Positions 1 through 63,638 of a DNA stretch of 63,638 bases are shown here, in pieces. Where the stretch lies: positions 1 through 63,638 of IMG/VR virus record IMGVR_UViG_3300042884_000572. One strand, 5' to 3'. This DNA is from a virus. Positions within the stretch are counted from its first letter, which is position 1. The number at the start of each line of letters is the position of its first letter. Position numbers and translations under genes: made by a program. The notes beneath the pieces were generated by a model, which was given only the letters and a program-made list of their open reading frames with translations, had not been told where the DNA came from and ran no database searches.

Positions 1-94
1 CGACTTCTTCATAAGTCCTCATTGACGAAGTTCTGCCAATTTTACTTAATCTTACTTTAAATCGTTTGTAGAACCTGTTGAATAATTTTTTCAT
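1..94 (-). CDS. N-terminus of an unknown protein, cut by the window edge
   Basis: An ATG on the minus strand at 94 opens a frame that stays open to the window edge. The visible 31 residues start MKKLFNRFYKRFKVRLSKIG and are strongly basic. The rest lies outside the window, so no function can be given. It is the next gene downstream of the 188-631 gene on the same strand, after an A/T-rich spacer. Confidence 0.5.
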   Translation of the reverse strand, partial: MKKLFNRFYKRFKVRLSKIGRTSSMRTYEEV

Positions 95-187
95 ACGTTT
101 GTTTTATTGTTCTACAAATATATGAATCAATTAGATTAAAAAAAAATTTTTAGAAAAAAATTTCTCAAAAAAGTGGTTTTAATTTTT

Positions 188-631
188 TTAACAATAAGGG
201 GGGGAACATTTTTTCTTTCCGTCTAATCCTTTGATTTTACCTTTACATACTTGAATGGCGTGGCCATTAGCGTAAGCTGAGGGGTATACGTCATATTTTG
301 ACTTAGCAGATGTCTTACCTCTAGCACAAAGTTTTGTTCCTGTTTTTTTTCTACCTTCCATCATCATATCATCAGAATGATCTTCACCCTCCACTTCATT
401 CATTATAAAATCAAAAACTTGATCCATATTGTTTTTTGCTTCGGCAATATGATCTTGAGCCCAATCATGTCCATGTTCTAATATTTCTTCAATCATTGAT
501 TGATCCATATCTAACAATAAATCACATTGTCTTCTCATTTGTTCTAAATTTGAAAAGAACATATATCTTGAAGATTTTTCTTCGTGAGTTTCTCTAATAA
601 CTTTTCTAATGATTGAGTTTAAATTTTTCAT
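188..631 (-). CDS. small protein with DUF5872-like C-terminus
   Basis: 147 residues. The basic amphipathic N-terminus (MKNLNSIIRKVIRE) is followed by an acidic helical middle (about 20-90) with a Met/Asp-rich patch. The C-terminal 50 residues are basic and contain SKYDVYPSAYANGHAIQVCKG, which resembles from memory the DUF5872-type motif (K/R-x-K-Y-x-V-x-P-S-A-Y-A-x-G) found in phage and algal-virus proteins. Cysteines at the motif and at the extreme C-terminus (PPYC) could bind metal or crosslink. The IRE at the end of the N-terminal helix resembles a T4 prohead-protease site ((I/L)-x-E), so a packaged head protein is possible but unproven. Function unknown. Confidence 0.7.
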   Translation of the reverse strand: MKNLNSIIRKVIRETHEEKSSRYMFFSNLEQMRRQCDLLLDMDQSMIEEILEHGHDWAQDHIAEAKNNMDQVFDFIMNEVEGEDHSDDMMMEGRKKTGTKLCARGKTSAKSKYDVYPSAYANGHAIQVCKGKIKGLDGKKKCSPPYC

Positions 632-634
632 ATA

Positions 635-1009
635 TTAATTGTTTAAACCATTTGGTCCTCCGAGAGTAACCGCATTTAATTGTGTGACAGCATTTCCATT
701 ATTGTTTGTCCAAACAGGATGTGGAAATTGTAATTCAACGGGATTTCTATCACAATCTAATAGGCAAAGAGTATATGCCGTATTTGCAGACAATGGAATA
801 AACTCATTACAGTCATAACAAGAATCAAATAAAGTTTCTATATCATATACGGGACCAGCACCTGTGGATCCACCAACAAATGTTGCACATAATGTAGTTC
901 CTGTTAAACTTACAGAATAAGTTTCACCTGTCGTTGGTGTTAATGCTCCAGTATCCACATTAATGTAAACCCCAGTCTGAAAACACACCTCAAATCTTTC
1001 TGTTGCCAT
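635..1009 (-). CDS. hypothetical Cys-containing small protein, probably virion-associated
   Basis: 124 residues, not recognised. It is rich in Thr, Gly and Asn, with cysteine pairs (SCYDC, LCLLDC) and short alternating hydrophobic segments that suggest a beta-sandwich. The stop lies three bases before the next gene. A TATTTATA box sits 12 bases upstream of the ATG, suggesting its own transcript start. The neighbours are virion genes, so a small structural or decoration protein is the best guess. Confidence 0.65.
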   Translation of the reverse strand: MATERFEVCFQTGVYINVDTGALTPTTGETYSVSLTGTTLCATFVGGSTGAGPVYDIETLFDSCYDCNEFIPLSANTAYTLCLLDCDRNPVELQFPHPVWTNNNGNAVTQLNAVTLGGPNGLNN

Positions 1010-1021
1010 AATATTTTATTT

Positions 1022-1029
1022 TATAAATA
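1022..1029 (-). promoter_or_regulatory. candidate phage promoter box (TATTTATA) before 635-1009
   Basis: On the minus strand the box reads GATATTTATAA, 12 bases from the ATG at 1009. The same oriented box with the same spacing recurs before many genes in this window. Confidence 0.5.
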
Positions 1030-1034
1030 TCTCT

Positions 1035-2504
1035 TTATTCTGATTTAACATTTACAATAAAGAAATTAATTTGTTGCTTGTAAACATTAATCTGACCTGA
1101 AGTGGTTACTTTAATATCCACAAAGTATTCATTTGGTATTTTGTCTCTTGTGTCAAACATGAAATAATACTCATTTGGAGTTCTATTCAAAGTTGTCCAA
1201 TCTTGAACGACAACTTCAGTTGTTCCCTCTTTAACATACACTCTATATTGACCATCAACATTCGGAAGTTGTTTATTAGTGGTATATGCCTGTTTAATAA
1301 TAACCCCAACTTTTCTAATATCCGTATTTAATATTCTTTCATCTTGTTTTAATCCATAGTAAGAAAACCCGTATTGTGATGGATCATTTGTGTTCGTTCC
1401 AATTTGAATTGATTTTTTAAATGGATATAATACAAATTCATTAACTTGGTTAGGTAAATTGAATCCATTTAATTCAATATTGGACCAAGTATCTGTAAAT
1501 GTGCAAGGTGTTTGATAACCGATTAATGGGGGTAATGTAACCTCATAAACTCCTCTTGTTCTTAAACATGTTGGAAGGTTTTGGAGTCCTTGAATTGGAT
1601 TTCCTTGTGAGTCAGAAATTGAAACTAAAGGATTTTGATCCAAATTAATAAAATTACCATCTTCATAAATGTATAGATATAATTTATTTGATTTTCCCAT
1701 CGAAAAATTATTTCTATCATCTTCGATTAAATCGTTGTATGTTGTTAGAAGGTATGGTTCATAGAATGTTTGAGTATGTCTAGTAAAAAACCCAACTGAA
1801 TATGTTCCTGTGGTTCCTGATAAGTTCTCAACTTGAGGTAAATAAGCAATACCCCATCCTCTTGGGTTTTGAATAGCTCCACTTAAAACATCGTTAATTT
1901 CTGAAGTCATATCAAACTCAATATCTTCATTACCAAGTTCAAAGTGTTGTATATCAACAATTGTAATAGATGAAAATGGAACTAAACCTTGATTTCTATT
2001 ATCATATATTCCCGCTTGTTGCCAATCATTAATAGTTGTTCTTTCAAACCAATTTGATGGTCTAACAGAATATGATCTATTTGGACCTAATGGTTCAGGT
2101 ATATCATAAAAATCATACCCAACACCTTCGTCCCAAGTTTGAGGAAGTGCAGGATCAAAATTAACGGGGGGTATTCTAAAAAGTATTAAATCAAATGAAG
2201 TTGCTCTCATACTACCGTCAGGCATTGAGGTATTTAATAGTTCATTATTAAATGATGAGGTATTTGTCATCTTTAATATATGAGTCATTTCACTATTTAA
2301 ACAATTTGTGGAAATTATACCTTGAGCGATTTTTTCTCTTAATGAAGTTAAATCTATATCAAAGATAAAACGTGAATAACCAACAGGGTTTGCTAAACCA
2401 CCGTCCCCATAGTAAAGTTGCATAACAGGATTTCTTCCTGTGTTAACATAACTATTATATACTATCGTGTTGTTTCTACTAAAGTAGGAGTTATGAATTG
2501 ACAT
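1035..2504 (-). CDS. virion structural protein, possible DNRLRE-like N-terminal domain
   Basis: 489 residues. The N-terminus (about 10-60) shows Asn-rich strands, then LYYGDGG and YSRFIFDIDLTSL. This pattern resembles DNRLRE-type surface domains (a Gly-flanked strand followed by a conserved R/S-x-F-x-F-D segment). The remainder is beta-rich with several Tyr/Phe/Asn-rich strands and ends in KQQINFFIVNVKSE. It has no signal peptide or membrane segment. It lies next to the gp5-like gene with 20 bases between them, consistent with a tail or baseplate component. The family call rests on pattern memory, so exact function is open. Confidence 0.65.
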   Translation of the reverse strand: MSIHNSYFSRNNTIVYNSYVNTGRNPVMQLYYGDGGLANPVGYSRFIFDIDLTSLREKIAQGIISTNCLNSEMTHILKMTNTSSFNNELLNTSMPDGSMRATSFDLILFRIPPVNFDPALPQTWDEGVGYDFYDIPEPLGPNRSYSVRPSNWFERTTINDWQQAGIYDNRNQGLVPFSSITIVDIQHFELGNEDIEFDMTSEINDVLSGAIQNPRGWGIAYLPQVENLSGTTGTYSVGFFTRHTQTFYEPYLLTTYNDLIEDDRNNFSMGKSNKLYLYIYEDGNFINLDQNPLVSISDSQGNPIQGLQNLPTCLRTRGVYEVTLPPLIGYQTPCTFTDTWSNIELNGFNLPNQVNEFVLYPFKKSIQIGTNTNDPSQYGFSYYGLKQDERILNTDIRKVGVIIKQAYTTNKQLPNVDGQYRVYVKEGTTEVVVQDWTTLNRTPNEYYFMFDTRDKIPNEYFVDIKVTTSGQINVYKQQINFFIVNVKSE

Positions 2505-2516
2505 TTAGTTTTTCTT

Positions 2517-2524
2517 TATAAATA
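2517..2524 (-). promoter_or_regulatory. candidate phage promoter box before 1035-2504
   Basis: Minus-strand GATATTTATAAAG, 12 bases from the ATG at 2504. It ends directly beside the stop codon of the upstream gene. Confidence 0.5.
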
Positions 2525-4102
2525 TCAATTAATTCGAATATTTTGATTTAATATTGAATTATCTGCGTCTTGTAGAATTTTGTTAATTTCATCTAACTTG
2601 GTTCCGTCAGTTCCTATTGGAATTGGGGCTTCATTTATATTGTGAACATGTGATCCTAAAAATTTAACAATTAACGTAAGAAGTTTCATTAATTCATTTC
2701 CTCTTACCATTGGATCTGTATTTGGTAAAATTTGTTCTGTAAAGTATTCTTGTGGAATACCGTATAGAGTTTCTTTTGGTTGTAGATTGATTTTACTTTT
2801 AGATGGTATATCTGTTTTATGAGATAAAAAATAAATAAAATCTGAAGCCAATGTTCCGTAAGAAACAGGATTTGGTGTATAAATGTTTTGTATTAAAGTT
2901 GTGTTTTGTAATGTTAATTGTTGACCAACAACGTTTTTTGACCAAACTAACACACTACCAAATTGTCTATCTGATGGTAATAGTTTTATTTTTCTAAAAA
3001 AGTTATTAATCATATTAAAATCTGTAGTTCCCGTCGACGATAATCTATCAACACTATCTTTTGATGGTCTAAAATAAAAAGGGAATTGATCTTTTAATCT
3101 TGTATCGTTTTCTAATGGAAATTGGGTATATCCATCTACATTAATTTTCCCTTGATTAACACCATTTATAAATTGATTAATAATCTTAACACCCTGTTCC
3201 AAAGTTTTTCCTGTAAATTCCAAAGTATATTCAGGACCACTTTTATATTGTTCTAATGGTGTTGTCATATCAATTTCGTTGGTTTTAGTTTTGTCTTTTG
3301 GAAGTAACGAATATAATTTAATATTACCGTTATATGTCGTTGTTCCTGTGACTCCACCACCACTGGTAAAACCTGTTAATGTGAATTCATCAGTAATGTC
3401 CCATTCAATTAATTTTTTAACTACTTGAGAAAGATCAGTGAAAAGTCTTTTTTTGATTGGGTCAAATACTTTTTTTTCTTGATCGTAAATTGATATTTGT
3501 AAAAAACTTCTATTTTGTCTTGGTGTTGGTAAATTAAATTCTGCGGTTTGTGTTGTGATATTTTTTCCTGCCCTAATTAAAACTTCATTTTGTTTAACAA
3601 TAACATCAGAAGTTCCTCGACCTAAAATTGCATTATCACCTGGTTCAGGATATATACCTTTTGAGTTTCCTTTATTTTCAAAAGTTAAAGGATCTTTTAT
3701 ATTGTTGGCTTGTTTTAAAAACTCACCACTCGCCAACATAGATTCTGAGTTATGCCAATTTTCAAAAAAGTTATTTTGAGGTCTTGTAATTGGACCTTGA
3801 ATATAAAATTTTGAGTTGTCAATTGTTTGATTTGTGTTGTAGAAAAATATATGGATATATTCATCAACTTTTGGAACTTGACTTATATAGTAAGGTAATA
3901 GTGGTAAATAAATTAACGGGTCTCTTGAAGTCCATATATCTTTTTCAGGGTTCCAATCTTCAGGTAATACGTCTGATTCAACCTCATCAACAGGAAGTGC
4001 ACGAATTCTACCAAGCATCAAAGGATCTTGATTGTTAATTACAAAACCTTGAAAGATGATTTTGTCGTGTAATGCTTCAGTTATTTTACCTTTTAAATTC
4101 AT
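2525..4102 (-). CDS. gp5-like baseplate hub / spike protein with OB-fold domain
   Basis: 525 residues. The N-terminal region (about 15-115) has the OB-fold signature of T4 gp5 and VgrG proteins: FQGFVINNQDPLMLGRIRA, then a proline-rich loop, then PYYISQVPKVDEYIHIFFYN. This fold sits at the base of the central spike of contractile tails. The middle (about 140-330) carries a Gly-rich DNAILGRGTSDVIVKQNEV stretch typical of hub proteins. The C-terminal part has FLGSHVHNINEAPIP. I see no lysozyme domain, unlike T4 gp5, so cell-wall cleavage would be done by another protein. It overlaps the upstream gene by four bases, implying coupled translation. Confidence 0.75.
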   Translation of the reverse strand: MNLKGKITEALHDKIIFQGFVINNQDPLMLGRIRALPVDEVESDVLPEDWNPEKDIWTSRDPLIYLPLLPYYISQVPKVDEYIHIFFYNTNQTIDNSKFYIQGPITRPQNNFFENWHNSESMLASGEFLKQANNIKDPLTFENKGNSKGIYPEPGDNAILGRGTSDVIVKQNEVLIRAGKNITTQTAEFNLPTPRQNRSFLQISIYDQEKKVFDPIKKRLFTDLSQVVKKLIEWDITDEFTLTGFTSGGGVTGTTTYNGNIKLYSLLPKDKTKTNEIDMTTPLEQYKSGPEYTLEFTGKTLEQGVKIINQFINGVNQGKINVDGYTQFPLENDTRLKDQFPFYFRPSKDSVDRLSSTGTTDFNMINNFFRKIKLLPSDRQFGSVLVWSKNVVGQQLTLQNTTLIQNIYTPNPVSYGTLASDFIYFLSHKTDIPSKSKINLQPKETLYGIPQEYFTEQILPNTDPMVRGNELMKLLTLIVKFLGSHVHNINEAPIPIGTDGTKLDEINKILQDADNSILNQNIRIN

Positions 4103-4341
4103 TTTGATTTTGTTCGTTCAGAATATTCTTTATATAACAAATTATAAGTGTTTTCTAATTTATCTAAATGGTGTGTTAATTTAACTAAAGATTCTTTTGT
4201 TAAATTAAAATCTTCTTGGATAAAATCCATTGCCAATTGTAAATCCTTATTGGATCTATCTTTATGTTCTCTAATTATGTCAAGAATTTCTTGAGACTTA
4301 ATTTTTTTTTCGTTGATATTAAATGAATTTTCCATATGCAT
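4099..4341 (-). CDS. small coiled-coil protein
   Basis: 80 residues, mostly helical and charged, with a heptad-like C-terminal half (LVKLTHHLDKLENTYNLLYKEY). An in-frame ATG at 4335 is an alternative start and would shorten the overlap with the upstream gene from 23 to 17 bases. The end overlaps the gp5-like gene by four bases. The tight overlaps place it in the same baseplate operon; it may be a chaperone or a small hub component. Not recognised. Confidence 0.65.
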   Translation of the reverse strand: MHMENSFNINEKKIKSQEILDIIREHKDRSNKDLQLAMDFIQEDFNLTKESLVKLTHHLDKLENTYNLLYKEYSERTKSK

Positions 4342-6244
4342 CTGTTGGTATTGTTATTCCTGCTGGTGTTATGGTTAATGGACCAATTCCAATCGCTACT
4401 TTTCCATTTTCATCTATTTCTTTGGCATTACCATCAATCATCGCTTTTATTGATGCCAAAAATTTATTTGGACTACCGTCTGGCATTGGTCCTGTTGGGA
4501 TACCTAACTCTTCTAAATTTTGAATTGTGTTTAAAAAAGATCTGGTTGGTGAATAACCATCTAAAAGTCTTGCGGATAATAAAAGAGGTAGTGGTAATTC
4601 ACCTCCTGCCGCTGATAATGCATCCAATCGTTTTCTAACACCAATATTTAATAGTTGTAATAATTCATCCAACACACTTTTACATTCTCTAAAATCTTTA
4701 ACAATTTGTGTCAAAGCCGGAATTATAGCAACTATCGATAAAATTATTCTGTATTTCTTTTTTGTTTTTTCATCTGCAATATCCTTTAGAAGTAATGCGA
4801 CTAAAACTTTAATTTCTTTTTTTAATTCATTAAATACTGCTTTAGTGAACATCGCAGCAATTTTAGTTAAAAGTTCGTTGAAAAAGTTTTTAAATCTTTT
4901 TAAAAAATCTTCTAAATTAGATATTTGATCAAATATTGGTTGATTTACCATACCAGCAACAATCATTATAGGTAATACTGTTTTAGGTGATAAAACCGTA
5001 TTTATAATTGCCTTAATAAATTGTTGGAAGAACCCTGCATCGACAGATAACTTAAAAGTTGGGTCTTCATCAATGACAGGATATATAATACCTAAAGCGT
5101 CATTTATTTCATTAACATCAGAAGTATCTTCATTAAATTGTAAATTGTCTAAAGCGGTTAAAACGGCATCTAAATTCATTGGGACTTTTACATTATCACA
5201 ATCTTCAAATTCTAAAACACCTAATTTTATGTCTGAAGTAATTTGATCAATTATTCTTAAATCAACATCGTTAAATTCATAAAACGATTCATCAACATTA
5301 TCAACTTCAGAAACTTTTGATGTCCCTCCGACATTTATTTCTTTATTAGAATCCGAACATAGACCTAATATTCTTTGCATTATTATTAAAGATTTTTGAA
5401 TTGATGATAATTTTAATTTACCATCTCCTCTACCAAATGAAATTGATCCGGTGACATAATCAACCAAGTTGGTAAAAAATGTCTTATAATTTAATATATC
5501 AATAGTTCCATAATAATCATTTAAAAATTCATCAACTAATGCAATATTTTGTCTTGGTTTTAAATCTACTTTAAAAAAATTACCCTGTATTGTTTGAGCA
5601 TTTTGGTCAACATAACTTTCAACATAAGTTATATCAAAAAGATTTTGTTGGGACACCCCAATATAATCGTTCCCCGCCACCGACAAATAACTTTGATTTA
5701 AATTTTGTGTTCGATCATAAAGTTCTCTATTCATTGAGAAAGGAAAAGTTCCGTATAATACGGGTTCTTGTTCAAAAAATAACTTTCCAATTTTATCTGT
5801 GGGTGACGATTCAAAAATCCCAAAAAGATCCACAGATTTTACAGGAATATAATAAGTTGTATTAAATTGATAATCTTGTAAATTACTACACGCAAGAGAT
5901 TTTTGAACCTCTTCTATTATAAGATTTTTTATTTCAGGTTTAGTTTTTTTTAAAGAATTAACAAAAATTCTTTTTATTAACGTATCAGTTTCTAAACCAG
6001 AACCCTTCAATTCTTTGAGTTGTGTAATCAGCTCATCTAAAAAAGTTTTAGGATTTGTGGTGTGTTTTTTTCTGTATTTAACAAAATCACTTAATTGATT
6101 TGATAAAAATTTGTTTGCAGTTTCTTGTGAATCACCGGCCTTTTTCTTAAGTTCATCATAGTCCTGCTTATATTGTTTATATTTTTTATAAACATTTGTT
6201 TTATTAGCCGCTTTTTTTAAATCTTCATTAATATCAACTGCCAT
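4319..6244 (-). CDS. large baseplate-region virion protein
   Basis: 641 residues, not matched to a named family. The first 120 residues are Lys-rich and helical (KKYKQYKQDYDELKKKAG). The middle (about 120-330) is mixed alpha/beta. The C-terminal half is helical with hydrophobic stretches TVLPIMIVAGMVNQPIFDQI and IILSIVAIIPALTQIV, which could be membrane-active or buried in an oligomer. A Gly/Pro-rich tail follows (GPLTITPAGITIPTDAYGKF). It sits directly upstream of the gp5-like gene in an operon, which suggests a tail hub or wedge subunit or an injected protein. Confidence 0.65.
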   Translation of the reverse strand: MAVDINEDLKKAANKTNVYKKYKQYKQDYDELKKKAGDSQETANKFLSNQLSDFVKYRKKHTTNPKTFLDELITQLKELKGSGLETDTLIKRIFVNSLKKTKPEIKNLIIEEVQKSLACSNLQDYQFNTTYYIPVKSVDLFGIFESSPTDKIGKLFFEQEPVLYGTFPFSMNRELYDRTQNLNQSYLSVAGNDYIGVSQQNLFDITYVESYVDQNAQTIQGNFFKVDLKPRQNIALVDEFLNDYYGTIDILNYKTFFTNLVDYVTGSISFGRGDGKLKLSSIQKSLIIMQRILGLCSDSNKEINVGGTSKVSEVDNVDESFYEFNDVDLRIIDQITSDIKLGVLEFEDCDNVKVPMNLDAVLTALDNLQFNEDTSDVNEINDALGIIYPVIDEDPTFKLSVDAGFFQQFIKAIINTVLSPKTVLPIMIVAGMVNQPIFDQISNLEDFLKRFKNFFNELLTKIAAMFTKAVFNELKKEIKVLVALLLKDIADEKTKKKYRIILSIVAIIPALTQIVKDFRECKSVLDELLQLLNIGVRKRLDALSAAGGELPLPLLLSARLLDGYSPTRSFLNTIQNLEELGIPTGPMPDGSPNKFLASIKAMIDGNAKEIDENGKVAIGIGPLTITPAGITIPTDAYGKFI

Positions 6245-6250
6245 AATAAA

Positions 6251-6622
6251 TTATTTTTTCATTTTATATGAACCATCACTACTAATGTCTTTTTTTAATA
6301 AATTTTGAAATGTTTCGTCATCTAAATCTAAGTCTGAAAGAGTGAAATCTTCTTCTTTTTCTGTATTTTTTTGCCACATAGTAGATTGTAGTTTAGATAA
6401 TGTTAATTTTTTCTCAACACAATCATTAATAATTTTTTGTTGTTTTTCAATGACAGGACCAATAAGAGTCATATCTTCAGGTTCTTTCATCATCGTCAAC
6501 ATTTTATTTTGGATTCTAATTGCCGTATTTCTTTGTTCCACAAGTTCGTTATAGATTTCTTGCATCAAAGACAACATGGATTCTTTGGATAAGTTAATTT
6601 CTTTTTTTGGTGGTCTTGGCAT
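6251..6622 (-). CDS. small helical protein beside the sigma factor
   Basis: 123 residues. The basic N-terminus (MPRPPKKEI) is followed by two long helices (about 12-95) and an acidic tail with DFTLSDLDLDDETFQNLLKK. Size, acidic C-terminus and position just downstream of the sigma-like gene are reminiscent of late-transcription co-activators such as T4 gp33 (112 residues), which end in a sliding-clamp-binding hydrophobic/acidic motif. That link is speculative. It could equally be a tail-assembly chaperone because baseplate genes follow. The ATG lies four bases from a TATTTATA box. Confidence 0.6.
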   Translation of the reverse strand: MPRPPKKEINLSKESMLSLMQEIYNELVEQRNTAIRIQNKMLTMMKEPEDMTLIGPVIEKQQKIINDCVEKKLTLSKLQSTMWQKNTEKEEDFTLSDLDLDDETFQNLLKKDISSDGSYKMKK

Positions 6623-6634
6623 AATATATAAATA

Positions 6635-7378
6635 TTAGTTTTTAAGTAATTCTTGAACTAACTCAAAATACAACTTTTTATATTTTTTAATTGAATTTCT
6701 TATTTCTTTAGTGGATAGATTAGTCATCTCCCTAAGTTCAAATAAAATAATATTTTTGTTAAATTTGTTATTATTTGTGTCAGGAAATATAGTTCCATAA
6801 TTCTCAAACAAATCACATATTGCTGATCCTAATTTATGTTCTTGCTCATTACATTCGCTATCATCAAGATCTTGTTTTAGTTTTTCTAAAAACTTTTTGA
6901 TCACATATTCAGAACTCAAATCGTCATTATCAATTACGTATGACATTTCAGTTCTATTAGTAAGATCTGAAGAAATATCTTCATAAGAAATCTTTCTGTT
7001 CATTTCCTTTTGGTCTTTCATAATCTGACCCATAAGGTAATTTTTACAAATAGTCCCTAAGTATGAATACGCTTTCTTTTCTTTTGAAGGTTTAAATTTT
7101 TCAATCTTCGTCATCAAAAACGAATGAGTGTCGATATGTATTTCTTCATAATCCATATCTTTTCTATATAATTTATATCTTCTAATAATAGAAGATATCA
7201 TCTTATCTAAAGGATCTTTTAAAAACTCATTATATATTTTGTTACGTTCTTCAAAAGTTTCGGCCGTAAGAAAGTTTCTCACGGCCTCTTCTTCTCTTAC
7301 ATCAAAATAATTGTTAGTTGTTGGTTTACGTCCTTTCTTTTTCTTTTCTACCGATATTTCTTCACCACTCCCTAACAT
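6635..7378 (-). CDS. T4 gp55-like RNA polymerase sigma factor for late genes
   Basis: 247 residues. A sigma region-2-like block lies at about 55-130: helices before FKPSKEKKAYSYLGTICKNY, then LMGQIMKDQKEMNRKISYED. This is the pattern of region 2.2-2.4 in sigma-70-like proteins and T4 gp55. The C-terminal 60 residues (NLSTKEIRNSIKKYKKLYFE) look helix-turn-helix-like, so a region 4 equivalent may exist; T4 gp55 (185 residues) lacks a full one. The N-terminus is basic (KKKKGRKP). It would direct host RNA polymerase to phage late promoters, probably the TATTTATA boxes seen here. Confidence 0.7.
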   Translation of the reverse strand: MLGSGEEISVEKKKKGRKPTTNNYFDVREEEAVRNFLTAETFEERNKIYNEFLKDPLDKMISSIIRRYKLYRKDMDYEEIHIDTHSFLMTKIEKFKPSKEKKAYSYLGTICKNYLMGQIMKDQKEMNRKISYEDISSDLTNRTEMSYVIDNDDLSSEYVIKKFLEKLKQDLDDSECNEQEHKLGSAICDLFENYGTIFPDTNNNKFNKNIILFELREMTNLSTKEIRNSIKKYKKLYFELVQELLKN

Positions 7379-8184
7379 TAAATTTCTTGGGGTTCGTAAT
7401 TTATATCCCTCTCATTTGTGAAGAAATATTCTTTTTTCGCAGTGTCGATCCAAAATTTTGCTTCATCTTGCGTGATTCTATTGTCACCATTTTTGTAATT
7501 CCAAAAAATAGATCCTTCTCTTAAATTCATATGTTTGTATCCAATTCTTGGAATTGTCATAATTTTTGCTGAATTATGGGTCAAACGTAAGAATAATTCA
7601 TAACCAAAAGTAAGTCTCAAATTAGATTTAAATCCACCCACTTCTAAAAATTTTTCTTTTCTGAAAACCATACCTGATGTTTGGAAATTTTGGAAGGTTT
7701 GTAAAGTTTCATTTGTTAGAATACCCATTTCAGTTGAGATGTTTTGTGCAAATGTTGCTTCATTTGTAAATCCTGCAAATACCATTTTACTATCAATGTC
7801 AACAACAATCGGAAGGAATGCGTCAACATTTTTGTAAATATCCATATAGTTAATGGCATTTTTAAACCAAATATTTGAATATTCATCGTCAAATTCTAAA
7901 ATTGAACACCAATTAGAATTTGCAATTGACACTCCGTGATTAACTTGTTTTCCAAAATTTGGTTCTTCAGACCAACTTTCTAAAACTACATTTAAATCAC
8001 CAAAATCGTATGAAGTTAAATGTGATGTTAAATAATCTTCTGAACCATGAACAATGATTAATTCATTAACATAATCTTTTTGATTTTTAACTGATTGAAT
8101 AGCCTTGTCAAAAAAATCAACAAAACTGATTGCTTTCCCTGATTTGATTGGTAATATAACCGATACTTTATTTTCTGTGTTCAT
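7378..8184 (-). CDS. GT2-like glycosyltransferase
   Basis: 268 residues with a GT-A fold layout. The N-terminal strand KVSVILPIKSGK is followed by FFDKAIQSVKNQKDYVNELI, the usual start of GT2 enzymes. The acidic metal-site motif is ILEFDDEYSNIWF at about 88-100. The downstream ENISTEMGIL...SGMVFRKEKFLEVGGF segment matches the acceptor-side signature of GT2 proteins. It would transfer a nucleotide-activated sugar. It overlaps the sigma gene by one base and follows another glycosyltransferase by two bases. The acceptor is unknown. Confidence 0.75.
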   Translation of the reverse strand: MNTENKVSVILPIKSGKAISFVDFFDKAIQSVKNQKDYVNELIIVHGSEDYLTSHLTSYDFGDLNVVLESWSEEPNFGKQVNHGVSIANSNWCSILEFDDEYSNIWFKNAINYMDIYKNVDAFLPIVVDIDSKMVFAGFTNEATFAQNISTEMGILTNETLQTFQNFQTSGMVFRKEKFLEVGGFKSNLRLTFGYELFLRLTHNSAKIMTIPRIGYKHMNLREGSIFWNYKNGDNRITQDEAKFWIDTAKKEYFFTNERDINYEPQEI

Positions 8185-8186
8185 AA

Positions 8187-9245
8187 TTAAATAGTTTCAA
8201 ATTTTGATAGTTGATCTTCAAATGAAGTGATTCTTTTTTCAAAAATGTCACCAAATAAACTTAAAGTTTCATTTTCAAATTTTTCTTTATTACTAATTGT
8301 TTCGAGTGTTAGATTCATTCTATCAAACAATTCAGGATTTAAATTGTCTTCTAACCAATTTTGAATGAAATCAGATAAAACATCTACAATAATTGTTTTG
8401 TTGTTCACCCAAAGTCCATTATCTTCATTCATCCAAGAAGGAACAACATCAGGAACTAAACCTAATACAGGGATTCCCATTTTCATTGATTCTAATGGGA
8501 AAGTCCCAAATGAACTTGTTTGGTCAATCCAAATTGAAATAAAACTATCTTTCATTGCTTCGGCAAACTCGTTTTCACTTAAGCCTCTAAGGTCTCTAAA
8601 CGTAATCCATCTATATTGTGGAAACTTTACGTAAAAACTTTTGATAAGATTTGAGGTGTCTCTTTGATCTCTTGTATGGATATTAATAATTGTTTTTGGT
8701 GGGTATTCATTCTTTTGAAAAACATCAGAAATATAAGGGGCCACAACATCTACTGTAACATTTCTCATTACAGATTGGATTAGTTCTTTTTGTTTTTCTG
8801 AAGTTGTAATACATTTGTAAAACCCTAATTGTGTCCAGGATTGGCCAGGTTGTAAAGTTTCAAAGATATGATCAAAAGCTTGACTCAAAACAATTTTACC
8901 ACATGGTAATTTAGTGATTTGATCCATAACAAATCCGTAAATTTCAGGGATAATAATTAAATCATCAGGTGAAATTTCTAAACTTGTTCCTTCAATTGCG
9001 CGATGTTCTAACTCAGTCATATATTCTTCACTCAACCATGACGATACTCCAAAGTATTCAGGTTTTTCATGTAAAATAATGGCGTTATATCCATTTCTTT
9101 TTAATGTTAATGCCATTTGGTAAATGTATCTAACAGATGCCTTGGCGTTTCCTTTTGTGTCTTGAACCATAAAATAAATTCTTGAAAGTTTTTCTTTCAT
9201 TCTATTTATGGACAGTTCTAATTTTTCGTGATTGTCGTTGTTCAT
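8187..9245 (-). CDS. GT-B glycosyltransferase (GT4-like)
   Basis: 352 residues. The N-terminal Rossmann half starts at SRIYFMVQDTKGNAKASVRY, with MALTLKRNGYNAIILHEKP typical of GT4 N-domains. The C-terminal half has FGTFPLESMKMGIPVLGLVP, the E-x-M-x-x-G-x-P-V sugar-nucleotide motif of GT-B enzymes, followed by DNGLWVNN. No signal peptide. It is the second gene of a two-gene transferase pair with 7378-8184, separated by two bases. Donor and acceptor cannot be told from sequence. Confidence 0.7.
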   Translation of the reverse strand: MNNDNHEKLELSINRMKEKLSRIYFMVQDTKGNAKASVRYIYQMALTLKRNGYNAIILHEKPEYFGVSSWLSEEYMTELEHRAIEGTSLEISPDDLIIIPEIYGFVMDQITKLPCGKIVLSQAFDHIFETLQPGQSWTQLGFYKCITTSEKQKELIQSVMRNVTVDVVAPYISDVFQKNEYPPKTIINIHTRDQRDTSNLIKSFYVKFPQYRWITFRDLRGLSENEFAEAMKDSFISIWIDQTSSFGTFPLESMKMGIPVLGLVPDVVPSWMNEDNGLWVNNKTIIVDVLSDFIQNWLEDNLNPELFDRMNLTLETISNKEKFENETLSLFGDIFEKRITSFEDQLSKFETI

Positions 9246-9251
9246 ATCCTA

Positions 9252-9509
9252 TTATATTTTGTTTATTATGTTTTTTACTCTTAAACTATTAAAAGAAATT
9301 TTAAATGGTATTGTTAGTTCACTATTATTAGGACCTAACTTTTCATCAACAGGTTCAATTTCCGTTAAAATGGTGTCAACCATCATTTTAACCATTTCAT
9401 ACTTAACTAAATGGATTTGAGACTCTCCCGAAGAACTTGTCATTTCCACTTCTTTTTCAACTTTATCCAAATCGATGTAGTAGTTTTCACCAAAAAGACT
9501 AAACAGCAT
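9252..9509 (-). CDS. hypothetical protein
   Basis: 85 residues, not recognised. The N-terminus is MLFSLFGENYYIDLDKVEKE, the middle is polar with a Ser-rich loop (TSSSGES), and the helix HLVKYEMVKMMVDTIL follows. It overlaps the end of the HAD-like gene by 11 bases and sits six bases before a glycosyltransferase, so it is part of a compact operon. No metal-binding or DNA-binding motif is visible. Confidence 0.6.
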   Translation of the reverse strand: MLFSLFGENYYIDLDKVEKEVEMTSSSGESQIHLVKYEMVKMMVDTILTEIEPVDEKLGPNNSELTIPFKISFNSLRVKNIINKI

Positions 9510-10161
9510 TATGTTTTAAATTTTTAATTATTTCTTGAAACTCAGAAAGTGAAGATATTTCGAGTTCTGAAGAAATGTGTTTATTGTATGTGGTATTATA
9601 TTTTACAACAATTTTATCCACAGGTTTATTTAATAATAAGTCAGGGTTCGCTGTAAGTAAAATGTCTATTTGATCCCACATGTTATTTTTGGTGATTTCA
9701 CTAAAAAAAACAACCTTTTCCAAAAGACAACCAAATTTTGATAAAAAGAAAAGTGATGAAGGTTTGGATTTTCCAATTTCATTGGAAACGATAATAAGTT
9801 CGTTTTCTTCTCTTAATTCAAAATATAGATCGTTTAATATGTTAAAAGTTGTCATTTCTGTTGACGGTGCATGACCAAATAACTCCATAGCATATTCTTC
9901 ATACATAAAACTAAAAAGTTCTTCATTATTTTTAAATGAAAAATGTTTTATTAGATCAAGACTGGATACATCAGATAACTTTTGATATTCAAAAGATTCT
10001 TCAGTTGATTCAATCATTTCGGTATTTCCTGACATATCAAGTTCGTATGTCTGACCTAAAAAATCGTCTTCACTTTTTTCAATTAAATGTTTTTCATAAA
10101 GTTGTTCAAATTTTCCAATAGTGTCTCTTAACACACCATTAATATCAAGCCCTATTCTCAT
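9499..10161 (-). CDS. HAD-like protein (deoxyribonucleotidase-like), altered motif I
   Basis: An open frame begins upstream at 10224, but I choose the ATG at 10161. There the protein starts MRIGLDINGVLRDTIGKF, a HAD motif I directly at the N-terminus, and the overlap with phoH shrinks to 17 bases. 220 residues. Later segments ENELIIVSNEIGKSKPSSLF and DILLTANPDLL fit HAD motifs II-IV. Motif I is normally D-x-D; here it is D6-I-N8, so the nucleophile remains but the general acid/base Asp is Asn. It may bind rather than hydrolyse a phosphate substrate, or be slow. Nucleotide metabolism is a plausible role. Confidence 0.65.
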   Translation of the reverse strand: MRIGLDINGVLRDTIGKFEQLYEKHLIEKSEDDFLGQTYELDMSGNTEMIESTEESFEYQKLSDVSSLDLIKHFSFKNNEELFSFMYEEYAMELFGHAPSTEMTTFNILNDLYFELREENELIIVSNEIGKSKPSSLFFLSKFGCLLEKVVFFSEITKNNMWDQIDILLTANPDLLLNKPVDKIVVKYNTTYNKHISSELEISSLSEFQEIIKNLKHNAV

Positions 10162-10876
10162 CGTATTTTTGTAAAATTTTAGAAATAAGTGGGTTTCTAA
10201 CCACGTCTTTATCATTGAACTCAAAAGTCCCTATGTCATTTATAAAGTTAAACCTTGTTATTGCATCGTAAAGACCTGATTGTTTTTTATCCTTATACCT
10301 ATCAGTTTGTTCTAAATCTCCCGATATGAAAAATTTTGAATTGGATCCGATTCTTGTTAAAAGAAGTTTCATCTGATTTGGGGTAGAGTTTTGTGCTTCC
10401 TCAAAAATTAAAATTGAGTTGTCGATGTTCATACCTCTCATATACGCCAAAGCAAATACTTCAATAATTTCGGCATCTTTTAATTTTTCTCTCGCATCTT
10501 TTCCAATGATTTTATTTAAAAGGTAGTAAGACGGAAAAATATATGGGTCTAATTTTTCTTCTAAATTACCAGGAAGTGCTCCTAATTTTTCTTCGGCCTC
10601 AACTGCGGGTCTAACAATAATAATTTTTTCATAACCATTATCGGGTTCCATTAAAAGATCAACCGCCGCTTTCATTGCGATGTAACTTTTACCAACACCT
10701 GCAGGTCCTGAACAAATAGTTATTTGGTTTGACGTTAGAATATTATAATATTCCTTTTGATTTTCTGTTAAAAACTTACTTTTACTCTTTTTTTTAATAA
10801 TAGAATTAATATAATCCTTTCTTGATTGAGGTCTGGTAGTTTGTTCTTCAGATTGTTGTGTTTTTCTTCTTTGCAT
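10145..10876 (-). CDS. phoH: PhoH-like ATPase
   Basis: 243 residues. The Walker A motif CSGPAGVGKSYIA is at about 55-67 and the Walker B motif NSILIFEEAQNS at about 153-164, the PhoH-family form with EEAQN. VRPAVEAEEKLGALPGNLEE, a hallmark segment of PhoH proteins, lies between them, and ISGDLEQTD follows. PhoH homologues are common in T4-like and marine phages; their role is thought to involve RNA or stress responses, but the mechanism in phages is not settled. The N-terminus (first 35 residues) is polar and basic. Four bases separate it from the cytidylyltransferase gene upstream. Confidence 0.9.
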   Translation of the reverse strand: MQRRKTQQSEEQTTRPQSRKDYINSIIKKKSKSKFLTENQKEYYNILTSNQITICSGPAGVGKSYIAMKAAVDLLMEPDNGYEKIIIVRPAVEAEEKLGALPGNLEEKLDPYIFPSYYLLNKIIGKDAREKLKDAEIIEVFALAYMRGMNIDNSILIFEEAQNSTPNQMKLLLTRIGSNSKFFISGDLEQTDRYKDKKQSGLYDAITRFNFINDIGTFEFNDKDVVRNPLISKILQKYDENRA

Positions 10877-10880
10877 ATTT

Positions 10881-11327
10881 TTATTTTACAAATCTTTTAT
10901 TGGATTCCTGTGTATAAATCCTTTCTCTTAAATTAGATGATGAGAAATCGTGATCTCTCTTATTATAAACTAACTTAATACCCCTTTTAAGACAAATGTT
11001 TTTCGCGGTGAAATCACTGTCTTTATATTCCTCTCCAATAATTCTAACATCTAAATCTAAAGATGAAAAAATTGTAATTAATTCTTCTTCCGTGTTATAC
11101 GGAATAATTTTATCAACATGTTTAACCGCATCTAATTGTAGGTATCTTTCTACTAAACTTTGAATTGGTTTATTTTTTTGTGGTCTATCTATAGTCGGAT
11201 CAACTTGTAGTGCACATATTAAGTAATCACAGTATTTTTTACACTCCTCCAACATTATTACATGACCTGCGTGTAATAGGTCAAATGTTGAACATGTAAT
11301 TCCAATGGTTCTATTTTGTTTGTCCAT
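10881..11327 (-). CDS. TagD-like cytidylyltransferase
   Basis: 148 residues, the size of single-domain glycerol-3-phosphate cytidylyltransferases. The N-terminal GITCSTFDLLHAGHVIMLEE contains the HxGH nucleotide-binding motif (H19-A-G-H22). The C-terminal DHDFSSSNLRERI matches the position of the second conserved motif (RTxGISTT in TagD). It would activate a phosphorylated alcohol or sugar with CTP. Lying among glycosyltransferases, it may make a CDP-activated donor for phage glycan decoration. The substrate is not deducible; ADP-heptose-type nucleotidyltransferases share the fold and are an alternative. Confidence 0.75.
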   Translation of the reverse strand: MDKQNRTIGITCSTFDLLHAGHVIMLEECKKYCDYLICALQVDPTIDRPQKNKPIQSLVERYLQLDAVKHVDKIIPYNTEEELITIFSSLDLDVRIIGEEYKDSDFTAKNICLKRGIKLVYNKRDHDFSSSNLRERIYTQESNKRFVK

Positions 11328-11333
11328 TTAATT

Positions 11334-12848
11334 TTATATTATGTTAAGATATTTTTTTATTTTATCAATATTTGAGTCAACGCACTTTATAAGGTTGTTA
11401 TGATAATCTAAAGACAATTTTTTCAAGTTTTCAGGATCTTCGTTTCTTGTTTGAGATTCGTAATGATAAGCAACACAGTCACTATTATTGTAATTTTTTA
11501 AACCTTTAGACAAGCACATTATATTCAATTCAACATCTTCAAAACAAGAAATATAGTTTTCATTAAAACAACCTAATGATTCAAAAAGATTTTTTCTAAT
11601 CATTAATAAACCGCCAGTATTTCCAAATATTTCTTTAACCCCGCTATAATAATTGTAATAATTTGTTAGATTTAAATGACTAACCCCTATAATGTCACCT
11701 CTTTTTGTATTTTTTGAAATAAAAACCCCATTATGTTGTATTGTGTTATCTTCAAAATGTAATCTTGCACCAACAGTTCCTGCGTTTTTATTTTTTTCAA
11801 AAACACTCAACATGCCTGTAATAACGTCATTTAAAATTTTTATGTCATTATTTGAAAATAAGATAAATTCATAATCATCCCCAACATGATTTTTAACCAC
11901 ATCATTATTAATTTTTGCAAAGTTATAATAATCATATTCAATTAATTTAATATTATTTGTGGATAATATTTTATCTTTAATACGGTCAATTTCATCTTTG
12001 GTAGATCCGGTGTCTGCGATAAAAATTGTAAATTTTTTTGTATCACAATGGTCCTCGAATGATTTAATACATTCTAACAACATATCAACTTTACCTTTTG
12101 TTGGTATTATAATTGCAACTTTTTTAAATTTTTTAAATTCTTTTGTTTTAATTTTGGGGGCATAAACTGAATTTGGTTTTAAATCCAAGGGTAATTTAGA
12201 TCCCCACTTTTGAACAAACTTATCTTTGCTTTCCCAAAATTCGTCATTTGGTTTACCAATAGATTCATGAGTTATTTCAAAAGAAGAGGTAATCCCTAAT
12301 TTAACACCATCTAAATAATTTGGCACACAAAATCCATGATCGTAAAAGTGGAACTTACCAATTGTTTCATCAAAATAATGTTTGATTTTTGTTTTATCAA
12401 AAGAGATAAATAATCCATCAATTGTTACAACAGGAATTAAATAGGGTAATTTAACTGAATATCTATTAATCCATTTTTTTTGACCTTCAGGGTGGTGATA
12501 AACTTGACCAACCATTGTTTGATGCAACTTTTCCCAATACACACCTGAAGAAGGAAAGTAACAAGAACCTGCCTTCCCAATTACACCAAACTCGGGATTA
12601 TTAGAAAAATCTTCTAAAAGTTTTTTACCCCAATTTTTTTCTAATTTTATATCGTTATGACAACAAACAACAATGTCGTAAATTGATTCTGTAATACCAC
12701 TATTATACACTTGTGCCAGTGAATATTGATTGTGGTTAATAAATTCTAATATTTGAACGTCTTTAATGCCGACTGTGTTTAATATGTGGTTTTTAAACTT
12801 GTCATTATAATTTTTATCCTTATGTGTTGAGTATATTATTGTTATCAT
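11334..12848 (-). CDS. two-domain GT2 glycosyltransferase
   Basis: 504 residues with two GT-A-like halves. The first (1-235) begins MITIIYSTHKDKNYNDKFKN and has VVCCHNDIKLEKNWGKKL, with a His-Asn-Asp acidic site. The second (about 240-500) begins VAIIIPTKGKVDMLLECI, a classical GT2 start, with ILFSNNDIKIL as metal-site region and YISCFEDVELNIMCLSKG, the ED signature of rhamnosyl-type GT2 enzymes. Such tandem transferases often build a disaccharide unit. It is six bases from the cytidylyltransferase gene and two bases from the next transferase gene upstream. Confidence 0.75.
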   Translation of the reverse strand: MITIIYSTHKDKNYNDKFKNHILNTVGIKDVQILEFINHNQYSLAQVYNSGITESIYDIVVCCHNDIKLEKNWGKKLLEDFSNNPEFGVIGKAGSCYFPSSGVYWEKLHQTMVGQVYHHPEGQKKWINRYSVKLPYLIPVVTIDGLFISFDKTKIKHYFDETIGKFHFYDHGFCVPNYLDGVKLGITSSFEITHESIGKPNDEFWESKDKFVQKWGSKLPLDLKPNSVYAPKIKTKEFKKFKKVAIIIPTKGKVDMLLECIKSFEDHCDTKKFTIFIADTGSTKDEIDRIKDKILSTNNIKLIEYDYYNFAKINNDVVKNHVGDDYEFILFSNNDIKILNDVITGMLSVFEKNKNAGTVGARLHFEDNTIQHNGVFISKNTKRGDIIGVSHLNLTNYYNYYSGVKEIFGNTGGLLMIRKNLFESLGCFNENYISCFEDVELNIMCLSKGLKNYNNSDCVAYHYESQTRNEDPENLKKLSLDYHNNLIKCVDSNIDKIKKYLNII

Positions 12849-12850
12849 AT

Positions 12851-13552
12851 TTAATTAGATTTTACACATTGGTCGTTATGTCGATAAAAATCATCCATAG
12901 TAATAATTCTTGCAACTCTATTTACATCACCTCTTTTTGTCTTTGATTCGAATTCACTTAAACTTCTTGACCATATATGTTTTATCCATATTGTTTCACT
13001 AGTATGATGACCAATTGGTGATATAACATTTCGACCCAACTCGTCAATATATCTTCCATTTATGTGTGGAAAATGGGGATCAGGAAAATGATTTATTGTT
13101 TTCGGGTCTATAAAACTTTTAATGTGATCATTATTATAATAGTAAATGTATTCATCTATTGATTTTCTTTCTAAAAAATATGGTTCTGGATTACCATACA
13201 TCCTCCAATATATCCCAAACCCACTAAAATCACCAAATTTATTGGTCATATCATTTAAATCCTCTTTTATATTCATAGTGTTTGACATATAAAACTCGTC
13301 AGTGTCAAAAAACCCTATATAATCAAACTCTTCATTTTTTTTACAACAATCTAAGTAAGCCTGATTTTGAGACCCAAATTTTTCATTATTCCACAAAATA
13401 ACATCAACATCTTCAGATTCTATATTAATTGGGATTGAGCTGTTATTGTCATATATAAAAAATTTATCAACTCCTAATTTTCTATAATATGATAACCATT
13501 CGTCAACATACTCATTTTCATCTTTTATTATTAAACAAATTCCTATTTTCAT
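12851..13552 (-). CDS. GT92/DUF23-like glycosyltransferase
   Basis: I place the start at the ATG at 13552 rather than the in-frame TTG at 13570. That gives MKIGICLIIKDENEYVDEWL and a four-base ATGA overlap with the methyltransferase gene upstream. 233 residues. The first strand and helix KDENEYVDEWLSYYRKLGVD with FIYDNNSS, then YIGFFDTDEFYM (the D-x-D site), match GT92 / Gly_transf_2_4 proteins. The C-terminal part has HIWSRSLSEFESKTKRGD, also typical of that group. It likely transfers a hexose; the acceptor is unknown. Confidence 0.75.
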   Translation of the reverse strand: MKIGICLIIKDENEYVDEWLSYYRKLGVDKFFIYDNNSSIPINIESEDVDVILWNNEKFGSQNQAYLDCCKKNEEFDYIGFFDTDEFYMSNTMNIKEDLNDMTNKFGDFSGFGIYWRMYGNPEPYFLERKSIDEYIYYYNNDHIKSFIDPKTINHFPDPHFPHINGRYIDELGRNVISPIGHHTSETIWIKHIWSRSLSEFESKTKRGDVNRVARIITMDDFYRHNDQCVKSN

Positions 13553-14118
13553 TTTTTTATTATTAACCAAGAACCATCATCGTATTTTTTATCTGGAAAC
13601 CCTAACATTTCTTCTATAGCAATTTTTACACCTTTTATGTGTGGATGTTGATTACAAAAATTAATATCCTCGTAATAATCATGACCAGACATTATTTTTG
13701 TTACAAAAGGAAGCCAATGAATAATATCGTTTTTTACACATTCATATTTATGACATGCATCAATATATACCATATCACATTCAAAACCCACACTGGTGGA
13801 TAAACCTTTTATTTTAGTTATATTATTAACCAAATTCATTCGTAAATCAAATTGATTTTCAACCAAATTATAATCATCACCACTACAGCTATCTGCGTTG
13901 TCAAATCCTCCTTCCCAACTATCAACACAATATATTTTTCCATTAGGAAATTCTTCAGCAAAAATTAAACTACTCTCACCCATGTAAGAACCCAACTCAA
14001 CAATAGTTGGGGAATCTCCTATTATTTCTCTAACGTCATTACATAATTTACGTAGTCCATTTTCGTATATACTACCTTTAAATCTCATTACTTCGACTAA
14101 ATTATTTTTTTCTGTCAT
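13549..14118 (-). CDS. SAM-dependent methyltransferase (Methyltransf_24-like)
   Basis: 189 residues. The SAM-binding motif I is TIVELGSYMGESSLIFAEEF (about 35-54), followed by KIYCVDSWEGG (motif II acidic residue), then FECDMVYIDACHKYECVKND, and finally GHDYY. This order is that of Methyltransf_24-type class I enzymes, often found in glycan clusters where they methylate sugars. It is translationally coupled to the GT92-like gene by an ATGA overlap. The substrate is inferred from context only. Confidence 0.75.
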   Translation of the reverse strand: MTEKNNLVEVMRFKGSIYENGLRKLCNDVREIIGDSPTIVELGSYMGESSLIFAEEFPNGKIYCVDSWEGGFDNADSCSGDDYNLVENQFDLRMNLVNNITKIKGLSTSVGFECDMVYIDACHKYECVKNDIIHWLPFVTKIMSGHDYYEDINFCNQHPHIKGVKIAIEEMLGFPDKKYDDGSWLIIKK

Positions 14119-14147
14119 ACTTTTATTATTAATCTTATTTTATTTTT

Positions 14148-14750
14148 TTATATCCCTGTCGACCCAAACCCGTTATCGTTTCTATCTTTATTTCCCAAAT
14201 CATTTTTTTCTATTAATTTGACCCACTTTCCTGAAACTACAGGACAAAGAACTGCTTGTGCGATTTTTTGACCTTTTTCTATTTTTACTTTTTCTCTTGT
14301 GGTGTTAAATAAAATAATTTGTATTTCACCTAAATAACCTTGATCTACCGTACCAGGTGAGTTTAACACCATAAGACCTTGTTTTAACGCCAAACCACTT
14401 TTTGATCTTACTTGAATTTCATAACCTTCTGGAATATCAAAATGTAATCCTGTTGATACTAATTGTCTATCAAGGGAATGTATCCATACGTCTTCAGTTG
14501 AATATAAATCAAACCCTGAATCACTAATATATGCGTATTTTGGGTCTATTGCATTTTCTTTTGTTTTCTTATATGAAAGATCAATAGTTGGTATATATTC
14601 TTGAATCTCTTTTTCTAATTCAGGTATATCTAACCCTAATGTTTCCATAATGGCATTATAATCAACATCATTATTTTCATCATCTAATGAATCCAAAAAT
14701 TTTAACATGTCTTGTATTTCTTCTTCAGAAACATTATTAAAATTACTCAT
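14148..14750 (-). CDS. dut: dUTPase with acidic N-terminal extension
   Basis: 200 residues; trimeric dUTPases are usually near 140-150. All five motifs are present: DSGFDLYS (77-84), RSKSGLA (115-121), GTVDQGYLGEI (133-143, catalytic Asp 136), GQKIAQ (160-165) and RNDNGFGSTG (190-199, usually RGxxGFGSTG). It hydrolyses dUTP to dUMP and pyrophosphate, keeping uracil out of phage DNA and feeding dTMP synthesis. The extra first 55 residues are acidic and helical and may mediate protein binding. The start overlaps the stop of the exonuclease gene by one base. Confidence 0.93.
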   Translation of the reverse strand: MSNFNNVSEEEIQDMLKFLDSLDDENNDVDYNAIMETLGLDIPELEKEIQEYIPTIDLSYKKTKENAIDPKYAYISDSGFDLYSTEDVWIHSLDRQLVSTGLHFDIPEGYEIQVRSKSGLALKQGLMVLNSPGTVDQGYLGEIQIILFNTTREKVKIEKGQKIAQAVLCPVVSGKWVKLIEKNDLGNKDRNDNGFGSTGI

Positions 14751-15475
14751 TACTTTAAACTTTTTAATTTCATTATTGCATCAATCAAAACCTCAACATC
14801 TCTTTCACAATAGTCAGATATTTCTTTTAATCTGTTGTGACTCCAATACGCTTCGTGAACCATTCCACCATTTACTTCACCATCTTTTGGTGTTGGAATA
14901 TCCAAACATGCACACATCAAATCTAAAGAACCAATTGCAGTATATGCACCGTATTGCCAAATTTCTTTTGTGTCAATTGCTTTAACTTCCCAAGGTTTTG
15001 TATCGTATGACGGTAAAAGTTTAGATGGCATAATACCATTAATAATCATTCTTTTTGCCAACATCGGGATGTCAAAGTTTTTTAGATTATGACCACACAG
15101 ATAAAAATCTAATTTGTGACATCTGTTTAAAAGATCTCTAACCTCTGTTAGTAATTTGGTTTCATCATCACCCGAGAATGTTTGCATTTTTGTTTGTCCG
15201 TTGTCTAAAACAAATGCCATGGATACACAAACAATCTTGGCAAACTCAGGAACAAGTGCTGCTCTTTTTCTAAACACTATGTCCATATGTTCTTCAGTTG
15301 TTCTATCTTCACCCCACTCTTTATCTTCGGGAAATCTTTTTAAAAACCAATCAAAATATTTGTCAAATTGTTCGGCAACTCTTGGGTTAGTTTTAATACA
15401 TGATTGATAGTCAGCACATCCCCCAACAGTTTCAATGTCTAAAAATAAAATTTTTGTAAGTGGTATATTAATCAT
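14750..15475 (-). CDS. DEDDy 3'-5' exonuclease (PolB-associated exonuclease family)
   Basis: 241 residues. Exo I is FLDIETVGG (Asp13, Glu15), exo II is GHNLKNFDIP (Asp135) and exo III is DYCERD (Tyr222, Asp226), so all four acidic residues and the Tyr of the DEDDy class are kept. The arrangement resembles the stand-alone DNA_pol_B_exo2 group. It would trim 3' ends during replication or repair. The polymerase at 51555-54374 has its own exonuclease domain, so this is a second, separate proofreading-type nuclease. Directly followed by dut. Confidence 0.8.
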   Translation of the reverse strand: MINIPLTKILFLDIETVGGCADYQSCIKTNPRVAEQFDKYFDWFLKRFPEDKEWGEDRTTEEHMDIVFRKRAALVPEFAKIVCVSMAFVLDNGQTKMQTFSGDDETKLLTEVRDLLNRCHKLDFYLCGHNLKNFDIPMLAKRMIINGIMPSKLLPSYDTKPWEVKAIDTKEIWQYGAYTAIGSLDLMCACLDIPTPKDGEVNGGMVHEAYWSHNRLKEISDYCERDVEVLIDAIMKLKSLK

Positions 15476-15478
15476 TTT

Positions 15479-16690
15479 TTATTTAATTAAAGATTTGTAA
15501 AATTCTGCTCTTGTTTTTGTAACGACATTAAGATCATATCTGTCTTTTACCGTTTCATAAAGTCTTTCACCAAGATCGGTAATCATATTTGGATTGTCAA
15601 CTAACTTTTTAACGTGTTTTGCCCAATCACTATGATTTTTAACCTCATCAACAAGAAGAGCGTTTCCATCTGTAAATTGACCATTTTTAACAGCACTTTT
15701 CAAATCTATGGTGTAAGGACCTACGTTTGATGCAATAAGTGCCTTCTTATAAAATCCTGCCTCAATTACTTTTAATTGAGATTTCATTCTATTAAAAATG
15801 TGGTTTTTAATTGGTGCTAATGAAATGTCAAATTTAGAATAATTTCTTGCGTAACTATCGACAGGTCTTGTCCATACACGAACATAATTTTCATTTTCAA
15901 TTGCGGGGTATTCACCTTCCTCAAATTTGTCTAAAAACAACTTATATTCAGGTGTGATAATTTTATAATTGTTTGTAAAAATTTCCTCATATCTAACCCA
16001 AACCGTTTCTTGTGGTTTAATTGGTCTTTGTGTTTGTTGTCCTGTTTCTTTATTAATTTCAGTAACAGTTCCACGAGTATCAAACCCACAAACGTAGTAT
16101 TGTAATTTATCTTGAATTGGTGATAATTTAGAAACCATACCATCTAACAATTTCAAATCATATAAATGTGATGATCCTCCTAACCACCCAACTCTAATTT
16201 TATCAGAAGGTAATGTTGGTTCATTGAACTGTGGTTCATTAGGGTCAATTGCGTTTGGTAATACCAAAACATTTTTATTGAACTTTCTAATCTCGTTGGC
16301 GAACAATTCGGTTGTTGTTGTTACATAATCCGCAGCCTTAAGGTTCTCAACAATTTTTGTGTGAATTTTATTTTCAATAATCAACTGATGAATAGGGTGT
16401 TCTTTTGTTGGTAACCAATAATCGTCAATATCGGCAATTACAATAATACCCAAACTTTGAAGACTTTTGATTAACATCGGACAATTTTCAATTGGTCCTA
16501 CGCTTCTATGAAAATGAACAATTTGATATTTTTTCCAAAAGTTTAAATCATTAATTCTTGGTTGATATTCAATATCAACATGAAAATCATTTGGATATAA
16601 ATTTTGGAGCTTGATGTGTGGATCCACACTTCTGAATCTACCTACGCCTGACGTATCGCTAGGTAAAACTAAAACATTAATTTTTGACAT
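15479..16690 (-). CDS. GT4-like glycosyltransferase
   Basis: 403 residues with two Rossmann halves. The N-domain starts INVLVLPSDTSGVGRFRSVD and includes VIADIDDYWLPTKEHPIHQL, a phage- and bacteria-type GT4 variant. The C-domain starts IRVGWLGGSSHLYDLKLLDG and has KVIEAGFYKKALIASNVGP, the E-x-G nucleotide-sugar site. VDEVKNHSDWAKHVKKLVDN and the final helix are typical. It lies three bases upstream of the exonuclease gene and downstream of a clear terminator, so it may start a new transcript. Confidence 0.78.
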   Translation of the reverse strand: MSKINVLVLPSDTSGVGRFRSVDPHIKLQNLYPNDFHVDIEYQPRINDLNFWKKYQIVHFHRSVGPIENCPMLIKSLQSLGIIVIADIDDYWLPTKEHPIHQLIIENKIHTKIVENLKAADYVTTTTELFANEIRKFNKNVLVLPNAIDPNEPQFNEPTLPSDKIRVGWLGGSSHLYDLKLLDGMVSKLSPIQDKLQYYVCGFDTRGTVTEINKETGQQTQRPIKPQETVWVRYEEIFTNNYKIITPEYKLFLDKFEEGEYPAIENENYVRVWTRPVDSYARNYSKFDISLAPIKNHIFNRMKSQLKVIEAGFYKKALIASNVGPYTIDLKSAVKNGQFTDGNALLVDEVKNHSDWAKHVKKLVDNPNMITDLGERLYETVKDRYDLNVVTKTRAEFYKSLIK

Positions 16691-16736
16691 GTATTTTTAT
16701 TTTAGATAAAATATAATCAAAAATATAACTATAATC

Positions 16737-16768
16737 AATAAAAAAACCCACCTTAATAGATGGGTTTT
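16737..16768 (-). terminator. rho-independent terminator after 16789-17403
   Basis: Perfect inverted repeat AAAACCCA (16743-16750) / TGGGTTTT (16761-16768) with a 10-base loop. On the minus strand the stem runs straight into a T tract. It closes the small-protein operon that ends at 16789. Confidence 0.8.
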
Positions 16769-16788
16769 AAAAATTCATAAACTAAAAA

Positions 16789-17403
16789 TTATTTGGCGAT
16801 TTTTTTAATCTTAACAACTTTACCCTCAAATAAATGTTGTCCTACTCTAAATTTGAACATTTCGTTACTTTTTGATTCTGACTCAACTAACAATCCATTT
16901 TCGTGTAAAACTTCTTCCATAGTTTCTCTAACTATACTTCTTATATCATCAGCACTTAAAGAACTTTGTGTTTGTTGTGCTGGTATTTGTTGTCTTTTAT
17001 TTTCACTAATTGGTTGTTGATTAGATTTTTTGTTCATCAATCTTGACGCCTTCTCAACTAATTCATCACTTAATACCGCTCCTGAAGCCATACCCATAGT
17101 TGGTTGTTGAATTGGGTGCTCCATCATTAATCTTTTAATTTCGTCAGGAAGTTTTGAATTAGCGATTCTATCTCCAATTGGCGCGTTTGAGTTAGATTGA
17201 GTAACAGGTCTTTGGGTTTCTTGCAAAAATTCTTGTGGAATATTATATTGTGCCGGAATTGCTTCGTAACTTTCTACCATAGGTGAAGAATAACCATCGT
17301 TAGATGATACGTTTCTTGCGTTACCTCGACCAATGTCGTTATGTTTTTCCATGATCTTTTTTGAGACCATCAACTTTTGCATTAAATCTTGTTCTGAATT
17401 CAT
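16789..17403 (-). CDS. hypothetical Gln-rich protein
   Basis: 204 residues, not recognised. The N-terminal 150 residues are polar, rich in Gln, Ser and Pro and probably disordered. A helix DDIRSIVRETMEEVLHENGL lies at about 150-170, and a basic beta tail (FKFRVGQHLFEGKVVKIKK) closes it. The helix with IVRE resembles the N-terminal IIRKVIRE of the 188-631 protein. Low complexity plus a C-terminal helix fits a scaffold or assembly factor, but nothing proves this. It is the last gene before a terminator. Confidence 0.6.
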   Translation of the reverse strand: MNSEQDLMQKLMVSKKIMEKHNDIGRGNARNVSSNDGYSSPMVESYEAIPAQYNIPQEFLQETQRPVTQSNSNAPIGDRIANSKLPDEIKRLMMEHPIQQPTMGMASGAVLSDELVEKASRLMNKKSNQQPISENKRQQIPAQQTQSSLSADDIRSIVRETMEEVLHENGLLVESESKSNEMFKFRVGQHLFEGKVVKIKKIAK

Positions 17404-17416
17404 ATATGTTTAATTT

Positions 17417-17797
17417 TTAAAAAACTGCATTTATAAACATCCTTTCCATACTTTTATCACCATTAGGATTGTAGTTAGGTCTTGGTGTGTCAAATGTTTC
17501 TTGAGTTGGTCTTATAAAGTTAATTTTGTCAACTCTAAAAAATCTCCAACTTGGCAATGGTTTTTTTCCTAAATAAGCCCTGTGTGAAGCTCCTTCTCTA
17601 TCCCACGCCCTTAAAACAGCATTACCTTTTTTACTTAAACCAAAGGCGACGGGTTCAATAACTCTTAATCCTCTACCACCTGGTTCGTCACCTTCGTAAT
17701 AAATAACACAAACCCTTCTATCTCTAATAGCATTATAAATTTGGTCTCTAGATGCTACTTCCAATATAAGTTGATTAAATGTGTTGTAAAGTTTCAT
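17417..17797 (-). CDS. stand-alone WYL-like domain protein
   Basis: 126 residues. The central part (about 17-96) has the WYL layout: a helix, then VCVIYYEGDEPGGRGLRVIE, then PVAFGLSKKGNAVLRAWD, then WRFFRVDKINF. This equals the strand pattern of WYL domains ending in R-x-F-R-x-D-R-I. WYL domains usually sit in regulators with a winged helix and sense ligands or nucleic acid. Here there is no DNA-binding domain, so it may be a ligand or nucleic-acid sensor or a co-opted structural protein. Starts on the last base of the upstream stop. Confidence 0.6.
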   Translation of the reverse strand: MKLYNTFNQLILEVASRDQIYNAIRDRRVCVIYYEGDEPGGRGLRVIEPVAFGLSKKGNAVLRAWDREGASHRAYLGKKPLPSWRFFRVDKINFIRPTQETFDTPRPNYNPNGDKSMERMFINAVF

Positions 17798-18081
17798 TAT
17801 GCTGAAGGTGTTGTATAAGGTTTGTCAGGTTGATATTCGTTAATTTTAATTTCATTTTTTCTCTCAATAATATCAATTGAAGATCCTCCGTTTACTGTAT
17901 CTAAAAATACACCAGTCCCTTTACCAAATTCATCACCATCGGCAATCGCATCAGGATTTGTTGCTGAATACGGATTTACAGTTTTATAGTCATTTTTAAC
18001 TATTAAACTTTTTCTTTGTAAGTCTGCAATTGCTGTCAACTCATTATTTGGTTGACTAAAATCTAATCTTTCTGTTTGCAT
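17797..18081 (-). CDS. hypothetical small protein
   Basis: 94 residues, not recognised. Polar, with a Gly/Asp-rich middle (DGDEFGKGTGVFLDTVNGGS) and a Pro/Tyr C-terminus. No Cys and no membrane segment. It is tightly packed between two genes of the minus operon (one-base overlap downstream, two bases upstream), which supports it being real. Confidence 0.6.
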   Translation of the reverse strand: MQTERLDFSQPNNELTAIADLQRKSLIVKNDYKTVNPYSATNPDAIADGDEFGKGTGVFLDTVNGGSSIDIIERKNEIKINEYQPDKPYTTPSA

Positions 18082-18083
18082 AA

Positions 18084-18554
18084 TTAAATTATTTTTTTAA
18101 TTAAATCGTTTATTCTGTTTAGATCTTCTCTAATTCTAACATCTTGTGTAAAGGTGCTATGATCCTCTGAAGGTCTAACCATATCTGCATATGGACCTAA
18201 ATCATTAACCAATTTAGAATCAATTGGGTCCGGCATATATTCATATTCCATCTCTTTAGAGAATGAATCGTTATTTCTTAATTGTTGGATTGTAGTTTCA
18301 GCCCAATTTTTCATATAGTCAGCACCATTTAAAATAAAAGGAGCGTCCGTTCCATCACCTTCATAATTATCAAACCAATTTTTTATTCTACCTAATTGTT
18401 GGTATGTAACATATCCACTATTTCTTAACTCCTCATTTCGTTTGTGACCTTCAATCGAAGAATCTGAATTGGGAATCTCGTCAAAACAAGTTTGAAGATA
18501 TTCAACCATTTCTTTTGGTAATGGAATTGTTTTATTATATAAATTACTATTCAC
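18084..18554 (-). CDS. hypothetical protein, GTG start
   Basis: 156 residues. The reading frame begins with GTG at 18554, overlapping the previous stop by eight bases; the next in-frame ATG would be at 18509. I prefer GTG because it keeps the compact spacing and the KTIPLPKEMVEYLQ segment. The protein is acidic with LGRIKNWFDNYEGDGTDAPF in the middle and a helical C-terminus (REDLNRINDLIKKII). No known domain recognised. Confidence 0.6.
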   Translation of the reverse strand: MNSNLYNKTIPLPKEMVEYLQTCFDEIPNSDSSIEGHKRNEELRNSGYVTYQQLGRIKNWFDNYEGDGTDAPFILNGADYMKNWAETTIQQLRNNDSFSKEMEYEYMPDPIDSKLVNDLGPYADMVRPSEDHSTFTQDVRIREDLNRINDLIKKII

Positions 18555-19434
18555 CTTGTTTTAAATGTTTTACTAACTTATCAATGCTTATATTTTCTTT
18601 ATCTGCCAATCTTTTAATTGCCTCAATATTTCTCATCAATATTTTTGACATAACATCATTATCATCTTTTTCTTCTTTTCTTTTTTTAACAACTTCTTTG
18701 TCTTTTGATTTTTTTGATAACAATATTTCATCAATCATGTTTTCCATTTTTTCTTTTTCCAATTCAGAAAGTCTTCTTTTTGTGAAACATTTTTTACATC
18801 TACCTCGTTTTTTTTGATTTTTTAAATCTTTATCTAACTTTCTATCAAAACCAAATCTTTTAAGTCTTTCATTCCTTTCAAATGGATCTTTAACATCTAA
18901 CTTATTTTTCAATATTTTATTTGCAACATCATAAGTTGGTGCAAATTCAGTTTCCTCAAAACCAAATGATTCAGATTGATCAACTTCGGATATTGTTTTT
19001 TCACTTTCTTCACCTTCACCATAGTAAACACGAATAAATGGCCATTGTTGAGCTCTACTCATACGAACCGTTTGGTCCATAGTTTTCTTTGCCAAATTCC
19101 TTTGGTTTAAAATTGGAATGCTAGATCCCATTAAAGATCCGTCAGGATTAACCAATTCGCCAATCTCACCATCAGGTTTTTGTTTTGATTTAGATTTTTT
19201 ATCTAAAAGTTTATGAACATATTCTTTTGATAATTTTTTTCCAGATTTAATTATGTTTGAAATTATTTTTTGAATATCCTCAAAAACCTCTTTGTCAACA
19301 ACAATCACCTCATCATTTTCTCTTGATTCGGTTATTGTGTTTGATACTGAATAATATATTGCAATTTTATCACCCTTATCTTTTAAATAAAAATAATAAG
19401 GAGAGTTAAAATATTCTGTGTTAAGTTTAACCAT
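18547..19434 (-). CDS. hypothetical charged protein
   Basis: 295 residues. The N-terminal 70 residues form a possible small alpha/beta domain (KGDKIAIYYSV...VIVVDKEVFEDIQ). The middle includes MDQTVRMSRAQQWPFIRVYY, and the C-terminal 110 residues are highly charged helix with one CxxC (RCKKCFTKRR) that could bind metal if paired. First gene of the minus operon 16789-19434, with a GTATTTATTA box 13 bases upstream. Its size and Lys/Glu-rich helix suggest a scaffold-like or portal-associated role, but this is a guess. Confidence 0.6.
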   Translation of the reverse strand: MVKLNTEYFNSPYYFYLKDKGDKIAIYYSVSNTITESRENDEVIVVDKEVFEDIQKIISNIIKSGKKLSKEYVHKLLDKKSKSKQKPDGEIGELVNPDGSLMGSSIPILNQRNLAKKTMDQTVRMSRAQQWPFIRVYYGEGEESEKTISEVDQSESFGFEETEFAPTYDVANKILKNKLDVKDPFERNERLKRFGFDRKLDKDLKNQKKRGRCKKCFTKRRLSELEKEKMENMIDEILLSKKSKDKEVVKKRKEEKDDNDVMSKILMRNIEAIKRLADKENISIDKLVKHLKQGE

Positions 19435-19447
19435 GATTTAACTTTCT

Positions 19448-19457
19448 TAATAAATAC
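19448..19457 (-). promoter_or_regulatory. divergent promoter box, minus side
   Basis: Minus-strand GTATTTATTA, 13 bases before the ATG at 19434. The identical 10-mer sits on the plus strand 11 bases away, driving the opposite operon. Confidence 0.6.
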
Positions 19458-19468
19458 TTTGATCTGTG

Positions 19469-19478
19469 GTATTTATTA
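19469..19478 (+). promoter_or_regulatory. divergent promoter box, plus side
   Basis: GTATTTATTA, nine bases before the ATG at 19488. Together with the mirror copy at 19448-19457 it forms a compact divergent control region. Confidence 0.6.
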
Positions 19479-19487
19479 TAAAAACAA

Positions 19488-21857
19488 ATGGCTTACCAAA
19501 ATATAAATCAATATAATTATCAAAAGTTAAAAATGCAAGTCATTTATGACGGGCAAGATATGTCATTGGCTTCTGATGAGGTTGATTTTAACCAAGAAGT
19601 TGTGTTCTCACCCTTTCTAATTGCAATTGATAATGGAAAAAAACTTCCAATCTCGTTGAATCTTAATAGTCCATTAACAACACAAAACTTGAATTTAGCG
19701 TATGGCGTTTATAATCCAAACAACGTTATTGTTTCTGAAAATTTTTATCAACCCGACGATTTAAACTTAAATTGTTTTAGTGCAAATTCAACATGTGATA
19801 TTGGATTGACAGGTATTGATAATGGATTGGTTACAAAAATAAAAGGTGATGATTTATATTATACCAATGGTTTATTTAACGATATAGAAAAATTTGATAG
19901 ATTATATTATGACAGACGAATGAAGTTCATTCAAACAACGACAAACGTTCCTGATAATAATAAATTTTCGGGCATAACTGATTACACATATTATCAAATG
20001 GTTTCAAAGACAAGTCCAATATTTGGTAGATACGTTGAATTATATGGTGGATTTTATCAGGGGTTTTATAAGTTGTTTGGTTATGACTATGATATATTAC
20101 CTGAAAGAATGAATAAAGGTTGGTCGGTTGAAATGCTGTTAAAACCTAGATTCATCGACGAATTTGCACCTCCATCGGGTTATACAACTTTAAATCAAAT
20201 TTACCCTAATAATAAGAATACATTTTTTTATATGGGGGCAAGAGCCGAAAACAAATTTTATCATTATGCCGATGGTTCCCCAAAATGTGAACCAAGTTAT
20301 GTTAGAATTACTTCGGGTTTAACAAAAGAAGAAACTTGTGCTTGTTGTAATTACGAAATTAAAAATAGTAGATGTATATACGTTTATCCACCAAGACCAA
20401 AAGGTGGTGTTTATGATCCACATGTAAATTATGGTTGTAATTTATGTAAAGGTGATGATAATCAAAAAATTACTTGCGGATGTAAATGTTATGAATCTCC
20501 GTGTGAGACTTGCGGTTGGATGTGTTTTGATCATAAGTGTAATTCCATAATTGTCCCAACACCAACACCCACACCAACTCCGTCACCAACGGTTCCTTGT
20601 GATACTTATCCTCAAATAATTCAATGCACAGTAACTCCTTCATGTTGCACATCTTGTCAATCTTGTGGTTGTGATGTTTGTGGATGTCCTCCGAAATCGG
20701 CATCAACAACTTTTTCATCTGTGGAAGATACTTGTGAAAAAGATCCCAAGTTTGATGCGTTGTCTAATAACATATCTTTTAGATTGTGTGGTGACCCACA
20801 AAATCCTGGTATTGGTGTTCGAGCAATTAAAATTACGGGTGATTGTATTACAACAGGAGAATGTATTACAGGTCAAACTTATGTGACTGGTTATACAATA
20901 GTTGATATTTGCACTCCACCAATATATCCATATTGTTTAGAAGTTAATCCTGATTGGTTAGACGTAGAACATTGGTTTTTACTAAATGTGGTTTGGGAAA
21001 GATACACTTATTGGGATTATTGTGATTTAAGATGGTTCGGAGGTTTAGATGATATAACAAGAGTCGAATACCTTCAAAGTTTAGCAAACAATGCCGTGTC
21101 TTTAATTGGTCCACCATATACAAATGGTTATGAAGTTCCAGGTCAAATAGAAATTGTCCAATTAAATCAAAGATGGTTAGACGACACCAAGTTTAGAATG
21201 GGTCGATTGAAGATTTATATAAATGGTAGAATATTCTATACAATAGAAGACTTTGAAGAAGTTATACCTCGAGCGTTAGATACTGATAAAGAAAAACAAG
21301 TTGCGGTTCCTTTTAACATGTCATGGGGAGGTGGAACTCAAGGTCTTCACGAAAATCTAACATTAAACTTTTGTAATATATGGAATTACTCTGCTGGTAG
21401 TGTGACCACTGATATATTATATGTTGATTGTAATGGAAATCATGCGAGTTTAACTGGTTTAACAAATACAACAGGAAGTATAATTGTTGATAAAAATAAC
21501 ACACCAACAATGACAGTTCCTGATACTAATAATGTAGTTAGTTTTAGTGGTAACTACCATTTGAAAAGTGATGACTATAATCAAGATCCTGAATGTTTCC
21601 CTGAAAATATTTTAAGTGCGACCACCTTAAACAAACTTAAAACACATATACTATTAGAAGAAAACTTTGCAGGAACTTTTGATGGGGCAATTTCACAGTT
21701 TAGATTTTATACAGAACCATTATCATCACCTGAAGTAAAACATAATTTTAAATTACTAAGAGACACATTTTATATGTTTGATCCTGATTGTCCAAATTGT
21801 GACTTGGCATCTTGTCTTCCAAATGATTTTACATACACTATAATTAATAACGAATAA
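19488..21857 (+). CDS. Cys-rich virion protein with lectin-like (LamG) C-terminus
   Basis: 789 residues. The N-terminal 270 residues are beta-rich. Residues about 280-420 are cysteine-dense (CACCNYEIKNSRC, CCTSCQSCGCDVCGCPP) with a Thr-Pro linker (about 357-367) in the middle. The C-terminal 250 residues have FRMGRLKIYINGRIFYTIED and FDGAISQFRFYTEPLSSPEV, the end signature of LamG / concanavalin-like lectins. It ends in another Cys cluster (DPDCPNCDLASC). Probably a surface adhesin or large baseplate-associated protein that binds glycans. The dense Cys may bind metal, since phage assembly occurs in the reducing cytoplasm. The next gene starts immediately after the stop. Confidence 0.75.
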   Translation: MAYQNINQYNYQKLKMQVIYDGQDMSLASDEVDFNQEVVFSPFLIAIDNGKKLPISLNLNSPLTTQNLNLAYGVYNPNNVIVSENFYQPDDLNLNCFSANSTCDIGLTGIDNGLVTKIKGDDLYYTNGLFNDIEKFDRLYYDRRMKFIQTTTNVPDNNKFSGITDYTYYQMVSKTSPIFGRYVELYGGFYQGFYKLFGYDYDILPERMNKGWSVEMLLKPRFIDEFAPPSGYTTLNQIYPNNKNTFFYMGARAENKFYHYADGSPKCEPSYVRITSGLTKEETCACCNYEIKNSRCIYVYPPRPKGGVYDPHVNYGCNLCKGDDNQKITCGCKCYESPCETCGWMCFDHKCNSIIVPTPTPTPTPSPTVPCDTYPQIIQCTVTPSCCTSCQSCGCDVCGCPPKSASTTFSSVEDTCEKDPKFDALSNNISFRLCGDPQNPGIGVRAIKITGDCITTGECITGQTYVTGYTIVDICTPPIYPYCLEVNPDWLDVEHWFLLNVVWERYTYWDYCDLRWFGGLDDITRVEYLQSLANNAVSLIGPPYTNGYEVPGQIEIVQLNQRWLDDTKFRMGRLKIYINGRIFYTIEDFEEVIPRALDTDKEKQVAVPFNMSWGGGTQGLHENLTLNFCNIWNYSAGSVTTDILYVDCNGNHASLTGLTNTTGSIIVDKNNTPTMTVPDTNNVVSFSGNYHLKSDDYNQDPECFPENILSATTLNKLKTHILLEENFAGTFDGAISQFRFYTEPLSSPEVKHNFKLLRDTFYMFDPDCPNCDLASCLPNDFTYTIINNE
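20558..20598 (+). repeat. Thr-Pro linker inside the Cys-rich protein
   Basis: About 11 residues of alternating Thr/Ser and Pro. It is the same low-complexity motif that dominates the next gene. Confidence 0.7.
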
Positions 21858-23387
21858 ATGAGTCAGAGTATTGTAATCCAAAGTGTTTTTTATGATGGTG
21901 AATTGGCAGAAGTCTTATTCAAACCGGATAATGATGATGTTGTATTAAATTTTGGTCAAATAACTTTACCATTTTTATTTGAGCCATACTTACTAATCCC
22001 TGTAAGAGAAATTTATGGAACGTATACCATAAAACCAATTGATTCATCTTGTCCTTATTTTTTAAATGTTCCTAGACCAACACCGACACCGACACCAACT
22101 ATAACCCCAACAAAAACACCTACATCGACTCCGACACCTACGCCAACACCTACACCAACATTTAATCCATGTTTATCGTCCACACCTTTACCAACACCTA
22201 CTAAAACACCAACACCTACTTTAACTCCAACCAAAACATTTACACCAACACCTACTTTAACGCCAACATATACACCAACAACTACTTTAACGCCAACAAC
22301 CACGCCAACTATAACTCCAAGTCCTTCACCATCCGATTTAATTGTTACAATCCATGTTAATGTAGTTCCTGGATCAATAGTAATTCAATCATTAGTCAAC
22401 TATAACATTACCTTAGACTGCGATAGTTGTGTGGATTACAATTGTGTTTTAGGAATGAATAATGGAACTAGAATGGTAATACCAAAATCAACGGTTGTCT
22501 CATCTGGTTCTACCACAGGATATAGTGAAACAATTATTAATGACGATTATAGTATGTTGACTGGTGAGGTATTTATAACTTCAACAGAAGTTTCAGGATA
22601 TACAGGAAGTGTAAACTATGATGTTGTTATTATAACAGATGTTACACCTACACCAACACCTACACCAACTCAAACACCTACACCAACGGCAAGTGTAGGT
22701 CTCACACCAACTATAACTCCTACATATACGTCTACGCCAACTGTAACCCCAACTTATACACCTACACCAACTCAAACGCTAACAAATACTTCTATACCAA
22801 CGCAAACACCGACAAATACTACTACTCAAACACCAACTTACACACCTACACCAACTCAAACTAATACGCCTACAGAAACTAATACACCAACACCGACTCC
22901 TACAGAAACTAATACACCAACGCCAACACAAACTAATACACCGACACCGACACAAACAGAAACACCTACCAATACACCAACACCTACCAATACACCTACA
23001 TATACACCAACACCAACTCAGACTAACACACCTACACCTACGTCATCAGCATCTAACGCACCTACGTTATACTTTGGTAAATTACAAACACCTGACTTTA
23101 CAGCAGGTCAAGAAACACAATTAAATAACATTCAGTCATTTAATTCAACAGATATTCATATTCCAATAGTCACTGGTAGTGGCTATGGATACTTGTTAAT
23201 TCCATCATATATGAACCAACCATCACTTATGAGAAATAGTTCTGAAGGATGTGCTGGGTTTGTTGTTCCAATTATTTCAAAACCTGACGTAACTATCCCT
23301 GACATTTTTGGCAACTCCACTATTTATAAAGTATATAGAACCTATGTCTCTACTCACGCTGAGGTTGACTTGTGGTTATGTGTATAA
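21858..23387 (+). CDS. mucin-like Thr-Pro repeat virion protein
   Basis: 509 residues. A 70-residue beta-rich head (IVIQSVFYDGELAEVLFKPD...) is followed by a Thr-Pro repeat arm (about 73-157). A beta domain (about 160-260) comes next, then a longer Thr-Pro/Gln/Asn arm (about 263-395) and a C-terminal globular domain (SNAPTLYFGKLQTPDFTAGQ to the end), probably a receptor-binding tip. The arms repeat T-P-T with Q, N, Y, K or E inserted, like mucin linkers. They would be extended, stiff rods with many Thr hydroxyls, ideal O-glycan acceptors. No Cys-pairing is evident. It shares its transcript with 19488-21857. Confidence 0.75.
   Translation: MSQSIVIQSVFYDGELAEVLFKPDNDDVVLNFGQITLPFLFEPYLLIPVREIYGTYTIKPIDSSCPYFLNVPRPTPTPTPTITPTKTPTSTPTPTPTPTPTFNPCLSSTPLPTPTKTPTPTLTPTKTFTPTPTLTPTYTPTTTLTPTTTPTITPSPSPSDLIVTIHVNVVPGSIVIQSLVNYNITLDCDSCVDYNCVLGMNNGTRMVIPKSTVVSSGSTTGYSETIINDDYSMLTGEVFITSTEVSGYTGSVNYDVVIITDVTPTPTPTPTQTPTPTASVGLTPTITPTYTSTPTVTPTYTPTPTQTLTNTSIPTQTPTNTTTQTPTYTPTPTQTNTPTETNTPTPTPTETNTPTPTQTNTPTPTQTETPTNTPTPTNTPTYTPTPTQTNTPTPTSSASNAPTLYFGKLQTPDFTAGQETQLNNIQSFNSTDIHIPIVTGSGYGYLLIPSYMNQPSLMRNSSEGCAGFVVPIISKPDVTIPDIFGNSTIYKVYRTYVSTHAEVDLWLCV
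22077..22328 (+). repeat. first Thr-Pro repeat arm (coding)
   Basis: Degenerate six-base periodicity encoding Thr-Pro pairs, interrupted once by a Cys-containing segment. Synonymous ACA/ACT/ACC/ACG and CCA/CCT/CCG codons are mixed. Confidence 0.85.
22644..23043 (+). repeat. second Thr-Pro repeat arm (coding)
   Basis: Longer arm of the same type, with Gln, Asn and Glu replacing some Pro-Thr positions (TQTNTPTPT pattern). Confidence 0.85.
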
Positions 23388-23413
23388 TATTTTATGAATT
23401 AAAACTAAATTAA

Positions 23414-24910
23414 ATGGCCGATTTTAGTAGTGTCGGTGGGGTTGGAATCATGGGTTTCATCTCCCCGATGGATACAAGAGATACGTATGCAGTTATTGAT
23501 CCTTTATATGGGATTGATGGAATTAGAAACGTTGGGACTGTAGAAGATCTTAGTGGGATTTCTTACGATCGTAGAAGATCTGGAATGATCGTAGGTATAG
23601 AAGGGGGAACACGGTATTTTAAACTAAAAGATGTTATTTGGTCTTTTGATATTAGTGATTGGGAAGAAATTTTCTTATACACAATTCCTCAATCAGCAAT
23701 CACAACAAACAATATTACAGGAGGAACTGTAGATTACTCAACTCAAACTTTAACTCTTACAACAAGTTCGGGTGATACAATTACGATTACAGGTATCACT
23801 GACACCTACATTACAGGAGGAACATATAACCAAGAAGATTCGACTTTAGAATTAATAAGTAATTACGGAACAAGTGTTGAAATTACTGGATTTTCGCAGT
23901 CAGTTAGTGTTTCGGCAAATACAGGATTAGGTGTTGATTCAGGTTTTTTATATACAACATACAATACCCTTTTAGACCCTTCATTAGAAATGGCATCCAC
24001 AATCGGAGGTCTTACGGCAGGAACATCAGTTTCAAATTTATCAGGAAAAACAATTGTGTCAATTTTTGACGACATGCTTTTTCCAACTCAACAACCAACA
24101 TATACAATACCAACAATTTCAATTAGTAATAATAACGCAACAATAGAAGTTGGTTCAACATATAATAATACTTTAACGGCAACGGCAACCAAAAATACCG
24201 CAGGAAATTTCACATATTTAGAAATAATAAGAAACGGATCAACGTCACTGACCTCAACCACTTCACCATTATCGGCAGTTACAACAAGTTTACCAAGTCA
24301 ATATGGATATAGTGATCCAAACAATCCGAATTATAATTTTACATTAACTTATAATGAAAGTTATGTGATACCAACAGGAGTGACCAGTTCATCAACAACA
24401 TATAAAGCAAGAGGTAACTACAATAGTGGTTTACCAAAAAATACAAACAAGGGAGTTAGTGATACAAGACCCGCACAAATTAGATCAACTAATGCACCTC
24501 AGGCAAGCTCAACATCTTTTGATTCATCATTAAAAACTATAACAGGTATATTCCCGTATTATTATGGTAAAATGAGTGTTGAACCAACGATTGAATCTGT
24601 AAGTCAATCAATATTAAATGGAACGGCAAATAAAGTTTTATCTAGCGCTTCAGGAAATCTTCAAATAACGTTTAACGCATCAACAGAATTTTTATGGTTT
24701 GCTCATTTGGCATCTTATGGATTAAAAACTCAATGGTATGTGGCGGCTGACAATAAAGGTTTAATGTCTAATTCAAGTTTATTTGATACGGGTGTAAATG
24801 GTCTTGTTAGTAGTGAATTAGGTTTTTGGTCAAACGCAAATTTTTATATTTATTTAGGAAATTATAAAACAACACTAAACACAATAACTTTGGGTAACGG
24901 ATTATTTTAA
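23414..24910 (+). CDS. fibre / adhesin-like virion protein
   Basis: 498 residues. The N-terminus (about 1-95) is a compact domain with VGGVGIMGFISPMDTRDTYA and DRRRSGMIVGIEGGTRYFKL, possibly the attachment module. Residues 95-180 hold short Thr/Gly-rich strands (TGGTVDYSTQTLTLTTSSGD) of the type forming trimeric beta structures. The rest is Ser/Thr/Asn-rich beta with an Ig-like feel (TYTIPTISISNNNATIEVGS). No enzyme motif. It lies in the adhesin operon, three bases before the next gene, so it is likely a tail-fibre or whisker component. Confidence 0.65.
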   Translation: MADFSSVGGVGIMGFISPMDTRDTYAVIDPLYGIDGIRNVGTVEDLSGISYDRRRSGMIVGIEGGTRYFKLKDVIWSFDISDWEEIFLYTIPQSAITTNNITGGTVDYSTQTLTLTTSSGDTITITGITDTYITGGTYNQEDSTLELISNYGTSVEITGFSQSVSVSANTGLGVDSGFLYTTYNTLLDPSLEMASTIGGLTAGTSVSNLSGKTIVSIFDDMLFPTQQPTYTIPTISISNNNATIEVGSTYNNTLTATATKNTAGNFTYLEIIRNGSTSLTSTTSPLSAVTTSLPSQYGYSDPNNPNYNFTLTYNESYVIPTGVTSSSTTYKARGNYNSGLPKNTNKGVSDTRPAQIRSTNAPQASSTSFDSSLKTITGIFPYYYGKMSVEPTIESVSQSILNGTANKVLSSASGNLQITFNASTEFLWFAHLASYGLKTQWYVAADNKGLMSNSSLFDTGVNGLVSSELGFWSNANFYIYLGNYKTTLNTITLGNGLF

Positions 24911-24913
24911 GAC

Positions 24914-25639
24914 ATGGCAATATTAATTAATGATAATTTAAATCCGCTAGCACCCAAGATCTTAGATAACAGGTTTGGACCTTATACCTCGACCACCGAG
25001 GCGAACCTTTCGATTGATTTAGCGTTTAGAGTAGTTGGTTTAACTGTCGGTGTATTGTCTGGTAATACCACATTTTCAGGTGGACGTTATGTTTCAGCAT
25101 CCGAAGGTATTGTTGAATATTGGTATTACACAGGAATTACTGATTCTGATTTAGTTTTAAAATCCGATTGCACAACTCAGTGTGGGGATCCAAATTTCGT
25201 TGATAAAGAAGTTTTATATCCTGTTGATGGTGTAAATAAAATATTCACATTACGATATACACCTGAATATAATTCTCAGGACATATATTATAATGGACTT
25301 TTACAAAAAGAAGGTCTTGACGCTGATTACACGATTGTTGGAAGAACAATAGAGTTCAATGTTGCACCATTTGCAAATAGTAGATTATTAGCGTCATATA
25401 GAACATACTCTGAAATTAACTTTGTTGATAATGAAACTCCAATGGGTGTAGTTGATGGAGTGAATAGAATATTTGAATTGTCTATCACACCAATTGAGGG
25501 TAGTGACCACCTGTATTTGAATGGTTTATTACAAGACGAAGGTCTCATGTTTGACTACGATCTTACGGGTAGAATAATAACATTTAATATTGCACCACCG
25601 ATTGGTAGTATAATATTATGTTCATACAGATTTAATTAA
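24914..25639 (+). CDS. fibre-associated protein with two tandem copies of a fibre module
   Basis: 241 residues. The N-terminal 90 residues are unique, with ENxNPLAPKIL-like and GRYVSASEGIVEYWYYTG features. Two tandem modules of about 70 residues follow (about 100-168 and 172-240), each with DGVN-x-IF, YxNGLLQxEGL, DY, a G-R-x-I-x-F-N-x-AP motif and SYR. The same module ends the coiled-coil fibre at 26172-28625 (YLNGILQFEG, FNSAPKNGSK). It is likely a trimeric beta domain used as fibre tip or connector. Good evidence that the two genes work in one fibre. Confidence 0.7.
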   Translation: MAILINDNLNPLAPKILDNRFGPYTSTTEANLSIDLAFRVVGLTVGVLSGNTTFSGGRYVSASEGIVEYWYYTGITDSDLVLKSDCTTQCGDPNFVDKEVLYPVDGVNKIFTLRYTPEYNSQDIYYNGLLQKEGLDADYTIVGRTIEFNVAPFANSRLLASYRTYSEINFVDNETPMGVVDGVNRIFELSITPIEGSDHLYLNGLLQDEGLMFDYDLTGRIITFNIAPPIGSIILCSYRFN

Positions 25640-25679
25640 AAAAAAGTAAAAAATACTTAAACAAAGGGAAAAAATAACA

Positions 25680-25687
25680 TATTTATA
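25680..25687 (+). promoter_or_regulatory. candidate promoter box before 25708
   Basis: CATATTTATAAAA, 20 bases before the ATG of the DUF5659-like gene and just downstream of the fibre gene stop. Confidence 0.45.
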
Positions 25688-25707
25688 AAAAGAATAAAAA
25701 ACAAGAA

Positions 25708-25941
25708 ATGGAACAAGAAGAAAAATATACAACGAGTGACCTATATTTGGGAGCTTATTTGAAATTGAAGGGGTTTAAAATGATTGTTGAAAAACAAAGA
25801 AATAAAGCGATTTTTGTGTTTGAAAAAACAGAAGAATTACAACAAGAAGTTAATAACTATTTGAATGAGAGCGGTTCTTGTGAACCTCTTTTATATACAA
25901 ATTCTATTAAGAATTTAAAAAATTTATTATATAATTTGTAA
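25708..25941 (+). CDS. DUF5659-like small protein
   Basis: 77 residues. The first half (YTTSDLYLGAYLKLKGFKMI, then KAIFVFEKTEELQQEVNNYL) matches from memory the DUF5659 pattern (S-D-L-Y-L-A-A-x-L-x-x-K-G-F, then an F-x-F strand and a helix). These are small alpha/beta phage proteins of unknown role. It is an isolated gene between fibre genes with its own candidate promoter; a regulatory or moron-type role is possible. Confidence 0.7.
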   Translation: MEQEEKYTTSDLYLGAYLKLKGFKMIVEKQRNKAIFVFEKTEELQQEVNNYLNESGSCEPLLYTNSIKNLKNLLYNL

Positions 25942-26171
25942 AAAGTTAGACTTTTTCAAATTTATGAAATATTTATATGTAGATCAAAGTCTTATCTAGA
26001 CGATTATTAATATTCTTATTTATCCTTTTATTTAAATTTATAAACGTATTAAGTGAACAATCCACTCGAGGTTGTTCAGGTCTCAATTTGTATGCGTCAT
26101 CAAAACATAAAATTTGAGTTGAATTTTATGGTGTGAAAGAACATTTAAAGTATAAAAAATAATTTTTTTTT
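25942..26171 (+). other. 230-base gene-free leader before the coiled-coil fibre gene
   Basis: This is the longest gap in the window. It holds a TATTTATA box at 25970-25977, then about 190 bases without a usable frame. There is an imperfect hairpin near 26054-26076 (GAACAA...TTGTTC, loop with CTCGAG) and a weak AAAATT/AATTTT inverted repeat near 26107-26126. No tRNA fold is visible. It may be a long structured 5' untranslated region. Confidence 0.5.
25970..25977 (+). promoter_or_regulatory. candidate promoter box for the coiled-coil fibre gene
   Basis: AATATTTATATG. If used, the fibre mRNA would have a leader of nearly 190 bases, unlike the 4-35 bases between most boxes and starts here. Confidence 0.4.
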
Positions 26172-28625
26172 ATGGCTACTACTAAAATAGTTTTAGACTT
26201 ACAATCGGACTTAATCTTATCAAGTCCATCAATCACAACTCCAATTGGTATCGTTGCTTCTGACATCGCTTATGGTGCATCCAACGTATCTGCAGAATTA
26301 AGTGATTTGACTGTTGATTTAGCATCTGAGCAGTCTTCAAGAATTGCTGGTGATAATTCAGTTGCAGCTAACTTATCAACTGAAGTTGTTGATAGAACAA
26401 ATGCAGTGTCTTCAGAGGCTTCTACAAGATTGGCGGCTGACAACTCTATCGTTACTTACTTAGACGCTGAAATGTCAATTGAAGAATCTGCAAGAATCGC
26501 AGCTGACGCATCAATCGCGGCTAACTTATCAACTGAAGTTGTTGATAGAACAAATGCTGTATCTTCAGAGGCTTCATCAAGAGTTGCTGGTGATGCATCA
26601 ATCGCGGCTAATTTATCAACTGAAATCGTTGACAGAACTAATGCAGTATCTTCTGAAGAATCTTCAAGAATCGCAGGTGATGCATCATTGACTACAAGAG
26701 TATCAACTGAAGAAGTTACAAGATCTACCGCTGATGCGTCTATCGTTACTTATTTAGATGCTGAAATCGCTGATGAGGCTTCTGTAAGAGCATCTGCTGA
26801 CGCATCTATCGTTGCAACTATCTCTAACAACGCTTCTGCTGACCAATCATTGGAAAACAGATTATCAACTGAAGAAGTTACAAGATCTACTGCCGATGCA
26901 TCTATCGTTACTTACTTAAATGCTGAAATGTCTTCTGAAGAATCTGCAAGAATTGCAGGTGATAATTCAGTTGCCGCTAATTTATCAACTGAAATCGTTG
27001 ATAGAACTAACGCAGTGTCTAATGAAGCATCTTTAAGAGTTTCTGCTGACAACTCTATCGTTACTTACTTGGATGCTGAAGTTTCTGCTGAAGAGTCTGC
27101 AAGAATCGCTAGTGACGCATCAATCGCGGCTAACTTATCAACTGAAATCGTTGATAGAACTGCTGCTGTTTCTACTGAAGCTTCATTAAGAGTTTCTGCT
27201 GACGTATCGTTAGAGGCTTATGTTGATGCTGAAGTATCAGGTGCTAACGCATCTATCGACGCTAGAGTATCGACTGAAGAAGTAACAAGATCTACTGCTG
27301 ATGCATCTATCGTTACAAGTTTAAATTCTGAAATCACTGCAAGACAATCTGCTGACACAGAATTATACAACACTTTTAGTTCAGAAGATTCTATCGAAAA
27401 AGCGGCTAGAGAATCTGCAGACGCTTCTATCGTTACTTATGTTGACGCTGCTGATGCTAGTCTACAAGACGCGATCAATGCTGAAGCAACTGCGAGATCA
27501 AATGCTGACGCCTCTATCAACACAAGAGTATCTACTGAAGAATCTGCAAGAGCGGCTGCTGACGCATCTATCGTTACTTATTTAGATGCTGAAGTTTCTA
27601 CTGAAGAATCTGCAAGAATCGCAGGTGATGCATCATTGACTACAAGAGTATCAACTGAAGAATCTGTAAGAGCTTCTGCTGACGCATCTATCGTTGCAAC
27701 TATTTCTAACAACGCTTCTGCTGACCAATCATTAGAAAACAGATTATCAACTGAAGAAGTTACAAGATCTACTGCTGATGCATCTATTGTTACTTACTTA
27801 AATGCTGAAGTTTCTGCCGAAGAATCTGCAAGAATTGCTGGTGATGACTCATTGGAAACTGCATTGGCAACTGCTGAGACATCAATCAATACTGCAATCA
27901 CAAACGAAGCATCTTCAAGAGTTTCTGGTGATAATTCTTTAAATACTAAATTAGATTCTGAAGTTAGTATGTTGAATGATGATATCGCAAATGAAGCATC
28001 TTTAAGAACTTCTGCTGACGCTTCATTAGAAAGTGCATTAAACACTGCTGAAACATCTATCAACACTGCAATTGCAAACGAAGAGTCTGCAAGAGAATCT
28101 GCAGATAATTCATTGTTTGTTAACTTGAATGATAAAATCACTGTTGAAACTTCTGAAAGAGTATCTGCGGATAATTCATTGTTTACTAACTTGAACGATA
28201 AAATCAATACTCAAATTTCTACTGAAGAGTCTTCAAGAATTTCAGGTGATGAGTCATTGGCTTCGTCTTTATCTGCAGCTGTTGAAACATTAGAAAATGC
28301 AGATTTGGCTGAAAAATCAAGCAGAGAATCTGCTGACGCTTCATTAGCAACTGCAATTTCTGATATTGTTGCTGCTGCCGATTATGGTAAAGCAGTTGTA
28401 GGTTCACAACCTGATGGATCTGCGGATACTTTCAACTTAATGACTCCAGTTGAGCCTGGAACTGCAGCCGTTTATTTAAATGGTATATTACAGTTTGAAG
28501 GAAGTAATGAGGATTATTTAGAAGTTGCTGGTTCAGGAGCACAAACAGGAATGACCGTTGCAATTGAATTTAATTCGGCACCTAAAAACGGTTCAAAACT
28601 ACAAGTTTTAGGAAATATTATGTAA
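26172..28625 (+). CDS. long coiled-coil tail fibre
   Basis: 817 residues. After a 50-residue N-terminal attachment part, about 680 residues consist of degenerate Ala/Ser/Glu/Asp-rich units, e.g. EESARIAGDASLTTRVSTEE, DRTNAVSSEAS and ADASIVTYLDAE. Hydrophobic spacing is that of a trimeric coiled coil with hendecad/heptad registers and regularly placed Asp/Arg pairs. The C-terminal 70 residues form the same beta module as in 24914-25639 (AAVYLNGILQFEG, EFNSAPKNGSKL). Codon use is more GC-rich (GCT, GCA, ATC) than in neighbours. Likely a trimeric long tail fibre shaft with a small tip. It ends before a strong bidirectional terminator. Confidence 0.8.
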   Translation: MATTKIVLDLQSDLILSSPSITTPIGIVASDIAYGASNVSAELSDLTVDLASEQSSRIAGDNSVAANLSTEVVDRTNAVSSEASTRLAADNSIVTYLDAEMSIEESARIAADASIAANLSTEVVDRTNAVSSEASSRVAGDASIAANLSTEIVDRTNAVSSEESSRIAGDASLTTRVSTEEVTRSTADASIVTYLDAEIADEASVRASADASIVATISNNASADQSLENRLSTEEVTRSTADASIVTYLNAEMSSEESARIAGDNSVAANLSTEIVDRTNAVSNEASLRVSADNSIVTYLDAEVSAEESARIASDASIAANLSTEIVDRTAAVSTEASLRVSADVSLEAYVDAEVSGANASIDARVSTEEVTRSTADASIVTSLNSEITARQSADTELYNTFSSEDSIEKAARESADASIVTYVDAADASLQDAINAEATARSNADASINTRVSTEESARAAADASIVTYLDAEVSTEESARIAGDASLTTRVSTEESVRASADASIVATISNNASADQSLENRLSTEEVTRSTADASIVTYLNAEVSAEESARIAGDDSLETALATAETSINTAITNEASSRVSGDNSLNTKLDSEVSMLNDDIANEASLRTSADASLESALNTAETSINTAIANEESARESADNSLFVNLNDKITVETSERVSADNSLFTNLNDKINTQISTEESSRISGDESLASSLSAAVETLENADLAEKSSRESADASLATAISDIVAAADYGKAVVGSQPDGSADTFNLMTPVEPGTAAVYLNGILQFEGSNEDYLEVAGSGAQTGMTVAIEFNSAPKNGSKLQVLGNIM
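26798..27830 (+). repeat. near-identical internal duplications in the fibre shaft gene
   Basis: A block of about 130 bases encoding ATISNNASADQSLENRLSTE and flanks occurs near 26809-26930 and again near 27690-27810 with only a few mismatches. A second block (AGDASLTTRVSTEE) near 26672 recurs near 27622. This points to unequal recombination or gene conversion within the shaft. Confidence 0.75.
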
Positions 28626-28647
28626 TTTCTAATAATTGTTTGAACAA

Positions 28648-28677
28648 AAAAAAAGAGTCCTTCGGGACTCTTTTTTT
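28648..28677. terminator. strong bidirectional terminator with TTCG loop
   Basis: A perfect 13-bp inverted repeat, AAAAAAAGAGTCC / GGACTCTTTTTTT, around a TTCG tetraloop, with T tracts on both strands. It separates the convergent fibre gene and the DUF2827 transferase gene. Confidence 0.92.
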
Positions 28678-28680
28678 GTA

Positions 28681-29883
28681 TTATAGATTGTCAAATAAAT
28701 TTGTTTCGGGATTATAAATTAAATCTTTATTCCCACCATTAAATAAATTGTAAATAAGTTTGTCATAGGTTTCAACCAAGACTTCATTGTCTGCATGGTA
28801 TCTTTGAAGAACTTTATCATTTCTTTCATGATATTCAATCAAATTATTATCGTGTTCTGATAATATGTAATCCAATTGTTTTGCACCACCAACTGTGTCA
28901 GATCCTTCATAATAATAACCAAGATCTTTACACAAAGGTGCGTTATGTAAAACAGGATAACCTAAAAACGCAGCATCCATATATAAATAATTCAACGGAT
29001 TTAAAACTTGATGACAAACAAGAACATCCAAATGTTGAGTTAGAATAAATGCAGTTTGATATCTTGCTTCGCCCGAAACTCTTTTGTCTTTATATAAATC
29101 AAAAGTTTTTACAATTGCCATAAACTCATGATTAGTTTTTAATTTTTCAGCGTTTGTAATCATCAAACTATTTATTTTTTCTTTACCAATTTCACCTCTA
29201 TAACATTCCTCAACCACCAAAGATGGTATAAGTGCATATTTAACTATATTAATATTTGGTTCCATAATACCAATAGTCTTTCTTTCTTTATTAGGAACGT
29301 ATTTATATCCTTTTTTGTATTTTCCTTCTAAGTGAGATCTTTCAATTTCTTTTACACTTTCCAATAAAAATTTGTGGTGCCAAATAAAAGGAACCATTAT
29401 CGCATCAGTTCTATACACCGTTTTGAAAAAACCAAAGTTTGTTTCGTGTTGTTGTGGAATATACCAAACCTCATCAAAAGTTGTTTCATATTCAATATAA
29501 TTTTTTTGATTTTCACCAAATAAAACTTTTTCAGTATTCAAAATGTAGTTATTACCACATTTGTATGCCACATATCTTTTATTAGGATCTTCTTTAAATT
29601 TTAATATTTTTGATTCGTGAATTTGTGCTCCCATCATAATAATAAGATCCATCTCCATATATTTGTCGTCAAAGAAATATATGTCAAGATCTTCTAAATA
29701 TTTTGCCTTTTTTAAATTATCACCTTCAACTTTAACACTATTTAAAATACAAACTTCATAATTGTTTGTTGAGTTTTTTAAAAGATGCGACAACATTAAA
29801 ACATTCTGTTTCATACCATTTGTCCATATTGACTCAGAGTAACTTTTGAGTGCTAACGTGATTCCAATTTTTAAATTTTTCAT
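28681..29883 (-). CDS. DUF2827-family glycosyltransferase-like protein
   Basis: 400 residues. The N-terminus LKIGITLALKSYSESIWTNG followed by MKQNVLMLSHLLK fits the DUF2827 pattern (I-W-x-N-G-x-x-Q-N). The middle has DLIIMMGAQIHESKI, VAYKCGNNYI, FDEVWYIPQQH and DAIMVPFIWHHKFLL. The C-terminal YMDAAFLGYPVLHNAPLCKD corresponds to the GT-B donor-site region. Members are GT-B-like proteins found in glycan clusters and large phages. Activity is inferred from fold and context. Three bases separate it from the J-domain gene. Confidence 0.75.
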   Translation of the reverse strand: MKNLKIGITLALKSYSESIWTNGMKQNVLMLSHLLKNSTNNYEVCILNSVKVEGDNLKKAKYLEDLDIYFFDDKYMEMDLIIMMGAQIHESKILKFKEDPNKRYVAYKCGNNYILNTEKVLFGENQKNYIEYETTFDEVWYIPQQHETNFGFFKTVYRTDAIMVPFIWHHKFLLESVKEIERSHLEGKYKKGYKYVPNKERKTIGIMEPNINIVKYALIPSLVVEECYRGEIGKEKINSLMITNAEKLKTNHEFMAIVKTFDLYKDKRVSGEARYQTAFILTQHLDVLVCHQVLNPLNYLYMDAAFLGYPVLHNAPLCKDLGYYYEGSDTVGGAKQLDYILSEHDNNLIEYHERNDKVLQRYHADNEVLVETYDKLIYNLFNGGNKDLIYNPETNLFDNL

Positions 29884-29886
29884 TTT

Positions 29887-30441
29887 TTATTTTTTTATAT
29901 GTTGATTTACAAATTGTAAAATAATTTGATTTTTTTCTTCATCTGTTTTTGCATTAACCCATAACCATAAAAAAGAAGTTTCCATAATTCTAAGTTCTTG
30001 TTTTTTTTCGTTCACAATTTTTTCTAAAAGAAAAATATTTGTTTCATCTAAATCTACCTCTATAGATAATTTTTGGGCTATTTTATATAAAGTCAATAGA
30101 TCATTTTTGTCATAAGCCCTTTGAGCCTCAGTATACGTAGTAACTAAATAAACATCTGTAGTTTTATCGGGATGACAAAATTTTGCAATACTTCTAAAAA
30201 CACTTTTTATTTTTAATAATTCTTCGTCAGAAACTTCGTATTTTTTATCAACTTTTTTATTTTCGTTTTTTGTGTCCCCTGTTTGAATTGGTATTTCTTC
30301 ACCAAGATCGTGAATTTCTTTCATGAATAATGGTCTGTAATGAGAATTAAACTCATCAACATATTCTTCTTCTGATTCTAATAGATTTAACTCCTTTATT
30401 AGAAGTCTTAACTTTAAGTTATTTAATTTTTTGTTTGACAT
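29887..30441 (-). CDS. J-domain-like (DnaJ-type) protein
   Basis: 184 residues. Residues about 68-125 contain a helix, then VFRSIAKFCHPDKTTDVYLV with the invariant HPD loop (90-92), then a helix YTEAQRAYDKNDLLTLYKIA, as in J-domains that stimulate Hsp70 ATPase. The flanks are acidic helices; there is no Gly/Phe region or zinc-finger domain. It may recruit host DnaK for virion assembly (the giant fibres nearby are likely clients) or redirect it. A TATTTATA box lies four bases upstream of the ATG. Confidence 0.75.
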   Translation of the reverse strand: MSNKKLNNLKLRLLIKELNLLESEEEYVDEFNSHYRPLFMKEIHDLGEEIPIQTGDTKNENKKVDKKYEVSDEELLKIKSVFRSIAKFCHPDKTTDVYLVTTYTEAQRAYDKNDLLTLYKIAQKLSIEVDLDETNIFLLEKIVNEKKQELRIMETSFLWLWVNAKTDEEKNQIILQFVNQHIKK

Positions 30442-30445
30442 CTAT

Positions 30446-30453
30446 TATAAATA
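30446..30453 (-). promoter_or_regulatory. candidate promoter box before the J-domain gene
   Basis: Minus-strand CTATTTATAATAG, four bases from the ATG at 30441; the mRNA would be almost leaderless if used. A plus-strand TATTTATA at 30476-30483 points toward the giant fibre gene. Confidence 0.4.
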
Positions 30454-30475
30454 GATTGAAATCTCTTTGAGTTTA

Positions 30476-30483
30476 TATTTATA
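30476..30483 (+). promoter_or_regulatory. candidate promoter box for the collagen-like fibre gene
   Basis: TTATATTTATAGATG, 46 bases upstream of the ATG at 30530. Confidence 0.4.
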
Positions 30484-30529
30484 GATGTTAATGAATATTA
30501 TTTCATATAACAGAAATATTTAAAGAAAG

Positions 30530-33500
30530 ATGCCAATATATAATAGATTAACAGACCGTCAAAAAGTTTCAGCCGTAACTTTAAATGATATATTTCACGT
30601 AGTAGTTACGGGAGACACAACACAGAGCCCTCAAGGATCATCTTATTATGCTCCTTTGAGTGATCTACAATCATTATTAAGTGGTTCTACAGGTCCTGCA
30701 GGAACTTCAGGAACAAACGGAACAAGTGGAACGAATGGAACTTCAGGAACGGATGGTTCTAGTGGAACTAATGGAACATCAGGAACTAACGGAAGTTCGG
30801 GAACAAACGGATCAAGTGGAACAAATGGAACGTCAGGAACAAACGGAACTAATGGGACATCTGGTATTAGCGGATCTTCAGGAACTTCAGGTTCAAGTGG
30901 AAGTTCAGGTTCAAGTGGAAGTTCGGGAACTAATGGAACTTCAGGGACTAATGGGACATCAGGAATTAACGGGACTAGTGGAACAAATGGAACATCGGGA
31001 TCATCGGGCACAAGCGGGTCATCAGGAACCGATGGTACTAGCGGTTCTTCAGGGACTAATGGGACATCAGGAACTGACGGATCAAGTGGAACAAATGGCA
31101 CGTCAGGGTCTAGCGGTACAAATGGAACTTCAGGAAGTAGCGGAACTTCTGGAACAGATGGTTTAACATGTATAAATTATACTTTATCAGCACCAGGACC
31201 GACCGACTCACAATTTACAGGAACAACATGTGATGGAGTTCTACAAACAGGTAATGTTGCATCTGGAACCTCATACAGTGATTGTTTTATTAGTGGTTCT
31301 GTAACTATGAATAATGGTGGTATAATAACAAATAATGGAATTTGTGTTGGAACGTCAGGGACAAGCGGAACTAATGGGACATCCGGAACGAATGGAAGTG
31401 ATGGGACAAGCGGAACTAATGGAACTTCAGGAACAAACGGAACAAGTGGATCATCAGGTTCTTCAGGAACAAATGGCACAGACGGAACTTCGGGAACTAA
31501 CGGGACTTCAGGAACTAATGGAACAGATGGTACTAGTGGTCTAAATGGGACTTCAGGAACTGATGGTATAAGCGGAACGAATGGGACTTCAGGAACTAAT
31601 GGTTCAAGTGGATCGTCAGGCACAAATGGAACAGATGGAACAAGTGGGACTAACGGGACATCAGGGTCTTCAGGAACAAATGGAACTGACGGAACTAGTG
31701 GTTCTTCAGGAACAAATGGGGCCGATGGTTCAAGTGGAACAAATGGGACTTCAGGAACTAACGGGTCTAGTGGGACTAATGGGACTGATGGTTCAAGTGG
31801 GTCTAGCGGATCTTCAGGGACAAATGGAACCGATGGTTCAAGTGGGTCTAGCGGAACTAATGGAACTAGCGGTAGTTCAGGAACAAATGGTACAAATGGA
31901 ACTGACGGAACTTCCGGTACTAATGGAACCGATGGAACATCAGGGACAAACGGGACTAGCGGTAGTTCAGGAACAAATGGAACTGACGGAACTTCTGGTA
32001 CTAATGGAACCGATGGTTCTTCAGGAACTAATGGAACTGACGGAACATCGGGAACAAGCGGAACTGACGGAACATCAGGATCTAGCGGAACAAATGGTAC
32101 AAGTGGGACTAACGGAACGTCAGGAACTAATGGAACTAATGGGACCGATGGAACTTCAGGAACTAATGGAACTAGTGGGACAAACGGGACTAATGGAACA
32201 TCAGGCACAAGCGGGTCATCAGGAACCGATGGTACTAGCGGTTCTTCAGGGACTAATGGAACATCTGGCACTAACGGAACCAATGGAACTGACGGAACAT
32301 CAGGAACAAACGGAACCGATGGGACAAGTGGAACTAGCGGATCTTCTGGTACAAATGGAACTGACGGAACATCAGGAACAAGTGGGACAGGATTTAACAC
32401 AGTTCAAGATCCTGCATTAACAAGAGTATTAACTTCTGACGGCACTCCAAATGGGGCAATTGCCCAATCAGGTTTAACATATGATGGATTACAATTAACA
32501 GTTACAGGTCTTACATACACCAGTGGTATTACATCAACTTCTAAAATTACATTTCCACAAATAACAATCAATAGTAGTTATACGGCGACTACAAATGATT
32601 ACCTGATAGATGTTTCAGGAGGAACGTTTACAGTTTCATTACCAAGTGCTGTTGGTATTAAAGGAAGATTATTGGTTATTAAAAATAATGGTGGAGGTGC
32701 TGTAACCGTAGATCCGTTTGGAAGTGAAACTATTGACGGAAAACCATTTGTTATTTTAGGTGAAACAAACTCAATACAATTATCAAGTAACGGAACTGAA
32801 TGGGTTGCATTAGGATATAACATCTCAACAGTAAATTCTTCAACAGGTGTTTTTGAATTTACGGGACTAACAAAAGCATCAAATACAACATTTAATGTTG
32901 CACCTGTTAGAGGATGGATAGTTGATGATACAACTAACCCTTTAAGTCCCCAACTTTATTATATAGATTTTAGTGGTGGAACGTTTACCGATAATTATGT
33001 AACCACAGATTTTGAAACCTTTGTTTATTTAACAAGTGGTGGAACGATTGGTCAACAACCAACACCTCTTACCGAATCACAAAGAAGATTAAATATATTT
33101 TTAGGTAAAATTGGACACCCTGAAAAAACAACAATTAATTTAGTTTTTTCACAACCTGATTTTGTCCAATCTCCAATATCACAACTTCGTGATATGTTTG
33201 TTCCGATTAATTTAATTAATGGTGGAGTATATCCTTCACCTAATGGGGCTAATTTAAAAATTAATACAAGTGCGGGTTTTATATATGGTTTGGGTATTAA
33301 TTTTGTGTTGGATACATTAGAACCAAATTCATTATCAATATCAGGAACTAGTCCTTGCACATTCCAATATAGAACTCAAACAGGTGGAACAATAACAAAC
33401 GTTACTGATATTGATCCACTTAACTATGATGTTGGTGGAGTTAAAACACCAATAACAGGAACTAAAACAACAAACCAAAGAATTTTTTTATTACAAAATG

Positions 33501-35671
33501 GTTCGTTTAGAATTCAATACGGTCAAAATGTTTATACAACATTTGCTGAAGCGGTTGCATCACTACAGAATGAAACGTTCACACCTTTTCCTAATTTTGT
33601 TAACAATGCCGTTCTTATTGGGGTTTTAACGGTTACATCGACCGCAACTGATTTAACGGATCCTGCAAAGGCAAGATTTTTCTTCGCATCCAAATTTGGT
33701 GAAACTATTGGGGCTGCGGGAGGTGTATCGACAACAAACTTACAACAGGCATACAACAACTCATCTCAACCTGAAATCACAACTAATTCAACATTAGGTG
33801 CTGTTTCAATTAAAAGAGGTAGTGCTTCTGACGCTGATCATGTATTTGAAATTCAAGATGGTGCTGGTGTTGATAGAATGTTAGTTAATGGTTCAGGTAG
33901 AACAACAACGACAGATTTAACAATTACAGGTCTTACAGTTAATTCAGGATTGACAAGATTTTTAGTTGTCGATACAAGTGGAAACACATATTACAGAACA
34001 AGTGGTGCCGATGGAACATCGGGAACTAGCGGTTCTTCAGGAACAAATGGAACTAGCGGTTCTTCAGGAACAAACGGGACTAGCGGTTCTTCAGGGACAA
34101 ACGGCACATCCGGCACTAATGGAACATCTGGAACCAATGGAACTTCAGGGACTAATGGAACTAGTGGTAGTTCAGGCACTGACGGAACATCGGGAACAAA
34201 TGGAACTAGTGGAACTGACGGAACAAGTGGAACAGGATTTTCATCAATTTCACCAACAACAAATAATAACATATTAACGGCAAACGGAACATCAAATTCT
34301 GCAGATTCAGAACCAAATTTAACTTTTGATGATATAAATACTATTTTAAGTGTTACAGGTAGAACTGATATATTAGACTCAACCTCAGCTCCAGCACCTT
34401 CGTTAAACATTATTAGTAACCCAACAACATTGATTAAAAGAGTAATATCTGTTACTAATTCAGGTGACGGTATAAATACAAATGATCTATTTGGAGTTCA
34501 AACATTAGTAACAGGAGCGGTTAATAGTGCAATTGGATACTCTACTGACGTTTCAGATGCTATAGGAGAAAATATTGGTGTTGATATTATAAATGCTTCA
34601 AGTCAGTCAGGATCAACTCAATGGGGATCAAGAACAAACGTTGTGAGTGCTGGACCGGATATTAAATATGGTCACTACACTTTATTAGCCAACGGAGGTA
34701 AAGATAATTATGGTAATTATAATCAAGTTTCTGACGGGACAAATTTAAACACAGCTTACTATGGTAATGTAACGGGAATTGTAAATAAATTTGGTTATGT
34801 ATTACAAGGAACAAACTCTTCGGCAAAACCATTAGGTGGTGATACACAATATGGTGTGTCTCTTACCGTTAATGGTGCAGGTAATACATCGAGCACACAA
34901 AAATACGGAGGTTACTTTGATGTAAGTGGGGATGCTAAAGGAAATAGTGGTATATTCACCAGAGCTCAAGGTGCCACCGCATCCAATTATGGTGTAGAGG
35001 CATATGCATCGGGTATATATGGAGATAATTATGGTATTTACGCTTTAAATGATACAGTAGTTAGTGGGGGTGGAGATACTCAATACGGTGGGTATTTTGA
35101 ATCCACTGGTTTTGGTGATGTGACATCAACAATTAAATATGGTGTTTTTGCATCGGTTTCTAACACAGCATTAGAAAACTATGGTGTATATACTATATCT
35201 TCGGGTGGAGATAAAAATTATTCATTATATGCGGCCGCTGGTAGATGGACATTAAGACACGACCCGAATGTCGAATTAGGTATAAGTGACCCTGAAGGTT
35301 ATGGTGACATTGTATATTTTGGTGGTGGAGGAAGTTCATTTGTTGCCGGTGATGTTGTTTATTTAACTGCAACAGGTGATTGGGCACAAACAGATGCGGG
35401 TAATCCTGCCAACTCAACAAATATGTTAGCATTAGCACTTGGTAACAATGTATCAGATGGACTTTTGATTAGGGGTTATGCGTATTCAAGTAGTTGGAGT
35501 TGGACCATTGGTGCACCTCTATATTTGGTTTCTGGAACTGCGGGGGCTATGTCAAATACAGCACCATCAAGTGGTGGTGACGTTGTTAGAATAGTTGCCT
35601 ATTCTGTAGATGCTGCAACAGGAGGGAAAAAAATATATTTCAATCCTGATAATAGTTGGACAATAGTTTAA
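30530..35671 (+). CDS. giant collagen-like tail fibre
   Basis: 1713 residues. The N-terminal 55 residues (RLTDRQKVSAVTLNDIFHVV) look like an attachment domain. Three Gly-X-Y blocks follow: about 55-210, 274-621 and 1159-1236, built from GTS, GTN, GTD and GSS triplets with almost no Pro. Spacer domains are beta-rich; the two after blocks 2 and 3 start with the same GTGF-x5-14-LT-x-(D/N)GT pattern, showing duplication. Region about 1330-1580 has repeated YGxY-type strands (KYGGYFDVSGD, QYGGYFESTG, NYGVYTIS), probably a beta-helix. The C-terminal 120 residues (GDVVYLTATGDWAQTDAGN) form the likely tip. Ser/Thr hydroxyls on nearly every triplet make it a prime O-glycosylation substrate. Confidence 0.85.
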   Translation: MPIYNRLTDRQKVSAVTLNDIFHVVVTGDTTQSPQGSSYYAPLSDLQSLLSGSTGPAGTSGTNGTSGTNGTSGTDGSSGTNGTSGTNGSSGTNGSSGTNGTSGTNGTNGTSGISGSSGTSGSSGSSGSSGSSGTNGTSGTNGTSGINGTSGTNGTSGSSGTSGSSGTDGTSGSSGTNGTSGTDGSSGTNGTSGSSGTNGTSGSSGTSGTDGLTCINYTLSAPGPTDSQFTGTTCDGVLQTGNVASGTSYSDCFISGSVTMNNGGIITNNGICVGTSGTSGTNGTSGTNGSDGTSGTNGTSGTNGTSGSSGSSGTNGTDGTSGTNGTSGTNGTDGTSGLNGTSGTDGISGTNGTSGTNGSSGSSGTNGTDGTSGTNGTSGSSGTNGTDGTSGSSGTNGADGSSGTNGTSGTNGSSGTNGTDGSSGSSGSSGTNGTDGSSGSSGTNGTSGSSGTNGTNGTDGTSGTNGTDGTSGTNGTSGSSGTNGTDGTSGTNGTDGSSGTNGTDGTSGTSGTDGTSGSSGTNGTSGTNGTSGTNGTNGTDGTSGTNGTSGTNGTNGTSGTSGSSGTDGTSGSSGTNGTSGTNGTNGTDGTSGTNGTDGTSGTSGSSGTNGTDGTSGTSGTGFNTVQDPALTRVLTSDGTPNGAIAQSGLTYDGLQLTVTGLTYTSGITSTSKITFPQITINSSYTATTNDYLIDVSGGTFTVSLPSAVGIKGRLLVIKNNGGGAVTVDPFGSETIDGKPFVILGETNSIQLSSNGTEWVALGYNISTVNSSTGVFEFTGLTKASNTTFNVAPVRGWIVDDTTNPLSPQLYYIDFSGGTFTDNYVTTDFETFVYLTSGGTIGQQPTPLTESQRRLNIFLGKIGHPEKTTINLVFSQPDFVQSPISQLRDMFVPINLINGGVYPSPNGANLKINTSAGFIYGLGINFVLDTLEPNSLSISGTSPCTFQYRTQTGGTITNVTDIDPLNYDVGGVKTPITGTKTTNQRIFLLQNGSFRIQYGQNVYTTFAEAVASLQNETFTPFPNFVNNAVLIGVLTVTSTATDLTDPAKARFFFASKFGETIGAAGGVSTTNLQQAYNNSSQPEITTNSTLGAVSIKRGSASDADHVFEIQDGAGVDRMLVNGSGRTTTTDLTITGLTVNSGLTRFLVVDTSGNTYYRTSGADGTSGTSGSSGTNGTSGSSGTNGTSGSSGTNGTSGTNGTSGTNGTSGTNGTSGSSGTDGTSGTNGTSGTDGTSGTGFSSISPTTNNNILTANGTSNSADSEPNLTFDDINTILSVTGRTDILDSTSAPAPSLNIISNPTTLIKRVISVTNSGDGINTNDLFGVQTLVTGAVNSAIGYSTDVSDAIGENIGVDIINASSQSGSTQWGSRTNVVSAGPDIKYGHYTLLANGGKDNYGNYNQVSDGTNLNTAYYGNVTGIVNKFGYVLQGTNSSAKPLGGDTQYGVSLTVNGAGNTSSTQKYGGYFDVSGDAKGNSGIFTRAQGATASNYGVEAYASGIYGDNYGIYALNDTVVSGGGDTQYGGYFESTGFGDVTSTIKYGVFASVSNTALENYGVYTISSGGDKNYSLYAAAGRWTLRHDPNVELGISDPEGYGDIVYFGGGGSSFVAGDVVYLTATGDWAQTDAGNPANSTNMLALALGNNVSDGLLIRGYAYSSSWSWTIGAPLYLVSGTAGAMSNTAPSSGGDVVRIVAYSVDAATGGKKIYFNPDNSWTIV
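30692..31159 (+). repeat. collagen-like block 1 (Gly-X-Y, coding)
   Basis: About 52 consecutive Gly-X-Y triplets, mostly GTS/GTN/GSS/GTD. Nine-base periodicity is blurred by frequent synonymous changes. Confidence 0.9.
31007..31062 (+). repeat. 56-base exact repeat, copy 1
   Basis: Starts GGCACAAGCGGGTCATCAGG. Identical to 32204-32259 inside block 2, whereas neighbouring triplets differ at synonymous sites. Confidence 0.9.
31349..32392 (+). repeat. collagen-like block 2 (Gly-X-Y, coding)
   Basis: About 116 consecutive Gly-X-Y triplets, the longest block, ending GTSGTGF. Confidence 0.9.
32204..32259 (+). repeat. 56-base exact repeat, copy 2
   Basis: Same sequence as 31007-31062, 1.2 kb downstream; suggests recent exchange between blocks. 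Confidence 0.9.
34004..34237 (+). repeat. collagen-like block 3 (Gly-X-Y, coding)
   Basis: About 26 triplets; ends with the same GTGF exit as block 2. Confidence 0.9.
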
Positions 35672-35673
35672 AT

Positions 35674-38559
35674 TTAAAACTGTCTATTATCGATATAGAT
35701 AATAACTTCATCGTAGTATTCTATAAAATGTTCGTTCCATAAATCCCACTTTATGTTCACACCATCAACAGAAAAAACTTGGTGATTATTCATATTTTTA
35801 AGATAAGTGTCTCTAAATTTTCTAAACTTTTCTTTACTACCTTTATAATAACTCTCATTTAAATGCCATTCTCCTGATATTTTTTTAACATTATTTTTTA
35901 TAAAATCATAATTTTCATCATTAAAAATATCGTATTCACCACCTTCACAATCAGTCTTTAGAAAATCAATTTTTTCAATACCATATAGATCAATAAATTT
36001 TTTAAAAGTAATACTTTCCATTTCAGTTTGTAAACCATCAACAGAATTAAAAAGTTTGTTATTTTGAGTTAGGTTATTAGTGTTGGATATTCCCTTCATT
36101 ATATGTGTTACTGGATGTCCTATTGTGTTTTTTACTAAAGTCGGAAACTCTTCTTCACAAGGTTCAAAACAAAAAACGTGTTTTGGATTTTTATTTAAAA
36201 TAGAAAAAGTAAAAGGTCCCAAACTAGCACCAATGTCTAAAACAATATCTCCTTTCTCAACTTCAAAAAATCTTTCGTATATTTTGTTTTCAAAAATTTC
36301 TTCATTTATTGTTTTAATATACCAATCGTTTTGGGTTCCCCAATCAAAAGATTTTTCCTTATTTATTATTTTATTTATTTCTTTTATCACCATGTCTGAT
36401 GTTATTTTTTTGGAACATTCGAATTGACGATCAGTTCCTTTATGATGTGGACACCAATTCCAATCACCCGCATTTAATCTATCATTATTAAAACACCCAT
36501 GACATACGTTTTCATTTATAACTCTATATGTGTCTAACTTTGTTTCTGCAAATTTTTCACTAAATCCTGAAATTAAAATGACTGGTAATTTACATGCCCA
36601 AGCCAACCAAGATAAACCTGAACCTAACCCAATGAAAAACTCACAAGTTGATAAATCATCAATTACTTCTTGTAGATTACCCCCTTTAAATAAGGTAACT
36701 CCGTTTGGGTAAAAATTATTCATATACCCATCACCCTCTTTTGAATATATCATACACTCATACCCTAATGCATCAAGATGATCTATAACGGACTGCCACC
36801 CATCAGGATTGTTCCAATACTTTGCCTGTGCGGTTGAATGAAATCCAATACCGACTTTTTTCTTTTTTGAAACATTTGGTAATTTAAGTTTTGGTCTAAT
36901 CTCTTTGTATTCTAATCCCAAAATATCTGTTGCGGTTTTTTGAAGCGATTGTCTTCTAAAATCTAAAGGGTGTGAATTATAGTTAACTAATCCGTCTTCA
37001 TTGTAAAACCAACCCAATCTGTATTGTGCAACAACGTTATTTACCACATCACCTGGTTCTACAAATTCAATATTTGGATATTGATCCTTAAATAAAGAAT
37101 TCATAAATGTGGACACAATAAGTTTACAATCATGTTTTTTTCTAAACTCTTCACAATACGGTATCCAAGCTAAAGTATCCCCCAAAGATTTTGATCCAAA
37201 TGAAATATAAACCCTTTGATCTTTTAGATTTAAAACATTAGAATAAATTAATTTATCGTCTTCATAAACTTCTGTTTTCCATTTGGTAAAATATTCTCTG
37301 TTTAATTTGATCCAATGATTAATTGGTAATTTGTTATTATAAATTAAAAAATCATTTTCATCATAAAATCTAATATCAAAAATTTTATCACTTTGACCCG
37401 TGATTTCAAAAAATGGATTGACAACAAAATGTTGACTAAAAGTATAATCATTCAAAATTGGTTCATTATGCATTTTCTTTGAGTTGTAAACTTCTTTATA
37501 AAAATTCAATAACTCTTCACTAAAGTTATTATTATTTGGTATTTCATATGTTGATTCATTATTTATTAACGTAAGTAAAGAATCTTTTATTTTTGTATAA
37601 TCATTAGAAGAAATTTCATAAATGAATTCATTAAACATCCCCACGTATTGTGGTAAGTTTCTTGCTAAAATTTTAAGCCCATAATTAATGGATTCTCTAA
37701 TTACCAATGGATTACATTCCCAAGTTGAGTTAAACATTAAAACATCAGAAGCGATCATAAAAGAATCAACATCATTTCTTTCTCCCCATACCGTAACATT
37801 TTTTGGTAAGTTTTCCATTAAAGGTTTCCAATAACTTTCAAAGTTTGGAGCTTGATTTCCAATAAAATGAAAATGTAAATTTGGATTAGAATCTTCTAAT
37901 AATCTTGCAACTTCAATACCTTCTTTTTGATTTTTACCTTCGGTCCATAAACCAACGTTTAGTATATGAATTTTTGACGTATCAAAATTTAATTCTTGTT
38001 TAATTTTAACCTTATTTGAAATATCTTTTGTTTTATTTTCAAAAGGAAATATCATTAATTTTTTTGGTGATGGGGTATTGTTGAATTGTGATATTTGGTG
38101 GTATGGTGTTACCAAAGAATAATAATCAGGATGTAGTTTTTTCTTTTTGTTTCCGTCATACCAAACATTATGACAAGTTTCTACAATTTTCCAAGTTCTA
38201 TTATTGTCATATAATTGATTTAATAAATCAAATGGTATTCGATTAAAACTTTCAAACGCTTCAGGTATTTCTTCACAATGAACAATATCAATATTGTTTT
38301 GCTTTATAATATCTATTAGTTGGTATTTTTTATAAACCTCATCAGTTCCCCCTAATGCCCAAAAATGACCGACATCTAATAATTCAATTATTTTATTTCT
38401 TTGGGTAACATAAGTATCACTGAATTGCGAATACTCAACTAAGAAAATTTCTATTTGATCTTTGTATTGTTGTAGAGATTCAATTCTTTTTAAAACAAAT
38501 TGTGGCATCCCTCCTGTTGATAGATGGGGGGTAAGATATAATAATTTAATTTTATTCAT
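35674..38559 (-). CDS. GT4 / O-heptosyltransferase-like / FkbM methyltransferase fusion
   Basis: 961 residues, three enzymes in one chain. Residues 1-365 form a GT4 domain: LLYLTPHLSTGGMPQFVLKR, HILNVGLWTEGKNQKEGIEV, and the E-x-I-x-x-G donor site at RESINYGLKILARN. Residues about 370-450 form a beta-rich linker. Residues about 450-735 form a GT9-type domain like the TibC/Aah autotransporter O-heptosyltransferases: ISFGSKSLGDTLAWIPYCEE, FIGLGSGLSWLAWA, and a four-Cys finger (Cys686, 689, 703, 715) equal in layout to the TibC iron finger. Residues about 765-925 form an FkbM methyltransferase (DIVLDIGASLGPFTFSIL, DFLKTDCEGGEYDIF). Likely glycosylates Ser/Thr repeats on virion proteins and methylates the sugar. 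Convergent with the collagen-like fibre gene, two bases apart. Confidence 0.8.
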   Translation of the reverse strand: MNKIKLLYLTPHLSTGGMPQFVLKRIESLQQYKDQIEIFLVEYSQFSDTYVTQRNKIIELLDVGHFWALGGTDEVYKKYQLIDIIKQNNIDIVHCEEIPEAFESFNRIPFDLLNQLYDNNRTWKIVETCHNVWYDGNKKKKLHPDYYSLVTPYHQISQFNNTPSPKKLMIFPFENKTKDISNKVKIKQELNFDTSKIHILNVGLWTEGKNQKEGIEVARLLEDSNPNLHFHFIGNQAPNFESYWKPLMENLPKNVTVWGERNDVDSFMIASDVLMFNSTWECNPLVIRESINYGLKILARNLPQYVGMFNEFIYEISSNDYTKIKDSLLTLINNESTYEIPNNNNFSEELLNFYKEVYNSKKMHNEPILNDYTFSQHFVVNPFFEITGQSDKIFDIRFYDENDFLIYNNKLPINHWIKLNREYFTKWKTEVYEDDKLIYSNVLNLKDQRVYISFGSKSLGDTLAWIPYCEEFRKKHDCKLIVSTFMNSLFKDQYPNIEFVEPGDVVNNVVAQYRLGWFYNEDGLVNYNSHPLDFRRQSLQKTATDILGLEYKEIRPKLKLPNVSKKKKVGIGFHSTAQAKYWNNPDGWQSVIDHLDALGYECMIYSKEGDGYMNNFYPNGVTLFKGGNLQEVIDDLSTCEFFIGLGSGLSWLAWACKLPVILISGFSEKFAETKLDTYRVINENVCHGCFNNDRLNAGDWNWCPHHKGTDRQFECSKKITSDMVIKEINKIINKEKSFDWGTQNDWYIKTINEEIFENKIYERFFEVEKGDIVLDIGASLGPFTFSILNKNPKHVFCFEPCEEEFPTLVKNTIGHPVTHIMKGISNTNNLTQNNKLFNSVDGLQTEMESITFKKFIDLYGIEKIDFLKTDCEGGEYDIFNDENYDFIKNNVKKISGEWHLNESYYKGSKEKFRKFRDTYLKNMNNHQVFSVDGVNIKWDLWNEHFIEYYDEVIIYIDNRQF

Positions 38560-38617
38560 CTAAAAATAATAAACCTTTTCAATTTTTTTTGTAGTTATTC
38601 TAAACTATATAAATTGG

Positions 38618-38625
38618 TATTTATA
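38618..38625 (+). promoter_or_regulatory. candidate promoter box before 38630
   Basis: GGTATTTATAATAT, four bases from the ATG at 38630, in a 70-base divergent region. Confidence 0.45.
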
Positions 38626-38629
38626 ATAT

Positions 38630-38926
38630 ATGCCAAACATAGTTCAAATTAATTCTTTATCGGGAACGGCACCTTTTGATTTATATGTGTGTGATCAAAC
38701 AATTTCATATTGTTTTTTTGTTGCAAGCATTTCAGGATCACCATATACATTTGATGTTCCACCCCCATTAGATTCAACAACACCAATTATATTAAAAGTT
38801 ATTGATGCAAATAACTGTGAGGTAATATATCTATTATCTTGTGGTGAAATTTATATTAAAGAATTTGAGGGTTTTGAAGTATTCTTATTTCAAGATGCAA
38901 ACGTTTATATATTTGAAGGTCCTTAA
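38630..38926 (+). CDS. hypothetical small virion-like protein
   Basis: 98 residues, beta-rich, with Cys at DLYVCDQTISYCFF, NNCEV and LLSCGE. No family recognised. Composition and size resemble the 635-1009 protein (small, Cys-containing, beta), although no clear alignment is seen. It begins the plus-strand glycan/adhesin cluster; possibly a decoration protein. Confidence 0.6.
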   Translation: MPNIVQINSLSGTAPFDLYVCDQTISYCFFVASISGSPYTFDVPPPLDSTTPIILKVIDANNCEVIYLLSCGEIYIKEFEGFEVFLFQDANVYIFEGP

Positions 38927-38963
38927 CAATTTACTATTAAGATGTCTATAATATTTTTGTTTT

Positions 38964-40208
38964 ATGAAAATATTTGTTCAAATCGCGTCGTATCGCGACC
39001 CTCAGCTTATACCAACAATAGAAAATATGTTGGAGAATGCCAAAAGACCAAAAAACATTGTAATTGGTGTGGCAAGACAATTTCATCCTGAAGATGGTTT
39101 TGATGATCTATCCAAGTATGAAAAAGATAAAAGATTTAGAATCCTAAATATTCCTTACACAGAATCAAAAGGAGTTTGTTGGGCAAGACATCAAGTTCAA
39201 CAACTATATGGTGGTGAAGAATATACCCTTCAGATCGACTCTCACATGAGATTTGAAAAGAATTGGGATGACGAAATGATTAAAATGATTAAACAACTTC
39301 AAAAGAAAGGTCATAAGAAACCTTTATTAACGGGGTATGTTTCATCTTTTGACCCTGAAAACGATCCTGCAGGTAGAGTTACTGAACCATGGAGAATGGT
39401 TTTTGATAGATTCACTCCTGAAGGTGTTGTATTCTTTTTACCTGAAACTATACCAGGTTGGAAAGAAATGAAAGAACCAATTCCAGCAAGATTCTATTCT
39501 GCACATTATTGTTTTACGTTAGGTGAATTTTCAACCAAAGTTCAACACGATCCTGAATTTTATTTCCACGGAGAAGAAATTTCAATTTCAGTAAGAGCAT
39601 ATACTCACGGTTATGATTTATTCCACCCACATAAAGTTCTTGTATGGCACGAATATACAAGAAAAGGTAGAACAAAACAATGGGACGATGATAAAGAATG
39701 GCATTTAAGAAATACCGCATGTCATATTAAAAACAGACAACTTTTAGGAGTTGATGGTGAAACGTTTAATGGTGATTACTCTGAATGGTTTGGAACTGAA
39801 AGAACCGTTCAAGATTACGAAAAATATGCTGGTATTCGTTTTGAAACAAGAGGGATTCAACAAGAAACAATAGATAAAAAATATCCACCAAATACATATA
39901 ATTTTGAAACCGAACAAGATTGGAAAAATTCATTCTCAACAATTTTTAAACATTGTATTGATATAAACTATGTTAGTGTTCCTGAAAAAGATTATGAATA
40001 TTGGGTAGTTGCTTTCCACGATGAAAATGACGAAACTTTATATAGAAGAGATGCTGACATTAATGAAATCAACGGATTCTTCAGAGACCCTGATGGGTAT
40101 TGTAAAGTGTGGAGAGAATTCAACACAACTAAAAAACCTAAGTATTGGGTTGTATGGCCTTACTCAACTTCTAAAGGATGGTGTGATCGATTAACAGGAA
40201 ATTTATAA
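38964..40208 (+). CDS. GT60-like polypeptide GlcNAc-transferase
   Basis: 414 residues. The N-terminus MKIFVQIASYRDPQLIPTIE, then NIVIGVARQFHP, ESKGVCWARHQVQQLYGGEE and YTLQIDSHMRF (the D-x-H metal site, Asp92-His94) match the GlcNAc family PF11397 (CAZy GT60). Later DPEFYFHGEEISISVRAYTH and WHEYTRKGR also fit. The founding GT60 enzyme, Dictyostelium Skp1 GlcNAc-transferase, modifies hydroxyproline in a protein, and related enzymes modify Ser/Thr in mucin-like repeats. The phage enzyme therefore likely starts O-glycans on Thr-rich virion proteins. The C-terminal 130 residues are of unclear role. Four bases separate it from the carbamoyltransferase. Confidence 0.8.
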   Translation: MKIFVQIASYRDPQLIPTIENMLENAKRPKNIVIGVARQFHPEDGFDDLSKYEKDKRFRILNIPYTESKGVCWARHQVQQLYGGEEYTLQIDSHMRFEKNWDDEMIKMIKQLQKKGHKKPLLTGYVSSFDPENDPAGRVTEPWRMVFDRFTPEGVVFFLPETIPGWKEMKEPIPARFYSAHYCFTLGEFSTKVQHDPEFYFHGEEISISVRAYTHGYDLFHPHKVLVWHEYTRKGRTKQWDDDKEWHLRNTACHIKNRQLLGVDGETFNGDYSEWFGTERTVQDYEKYAGIRFETRGIQQETIDKKYPPNTYNFETEQDWKNSFSTIFKHCIDINYVSVPEKDYEYWVVAFHDENDETLYRRDADINEINGFFRDPDGYCKVWREFNTTKKPKYWVVWPYSTSKGWCDRLTGNL

Positions 40209-40212
40209 TAAC

Positions 40213-41790
40213 ATGGCAAATATTTCGTTTTACGGTTCCCACAATGCCGCTGTAGTTGTGGAGGATCAAGGAAAAATTATTACAGTAATAGAGGTAGAAA
40301 GATTTTTAACTCAAAAAAATGCAGGTTATTCACAATATTTAGTATCATATTCAAGACCTTTTTTATTAAAACATATTATACAATATATTAAAGATGAGTT
40401 TGGTATTTCTGAATTTGATAAATGTTATTACTTAAATTCTGATACGGTAGAAGGATCTGAAAAAGTTCATTACCAAGAATTAATACCAGCAAAAGAATAC
40501 ATCAATTCATTACACCATTTAAGTCATGCGGCTTGTGGATTCTATCAAACAGATTATAATGAAGCGTTAATCATTTCTTTTGATGGTGGAGGTAATGACG
40601 GGTTCTTCAATGTTTATCACGCTGAAGATAGAAATAACATAAATGTAGTTGAGAAATTCAATATTGATTTAGGATTTCCATATATGTCATTTGGTGATTA
40701 CTTGGGTGACATTACAAAAGAACCGGCACTTAATATTGGTAATTTAGTTTATGCAGGAAAAATAATGGGTCTTTGTTCGTATGGAAACGTAAACGAAGAA
40801 TGGTTACCACATTTTGAGGAATACTATAGAAGAAAACCAGATGGTTTAAATTACTTACAATACCTACAAGAACTTAGTGAACAAACAGGTTTATCATTTG
40901 ATATGGAAAATCGAATGTCAGGTCAGTTAGGGTGGGATGTTGCTAAGACATCACAAATTGCGTTCGAGAATGTTTTTATGGAATTGGCTCAACCATTTTT
41001 AGATCAATTCCCTAATATTCCTTTAATTCTTGTTGGTGGATGTGCGTTAAATATCTTGTTAAACACAAAATTACACCAAGAACTTAATAGACCTGTGTTT
41101 GTTCCACCAAATCCTAATGATTGTGGAATTGCAACAGGTATGATGTTAAATCACATTAAACCTGAAAAGGCAATTGATATTACTTATGCGGGTATTGGTA
41201 TTTTAGATAAACACACATTAATGTCTCATGTAGAAGAACGACACGCTCTTCCTCTTAAAACTGAAATGTTAGTTGATGATTTAGTAGATGGTAGAATTGT
41301 TGGGGTTGTCAGAGGTAATGCCGAACATGGACCAAGAGCTTTAGGAAATAGAAGTATTATTTGTAATCCAGCCTATGAAAACATGAAAGACATTTTAAAT
41401 GCAAAAGTAAAAAATAGAGAGTGGTATAGACCATTTGCACCTGTTTGTAAATTAGAAGATGTTTCTAAATATTTTAATTTCGAAGGTGAGAGTAAATGGA
41501 TGGGATTTTGCCCAACGGTGAAAGAAGAATGGAGAGAAAAATTAGTTTCAATTACACATGTTGACGGGACTGCAAGAGTTCAAACAGTTACAGAAGAACA
41601 AAATCCTTGGTTATATAATTTATTAACCGAATTTGAGAAAAAATCAGGAATTGGTGTTTTATTAAACACATCTTTCAATGTAAACGGAAAACCAATTCTT
41701 TCTCGATATAGTGATGCGATTTGGGTTTATGATAAAACAGAAATGGATTGTCTTTTATTAGGTGATTATTATTTTAGAAAAAGAGCATGA
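40213..41790 (+). CDS. O-carbamoyltransferase (NodU/CmcH family)
   Basis: 525 residues, close to family length. The N-terminal ASKHA-type domain has ISFYGSHNAAVVVEDQGKII, LHHLSHAACGFYQTDYNEAL and LIISFDGGGNDGFFNVYHAE; LILVGGCALNILLN follows. The C-terminal YrdC-like part has VRGNAEHGPRALGNRSIICN, VKNREWYRPFAPVC and LLNTSFNVNGKPI. Family members transfer carbamoyl from carbamoyl phosphate to hydroxyls of sugars or antibiotics via an adenylate. In this cluster it likely carbamoylates a phage glycan. Its stop overlaps the next gene by four bases. Confidence 0.88.
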   Translation: MANISFYGSHNAAVVVEDQGKIITVIEVERFLTQKNAGYSQYLVSYSRPFLLKHIIQYIKDEFGISEFDKCYYLNSDTVEGSEKVHYQELIPAKEYINSLHHLSHAACGFYQTDYNEALIISFDGGGNDGFFNVYHAEDRNNINVVEKFNIDLGFPYMSFGDYLGDITKEPALNIGNLVYAGKIMGLCSYGNVNEEWLPHFEEYYRRKPDGLNYLQYLQELSEQTGLSFDMENRMSGQLGWDVAKTSQIAFENVFMELAQPFLDQFPNIPLILVGGCALNILLNTKLHQELNRPVFVPPNPNDCGIATGMMLNHIKPEKAIDITYAGIGILDKHTLMSHVEERHALPLKTEMLVDDLVDGRIVGVVRGNAEHGPRALGNRSIICNPAYENMKDILNAKVKNREWYRPFAPVCKLEDVSKYFNFEGESKWMGFCPTVKEEWREKLVSITHVDGTARVQTVTEEQNPWLYNLLTEFEKKSGIGVLLNTSFNVNGKPILSRYSDAIWVYDKTEMDCLLLGDYYFRKRA

Positions 41791-42674
41791 AAACAAAATT
41801 AGTAACTGCGTTTTATACTGATATTATTGGGTTTCCTTTTTTTGGTCATGAGTCCTTTGCAAGACATGAGCGTTATTTACATTCATTAAGAACTTTAAAC
41901 AATATGAATACCGAAATTGTTTGTTATTGTAATGACACTCAATATGATTTAATGACCAAATATTGTGAAGAGTTTAATTTGACTAATGTAACCATTAAGA
42001 TTTCAAACCTTAAAGATTATCCAAAAACAAATAGAATGTTAGAATTAAAAAGATCTAACGATCAATTTAATTTTTATCATGAAGTTGATTGGAATAAGTT
42101 GTATCTTCTTTCTAAAGAGTATGATGAATCTTATGATTATATTTATTGGATTGACTGTGGTTTATCTCACCGTGGTTTATTCACTTTAAAATACAATCCA
42201 CACTCCGATAAAATTACAGGTTTATCAAGAGATTGGGAAAACTATTCATTCACAAATATATTTTGTCCTGAATTATTTCCAAAGATAAATAATTGGGTAG
42301 GTGATAAATTAATCAATTTGGCAAACACTATGTTTTCCCACAACCCAAACGAAATTAGATCTGTTTATAAAAATAACAACGATTACAAACACATGTCAGT
42401 TGGTGGTATTTTAGGGGGACACATTTCAAAATTAAATTGGTTCATAGAACAATTTGATAGAATAAGTGATATAAGTTTAAATGAAAATTTTATATTAAAT
42501 CACGAAGGTATGATAACAGATTTAGAGTTTGAAAATCCTGAAATGTTTAAAACTTATAGTTTTGACACTTGGTATCATGATGACTTTTGGCTTACAACAC
42601 CGATTTTCGATAGAGAATCAATTAAAAATAAAACACACTTCGTTCATTTTTTTGAAAAGGAGTTAGGAATTTAA
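41787..42674 (+). CDS. HtrL/YibB (WlaTC)-like putative glycosyltransferase
   Basis: 295 residues. Segments KLVTAFYTDIIGF at the N-terminus, then YDYIYWIDCGLSHRG (about 115-129) and the C-terminal HFVHFFEKEL resemble the HtrL/YibB and WlaTC proteins of LPS clusters, which carry a D-x-G motif in a GT-A-like fold. The next gene has a second copy of this fold. Activity is inferred. ATGA overlap with the carbamoyltransferase shows translational coupling, so it probably works on the same glycan. Confidence 0.6.
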   Translation: MKTKLVTAFYTDIIGFPFFGHESFARHERYLHSLRTLNNMNTEIVCYCNDTQYDLMTKYCEEFNLTNVTIKISNLKDYPKTNRMLELKRSNDQFNFYHEVDWNKLYLLSKEYDESYDYIYWIDCGLSHRGLFTLKYNPHSDKITGLSRDWENYSFTNIFCPELFPKINNWVGDKLINLANTMFSHNPNEIRSVYKNNNDYKHMSVGGILGGHISKLNWFIEQFDRISDISLNENFILNHEGMITDLEFENPEMFKTYSFDTWYHDDFWLTTPIFDRESIKNKTHFVHFFEKELGI

Positions 42675-42683
42675 AAATTAAAT

Positions 42684-45062
42684 ATGGAAGATTTTTTTGA
42701 TAAGGTATTACACTATTATGGCAGAAAGGGCCAAAAACTATTTATGATCAACATTGGTGCCATGGACGGTGTTATGTTTGATAGTATGAGCGGTTATGCT
42801 CAAATATACAATTCAGATGTATTATATGTTGAACCAATGAAACCTCATTTTGAAAGATTGGTAGAACATAAAAGTAATAACCCTGGAAATAAATTTGAAA
42901 ATTCGGCGATTAGCGATTTCAACGGAACTATTACTATGAAAACAATTCCAATTGAGGTTGTTGACGAAGGTTTAGTTCATCCTGCTTTTTATGGTATGAG
43001 TGTGATTGATCCTACTAAAAATGGTATGGGTAGTGAAGGTGATAGAGAAGTTGTTGAAAAATATGCCGTTGATGTTGAGGTAAATTGCATCACATGGGAT
43101 ACTCTTGTTCAAAGACACAATATAGAACATTTTGATGTGTTGTCAGTGGATACTGAAGGACATGATTACACAATTTTTAAACAAATTGATTTACAAAAAT
43201 TTAGACCTAGTCTGATTAGATTAGAGTGGTGTAATATGACTGATGAAGAAAAAACTAACATTACAAATAAATTTACAGATGCTGGTTATGTTTATGAAAT
43301 ATTAGGTAATATGGATATTGATGCAATTAGAAAAGATGTTTACGATGAAATCGAATTATCTTTAAATCCTGTAAAACCAAAAGAGGAAAAATCAAAATCA
43401 AGACTTACCATTGTTACTGGTTTATGGAATATCAAAAGAGAAGAATTAAGTGAAGGTTGGTCAAGATCTTATGAGCACTACTTAGAAAAATTTTCACAGT
43501 TATTAGATACATCTTGTAATATGATAATTTTTGGTGATTCAGAATTAGAAAGTTTTGTTTTTTCTAAAAGAAGTCATGAAAACACACAATTTATTAATAG
43601 ACCACAATCGTGGTTCAAAGGAGAATTCTATGATAAAATTCAAGAAATTAGAACAAACCCTGAATGGTATAATTTAGCGGGTTGGTTAAAAGACTCCACA
43701 CAGGCCAAATTAGAAATGTATAATCCGCTTGTAATGTCAAAAATGTTTTTATTACACGATGCGGTTATATTAGATAAATTTGATTCTCAAAAATTATTTT
43801 GGTTAGATGCAGGAATTACAAACACAGTGAATCCAGGTTATTTCACACATGATAAAGTTTTAGATAAGGTGGAAAATTTATTTGATCGTTTCACATTTGT
43901 TGCATTCCCTTACGAAGCAGACAAAGAGATTCATGGATTTGATATTGACGCAATGACCGAAATGGTTGGTCAAAGAGTTAATAAAGTTTGTCGTGGAGGT
44001 TTCTTTGGTGGATCTAAACCAATGATTAGAGAAATGAACACTCTATATTACGACTTAATGAAAACTACTTTAAGTAGAGGTCTTATGGGAACTGAAGAAA
44101 GTTTGTTTTCAATTATGACATATACAAACCCAAACAATATTGATTATGTAGAAATTGAGTCTAATGGGTTATTATATAAGTTTTTTGAAGACGTTAAAAA
44201 CAATAATGTAGAAATTAAAAGTTTTAGAAAGGGAACCCCAACCAAAGTTAGAAATGGAGATGTTGGTTTATATGTAATTACATTCAACAGTCCTAAACAA
44301 TTTGAGACGTTAATTAATTCTATGTATGCTTATGATGAAGATTTTATTCATAAAACAAAGAAATTTTTATTAGACAACTCAACTGATTTATCTACCACAC
44401 CAAAATATTTGGAACTGTGTGAAAAATATGGTTTTGAGCACATTAAAAAAGATAATATAGGTATTACGGGAGGTCGTGTGTTTGTTGCTGAACATTTCCA
44501 CGAATCAAATATGGATTACTATATGTTCTTCGAAGATGATATGTTTTTCTACAATGGACAAGATTTTACTTGTAAAAATGGGTTTATGAGAAAAACTAAA
44601 AATTTATACGAAAAAGTTTTACAAATATCTAAAAAAGAAAATTTTGATTTTTTAAAATTTAACTTTACAGAATTTTATGGTAGTCATGAAAAACAATGGG
44701 CGTGGTATAATGTTGATCAAGAGTATAGAAATACTATCTGGCCTGACAACCCAAAACTTCCTGTAAACGGTCAAGATCCAAATGCTCCTTATTTAGAATA
44801 TAAAAATATTAAATCATATGAAGGGACACCTTACGCCACGGGTGAAGTTTATTTATCAAATTGGCCGATAATTTTATCTAAAGAAGGAAACTACAAATGT
44901 TATATTGAAACTAAATACACCTATCCTTACGAACAAACTTTAATGTCTCATTGTTATAAAGAAATGAAGAAAGGAAAAATACATGCGGGAGTTCTTCTTA
45001 TGACACCAACTGAACACGATCGTTTCGAGTTTTATGAAGGTGGGTTAAGAAAAGAATTTTAA
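42684..45062 (+). CDS. FkbM methyltransferase / HtrL-like / GT2-like fusion
   Basis: 792 residues, three domains. Residues 1-225 form an FkbM methyltransferase: MINIGAMDGVMFDSMSGYAQ, VLYVEPMKPHFERL, and DVLSVDTEGHDYTIFKQIDL. Residues about 235-505 form an HtrL/YibB-like transferase starting RLTIVTGLWN, with KLFWLDAGITNTV (D-x-G, about 371). Residues about 515-790 form a GT2-like domain starting GDVGLYVITFNSPKQFETLI, with YYMFFEDDMFFYN as metal site and a conserved ending around TYPYEQTLMSHCYKEM. It is nine bases after the previous transferase gene and probably makes and methylates a glycan branch. FkbM is at the N-terminus here but at the C-terminus of the 35674-38559 fusion. Confidence 0.75.
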   Translation: MEDFFDKVLHYYGRKGQKLFMINIGAMDGVMFDSMSGYAQIYNSDVLYVEPMKPHFERLVEHKSNNPGNKFENSAISDFNGTITMKTIPIEVVDEGLVHPAFYGMSVIDPTKNGMGSEGDREVVEKYAVDVEVNCITWDTLVQRHNIEHFDVLSVDTEGHDYTIFKQIDLQKFRPSLIRLEWCNMTDEEKTNITNKFTDAGYVYEILGNMDIDAIRKDVYDEIELSLNPVKPKEEKSKSRLTIVTGLWNIKREELSEGWSRSYEHYLEKFSQLLDTSCNMIIFGDSELESFVFSKRSHENTQFINRPQSWFKGEFYDKIQEIRTNPEWYNLAGWLKDSTQAKLEMYNPLVMSKMFLLHDAVILDKFDSQKLFWLDAGITNTVNPGYFTHDKVLDKVENLFDRFTFVAFPYEADKEIHGFDIDAMTEMVGQRVNKVCRGGFFGGSKPMIREMNTLYYDLMKTTLSRGLMGTEESLFSIMTYTNPNNIDYVEIESNGLLYKFFEDVKNNNVEIKSFRKGTPTKVRNGDVGLYVITFNSPKQFETLINSMYAYDEDFIHKTKKFLLDNSTDLSTTPKYLELCEKYGFEHIKKDNIGITGGRVFVAEHFHESNMDYYMFFEDDMFFYNGQDFTCKNGFMRKTKNLYEKVLQISKKENFDFLKFNFTEFYGSHEKQWAWYNVDQEYRNTIWPDNPKLPVNGQDPNAPYLEYKNIKSYEGTPYATGEVYLSNWPIILSKEGNYKCYIETKYTYPYEQTLMSHCYKEMKKGKIHAGVLLMTPTEHDRFEFYEGGLRKEF

Positions 45063-45068
45063 TTCAAG

Positions 45069-45076
45069 TATTTATT
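45069..45076 (+). promoter_or_regulatory. candidate promoter box before 45089
   Basis: AGTATTTATTGAAAA, 12 bases from the ATG at 45089. Confidence 0.5.
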
Positions 45077-45088
45077 GAAAAATGCTAA

Positions 45089-45595
45089 ATGGAATTTTTC
45101 ATTAAGAAAGGTGCGACCCTTCCTGTTTTAAAAATCAACGTTATTAAAGACGGTAGATCTGACTATGATAGAACTATGCGGTATTTAGAAGAGACCGACA
45201 TATTTTTTTCTATGGTCGATACTGAAACAGGTATACCAAAGTTTACATCAAGACCTGCGGGTGTGATGAAAAAAGAACAATTAAATACAAACCTTCAAAC
45301 GGAGTATTATGTTTATTATCAATTCACACCTAACGACACAAAAAAAGTTGCAAGATACAAAGGTCAATTTCTTTTTAGAAATGAAACAGGTTATTTAATA
45401 CTTCCTTTAAATCAAGAAATATATGTAAATGTTACTGATAGTTTTATAATAAATGATTTTGAATATCAAAGTTGTTATGTTGTAGATTTTCCTTGTTGTA
45501 AATCACAACCTGTTCCACCACCAATTCCTCCAATACCAACAACCACAACATCAACCATACCAACAACCACAACATCAACCATAACCGGTTTATAA
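45089..45595 (+). CDS. BppU-like baseplate protein with Thr-rich tail (paralogue 1)
   Basis: 168 residues. Residues 1-140 are a beta domain (MEFFIKKGATLPVLKINVIK; YYVYYQFTPNDTKKVARYKG; LILPLNQEIYVNVTDSFIIN) resembling the N-terminal module of phage baseplate upper proteins (BppU / DUF2479), which anchor fibres to the baseplate. A conserved CC precedes the tail. The tail is PPP then short TTTTSTIPTTTTSTI poly-Thr. It is a clear paralogue of the next gene, sharing the order of motifs and the CC position. Poly-Thr is a likely O-glycan site. Confidence 0.65.
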   Translation: MEFFIKKGATLPVLKINVIKDGRSDYDRTMRYLEETDIFFSMVDTETGIPKFTSRPAGVMKKEQLNTNLQTEYYVYYQFTPNDTKKVARYKGQFLFRNETGYLILPLNQEIYVNVTDSFIINDFEYQSCYVVDFPCCKSQPVPPPIPPIPTTTTSTIPTTTTSTITGL

Positions 45596-45615
45596 TACTA
45601 AATGGTCTTTTGTTG

Positions 45616-45623
45616 TATTTATA
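45616..45623 (+). promoter_or_regulatory. candidate promoter box before 45636
   Basis: TGTATTTATAGAAAAAG, 12 bases from the ATG at 45636. Confidence 0.5.
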
Positions 45624-45635
45624 GAAAAAGATTAA

Positions 45636-46439
45636 ATGGAATTTACTATAGGTCAAAACTCTACGCTCCCTCTTTTAAAATTACAGGTTGTAAAGGATGG
45701 GATCAGTGATTACGAGTCCATGATGAATTTTATTGAAACTTCGTCGATATTTTTTTCGATGACAAACATTGAAACTGGTGTTTTAAAAATAAATGCTAAG
45801 GCGGCAAGTTTTGTTGAAAAGTTAGAGTTAAACCCAAATGCTAGTCCTGAGTATTACGTTTATTATAAATTCACACCTCAAGATACAAACAAAGTTGGAA
45901 GATATGAAGGTCAGTTTGTTTTCATAAATGAAACAGGAACATTAGTATTGCCAATTAGAGAAAAGTTATATATTAATATAACTGAAAGTTATATGTCAAA
46001 TGATTTGGTATATAATAATTGTTATGTTTTGGATTATAGATGTTGTGTAACACCTTTTCCAACAAACACACCAAGTCAAACTCCATATCCTATTTTGAGT
46101 ATGACTCCCACTCAAACGCCTACTCAAACACCTACACCAACAGTAACACCTACAAACACATTTACACCAACAGTAACACCTACAAACACATCCACACCTA
46201 CTCAAACATTAACACCAACGGTAACACCAACAAATACATTTACGCCCACCCAAACGGTAACACCAACAAATACTCAAACAGTAACACCAACAAATACTCA
46301 AACAGTAACACCAACTCAAACACCTACCCCAACTCCAACACCAACTCAAACACCAGCGGTCGTTGTGTTAATCAATCCAATAATAACCGAAAATGATGAA
46401 TATATTATCGTTGGTAATAATGAATATTTAAAATTTTAA
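45636..46439 (+). CDS. BppU-like baseplate protein with Thr-Pro tail (paralogue 2)
   Basis: 267 residues. The first 140 residues align by eye with 45089-45595 ([60 protein letters not shown]; then CC). The tail is much longer, about 90 residues of TPTQTP / TPTNTFTP repeats, then a short hydrophobic end ([20 protein letters not shown]) that could be a docking peptide. The tandem pair suggests duplication followed by expansion of the Thr-rich arm. Confidence 0.65.
46104..46353 (+). repeat. Thr-Pro/Gln/Asn repeat arm (coding)
   Basis: Degenerate repeat encoding TPTxTxTPT units, with an 18-base unit around ACAGTAACACCAACAAATAC recurring several times. Confidence 0.85.
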
Positions 46440-46442
46440 AAC

Positions 46443-46450
46443 TATTTATA
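46443..46450 (+). promoter_or_regulatory. candidate promoter box before 46463
   Basis: ACTATTTATAAAATAAAA, 12 bases from the ATG at 46463. Confidence 0.5.
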
Positions 46451-46462
46451 AAATAAAAAACT

Positions 46463-48319
46463 ATGGCACTAACAGGTAAAACAATTGGAGAATTAGAATA
46501 TCTACAATTCCCGACAAATGATACTTTAATTCCAGTACAATATATTGGAGATACTTATCACATTACATTTTCTTCGATAACATATAACGAAGGGACATAC
46601 GCACAGTTTGTTGCGGAAGCAGGAGCCGGTGTTCTTACACCAGGTAGATTTTATTTGATGACCGATTATCAGGCGATTTATGACCAACCTAACTACGATA
46701 ATTTTAAACAACCTATTTTTACTGGTAACAGTATGACAGGTATTACTGAACCATTATTATTACTTGCAATATCAGAAACGCAGTTTTCACCTACGGTATA
46801 TTCAACATTATATCCTCAAGATCAAATAACGTATGATATAACTTGGAATACGACTGAAATCTCAAGCACACCAGCAAAAGGTAGAATTACAGAAAGAATT
46901 GACATATACAACAACAGAACAGACTACGATCACAGAAATATTTTATTTAAAAGATATCGTGGGTATTCATACAATCAAAATAACCCACTGAGTGGTCTTG
47001 TAGGAATAAGTGGTATAACAGGAAATACTGGTGTATTATATGGAAACACAGGAACAACATTTAATTCAAACTTATTTGTGGGAGACTATATTGCGGTGAG
47101 AAATTTAAATCCATATCTTTTTGAAGTTATTTCAGTTGATAGTGATTCTCTTGCCACTATATCAGGTGTAACTATAAGTGAAACTATTGATTCTTCTTAC
47201 TATACCGCATTTGATGACGGTATAATGAGTTATTACCAAGCAAATGTAAGACAAGATTTAGTTTATGAATACACAACATTTGGTGATGCCATTGATGATA
47301 ATGGTGCTGTAAATAATTATGTTGGTAATTACTCAAATCTTTATTTATACGAAGGGGTTGGAAACTTTTTATTGGCAAATAATGTATTTTTAGTAGGTGC
47401 TTACAGAAACAACACTATTGGTGACGGATCTCGTAATAATACATTTAACGATGATTGTTATGATAACCAAATAGGGTCTAATTTTTATAACAACTCCACA
47501 AATGATGATTTTGATAGTAATATAATCGGGGATAATTTCCGTGACAACTTTATTACCGCTAATTTCCAAAGAAACAGAATAGGATATAATTTCTATAATA
47601 ATATTTTAACAGGATTTGATTTTTACAGAAACAATATTGGAAATGATTTTAACGGAAATGTTTGCAACGCTAATGACTTTCAAAATAATGAGATAGGAAA
47701 TCAATTTAACAATAATGAAATTTATAATAATTTTTATAAAAATGACATAGGTAATGGTTATAACGGTAACAATATCTACAGTGATTTTTATGGTAATTTG
47801 ATTGGGAACGGATATAATAATAATACTATTTATACGAGTTTTAGAGATAATGTAATTGGTGATTATTTTGATAATAACACAATTGGTGACAATACAAACA
47901 TCGGAGGATTTTCGTTTTATTTAAATAATATCGGGTATTACTTCCAAAGTAATATTATATTAGGAACCTTTGCCTATAATGAAATAGGTAGTAATTTCCA
48001 AAATAATAATATTGGTGACGGATTTGGGTTTGGGGTTTCTACAAGTCAAGGAAATAAAATAGGAAATTATTTTTACAATAATATAATCGGTGAATATTTT
48101 TATAATAATGTGATTGCCGATGGATTTTATTCTAACACAGTAGTTGATTTTTTCCAATTAAATGATGTAAAATTTTCATTATTTTCTACCGATTTTAGCA
48201 CCGCAACATATGTTTATGGTGACTATAATTGCACTTTATTTAAAAACTCGGTATTATCCCCAAGACTTTCTTATTTTGACGGGTCGGATACTTTGACGGT
48301 TGTTAATGTAACGGATTAG
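46463..48319 (+). CDS. Asn-rich beta-solenoid adhesin
   Basis: 618 residues. The N-terminal 290 residues are a beta-rich head (KTIGELEYLQFPTNDTLIPV; AGVLTPGRFYLMTDYQAIYD; RNILFKRYRGYSYNQNNPLS). From about 300 to 560 there are some two dozen short units of the form N-x-IG-x-x-F-x-x-N-x-I, e.g. NNIGNDFNGN and NVIGDYFDNN. Regular I/F spacing with Asn ladders is the signature of a right-handed parallel beta-solenoid. The C-terminal 50 residues cap it. Probably a fibre or adhesin; an Asn-ladder solenoid could bind glycans, or ice-like or mineral surfaces. No catalytic residues recognised. Confidence 0.75.
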   Translation: MALTGKTIGELEYLQFPTNDTLIPVQYIGDTYHITFSSITYNEGTYAQFVAEAGAGVLTPGRFYLMTDYQAIYDQPNYDNFKQPIFTGNSMTGITEPLLLLAISETQFSPTVYSTLYPQDQITYDITWNTTEISSTPAKGRITERIDIYNNRTDYDHRNILFKRYRGYSYNQNNPLSGLVGISGITGNTGVLYGNTGTTFNSNLFVGDYIAVRNLNPYLFEVISVDSDSLATISGVTISETIDSSYYTAFDDGIMSYYQANVRQDLVYEYTTFGDAIDDNGAVNNYVGNYSNLYLYEGVGNFLLANNVFLVGAYRNNTIGDGSRNNTFNDDCYDNQIGSNFYNNSTNDDFDSNIIGDNFRDNFITANFQRNRIGYNFYNNILTGFDFYRNNIGNDFNGNVCNANDFQNNEIGNQFNNNEIYNNFYKNDIGNGYNGNNIYSDFYGNLIGNGYNNNTIYTSFRDNVIGDYFDNNTIGDNTNIGGFSFYLNNIGYYFQSNIILGTFAYNEIGSNFQNNNIGDGFGFGVSTSQGNKIGNYFYNNIIGEYFYNNVIADGFYSNTVVDFFQLNDVKFSLFSTDFSTATYVYGDYNCTLFKNSVLSPRLSYFDGSDTLTVVNVTD

Positions 48320-48321
48320 AA

Positions 48322-48807
48322 TTATAAAAATTTTTGTCTTAATTCCTTTATTAGATCTTGTTTTTTTACAATTTGTAATTCTTTATTAGAGTTTGTTATT
48401 GTATTTTTTTTTGGTTTGGTTTCTTTTAAAATATCACCCATCATTTCATTTAAAACAGTATCAATTTCTGCGGTGACAGTAACTTCTTTAACAATTTTTG
48501 GTTTTGCCGTAACATTTATTTTATTTTCAGAAACAACTGAAAAATCTGAAGACCAAGGTTCAAATAAAACATCATCAGCAATGACTTCTAATTTCATAAA
48601 TCCTTTTTTTCTTTCCGATAAAAAAGACTTACTTTTTGGAACTATTACTTGAAATGTTCCGTCGTTTTGTATATTTCCATTGAACATATAGGATATGTCG
48701 TCACATTCAATTAATAATCTGGCTTTAGTGTTGGATATGGATGTTCCTTCTAATTTAATTTCACATATGAAATTTGTAGACTTATCTGAATAAAGTTTGT
48801 AAGACAT
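48322..48807 (-). CDS. hypothetical protein
   Basis: 161 residues. The first 95 residues look like a beta-sandwich (FICEIKLEGTSISNTKARLL; MFNGNIQNDGTFQVIVP; FMKLEVIADDVLFEPWSSDF). The rest is a helical basic tail ending ELQIVKKQDLIKELRQKFL. The same plan (beta domain plus charged helix) occurs in some head-assembly proteins, but I do not recognise a family. Convergent with the solenoid gene (two bases between stops) and followed upstream by another small minus gene. Confidence 0.6.
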   Translation of the reverse strand: MSYKLYSDKSTNFICEIKLEGTSISNTKARLLIECDDISYMFNGNIQNDGTFQVIVPKSKSFLSERKKGFMKLEVIADDVLFEPWSSDFSVVSENKINVTAKPKIVKEVTVTAEIDTVLNEMMGDILKETKPKKNTITNSNKELQIVKKQDLIKELRQKFL

Positions 48808-48827
48808 AACTATAATTATTGTTTTTT

Positions 48828-49187
48828 TTATTTTATTATTACTTTTATATTTTTTTTTGGTTGAGTTTCTTCTTTTACGGTTATTGATAGAATTTTTGAA
48901 GTATCTTTTTTTGACAGTAATGTCTCAACGTCTTTTAATTTTATTTTTATCTTTTTACTTTTTGTTTTAGATAATTTTTTTTCAATCACTAACTCGTTTA
49001 AGTTCATTCTAAAAAATAAAGTTATTAAAGTTTGTTTTTCTTCAACCGTCAAGTCCTTTCGTAACCTTTCTTTTCTATAGGGAGATAAACCACCAACGGT
49101 TTCAAATAAACATGCTTCAGCCCAAGTAAATGGGGCTTCAGCCCAAGAGTGACAATTTTTAACCCACGAATAACAAATTTTTGACAT
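48828..49187 (-). CDS. hypothetical protein with Trp heptad at the N-terminus
   Basis: 119 residues. Tryptophans at 8, 15 and 22 lie in a 7-residue repeat (SWVKNCH / SWAEAPF / TWAEACL), produced partly by a duplicated 13-base DNA segment. The middle (YRKERLRKDLTVEEKQTLIT) is basic and helical, and the tail is Lys-rich beta. No family recognised. A minus-strand TATTTATA box lies 19 bases upstream. Possibly a membrane-surface or assembly protein. Confidence 0.55.
   Translation of the reverse strand: MSKICYSWVKNCHSWAEAPFTWAEACLFETVGGLSPYRKERLRKDLTVEEKQTLITLFFRMNLNELVIEKKLSKTKSKKIKIKLKDVETLLSKKDTSKILSITVKEETQPKKNIKVIIK
49114..49147. repeat. 13-base direct repeat, 21 bases apart
   Basis: GCTTCAGCCCAAG occurs at 49114-49126 and 49135-49147, in frame with the Trp heptad of the minus-strand gene. 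Confidence 0.85.
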
Positions 49188-49206
49188 CGAATAATGCTCT
49201 ATAATT

Positions 49207-49214
49207 TATAAATA
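49207..49214 (-). promoter_or_regulatory. divergent promoter box, minus side
   Basis: Minus-strand CATATTTATAAATT, 19 bases from the ATG at 49187. Confidence 0.45.
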
Positions 49215-49216
49215 TG

Positions 49217-49225
49217 TATTTATTA
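49217..49225 (+). promoter_or_regulatory. divergent promoter box, plus side
   Basis: TGTATTTATTAATA, 22 bases from the ATG at 49248, two bases away from the minus-side box. Confidence 0.5.
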
Positions 49226-49247
49226 ATATAATTAAAAAAAGTAACTA

Positions 49248-49661
49248 ATGGATATTAGAAATCAATTAATCAAAAATTCATACAACTATGTCTTACAATC
49301 TGATTTAGTTACAGGTATAGTTTATAGAATTGGAGGTGACGTTCCTGTAAACCCAATATTCCAATCGGGTATAACCGTGGAAGATACATTTGTGGTTGAA
49401 AATATTTCGGCGGTTACAACAAATATAAATATTTATAGTGACATATTACCCGATTCAGATAATACAATCGATTTAGGTAGTGATCTAAAAAGATTTAGGG
49501 ATATAAATACTGTTAGCGGAACGTCTTCATATTGGACCTCCACAGTAAAAGTATCAACACCTGAATTAGATTTAGGTTACGATAATTCAGGTGATTTAAG
49601 AATCATAAATGCCAACAACTCAATAATACAAAATGATATTTTGGTTGGTGGTTTATATTAA
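49248..49661 (+). CDS. short fibre-like protein
   Basis: 137 residues. DSDNTIDLGSDLKRFRDINT and DLGYDNSGDLRIINANN are phage fibre shaft/head elements of the 'D-N-T-I-D-L-G-x2-x2-R-F-x-D-I' kind, seen before trimeric knob domains. The N-terminus LIKNSYNYVLQSDLVTGIVY may attach to the baseplate. Nine bases before the next fibre gene, likely one operon. Confidence 0.65.
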   Translation: MDIRNQLIKNSYNYVLQSDLVTGIVYRIGGDVPVNPIFQSGITVEDTFVVENISAVTTNINIYSDILPDSDNTIDLGSDLKRFRDINTVSGTSSYWTSTVKVSTPELDLGYDNSGDLRIINANNSIIQNDILVGGLY

Positions 49662-49670
49662 AAATTAAAA

Positions 49671-50741
49671 ATGGCAACAAGACAAACAACACACGTTTTA
49701 AAAAATTCAGACATAATTAATAGACCTTTACCAAATAGTCTTTTACCTGGAGAACCAATTGTTAATACCGCAGAAGGAATTATGTATTTTTCGGGTGTTA
49801 CTTCATCAACATCAGGATGGACGCCTGCGGGAACTGGTGTGACCGAACAAACGTTTTTTGAAGTTGGGTCAAACTTATACGATCTAAGATTGAGAAACAA
49901 AATTACATCGTATGAAAATGTTTCAGGATTAGGATTACAAGGAAAAATTTTATCAGGAACTTCTGCTGGTTTTGTTCTTGTTGACTCTACAGAAATTAAT
50001 GGTATTAGTGCTTTCACTTATAACCAATTAAATAACACATTTTCTATTTTTGATTCTAGTGGTGATGAATATTCAGCATCAATTTTACAAGTTTCAGGAT
50101 TAACTGTTGACGGTAATTTATTTGTTACAAACACAAATACCGTAAATAATTTAAATGTTACAGGAAATACAACTGTAGAAGGGTTAACCGGTGATACTGT
50201 TTCATTACCTAATTTAGGGTCAGGTAAAGTAATTTACACATCAACAGGAGGTTTACTAACAACTCAAAATGCATTTGCTTACGACGATAATACTAATACA
50301 TTAAATGTTGATAATATTGAAACTGCGGGAAGTATTGTAATTCAAGGAGATCTTACAGTGTTAGGATCTTCGGTTTCTGCCTTTACAACTAATCTTTTTG
50401 TTGAGGATCCAAATTTAATTTTTAATTATAATCCGACAGGTAGTACGGTTGCAACATCGGTAAATTCAGGTTTACAAATTCAAGATGGTAATGGACTTGT
50501 GTCTGGTAATGTTGATTTGAATATAATTAGAATGGGTAATTTAACGGGATTAACTTCAACAGAAATACCTAACATAAGTGAATATACGGCATTTGTTGGA
50601 TATAATAACCGAGGATGGATTACACAATTAAATGATATTGTAATTCGAAGTAATAGTGTTATTGATAATGGAAATGCTGGTGATATAAATGGTGTAAGAG
50701 TTTTGGCTGAGTTTGATATTTTGGACGGTGGGTCATATTAA
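49671..50741 (+). CDS. fibre protein with attachment module
   Basis: 356 residues. The N-terminal ~50 residues contain LPNSLLPGEPIVNTAEGIMY, a version of the (L-x-x-G-E-x-x-x-N-T-A-x-x-x-x-Y) attachment module also found in the next gene. The body is Thr/Asn/Gly beta shaft (VDGNLFVTNTNTVNNLNVTG, SIVIQGDLTVLGSSVSAFTT), typical of trimeric phage fibres. The C-terminus (IDNGNAGDINGVRVLAEFDI) may be the tip. No peptidase or lyase motif seen. Confidence 0.7.
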   Translation: MATRQTTHVLKNSDIINRPLPNSLLPGEPIVNTAEGIMYFSGVTSSTSGWTPAGTGVTEQTFFEVGSNLYDLRLRNKITSYENVSGLGLQGKILSGTSAGFVLVDSTEINGISAFTYNQLNNTFSIFDSSGDEYSASILQVSGLTVDGNLFVTNTNTVNNLNVTGNTTVEGLTGDTVSLPNLGSGKVIYTSTGGLLTTQNAFAYDDNTNTLNVDNIETAGSIVIQGDLTVLGSSVSAFTTNLFVEDPNLIFNYNPTGSTVATSVNSGLQIQDGNGLVSGNVDLNIIRMGNLTGLTSTEIPNISEYTAFVGYNNRGWITQLNDIVIRSNSVIDNGNAGDINGVRVLAEFDILDGGSY

Positions 50742-50794
50742 ACCATTTATTTTACACAAAGATTATATAATCTTACTTAAAAAAAGTCATATAT

Positions 50795-51457
50795 ATGGCA
50801 AATAGAGAAAATACCCTACTTATAAAGCGTTCTAACGTTTTAGAAAAAATACCCCTTTTATCTAATCTTACTTTGGGTGAGCTGGCGTTAAACACCGCAG
50901 ATGCAAAATTATATTCTTTATATACATCAGGGGCCACAGCACCATCTGAAGTTAGACAAATTGGTTGGGATAGAATTAGTAGAACTGGTGACACTGTTTT
51001 TGGTGACTTTGTTTTTTCAGGTGATGTTATTGTTTCTGAATTTACTGCAAACACAATTAATTTTTCTTCTATCCCAAATGAAAATAATTCTGCAATAGAA
51101 ATTTTGAGTTTAAATTCATTAAACGGTGATGTTGAATATAGGGACGTTAAAACAATTGGTAATAATATAACGGAGGTTGATGCCGACTATAACTTAACTT
51201 TAATTGATAATGTAGTTGGAGTTGATAGTTCAATTTTATCAATTAGACTAACACTTCCAGATTCGGTTAATAGTGGAAAAGTTAGATATACAATTAAAGA
51301 TATAGGTTTAAATGCGTCCGCTAACAACATAATAATTGAAACATCGGGATCTGATGTAATTTTATCTTCTATTTCTATAAATGAAATTAAATTAACGTCT
51401 GATGGTGAAAGTGTTACTTTGGTAAATAGTGAAAACGGACAATGGTGGGTAATTTAG
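50795..51457 (+). CDS. short fibre protein sharing the attachment module
   Basis: 220 residues. The N-terminus has IPLLSNLTLGELALNTADAK followed by LYSLYTSG, the classical G-E-L-A-x-N-T-A-D-x-K-L-Y start of many phage fibre and receptor-binding proteins. The C-terminal part (about 130-220) has IRLTLPDSVNSGKVRYTIKD and NIIIETSG, a small beta domain similar to the region of the giant fibre around VSLPSAVGIKGRLLVIKNNG. Last gene of the fibre set before DNA polymerase. Confidence 0.7.
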   Translation: MANRENTLLIKRSNVLEKIPLLSNLTLGELALNTADAKLYSLYTSGATAPSEVRQIGWDRISRTGDTVFGDFVFSGDVIVSEFTANTINFSSIPNENNSAIEILSLNSLNGDVEYRDVKTIGNNITEVDADYNLTLIDNVVGVDSSILSIRLTLPDSVNSGKVRYTIKDIGLNASANNIIIETSGSDVILSSISINEIKLTSDGESVTLVNSENGQWWVI

Positions 51458-51511
51458 AATAATGATTTGACAATCGTATTTTTATAGAATATATTTATTT
51501 ACGAAGGTAAA

Positions 51512-51529
51512 TGCCGACCTAATTCGGTA
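51512..51529 (+). promoter_or_regulatory. hairpin in the DNA polymerase leader, possible operator
   Basis: TGCCGA / TCGGTA (six pairs including one G-T) around the loop CCTAAT, 25 bases before the polymerase ATG. T4 gp43 binds a hairpin in its own mRNA leader to repress translation, so this could be an analogous site. An alternative AGGT/ACCT pairing overlaps it. A TATTTATT box lies just upstream at 51492-51499. Confidence 0.3.
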
Positions 51530-51554
51530 GCTAATACACCAAAAGTAAATAACT

Positions 51555-54374
51555 ATGATATCACAAGAAGAAATTGAAAATTTCCTACAAGGAAACGACC
51601 CCGAACAATATATCGTGTCAGTAGAATACGATTATGTATCCGACAAAATTTTTAGAGTAAAAGAAGTTCCTGGTAAAGGAAAACAAATATCAAAAGACAC
51701 CTTAATTTCATTCGCATGGGTTGGTGATCTACGAAGTCTTAACTTTTATTCAAAATCAAAAGCATTACAGAAAGAAGCCATGTCAAAACATGGTATTATT
51801 ATAGAAAAATTAAAAACCGAAGGTAATGATCGTTTAGAACGAGGACTTACCTTTATGGTTAAATCTATGAAGGGTTATAGAAACCTTATTCAATTTTTTA
51901 GAGAAGGTGGAGTTGATCCGTGGGGTGAAAATGTAAGAGACCTCATCATGGTCTTACCCCCCGTTGAGCAATACCTCATCTCAAAAGAGAAACGACTATT
52001 CAAAGGATTCGAGGAATACAATGACATCACGAGGATGGTATTCGACCTTGAGACGACCTCACTTGAACCCAAGGATGGTCGTATATTTATGATCGGAATC
52101 AAAACAAACAAAGGATTCAAAAAAGTAATTGAGTGTTCTAATGAAGATGAAGAAAGAAGAGGTATAACCGAATTTTTCAATATCATAGAAGAACAAAAAC
52201 CTTCAATTCTTTCAGGATACAACTCATTCAACTTCGACTGGTATTGGATTTATGAAAGATGTAAAATGTTAAATCTTGATATCAAAAGAGTTGCCAAATC
52301 TTTGAATCCTGAAAAATCTATTTCGCAAAAAGAATCAATGTTGAAGTTGGCAAACGAGGTTGAGAAATTTACCCAAACTCAAATGTGGGGTTATAACATT
52401 ATTGATATTCTTCACTCAGTTCGTAGAGCTCAAGCTATCAATTCAAACATTAAAGAAGCTGGTTTGAAGTATATTACCAAATATATTGAGGCTGAGGCTC
52501 CTGATCGTGTTTATGTTGAACACAACAAGATTGGTTCTATGTATCGTGAAAAGGAAGAGTATTGGTTGAATATAGAAAATGGTAAATATAAAAAAGTGGG
52601 AGTTGATTCTAAGATCGATGAGGTTTGTGGAAGACATTCTAAAATTTATATTAAAACAACGGGGGACGATATTATTGAGCGTTATCTTGACGATGACTTA
52701 GAAGAAACTCTTTTGGTTGATGAAGAATTCAATCAAGGTTCATTCTTGTTGGCATCCCTTCTTCCAACAACATATGAAAGAGTTTCAACGATGGGAACGG
52801 CAACACTATGGAAAATGTTGATGTTGGCTTGGTCTTATAAACATGGACTTGCAATTCCTGCAAAGAATGATAAAGGGAACTTCGTAGGAGGACTTTCAAG
52901 GTTGATTCGAACAGGATACTCCAAGAACGTATTAAAACTTGACTACTCGTCTCTATACCCATCAATTCAGTTGGTTCACGATGTATTCCCCGATTGTGAT
53001 GTAACAGGTGCAATGAAAGGTTTATTATCATACTTTCGTAACACTCGTATCAAATACAAACAACTTGCCGAAGAATATGCGACGATTGATAAAAAGAAAT
53101 CAACATCTTATGACCGTAAGCAATTACCAATTAAGATCTTCATTAACTCGATGTTCGGTGCGTTGTCCGCTCCACAGGTATTTCATTGGGGTGATATGGA
53201 TAAAGGTGAGATGATTACTTGTACGGGTCGTCAATACCTTCGAATGATGATTCACTTCTTTATGGATCGTGGTTACACACCTCTTGTAATGGACACGGAT
53301 GGTATTAACTTTTCTGTTCCTGATGGAGTAGAGACAAGAAAGTATGTCGGTAAAGGTTTAAACTGGAAAGTTGTTGAGGGTAAAGAATATATTGGTGAAG
53401 AAGCTGATGTAATGGAGTTTAACGATTTTGCAATGAGAGGTGAGATGGCACTTGATACTGATGGACAATGGCCTGCTTGTATCAACTTGGCTCGTAAGAA
53501 CTACGCACTTATTACCGCAAAAGGTAAAATTAAACTTACAGGAAACTCAATTAAATCTAAGAAGATGCCGATCTATATTGAGAAGTTCTTGGATAAAGGA
53601 ATTAAGTTATTACTTGATGGTAAGGGGCAAGAGTTTGTTGAGTGGTATTATGAATACGTCCAACAGATATTTGACCTTCAAATTCCTTTGATGGATATTG
53701 CAAACAAAGCAAAAGTAAAACAAACTATTGATGACTACATTATTCGTAGTAAGCAAACTACAAAGGCGGGAAGTTTGATGTCTCGACAAGCACACATGGA
53801 ATTGGCAATCAAAGAAGGATTAAATGTAAATCTTGGTGATGTAATATTTTATGTTAATAATGGATCTAAAGCATCACACGGAGATGTTCAAAAAGTTAAT
53901 AAACCAAAGAAAGGTTGGTCAGAAGATCATATAAACACATATGGGGGACCAATTCCTGATTCATTAGATTCAATAATTCAACTTAATTGTTATAGAATTG
54001 ATCCTTCAGATTTAGAAAATAACCCAACAATGAAAGGTCAATATAACATTCAAAGAGCAATTGCAACTTTCAATAAACGTGTTGAACCATTACTTGTTGT
54101 ATTTAAACAAGAAGTTAGAAATGGTTTATTGGTTAAGAATCCAGAAGACCGTCCATTCTTTACTAAAGATCAATGTGAGTTAATAAACGGACAACCATTT
54201 GATGAAAGTGATCAAGATAAGTTAGAAGACGTTATGGAAATTTCAGATGAAGAAATGTTGTTTTGGAATCGTGTTAATGAAACTCCATATCACATGTATA
54301 AAGATGCGGATGAGGTAATGTGGAAATACGTCCCAAAAGATGAATTAATCAAGTTTGAGTCCATCGGAGGATAG
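51555..54374 (+). CDS. family B DNA polymerase (T4 gp43-like)
   Basis: 939 residues (T4 gp43 has 898). Exonuclease motif I is MVFDLETTSLEP (about 160-171) and exo II is SGYNSFNFDWYW. Polymerase motif A is LDYSSLYPSIQL (about 462), motif B is KIFINSMFGALSAP (about 527) and motif C is VMDTDGINFS (about 580, with Asp-Thr-Asp). All catalytic acidic residues are kept. It copies the phage genome with proofreading. Local GC is higher than in neighbours, especially around 51940-52110. Its 3' end overlaps the convergent 54345-54692 gene by 30 bases. Confidence 0.95.
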   Translation: MISQEEIENFLQGNDPEQYIVSVEYDYVSDKIFRVKEVPGKGKQISKDTLISFAWVGDLRSLNFYSKSKALQKEAMSKHGIIIEKLKTEGNDRLERGLTFMVKSMKGYRNLIQFFREGGVDPWGENVRDLIMVLPPVEQYLISKEKRLFKGFEEYNDITRMVFDLETTSLEPKDGRIFMIGIKTNKGFKKVIECSNEDEERRGITEFFNIIEEQKPSILSGYNSFNFDWYWIYERCKMLNLDIKRVAKSLNPEKSISQKESMLKLANEVEKFTQTQMWGYNIIDILHSVRRAQAINSNIKEAGLKYITKYIEAEAPDRVYVEHNKIGSMYREKEEYWLNIENGKYKKVGVDSKIDEVCGRHSKIYIKTTGDDIIERYLDDDLEETLLVDEEFNQGSFLLASLLPTTYERVSTMGTATLWKMLMLAWSYKHGLAIPAKNDKGNFVGGLSRLIRTGYSKNVLKLDYSSLYPSIQLVHDVFPDCDVTGAMKGLLSYFRNTRIKYKQLAEEYATIDKKKSTSYDRKQLPIKIFINSMFGALSAPQVFHWGDMDKGEMITCTGRQYLRMMIHFFMDRGYTPLVMDTDGINFSVPDGVETRKYVGKGLNWKVVEGKEYIGEEADVMEFNDFAMRGEMALDTDGQWPACINLARKNYALITAKGKIKLTGNSIKSKKMPIYIEKFLDKGIKLLLDGKGQEFVEWYYEYVQQIFDLQIPLMDIANKAKVKQTIDDYIIRSKQTTKAGSLMSRQAHMELAIKEGLNVNLGDVIFYVNNGSKASHGDVQKVNKPKKGWSEDHINTYGGPIPDSLDSIIQLNCYRIDPSDLENNPTMKGQYNIQRAIATFNKRVEPLLVVFKQEVRNGLLVKNPEDRPFFTKDQCELINGQPFDESDQDKLEDVMEISDEEMLFWNRVNETPYHMYKDADEVMWKYVPKDELIKFESIGG

Positions 54375-54692
54375 TATATACCATACTCCCTGAATGTTTT
54401 GTAATTCTATACAAGCACCTCTACCGATGTGAATTTCATCCCAATCTTCGTCAATTCTACCCATGTCAGGCATTATGGTGCAATTGGTTAATGACTTAAT
54501 TGTAATCTTATCTGTAGTTGTTGAGTCTAATTTTAATTTACAATTACTAACATCTTTGATTAATAAAAGATATTCACCCTTTGTTGAGTAAACTTCTTCA
54601 CTAATAACAACAGTTTCAAATGTATTCAAACTTATAGAACGACCTCCTCTAAATACTGTTTTTCTAACGGGTTTTTCTCTATATATTGCCAT
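54345..54692 (-). CDS. hypothetical small protein
   Basis: 115 residues, beta-rich. VSNCKLKLDSTTTDKITIKS and LTNCTIMPDMGRIDEDWDEI suggest a small beta-sandwich or barrel; the C-terminus LQNIQGVWYILSSDGLKLD resembles the end of the 50795-51457 fibre domain (ENGQWWVI). It may be a neck or fibre-type structural protein. Stop overlaps the polymerase gene end; four bases separate it from the neck-like gene. Confidence 0.6.
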   Translation of the reverse strand: MAIYREKPVRKTVFRGGRSISLNTFETVVISEEVYSTKGEYLLLIKDVSNCKLKLDSTTTDKITIKSLTNCTIMPDMGRIDEDWDEIHIGRGACIELQNIQGVWYILSSDGLKLD

Positions 54693-54695
54693 AAC

Positions 54696-55823
54696 TTAAA
54701 TAACGTATATTTGACGAGGCATTGCTCTAAACTTTAATTGTTTGTTAAGATTTTCTGCTAATAGTGCTTCACGCTCCATTACTTTTTCAGGACGAAGTCT
54801 TGTTAATCTTCCTTCTGCACCAATTAACTCTTCCAGAAGTTTAGCCTTTTCGTCTTTTCCTTCGGTCGCCATTGTGGTGTAATCCATTGTAAGATCACCA
54901 TCAGGAGTTTTTAGGTTTCCACTAAACTTACCTCTAACACGAGCTAATGTTTCTTTACAATAAGCAACAAACCATTTTCTAACCCAAATTTGTGCGGGAT
55001 TGTTTAATTTTTCCCAAGACATTTTATTAAAAGGAACATCTGAAGGTAATAAAATAATATCAGGATTATCCGCTAAACACTTATCTCTATCTCCTTGTGA
55101 CGTATCATAATACCAATACCAAACTTGACCTTGGGCCAATTCCGAATTTCCGAAATCAAACTTACCTCCAGGGGTATTTAAAAGGTGTAACGCTTTTTTA
55201 CCACCAGGAAGTGCTGTGATATAATATGTCAATTCACCCGCAAATATTCTTCTTTGTATGTTAACTTCTTGCATTCTTAATAATGTATCAAATACTGGTG
55301 TTAAATAATAACTTCCTGCCATGTTACCAATTTGAGCAAGACCTCCACCACCACCTAAACCAGTTCCATTACCAACTCCGGCAAAACCACCTAAACCAAA
55401 CAATAAATTATTAAGGGTTGTTGGGGTGAACCATAAAACTTCATTAATTTCACGACCTGCCGGTATTTCGTAAATTTGTTGATTAGGAACTAATTGTATG
55501 TAATCTTTTTTAATTTCCCAATCACCTCCGGCTTGTAGACCAACTATTTTAGAATATGCATAAGTATAACGAGTTTCAAAATCTAAACTTTTGGTTATGA
55601 AAGCTCGAGATAAAGATTGAGTATCAAGATTTAAGTTATACAATGATGTCCATTGTGATTCTATTAACCAATCCTGAACATATTGAGAATAATCATCAAT
55701 AGAATATTCAAGTAAAGTATCCATCATTTCATCCTCTAATTCTACAGATCTTAAAGGTGCTCCAAGTAAATGTCTAACTTTTTGATAGAACTGACTTCTT
55801 TCCGGTTCGCTAATTATTGCCAT
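54696..55823 (-). CDS. neck protein-like virion protein (gp13 candidate)
   Basis: 375 residues. The N-terminus SQFYQKVRHLLGAPLRSVEL and EDEMMDTLLEYSIDDYSQYV form a helical head typical of neck/connector proteins that match the capsid vertex. A Gly-rich loop lies at about 140-165 (GGFAGVGNGTGLGGGGGLAQ). The C-terminal region WVRKWFVAYCKETLARVRGK is also typical of large-phage head-completion proteins. Position near other neck- and tail-completion-like genes supports gp13, but sequence identity to T4 gp13 is not evident by eye. Confidence 0.5.
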   Translation of the reverse strand: MAIISEPERSQFYQKVRHLLGAPLRSVELEDEMMDTLLEYSIDDYSQYVQDWLIESQWTSLYNLNLDTQSLSRAFITKSLDFETRYTYAYSKIVGLQAGGDWEIKKDYIQLVPNQQIYEIPAGREINEVLWFTPTTLNNLLFGLGGFAGVGNGTGLGGGGGLAQIGNMAGSYYLTPVFDTLLRMQEVNIQRRIFAGELTYYITALPGGKKALHLLNTPGGKFDFGNSELAQGQVWYWYYDTSQGDRDKCLADNPDIILLPSDVPFNKMSWEKLNNPAQIWVRKWFVAYCKETLARVRGKFSGNLKTPDGDLTMDYTTMATEGKDEKAKLLEELIGAEGRLTRLRPEKVMEREALLAENLNKQLKFRAMPRQIYVI

Positions 55824-55836
55824 AAGAGTTTTTTTA

Positions 55837-55844
55837 TATAAATA
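55837..55844 (-). promoter_or_regulatory. candidate promoter box before the neck-like gene
   Basis: Minus-strand GATATTTATATAAA, 13 bases from the ATG at 55823. Confidence 0.5.
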
Positions 55845-55852
55845 TCTTTTAG

Positions 55853-57997
55853 TTAGATAATTATTTTGTTTAACTCTTTTTTATAGAAATTTATCATCTC
55901 AGAAATTTCAATATTTTCACCACCCAATTCTTTTATTTTATCTGTAAAATATTTAATTCTATCTCTATAAAATTCAATTTGTTTATTAACATCTTTTGAT
56001 ATGAATTGTTTTACAGGTGCTTTTTGTGTTTCTTTTTGTAATGGAACTTTAAAGTTACTTTGAAGTGGCATTTCATAATAATATATATAATATGGTGGAT
56101 TTCTTCTTGAGGTGCTTACCGTTAAAATTTTACTATAATCGTTTCTAAACATGATGTATTTTTGTTCTGCTCTATCAACATACAAAATTATATCAACATT
56201 TTCTTCTTTATATTTTTTGTTTGTGTGCCAAGATTCCACCTTAAAATAATATCCCCTATCTCCACCATCAAAAAATTCAATATGATTAAGGCTATTTGTA
56301 AAAGGTTTGACTTGGAAATAAATTGTGTCTCCTCCTTTAATTTTTAAAACTATATCTTGACCTTTTTTTCTATCATTAATATCTCCCGAACAATGTTCAT
56401 ACAACTCATAAGTCATACCTTCTTCATCAGGATTTAATTTATATATTTGTCGAATAATACTTGTTGCATAATTTTCATTCTCTTTACCAACTTCTATTGT
56501 CCCAACGTTTATTTCCGCCAAACGATCTAAATACATTCCTTCATTTGCGAAAAGGTCATAAGCATGTTCTTTAATCCATGTTTTAAAATCTGTTAACCCT
56601 TCAGTTTCTTCTAACCAAATGTTATATATTTCTTTTTTAACTTTACTATTGGTATCAAAACGATTGACGATAGACCATTGACTTGTTCCTCCGTGTTTTT
56701 TTTCTGCATAATCACCACCTAAAATACCAACATCTGTGGTGCATTTTTTTGTTTGGATTCTACCTATACAACCATTTTTATATTGTTTACCAAGACAACC
56801 TACATATTGTGAATTAATTAAATCTCTTAATTGTTTTGGTGTGTATGGAAATGCGAAAGTTGTGCTAATTTCATTTATAATTTCTTTAGACTCAACACTC
56901 TCTTTAATATTTTCTTTTTTTGTCTTTGACAAATATAAATCGTTTACAAACTCCCAATTAACAACATCCCAAAATTTTGAAATGTATTCATCTCTTTTGT
57001 TTTGATATTTTAAATAATATGCATGTTCCCAAACATCAAGACCCAACAATGGAAATCCACCTTTTTTAACAACATTCATAAGTGGGTTGTCCTGATTTGG
57101 AGTTGACATTATTTTTAATTTTCCATCTTTTGATAGATACAACCACGCCCATCCTGAACCAAAACGATCTTTTGCCGCTTGATTAAATTCGTCTTTTAGT
57201 TTTTTTATGTTACCAAAATCTTTTTTAATCTTTTCATATATTTCACCATGAGGTCGTTGTTTTTTTGGAGACAACATTTTCCAAAATAATGCATGGTTAA
57301 AAGCTCCTCCTGCGTTATTTCTAACTTTATTATCGTATTTACTGATTGTTTTAATAATGTCTTCCAATTCTAAATCACCTTCCTTATCTTTTAACGCATC
57401 GTTCAATTTATCAACATAACCTTTGTAGTGTTTGTTGTAGTGAACGTTCATTGTTTTAGAATCAATAAACCGAGATAAAGAAGAATATGAATAAGGTAAT
57501 TTTTCAATACCTATTTTTTTCATTTCAACCAACAAATTATTTTTGGTTTCAATTTTTTGTTCTAATAAAATTTGAGTTTCTAAAATTAAAAGTTTGTTAT
57601 TGATTCCTTTATGCTCATACATTAATTGTTCCATTTCAGGATTTTCTTTTTCAAACATTTTAATAAGTCGTCCTGCAAAAGCATTTGCTTCATCTTCATT
57701 TTGACCACCAATGTCTGGACCTTTTTTTCTTTTTAAAACATCCATTTGGTGTTCATGAACCCACTCATGTGCTAAGGTTCTCATAATATCTCTATTCATA
57801 CGATCACCAACCAAGACCTTAATTGTATTATCAGTTCTTCTACTACCTGTAGACATTTCACCTTCTTGTTGATTTAAAAAAAATACTTTGACATCGTTCT
57901 TCAAAGGAAATTCACGTTGCAGAAGTTCAATAAACTTATTGATGAAGTTGGTATATTTTTTAAAATTTTTACTTTCTATATTCAGACTTACCTTCAT
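55853..57997 (-). CDS. HExxH metallopeptidase / Mn-type superoxide dismutase / nuclease-like fusion
   Basis: 714 residues. Residues 1-125 are a small zinc peptidase-like domain: TLAHEWVHEHQ (His77-Glu78, His81), with a likely third ligand at Glu100/Glu103 in the downstream helix (NEDEANAFAGRLI). Residues about 165-360 are a complete Fe/Mn superoxide dismutase: MNVHYNKHYKGYV (His186), NNAGGAFNHALFW (His235), DRFGSGWAWLYLSKDGKL, STPNQDNPL (Gln302) and DVWEHAYYLKYQ (Asp321, His325). Gly before FNH and Gln302 point to the Mn type. Residues 366-714 are unknown; GQDIVLKIKGG then IYFQVKPF could be a PD-(D/E)XK-like site. LLVE at 155-158, just before the dismutase, resembles a prohead-protease site. 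SOD would remove superoxide during infection. Confidence 0.85.
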   Translation of the reverse strand: MKVSLNIESKNFKKYTNFINKFIELLQREFPLKNDVKVFFLNQQEGEMSTGSRRTDNTIKVLVGDRMNRDIMRTLAHEWVHEHQMDVLKRKKGPDIGGQNEDEANAFAGRLIKMFEKENPEMEQLMYEHKGINNKLLILETQILLEQKIETKNNLLVEMKKIGIEKLPYSYSSLSRFIDSKTMNVHYNKHYKGYVDKLNDALKDKEGDLELEDIIKTISKYDNKVRNNAGGAFNHALFWKMLSPKKQRPHGEIYEKIKKDFGNIKKLKDEFNQAAKDRFGSGWAWLYLSKDGKLKIMSTPNQDNPLMNVVKKGGFPLLGLDVWEHAYYLKYQNKRDEYISKFWDVVNWEFVNDLYLSKTKKENIKESVESKEIINEISTTFAFPYTPKQLRDLINSQYVGCLGKQYKNGCIGRIQTKKCTTDVGILGGDYAEKKHGGTSQWSIVNRFDTNSKVKKEIYNIWLEETEGLTDFKTWIKEHAYDLFANEGMYLDRLAEINVGTIEVGKENENYATSIIRQIYKLNPDEEGMTYELYEHCSGDINDRKKGQDIVLKIKGGDTIYFQVKPFTNSLNHIEFFDGGDRGYYFKVESWHTNKKYKEENVDIILYVDRAEQKYIMFRNDYSKILTVSTSRRNPPYYIYYYEMPLQSNFKVPLQKETQKAPVKQFISKDVNKQIEFYRDRIKYFTDKIKELGGENIEISEMINFYKKELNKIII

Positions 57998-57998
57998 T

Positions 57999-58427
57999 CT
58001 ATTTTGGTATTTCTACGGTAATTGGGTCTGACTCTATATAATGTGGTCCTAATATTGTTTGATAAGTTACAGACGCTTTGTATGTTCCACTTTCTAATGG
58101 TCTATAAATATTTGAATTAGACTCTGTAATTGGGCTTTCGTTAAAAAACCAAACCCATGTTATTAATGAAACATTTATTGGAAATTGTGTTGGTGTCATG
58201 ACAATTAAATCAGGTCCATCAACCATAACATCTAATCTATTGCCAAATATAAGAGATAATAGTGTGTCTTTTAAATTATCAATTTGTTCTTGTAATGTAA
58301 CATCTACCTGATCGTTTATAGAATCTTCAGTAGATATTTTACTTTCTAAAGACTCATCAATCGAGTCTAAGGAATTAAGGTCATCACTTAATCCATCAAT
58401 TTGACTTTGATCTAATTTTGTTGGCAT
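57999..58427 (-). CDS. small fibre-like protein with coiled coil and Ig-like domain
   Basis: 142 residues. The N-terminal 60 residues are acidic and helical (DDLNSLDSIDESLESKISTE; DVTLQEQIDNLKDTL), a trimeric coiled-coil motif. The C-terminal 75 residues are an Ig-like beta-sandwich (LIVMTPTQFPINVSLITWVW; LESGTYKASVTYQTILGPHY). Probably a short tail fibre or head decoration. One base from the SOD-fusion gene. Confidence 0.6.
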   Translation of the reverse strand: MPTKLDQSQIDGLSDDLNSLDSIDESLESKISTEDSINDQVDVTLQEQIDNLKDTLLSLIFGNRLDVMVDGPDLIVMTPTQFPINVSLITWVWFFNESPITESNSNIYRPLESGTYKASVTYQTILGPHYIESDPITVEIPK

Positions 58428-58444
58428 AACTTATCTATTTTTTA

Positions 58445-58452
58445 AATAAATA
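58445..58452 (-). promoter_or_regulatory. candidate promoter box before 57999-58427
   Basis: Minus-strand GATATTTATTTAAA, 17 bases from the ATG at 58427. Confidence 0.4.
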
Positions 58453-60213
58453 TCACCTTTTATTAATTAGATTTAATATTTCTTCAGCAACATCACCAAC
58501 ATTTTCAGGTATTTGATCACCCATTACTGTTCTAATGATTTCTTTCTTTTTGTTTAGTATGTCATAAATAGCACCTTCTATGGTGTTTTCGAATAAAGGG
58601 TAATAAACTAAAACATTTGATTTTTGACCATAACGATACGCCCTATCTTCCGCTTGTGCGTGTTCTGCAGGAACAAATGATAAGTCGTTCATAATTACAA
58701 CCTCAGCTGAAGTTAATGTTAAACCAACACCTGCCGCTTTTAAATTACCAACAAAAACTCTGATTTTTTCGTCGTTCTGAAATGAATCGACAGCTTGTTG
58801 ACGAACAGAATTAGAACAACTACCGTCAAGATAAACAGCTTGTTTTCCAAAATGATTATACATTGTTTGAAGTGAATCCGTAAAGTTTGTAAAAATAATA
58901 ACTTTTTTTCCTTGTTCTAAAATGTTTTCCGCAAACTCAATAGTTTGTTTTGTTTTTTCGTTTGCAATTACTTTTCGAACTTTCATAAGTTTTGAAAACT
59001 GAACTGTAAGTGATGAAGATTCTTCAGGGTTTTTATCATACCAATCGTAGTATTCGCCCATAAGATTTTCATATTCAGAAGATTTCAATCTCAAATAAAC
59101 AGGTGTAATAATTTTGTCAGGTAAATCTAAAACTTCTTCTTTTAATCTTCTTAGAATTTGTTTTGACGTTCTATCTCTTAATTCTTCTAAATTGGATGCT
59201 CCTGAAACATTCCAAACTTTTCTTTTACCAGCATTAAATTGATAACCCTGACAATAACGAATCGCATAAGCCATCCAATTTTGAGCAACAGGACTTTCAA
59301 TGATACTTAAAAGATTATAATAATTCATAGGTCGAGATGTCATCGGTGTTCCCGTCAACAACCAAACCTTATCGATGTTTTTAACATAACTATTAATTAT
59401 CTTTGTCCTTTGAGCTTGAGCGTTTGATATCATATGTGCCTCATCCAAAATAACAAGATCAAAATTAGATTTTTCTAATAATGAATTTTCTTTGTCTTTT
59501 GGATCGTGGAAGTTTTTTAATATATCATAATTTACGATAACAAAATCGTAATCCGTAGAAAACTTCTTTCCTTCCGCAATAAAAGTTGGTCGATCAGAAT
59601 AGTTTTCAATTTCTCTTTGCCAATTTATTTTTAAAGATGCGGGACAAATTATTAAAATCTTTTTTGCACCTGTCTCAAGTGCGGCAATAATTGTTGATGT
59701 AGTTTTACCAAGTCCCATATCATCGGCCAAAATAAATCTTTTTGATCCTGCCAATTTTTCAATCGCAACTTTCTGATGATTTAAAGGTGGTCGATGCGAA
59801 TATTTAGAATAATCAATATCAACACTTTTTACATTATGTGTTTTTATTAAAGCAGATTTAGGAACCCAAAACTCTGATAATTTATCTTTTTCAAAAAACT
59901 TACCCCAAACATGATAAGATTTTTCCTTTTCAACCAATAGTTTTTCAACATAGATTTCTTTTGGTGTTTCTATCAAGTATCTTTCTTCTGCAAACTTTTT
60001 AGCGAAGTAAGTGTCTAATTCAACCCATTTTCTTGCAACTTTTGGTTTTGTCTCAAAATAAGTTAAAATATAATCGGCTTGAGTTCGTGTTGGGAAAAAC
60101 TTTTTTGATGATTCTTTTTTTTCTTTTAGATATAATATATAGTTGTTGGCACCACTATAGGTGTCAAGAACATCAAGTGCTTTATGTTCGATAAGAGTTT
60201 TTAAATCTCCCAA
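58453..60213 (-). CDS. SNF2-family helicase (SMARCAL1-like)
   Basis: 586 residues. The start codon is TTG at 60213; an in-frame stop lies upstream with no ATG between. Motifs: HQKVAIEKL (Q-like), ADDMGLGKTTS (Walker A, about 163-173), ILIICPASLKINW, LVILDEAHMIS (DEAH 257-260), WLLTGTPM, IIFTNFTDSL, VGNLKAAGVGLTLTSA and QAEDRAYRYGQ. The set is the full SNF2 ATPase. Length and the N-terminal 140-residue extension resemble annealing helicases of large phages. Likely involved in replication-fork repair or recombination, a role like T4 UvsW. Confidence 0.9.
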   Translation of the reverse strand: MGDLKTLIEHKALDVLDTYSGANNYILYLKEKKESSKKFFPTRTQADYILTYFETKPKVARKWVELDTYFAKKFAEERYLIETPKEIYVEKLLVEKEKSYHVWGKFFEKDKLSEFWVPKSALIKTHNVKSVDIDYSKYSHRPPLNHQKVAIEKLAGSKRFILADDMGLGKTTSTIIAALETGAKKILIICPASLKINWQREIENYSDRPTFIAEGKKFSTDYDFVIVNYDILKNFHDPKDKENSLLEKSNFDLVILDEAHMISNAQAQRTKIINSYVKNIDKVWLLTGTPMTSRPMNYYNLLSIIESPVAQNWMAYAIRYCQGYQFNAGKRKVWNVSGASNLEELRDRTSKQILRRLKEEVLDLPDKIITPVYLRLKSSEYENLMGEYYDWYDKNPEESSSLTVQFSKLMKVRKVIANEKTKQTIEFAENILEQGKKVIIFTNFTDSLQTMYNHFGKQAVYLDGSCSNSVRQQAVDSFQNDEKIRVFVGNLKAAGVGLTLTSAEVVIMNDLSFVPAEHAQAEDRAYRYGQKSNVLVYYPLFENTIEGAIYDILNKKKEIIRTVMGDQIPENVGDVAEEILNLINKR

Positions 60214-60246
60214 AATCTTTTTTATTAAAAATAATCATAAAATAAA

Positions 60247-60253
60247 TATTTAT
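60247..60253 (+). promoter_or_regulatory. candidate promoter box before 60269
   Basis: AATATTTATCAATAAA, 15 bases from the ATG at 60269, in the divergent region with the helicase gene. Confidence 0.4.
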
Positions 60254-60268
60254 CAATAAAACAGCCTA

Positions 60269-60781
60269 ATGAAAAGTAATGTTCCTATAACAAGACTCGG
60301 TAAATTTTTTGGGGATCGTGATTTTGAACTTGAAATCGGTATGGGTCAAGAATGGTTAATTGGTGATATGAACTATACTTGTGTCCTTTATAGAATTGAT
60401 AGAAACAAAATCAAAACTGATGATGTTTACGGTGAAGTGGTTGAGGACGGTATTAAGTTTTTACCTCCTGTCGAATTCAATGCGTATGTTGCAATTGCTG
60501 CTCCTACCAATAAAATGGTTGGATCAACAAGAATGGATCAAGTTGAGCCTGGTAATATTACAATGTCAGTATATTTGAAAACACTTAATGATTTAAATAT
60601 TGATATAGATTTTGGAGATTATGTTGGTTATTACGATTCAGAAAATTTTGTTAGATATTATAGTGTTGTAAATGACGGTCGTGTTGTTTCAGACATAAAA
60701 CATACATATAAAGGGTATAAACCTTTTTATCGCACCATAATCGCGGCTCCTGTCGGACCAAATGAATTTAGAGGATTATAA
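60269..60781 (+). CDS. neck protein-like virion protein (gp14 candidate)
   Basis: 170 residues. CVLYRIDRNKIKTDDVYGEV and FLPPVEFNAYVAIAAPTNKM fit the gp14-type layout (short basic segment, D-x-x-Y/L-G-E loop, then a P-x-E-F strand). The rest, DIDFGDYVGYYDSENFVRYY, is beta-rich. It is followed by a one-base overlap with the next tail gene, and the tail sheath is nearby; in T4 gp13-gp14-gp15-gp18 are neighbours. Assignment rests on pattern and order. Confidence 0.5.
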   Translation: MKSNVPITRLGKFFGDRDFELEIGMGQEWLIGDMNYTCVLYRIDRNKIKTDDVYGEVVEDGIKFLPPVEFNAYVAIAAPTNKMVGSTRMDQVEPGNITMSVYLKTLNDLNIDIDFGDYVGYYDSENFVRYYSVVNDGRVVSDIKHTYKGYKPFYRTIIAAPVGPNEFRGL

Positions 60782-61818
60782 TGGCATTACCAAAAAGAGG
60801 ACCTGTAAAACCAACAATACCACTTAACTATCCTAAAACTCTTTTACCAAGAAGGGAAGAGATTAAGGATATGATCACAAAAGATGGGACTTATTTACCT
60901 AAGTCACTTTTACATGCTGATTTAGATAGGGGATTTTTAGATTTTGTAAAAGAAAAAATTCAATTCACAAGTGAAGGAAAAAAAATACCTGTTGTTGATG
61001 TTTTAATAACAACACAGAATTGGTCACAATTTGTTGAAACTTGGGATTTTCAAAACATAGATAAAAATTTGGAACCACCGTTTTTAACAATCATTAGAAA
61101 TCCTGATGTTAAATTAAATGATAAAAGAAGATATAATATACCAAACAACAGGATGTATTATTATATGGAAGTTCCAACATGGGATGGAAATAGAAAAGGT
61201 GCTAATATATATAAAATTCCACAACCAATTCCTGTTGATATAAAATATACTGTCGCATTAGTTTGTAATAGAATGAGAGAAGTGAATAAACTTAATCAAA
61301 CAATTATGAACTTATTTGCATCATATGAGGCATACCAAGTTATAAATGGACATTATATTCCAATTGTTAATGAATCATTCACAGACGAATCCGTTATGGA
61401 TTTAGAAAGTAGGAAGTATTATATAAATAAATATGAATTTACACTTCATGGATTTTTAATTGATGAAGAACAATTTGAGGTATATCCTGCTTTGAATAGA
61501 ACAATTCAAATGTTTGAGGTGGATAGTCGACCTGTTAAAAGACCGCAAAAAAAACAACAACCACCAGAATTAGAATCAATAACTTTTACGTATGAAAATG
61601 GTTTAACAACATTAGAAAGATCTTTCTTTTACACTTGTAATTTACTTTTTCAAAATACGGTTAATGTATCATCATTTTCGGTATACATAAATAATCAATA
61701 TGTTGGTGATGATGTAGATCTAATTCAGATCAATAATGGTGACGAATTAAAGATTGATATTATTATGGGATCAACAGGTCAAGTCCCTCAAGTAATATTT
61801 ACACAAAAGTTAATTTAG
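60781..61818 (+). CDS. tail completion / sheath stabiliser-like protein (gp15 candidate)
   Basis: 345 residues. The central segment PIPVDIKYTVALVCNRMREV...NQTIMNLFASYEAYQV, with YEFTLHGFLIDEEQFE after it, has the arrangement of T4 gp15/gp3-type tail terminators. The C-terminal 80 residues are an added beta domain (PPELESITFTYENGLTTLER onward). Upstream of tail sheath and overlapping the gp14-like gene by one base. The extra domain may decorate the tail end. Moderate confidence because identity to T4 gp15 cannot be measured here. Confidence 0.5.
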   Translation: MALPKRGPVKPTIPLNYPKTLLPRREEIKDMITKDGTYLPKSLLHADLDRGFLDFVKEKIQFTSEGKKIPVVDVLITTQNWSQFVETWDFQNIDKNLEPPFLTIIRNPDVKLNDKRRYNIPNNRMYYYMEVPTWDGNRKGANIYKIPQPIPVDIKYTVALVCNRMREVNKLNQTIMNLFASYEAYQVINGHYIPIVNESFTDESVMDLESRKYYINKYEFTLHGFLIDEEQFEVYPALNRTIQMFEVDSRPVKRPQKKQQPPELESITFTYENGLTTLERSFFYTCNLLFQNTVNVSSFSVYINNQYVGDDVDLIQINNGDELKIDIIMGSTGQVPQVIFTQKLI

Positions 61819-61979
61819 TTTTCACCATAAATGTCTTTTTTTTCTTGACACTTTTCCATAATTAAGTTTTCTAAAAACTTATACATTTTGATCCCACGCT
61901 TATCACAATACTTTTTCAAAACATTGTGAACATCAACGTCTATTTTTAAATTTTTTATTTTTTTTTCTTGTTTATCCAT
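61815..61979 (-). CDS. small ribbon-helix-helix-like protein
   Basis: 54 residues. It starts ATG at 61979 and ends TAA at 61817-61815, overlapping the previous plus gene by four bases. After a Lys-rich start, KNLKIDVDVHNVLKKYCDKR then GIKMYKFLENLIMEKC has the strand-helix-turn-helix order of Arc/MetJ-type (RHH) repressors (K-x-L-K-I-D-V strand, then two helices with a G at the turn). Likely a DNA-binding regulator, possibly of its own divergent region with the tail sheath. A minus-strand TATTTATA box is at 62015-62022. Confidence 0.65.
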   Translation of the reverse strand: MDKQEKKIKNLKIDVDVHNVLKKYCDKRGIKMYKFLENLIMEKCQEKKDIYGEN

Positions 61980-62014
61980 AGGTAGAAAAAAGGCAGAAAA
62001 AAATCATACCAACT

Positions 62015-62022
62015 TATAAATA
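62015..62022 (-). promoter_or_regulatory. divergent promoter box, minus side
   Basis: Minus-strand GTATTTATAAGTT, 35 bases from the ATG at 61979. Confidence 0.4.
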
Positions 62023-62058
62023 CTTTTATAAATGTAAAGTTTTTGGTGTTTTTCATAG

Positions 62059-62066
62059 TATTTATA
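62059..62066 (+). promoter_or_regulatory. candidate tail-sheath promoter box
   Basis: AGTATTTATAGTAAAA, 34 bases from the ATG at 62101. Confidence 0.45.
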
Positions 62067-62100
62067 GTAAAAATAAATTTTATAAAAAGTATTTTACAAT

Positions 62101-63638
62101 ATGGCAACTAACAGTAAAGTTTTCGTTTCACCCGGTGTGTATACTTCTGAAGTCGACCTTAGCTTTGTAGCACAAAGTGTGGGTGTAACTACATTAGGTA
62201 TTGTCGGTGAAACTTTAATAGGTCCAGCATTCGAACCTATCTTCATCACAAATTTCGATGAATTCCAAACCGTATTCGGCGGAACATCACCTGAAAAATT
62301 TGTAAACACACAAATTCCAAAATACGAGGCATCATATATTGCTAAGGCATATCTTCAACAATCAAACCAATTATTTGTAACGAGAATTTTAGGTTTATCA
62401 GGTTATGACGCAGGTCCATCTTGGTCAATAGCCACCGTTGCAAACGTCGATCCTTCAACGATTGGTGTTTGGTGTTTAAGTTCAGTTACTGATGTATACA
62501 CTTGTGAAACTATTTGTGCAATTCCTAACGAAGTAACATACTTAGTAAGTTTTACTGGATGTAACAATAGCACTTCATCAATAACATATACTTCATTATT
62601 TCCTGACGATATTCAAAACATTATAAATGATCAATTTGAACAATTCAATGGAAATGTTTCAACATTAGATGCACAAATTAAAAACTTAATTTTTGACGTT
62701 ATTACAGATTCAGATCCGTTTACAGCAGAAGATGAATTCATTTCTTACTTTGGTTCAGTAAGTAGTAATGATTACAACGCTTTAACAAATGCTGGATGGA
62801 CGGCAGCAACAAATGTGTTTAATGTTCCTTCGGTTTCTTTAGATGATACTAATTTGTTGTCTCCATTGAATGATCCATGGTATTATGCATTATTTACTAA
62901 CACAGGAAATACAAACTATAGTGGTTTTTCATTCTATACTTTCGTTTCAGGTTTAACTTTAAACCCTGTAACAACTACAACAACAATTCACACATCAACA
63001 ACGACCACCACAACTAACCCTTGTGCAACTCCAGTGCCAAATCCATCTACAACAACGACAACAACATTACCTCTTAATTGTTATACAGGTCAATTAGTTG
63101 TTAAATTATTCTACTATACGGGAACATCATTTAGTGATTATGATAATGTAGTAGTGGGATCTTTAAGATCGAGAGGTGTCTCAACATATACAACATCCAC
63201 TAATCCTACTTATTCAGTTACTGGAACATCAGATGTAACATTAAACATGTCGGGTCAATATTCATCAGTTCTTAAAAATCCATACGCAACGTTTGGTGTA
63301 AATGTTACTGATAAATTTGGAACTAACTATACCTTTGAAACTTCATTTACACAAAATGATCCTGAATATTGGACAAAGGTGTTTGGTGTAACTAATTTCC
63401 AAAAACCAAGAATTGAAGTTCCTGTATTTGCAGAAGAAAACTTCCAATCATGGTTGAACTTCGCTTGGAGAAAAGGATATATTAGAGGTCTTAACCCTAA
63501 TTTAATTGCACTTGAATCGGCTCAAAGTGGTGATCCAAACTCAATTGGTTGGTATTTAGATAGATGGCAAACACCATCATCACCATTTGTTGTTTCAGAA
63601 TTAAGAGGTAATAAAGTTTATGACTTATTTAGATTCTA
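62101..63638 (+). CDS. tail sheath protein (gp18-like), C-terminus cut by the window edge
   Basis: 512 residues visible with no stop. The N-terminus MATNSKVFVSPGVYTSEVDL followed by TTLGIVGETLIGPAFEPIFI and FDEFQTVFGG is the standard contractile sheath start (P-G-V-Y-x-x-E-x-D). Further EASYIAKAYLQQSNQLFVTR confirms it. Around residues 290-325 sits a Thr-rich insert (PVTTTTTIHTSTTTTTTN, then Cys, then NPSTTTTTTLPLNC) that ordinary sheaths lack. The C-terminal visible part has FAEENFQSWLNFAWRKGYIR. It polymerises around the tube and contracts on infection. The exposed Thr insert may be glycosylated. Confidence 0.92.
   Translation, partial: MATNSKVFVSPGVYTSEVDLSFVAQSVGVTTLGIVGETLIGPAFEPIFITNFDEFQTVFGGTSPEKFVNTQIPKYEASYIAKAYLQQSNQLFVTRILGLSGYDAGPSWSIATVANVDPSTIGVWCLSSVTDVYTCETICAIPNEVTYLVSFTGCNNSTSSITYTSLFPDDIQNIINDQFEQFNGNVSTLDAQIKNLIFDVITDSDPFTAEDEFISYFGSVSSNDYNALTNAGWTAATNVFNVPSVSLDDTNLLSPLNDPWYYALFTNTGNTNYSGFSFYTFVSGLTLNPVTTTTTIHTSTTTTTTNPCATPVPNPSTTTTTTLPLNCYTGQLVVKLFYYTGTSFSDYDNVVVGSLRSRGVSTYTTSTNPTYSVTGTSDVTLNMSGQYSSVLKNPYATFGVNVTDKFGTNYTFETSFTQNDPEYWTKVFGVTNFQKPRIEVPVFAEENFQSWLNFAWRKGYIRGLNPNLIALESAQSGDPNSIGWYLDRWQTPSSPFVVSELRGNKVYDLFRF
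62965..63081 (+). repeat. poly-Thr insert in the tail sheath (coding)
   Basis: Two Thr runs flanking a Cys/Pro segment and closing with a second Cys (LNCYTG), embedded in an otherwise normal sheath sequence. Confidence 0.75.

Follow-up and report, generated by a model that had tools for sequence, protein, structure and literature searches.

A phage enzyme joining GT4, TibC-type and FkbM domains probably glycosylates an adjoining Ser/Thr-rich collagen-like protein

A phage-encoded enzyme with a collagen-like neighbour

We analysed a viral contig of 63,638 nt (IMG/VR record IMGVR_UViG_3300042884_000572, positions 1 to 63,638, the window in what follows), which most likely encodes a protein O-glycosylation enzyme that decorates the product of the adjoining gene, a collagen-like and probably fibre protein, and then extends and methylates the attached sugar. 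The features on which this reading is built are collected in Table 1. The genomes of many aquatic phages encode very long proteins with Gly-Ser/Thr-Ser/Asn repeats and contain numerous glycan genes that are unexplained, and the present analysis proposes a testable link between both. The TibC-like domains fall into two groups with contrasting gene neighbours, and this division is what is new here.

Table 1. Features of the window relevant to the proposed glycosylation pathway
Feature	Position	Strand	Description
Three-domain enzyme	35674..38559	-	961 aa, ATG start; GT4, TibC/Aah-type O-glycosyltransferase and FkbM methyltransferase
GT4 (GT-B, retaining) domain	37465..38559	-	Residues 1-365; PF00534 3.9e-14; Z ~25 to GT4 structures
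TibC/Aah-type domain including N-terminal beta-barrel	36349..37449	-	Residues 371-737; TIGR04414; TibC 9e-67; Z 40
Four-cysteine metal finger (putative), Cys686/689/703/715	36415..36504	-	Aligned to TibC Cys339/342/358/370
FkbM-type SAM methyltransferase domain	35677..36327	-	Residues 745-961; PF05050, TIGR01444
Collagen-like protein, probable acceptor	30530..35671	+	1713 aa; PF01391 collagen 1.1e-78
Longest Ser/Thr-rich Gly-X-Y stretch	31349..32392	+	116 triplets, within the collagen-like protein
GlcNAc-type glycosyltransferase (GT60-like), candidate partner	38964..40208	+	PF11397 1.4e-70; phrog_24687 6.2e-168
NodU/Nol-type O-carbamoyltransferase, candidate glycan-finishing partner	40213..41790	+	PF16861 9.8e-63; PF02543 1.3e-21
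FkbM + HtrL/YibB fusion, candidate glycan-modifying partner	42684..45062	+	With ~300 further residues of no recognised kind
RfaE-II/TagD-like nucleotidyltransferase, possible NDP-sugar supply	10881..11327	-	Below both curated cut-offs

Domain organization of the enzyme

The sequence-only reading of this DNA had described a GT4, a TibC-like and an FkbM domain fused in one frame, and profile searches, sequence searches and structure prediction all bear this out. The frame is uninterrupted on the minus strand, and the plus strand of the same interval contains many stops. PF00534 (Glycos_transf_1) covers residues 185-344, corresponding to the C-lobe and preceded by the N-lobe (53 bits, cut-off 26.4). 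TIGR04414 (hepto_Aah_TibC) matches residues 396-731 (2.9e-88, 296.4 bits, cut-off 200), and a sequence search with the enzyme retrieves TibC of E. coli. The C-terminal domain is recognised both by PF05050 (residues 775-917, 7.1e-11, 43 bits, cut-off 22.7) and by TIGR01444 (43.1 bits, cut-off 37.7). The GT4 motif E281-x7-E289 is kept in every aligned homologue that possesses a GT4 domain, and the FkbM motifs DxGAS and KxDCEGGEY are also kept, with D775-x-G777 and K868-x-D870 present. An AlphaFold (AF2) model, for which the input was 31 sequences from the window and viral contigs, has a mean pLDDT of 83.8; the relative placement of its three domains is unreliable because the pTM is 0.59. Within this model, residues 3-361 superpose on GT4 enzymes including HepE and BshA. 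From the families of the three domains, it is a reasonable inference that initiating, extending and methylating activities are brought together in this single chain.

A trivial explanation of such an ORF would be misassembly, or decay, that fused unrelated genes with no joint function. We consider this exceedingly improbable, as the motifs of all three domains are intact, no internal stop interrupts them and we found no point that supports it. Moreover, the order GT4-TibC-FkbM is shared by 16 distinct complete viral proteins (the one of the window included) from separate samples, most of them ~62-72% identical to the window protein, which rules out an assembly accident. The combination had been called unusual for one phage protein; this is true of named records, in which it is uncommon, but it recurs among viral metagenome contigs. 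Since metagenome loci are not independent and several are near copies (e.g. L013-L018), distinct sequences were counted where stated. Besides these 16, the 49 distinct complete viral proteins with a TibC-type domain comprise six with GT4-TibC (two of which have a C-terminal extension), three with another long N-terminus followed by TibC-FkbM, one TibC-FkbM protein, five in which the TibC domain stands alone and 18 with other N-terminal extensions, which mostly give GT4 profiles where tested.

The TibC-type domain: fold, metal finger and active site

The middle domain, for which a structural comparison with TibC had been proposed, models as the TibC fold: residues 371-737 of the AF2 model superpose on residues 21-393 of TibC with a Z score of 40.0 and an rmsd of 2.5 Å over 358 aligned residues. 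The four cysteines noticed beforehand (Cys686, 689, 703 and 715) are found at these positions and correspond one-to-one to Cys339, 342, 358 and 370 of TibC, with a spacing of x2-x13-x11 instead of x2-x15-x11. All four are retained in 54/54 distinct viral homologues, so this match is not due to chance; judging from the superposition on TibC and the alignment, they are predicted to lie together in space. In TibC, the four cysteines hold a ferric ion, and mutation of any one of them ends iron binding, dodecamer formation and activity (PMC4358343). By analogy, the finger of the window protein may bind a metal, presumably iron, and would hold together a TibC-like oligomer and its substrate groove.

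The active site is conserved as well. TibC residues D110, T226, K230 and W305 correspond to D461, T576, K580 and W651 of the window protein, all nearly invariant. At the tip of the thumb, F265/V266 of TibC are replaced by Tyr/Met in most relatives, which preserves the hydrophobic character, and an equivalent of F368 is present. Two other positions differ: that of TibC Arg286, a contact residue for the adenine of ADP-heptose, is taken by a Val in the alignment, and that of Pro300, which sets heptose stereoselectivity in TibC, by G646. The Arg286 equivalent is kept in 64 of the 65 members of clade A and in only 15 of the 72 members of clade B, having been lost in 57 (both clades are described below). 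These two substitutions and the loss of Arg286 in most of clade B suggest that the donor may be a sugar nucleotide other than ADP-heptose. In the designation O-heptosyltransferase-like given to the domain by the sequence-only reading, membership of the TibC family stands on profile, sequence and fold (296 bits for TIGR04414 versus 14.5 bits for the heptosyltransferase I profile on the same domain), whereas the heptosyl label is put in question by the Val that replaces the adenine-reading Arg286.

Genes of the heptose pathway were examined as evidence on the donor. Among 30 phage records with a TibC-type domain, gmhA-like genes were present in three, none of which exceeded the cut-off, and rfaE-II-like genes in 13, one of which did. 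In the window, the candidate nucleotidyltransferase of this kind scores 69.6 bits with rfaE_dom_II (cut-off 181.5) and 62.1 bits with g3p_cytidyltrns (cut-off 165.4). It belongs to a second glycan cluster (10881-14118, minus strand), together with a two-domain GT2, a GT92-like protein and a methyltransferase.

The collagen-like neighbour

The genes of the enzyme and of the collagen-like protein are convergent, with 2 bases between the ORFs. The collagen-like protein contains 196 Gly-X-Y triplets in runs of at least 5, in which X is Thr (148) or Ser (40) in 188 of 196 cases, and Y is Ser (104), Asn (60) or Asp (27), with one Pro in total. From the type of repeat and the structural genes around it, this protein is probably a virion component and would be a fibre. 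A similar repeat protein lies near the TibC-type gene in most viral loci of sufficient length. As both phage and bacterial genes of clade B adjoin them, such Gly-Ser/Thr repeat proteins are the probable target of the enzyme, a candidate absent from the earlier reading. On the far side of the collagen-like gene, the window also encodes a DUF2827 protein (28681-29883, minus strand, 319.7 bits), which directly follows an ORF at 29887-30441 (minus strand).

Two clades of TibC-type domains with contrasting gene neighbours

A tree of 137 domains separates cleanly into clade A, which includes TibC, and clade B, which groups 22 bacterial proteins with all those of phages. Exactly this bipartition has a UFBoot support of 100 in IQ-TREE, and it was also recovered by FastTree. 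One scan of bacterial genomes yielded 80 loci with a TibC-type domain, 21 of clade B and 59 of clade A. By a strict count, 13/21 clade B loci and 0/59 clade A loci have Ser/Thr-rich Gly-X-Y repeats at a distance of 10 kb or less (p 6e-10), whereas strand-loop-strand (SLS) autotransporters are found within the same distance in 0/21 clade B and 41/59 clade A loci (p 6e-9). Repeats were detected with simple patterns. Of the eight clade B loci that fail the strict count, five (L344, L347, L349, L351 and L357) contain shorter or broken repeats, and for these the loose count departs from the strict one; in L352, L362 and L405, no Gly-X-Y repeats were found.

Proline-type collagen contigs and clade A genomes served as null sets, the loci of a random 16-mer scan being too short for this use. 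At the scale of whole genomes, 11 of the 12 clade B genomes (2.3-5.1 Mb) contain the strict repeat DNA pattern, each at one or two sites, and in nine of the 12 it lies within ~1.3 kb of the TibC-type gene. Two of 15 clade A genomes contain the pattern, distant from the TibC-type gene.

SLS proteins were found neither in the window nor in any of 81 phage loci. Because the autotransporter partner and the adenine-contacting Arg were both tested and are both missing, we place the window protein in a sister clade of the autotransporter heptosyltransferases, with a TibC-like action that would be directed at a different acceptor.

As TibC recognises a beta-helix (PMC4358343), the enzyme might instead act as TibC does and glycosylate a different protein of the virion or the host, such as a beta-helical tail spike or an adhesin, the repeats being a parallel trait of these phages, and further structural ORFs are indeed encoded nearby (21858-25639 and 45636-46439). 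The lack of SLS proteins in the window and in the phage loci argues against this explanation, as do the bacterial neighbours of clade B genes, which are small lipoproteins or secreted proteins having only the repeat in common with the phage proteins; we therefore hold it to be improbable. The bacterial neighbours also have little else in common with one another; examples come from Methylobacter, Methylomicrobium, Polaromonas and several gammaproteobacterial MAGs. In Methylobacter luteus, 41 bp separate the clade B gene from that of a GTAGTSG-repeat protein.

The enzyme could also modify a host surface glycan (LPS or capsule), for instance as a means of excluding other phages, and then the collagen-like neighbour would be coincidental, given that fibre and glycan genes cluster in phages. 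Glycosyltransferases near the tail fibres of pelagic phages have been read in this way (PMC7029224), LPS and EPS clusters commonly encode GT4 and FkbM domains, and the structures matched by the model include WaaG-like GT4 enzymes. However, the middle domain belongs to a family of protein O-glycosyltransferases and not to the LPS heptosyltransferases, as the profile scores given above indicate, and the contrast between clades A and B holds in bacterial chromosomes, outside the clustering seen in phages. Such clustering cannot explain the bacterial pairs, since the neighbours there are lipoproteins and secreted proteins and not phage fibres. We judge this explanation unlikely, and it is the bacterial cases that weigh most for a link between enzyme and repeat.

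Association of the enzyme with Gly-X-Y repeats in phages

Of the viral contigs with a length of 25 kb or more, a TibC-type domain was present in 23/50 selected by GTSGTNGTSG repeats and in 1/35 selected by GPTGPQGPTG repeats (p 5e-6), two sets that may differ in lineage and habitat. The single positive contig of the proline type also contains Ser/Thr repeats, which lie at a distance of 2 kb from its TibC-type gene. Many of the 27/50 Ser/Thr-repeat contigs without a TibC-type gene are fragments. FkbM methyltransferases are enriched likewise (19/50 versus 2/35), and 16 of the 19 contigs are those with the TibC domain. Within phage genomes alone, the proximity of repeat and gene gives a combined p of 0.001 over seven contigs, a modest signal because clustering of fibre and glycan genes is usual in phages in any case.

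The pair is also found in an isolated phage, Mel-JY01 of Microcystis, in which Ser/Thr-rich Gly-X-Y repeats flank the TibC-type gene on both sides and occur nowhere else in 190 kb. This cultivated phage opens the enzyme-repeat pair to direct examination. The gene in question (PP395634.1, 4750-8430) encodes a protein of 1226 aa that is annotated only as an FkbM methyltransferase and has a C-terminal TibC-type domain. The frames with GSSGTSG repeats span positions 2-3049 and 9444-9983 of this record. In a 735-kb phage (LR756501.1), a TibC-type domain is encoded near 580 kb and repeats are located at 586-588 kb; more than 1600 further matches to the repeat pattern lie on the other strand, and those of them that are listed lie from ~103.5 kb onwards.

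A proposed glycosylation pathway

From the data presented above, we infer a pathway in which the TibC-type domain would transfer a first sugar onto Ser (or Thr) of the Gly-X-Y repeats of the adjoining collagen-like protein. The fused GT4 domain would then add a further sugar and the FkbM domain would O-methylate the glycan, which may be finished by the GT60-like transferase, the carbamoyltransferase and the FkbM-YibB fusion encoded at 38964-45062. In eukaryotes, members of the PF11397/GT60 family attach GlcNAc to polypeptides. In evolutionary terms, clade B would have exchanged the beta-helix of autotransporters for Ser/Thr-rich Gly-X-Y repeats as acceptor. A point against this pathway is that the beta-helix accepted by TibC is a fold unlike collagen. 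For TibC itself, O-glycosyltransferase activity on Ser is proven and extends to synthetic peptides (PMC4358343), so a domain of this type need not see a folded helix.

A broader possibility, which we put forward tentatively, is that clade B is specialised in glycosylating Ser/Thr-rich Gly-X-Y repeats, in phages and in free-living bacteria alike, with O-glycans taking over the role that proline and hydroxyproline have in animal collagen. The sugars would then lend stiffness or stability to a triple helix almost devoid of proline and give the phage fibre a variable coat, and the fused GT4, FkbM and other domains would be exchangeable modules determining the sugar pattern. A reason for placing sugars on a proline-free repeat is suggested by the cuticle collagen of the vent worm Riftia, in which, as related in two papers citing Mann et al. 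1996 (PMC6953826, PMC11766948), glycosylated Thr and not hydroxyproline stabilises the triple helix. This is also a Gly-X-Y protein, but it is an animal one, served by other enzymes, and the parallel is one of principle only.

Relation to known systems

The closest known enzymes are the bacterial autotransporter heptosyltransferases (BAHT) TibC of ETEC and AAH of DAEC (TIGR04414; PDB 4rap, 4rb4). The window protein shares with them the fold with an N-terminal beta-barrel, the four-Cys finger, the equivalents of the catalytic D110, T226, K230 and W305, the hydrophobic thumb tip and the F368 equivalent. It differs from them in its separate clade, the change of Arg286 to Val and of Pro300 to Gly, the fused GT4 and FkbM domains, and the Gly-X-Y repeat protein that adjoins it in place of an autotransporter. 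Bacillus BclA and similar proteins are bacterial collagen-like proteins carrying O-glycans with methylated sugars. Unlike the collagen-like protein of the window, BclA has Pro-rich GPT repeats and depends on different glycosyltransferases. Mycobacteriophages (Che8 gp110, Corndog gp38, Myrna) are also reported to use phage glycosyltransferases to decorate their own virion proteins (PMC12363180), but the targets are capsid and tail tube, and that source does not describe the enzymes as TibC-type.

Within the open-access papers searched, we found no earlier report connecting TibC or a heptosyltransferase with phages or collagen-like repeats, and no paper on clade B or its link with Gly-X-Y repeats. 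A phage protein automatically annotated as Aah/TibC already exists (BFVD A0A6J5SVC1). The TibC family, so far associated with autotransporters of pathogens, would thus be extended to a new class of acceptors in phages and environmental bacteria, and a recognisable branch of enzymes would predict which proteins and residues are glycosylated. It would also offer a route to asking whether sugars substitute for proline in bacterial and viral collagens.

Other TibC-type proteins and associated genes

In bacterial members of clade B, the TibC-type domain mostly stands alone (17/22 proteins are shorter than 520 aa). A clade A protein of 771 aa from a deltaproteobacterial MAG (L421:9632-11947) carries a C-terminal FkbM domain of its own; judging from this case, TibC and FkbM domains may have been fused on more than one occasion. 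Finally, many relatives of the window (L002-L041) have, near the three-domain gene, an extra GT9-like gene encoding ~310 aa with ~50 bits to the TibC profile; none was seen in the window, and an example is L002:7959-8897 (minus strand).

Follow-up and report, generated by a model that had tools for sequence, protein, structure and literature searches.

Why would a phage gene join a metallopeptidase, a superoxide dismutase (SOD), and a nuclease-like domain in one chain? Such a fusion was proposed in an earlier note for a gene on a 63,638-base virus record in IMG/VR; the whole of this fragment is called the window. The fused gene is real. Its open reading frame (55853-57997; Table 1) begins with ATG, runs for 714 codons without an internal stop, and is found on the minus strand, which the earlier note did not give. 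The gene is under purifying selection. Compared with relative L007, pairwise dN/dS is ~0.09 for the N module, ~0.07 for the SOD, ~0.14 for the C module, and 0.45 for linker 1. Among the three domains, SOD has the lowest dN/dS wherever it is computable for all three, and linker 1 is the fastest-evolving part of the protein in the pairs compared. The SOD lies between the HExxH domain and the C-terminus, as had been claimed, but it is not "inserted" there: a zincin has been attached on its N-terminal side and a nuclease-like module on its C-terminal side, through linkers of ~30 and ~27 residues.

Table 1. Parts of the predicted cargo gene and neighboring genes in the window.
Feature	Residues	Position	Strand	Remarks
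Whole gene	714 aa	55853..57997	minus	zincin - linker 1 - SOD - linker 2 - PD-(D/E)XK nuclease-like
N module	1-128	57614..57997	minus	zincin; HEWVH 77-81, E101/E103 invariant
Linker 1	129-158	57524..57613	minus	LxE x3 (138-140, 144-146, 156-158); predicted cleavage/targeting segment
LLVE/MKK site	LxE 156-158	57524..57532	minus	P1 = E in 58/58 distinct sequences
SOD module	159-358	56924..57523	minus	ligands H186, H235, D321, H325
Linker 2	359-385	56843..56923	minus	IKE (364-366), INE (374-376); predicted cleavage/targeting segment
C module	386-714	55856..56842	minus	PD-(D/E)XK nuclease-like; invariant E508, D548, Q562-x-K564
Head-tail adaptor Ad2-like protein		54696..55823	minus	conserved gene downstream of slot
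Conserved protein	115 aa	54345..54692	minus	relatives keep same gene order
Protein of unknown function	142 aa	57999..58427	minus	between helicase and cargo gene
SNF2-type helicase		58453..60213	minus	conserved upstream boundary of slot

The middle module is a Mn/Fe SOD, whose activity is predicted. The dismutase is complete: all four metal ligands are exactly where the earlier note placed them, and nine diverse phage copies show no change in them or in the residues around them. Both Pfam families match far above cut-off (Sod_Fe_N at 165-243, E 7e-21; Sod_Fe_C at 249-353, E 2e-40). The best phmmer match among solved structures is superoxide dismutase 6gsc (E 3e-65) and many MnSODs come next; most of the closest structures are MnSODs, and the residues fit the Mn type by eye. 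The nearest cellular SODs found are those of Bacteroidota (Sphingobacterium, 54-55%), but the tree points to no particular donor, and strict patterns were used in the single genome scan. Phage SODs were said to be rare. This holds, yet stand-alone SODs are found in PA5oct-like Pseudomonas phages and in Vibrio phage 2.275.O. These belong to the same Mn/Fe SOD family as the fused SOD, but they are 182-189 aa long, unfused, and distant from it in the tree. The record of the stand-alone SOD-like protein of PA5oct (L252, QCG76142.1) has an ESI-MS/MS mark, which suggests that the protein itself was detected.

The AF2 model of the N module (pLDDT 93) matches zincins, which agrees with the metallopeptidase-like domain proposed earlier. 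The best match is Wss1 (5xbn; Z 9.9, 108 residues, rmsd 2.9), and other matches include YbeY-like 1oz9 and aminopeptidase cores. The HExxH motif named in the earlier note is H77-E78-W-V-H81. Together with the downstream Glu it is strictly conserved, H77, E78, H81, E101, and E103 being invariant in 42 sequences. By sequence, neither the N nor the C module matches a known Pfam or PHROG family above cut-off; when membership of the SprT/WLM (Wss1-like) family was examined, several zincin Pfam families gave no more than weak matches to the N module. Identification of this module as a zincin with a predicted fold closest to Wss1 is supported by the model.

The C-terminus had been described as nuclease-like, and a fold search agrees. 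Its AF2 model (pLDDT 88) matches XauSPARDA nuclease (Z 7.8), Hjc (Z 7.5), and I-Ssp6803I (Z 7.4), and nearly all the top fold matches belong to the PD-(D/E)XK superfamily. These Z values are middling, so that the assignment leans on the catalytic signature as well as on the fold. E508, D548, Q562, and K564 are invariant in 36 sequences and form the catalytic pattern E...D...(E/Q)xK. The model and these residues support a PD-(D/E)XK nuclease-like module. A further module, C', has its own invariant D203...E226-x-K228, which by eye suggests another PD-(D/E)XK-like module. Homology between C and C' was considered and rejected, as hhalign found none (probability 0.2%).

How widely does the fusion exist? 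In the first IMG/VR scan, 71 loci were found on different contigs, and ~24 of these show the complete architecture (63-100% identity). Using the N and C modules as queries, two later scans added ~160 loci, many of which are on the same contigs. When all loci were searched with profiles, 100 ORFs proved to be N-SOD-C, 44 of them distinct, and both frame and gene order are preserved. The search for the same fusion in other phages, as the earlier note proposed, was thus successful in IMG/VR, and the fusion was found in none of 50,697 annotated phage records. In the 28 phage records that match the protein, the match extends little or not at all beyond the SOD part, and some of these records resemble bacterial contamination. 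In phage records the C module has no match, and the N module has only distant matches, in Synechococcus phages. No phage SOD fusion was found in a literature search, most subscription journals being outside its reach, and no cultured phage carrying a zincin-SOD-nuclease gene was found.

The modules exist in nine arrangements: N-SOD, N-SOD-C, N-SOD-C', SOD-C, SOD-C-C, SOD-C-C', and each of N, SOD, and C by itself. L199 encodes SOD and C next to each other as two genes. This split and the lone N, SOD, and C genes indicate that each module can stand alone. In the SOD-bearing loci inspected (L031, L055, L060, L061, L063, L064, and L199), the gene slot is bounded by the SNF2-type helicase and the Ad2-like gene as in the window, and the slot is kept among relatives while its content changes. 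The stand-alone N module is located outside this slot and is without a leader of its own. Stand-alone C copies begin with leaders whose last residues are LxE, as in MKYIFTESQLDILKNKILINE. Linker 2 contains ~100 additional residues, apparently in one or two copies, in N-SOD-C ORFs of 820 and 958 aa; this stretch is bounded by TINE/ILSE motifs and looks like a further insertable module. In L025, the same gene is split inside the SOD domain into two ORFs (5001-5573 and 5625-7145), which may be a sequencing error or a decayed copy.

What do the linkers do? LLVE before the SOD had been taken as a hint of cleavage by the prohead protease and of packaging in the head. The window protein has LILE, LLE, and LVE in linker 1 and IKE and INE in linker 2. 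Among distinct full-length sequences, the site before MKK/AKK (in linker 1 or in the leader of a stand-alone SOD) has Glu at P1 in 58/58 and I, L, or V at P3 in 58/58. At least one LxE-type site is found in 53/53 distinct linkers after the SOD. The density of LxE is 8.1 per 100 aa in linkers vs 1.4 in domains. Linkers retain (L/I)xE while diverging otherwise, so that the cleavage motif of T4-type capsid-targeted cargo is found at the junctions. The protein is probably a cargo polyprotein that is packaged in the head and cut by the prohead protease.

An intact multidomain enzyme used only inside the cell, as an auxiliary function against oxidative stress, is a rather unlikely alternative. Its linkers would be flexible spacers, in which LxE is incidental. 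The linkers are indeed rich in E, K, L, and I, ordinary-length stand-alone SODs exist in other jumbo phages, and packaging is something that we infer. However, LxE sites exceed those of composition-matched shuffles: when linkers <70% alike are used, 97 sites are seen vs 45.5 +/- 5.3 in N-SOD linkers and 69 vs 23.2 +/- 4.0 in SOD-C linkers, and 0/2000 shuffles reach the observed count for either linker, numbers that are inflated and descriptive because the sequences are related by descent. The intact enzyme also fits poorly with cases in which SOD and C are two genes and C has a leader, and with a slot that adjoins the head-tail adaptor gene. In BLOSUM similarity to leaders, linker 1 is among the most leader-like parts and linker 2 is not, with modest scores. 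Since this signal is weak and misses linker 2, the head-cargo reading builds on the LxE motif, on homologues that stand alone, and on synteny.

A candidate for the protease is found in relatives, the listed genes of the window (a 63.6-kb fragment) including no head-gene cluster. Peptidase_S77 (the T4 gp21 family) is above cut-off (E ~1e-24) in relatives G001, G003, G008, and G010. In G001 (272 kb), the gene (184046-184774), which also matches a head maturation protease family, is located beside a T4-type major capsid protein (phrog_138) and a portal (phrog_213). Four major capsid proteins of relatives have LINE/A in common at residue 60 (the slash marks the presumed cleavage site); in T4, gp21 removes the 65-residue N-terminus of gp23 (PMC9958956). 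LINE/A resembles IINE/I of linker 2, implying that by sequence both are the same kind of site, with cleavage itself predicted.

The polyprotein could instead be processed by its own zincin, as proposed for P1 DdrB-type polyvalent proteins (PMC5512222). No domain is commoner in polyvalent proteins than the zincin, which was proposed to process them (PMC5512222), and here HExxH and the following Glu are invariant. Nevertheless, SOD-C, SOD-C-C, and SOD-C-C' are without a zincin and still keep LxE linkers, and the capsid-protein site has the same motif. Self-processing is therefore improbable.

Relatives also have leaders in many other genes. In G001, the first residues of 313 genes were compared after pairs with similar bodies were excluded. 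As many as 63 pairs score at least 45, vs 1 and 1 pairs at two internal stretches used as controls, and ~55 otherwise unrelated proteins form one connected leader group. Leader classes include MKRIIRLTESDLARIVRRVINEE, MKIIITEDQY, MNLQEQIRRILKEE, and MKQFIISEQEKQRILEMH. Regular expressions for the classes match 36 genes vs a mean of 1.0 in shuffled N-termini, the expressions being derived from the same data. Few of the leader-bearing bodies belong to known families; one is a phage lysozyme. The leader genes of G001 (L073-L087) are clustered, mostly at ~18-37 kb and 200-264 kb. T4 gp21 also trims short N-terminal peptides of IPI-III and Alt (PMC9958956; PMC7411985). By analogy with T4, the leaders of G001 would target the capsid and may amount to a targeting code used across the genome.

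Leaders are likewise common to genes that are otherwise unlike each other (MENFDLKKFLVENKLT...) in a cultured phage of Flavobacterium, vB_FspM_immuto (~160 kb), which has a gp21-type protease and a similar capsid site, IVSE/A. No published virion proteomics for this phage turned up in a literature search, and one 24-aa leader searched in phage records gave no match. In the window, a WYL-domain protein (17417-17797, minus strand; Pfam E 4e-5) begins MKLYNTFNQLILE/VAS, which is leader-like with LxE. A 147-aa protein (188-631, minus strand) begins MKNLNSIIRKVIRE, and its G001 relative (177477-177920) is near the major capsid cluster. A 407-aa protein of L074 (4856-6079, minus strand) has a start that resembles glutamine synthetase, by eye only.

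Two further alternatives concern the fusion itself. Mn/Fe SODs form stable dimers and tetramers, and the SOD fold could be kept mainly as a scaffold for packaging or oligomerisation, with catalysis irrelevant. Such stable oligomers speak for this idea, but the invariant metal ligands and surroundings and the lowest dN/dS of the three domains speak against it, making it very improbable. Chimeric assembly of separate genes, the error that the earlier note had named as fatal to its claim, is excluded because 44 distinct sequences on many metagenome contigs have the fusion with the reading frame and gene order preserved, and nothing was found in its favor.

Head packaging with cleavage by the prohead protease, which the earlier note had only hinted at, is now backed by the LxE linkers, the gp21-type protease of relatives, the capsid site, and the leader-bearing stand-alone modules, and is still a prediction. 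From the domains and motifs present, the following course of packaging, cleavage, ejection, enzyme activity, and protection may be proposed, with the targeting sequences (CTS) and gp21 of T4 as precedent (PMC9958956 and PMC7411985). The gene would be expressed late, as its position beside the head-tail adaptor gene suggests, and targeting segments in the linkers would draw the chain into the prohead core. At head maturation, a T4 gp21-type protease would cut after (L/I)xE in both linkers, giving a zincin (1 to ~140-158), a Mn/Fe SOD (~159-376), and a PD-(D/E)XK nuclease-like protein (~377-714). The three enzymes would remain in the head and be ejected along with the DNA into the next host. In this host, the protease and nuclease may act on host or competing macromolecules, and the SOD may remove superoxide arising from the disturbed envelope and respiration at entry. 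The latter is proposed by likeness to chlorovirus PBCV-1, whose SOD is packaged in the virion and is linked with lower superoxide early in infection (PMC7019647). PBCV-1 A245R is thus a viral SOD in a virion like the proposed cargo SOD; it differs in being a Cu/Zn SOD of a eukaryotic virus encoded by a separate gene, whereas the phage SOD is Mn/Fe and fused.

Comparison suggests that the protein resembles both T4 internal proteins and "polyvalent" proteins and would carry a cargo enzyme unreported for phages in the literature searched. In T4, IPI-III and Alt have targeting sequences cut by gp21, and the relatives here likewise have a gp21-type protease, a T4-type major capsid protein, and a portal. 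Their many proteins with short (L/I)xE leaders are like T4 cargo, and the fusion also has LxE at its module junctions. T4 cargo, however, has one protein per gene and one leader, while here a single chain, which would be packaged, holds several enzymes, one of them a SOD, and has the motif again at each junction. Polyvalent proteins (PMC5512222) combine several unrelated effector-type domains per chain, including zincins, exchange modules, and are likely delivered at infection. The present protein is similar, with at least two unrelated effector-type domains in its chain. A word search of that paper (Iyer et al. 2017) found no SOD, and the junctions here differ in carrying prohead-protease-type motifs. 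The jumbo myovirus SPN3US, whose ejection proteins are processed by gp245, packs numerous proteins in its head and removes the N-terminal propeptides of some of them after xxE, similar to the present proposal (PMC10052503 and PMC7411985), although the gp245 motif is A-X-E vs (L/I)xE here (PMC10052503). No SOD or multi-enzyme polyprotein is found in the passages of these two papers that were covered.

Carriers of the fusion are a family of large freshwater phages. In G001, a bS21 gene (PF01165, E 1e-7; L082:14218-14529, plus strand) is found inside the portal/protease/major-capsid cluster but on the other strand, an arrangement shared with the bS21-bearing phages of freshwater Bacteroidetes (PMC9723584); the likeness is by arrangement. 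Because of this arrangement and because the nearest cellular SODs are from Bacteroidota, the host is likely a member of Bacteroidota. Superoxide is not mentioned in the bS21-phage paper (PMC9723584), nor in the polyvalent-protein and jumbo-phage papers searched.

A wider reading, for and against which the scales are about level, is that T4-related jumbo phages of Bacteroidota, forming a large clade, use a genome-wide leader code to bring dozens of enzymes into the head and encode some of these enzymes as exchangeable polyproteins, which are cut in the head by the prohead protease. One such cassette would deliver an antioxidant enzyme together with a protease and a nuclease, making oxidative defence part of the injected payload. 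If so, a detoxifying enzyme would join the known payloads of phage heads, and superoxide would be a hazard that phages meet at the moment of entry. Packaged proteins of unknown function in jumbo phages could be recognized from the genome sequence itself by leader and LxE, and these phages would hold a natural set of swappable cargo cassettes.
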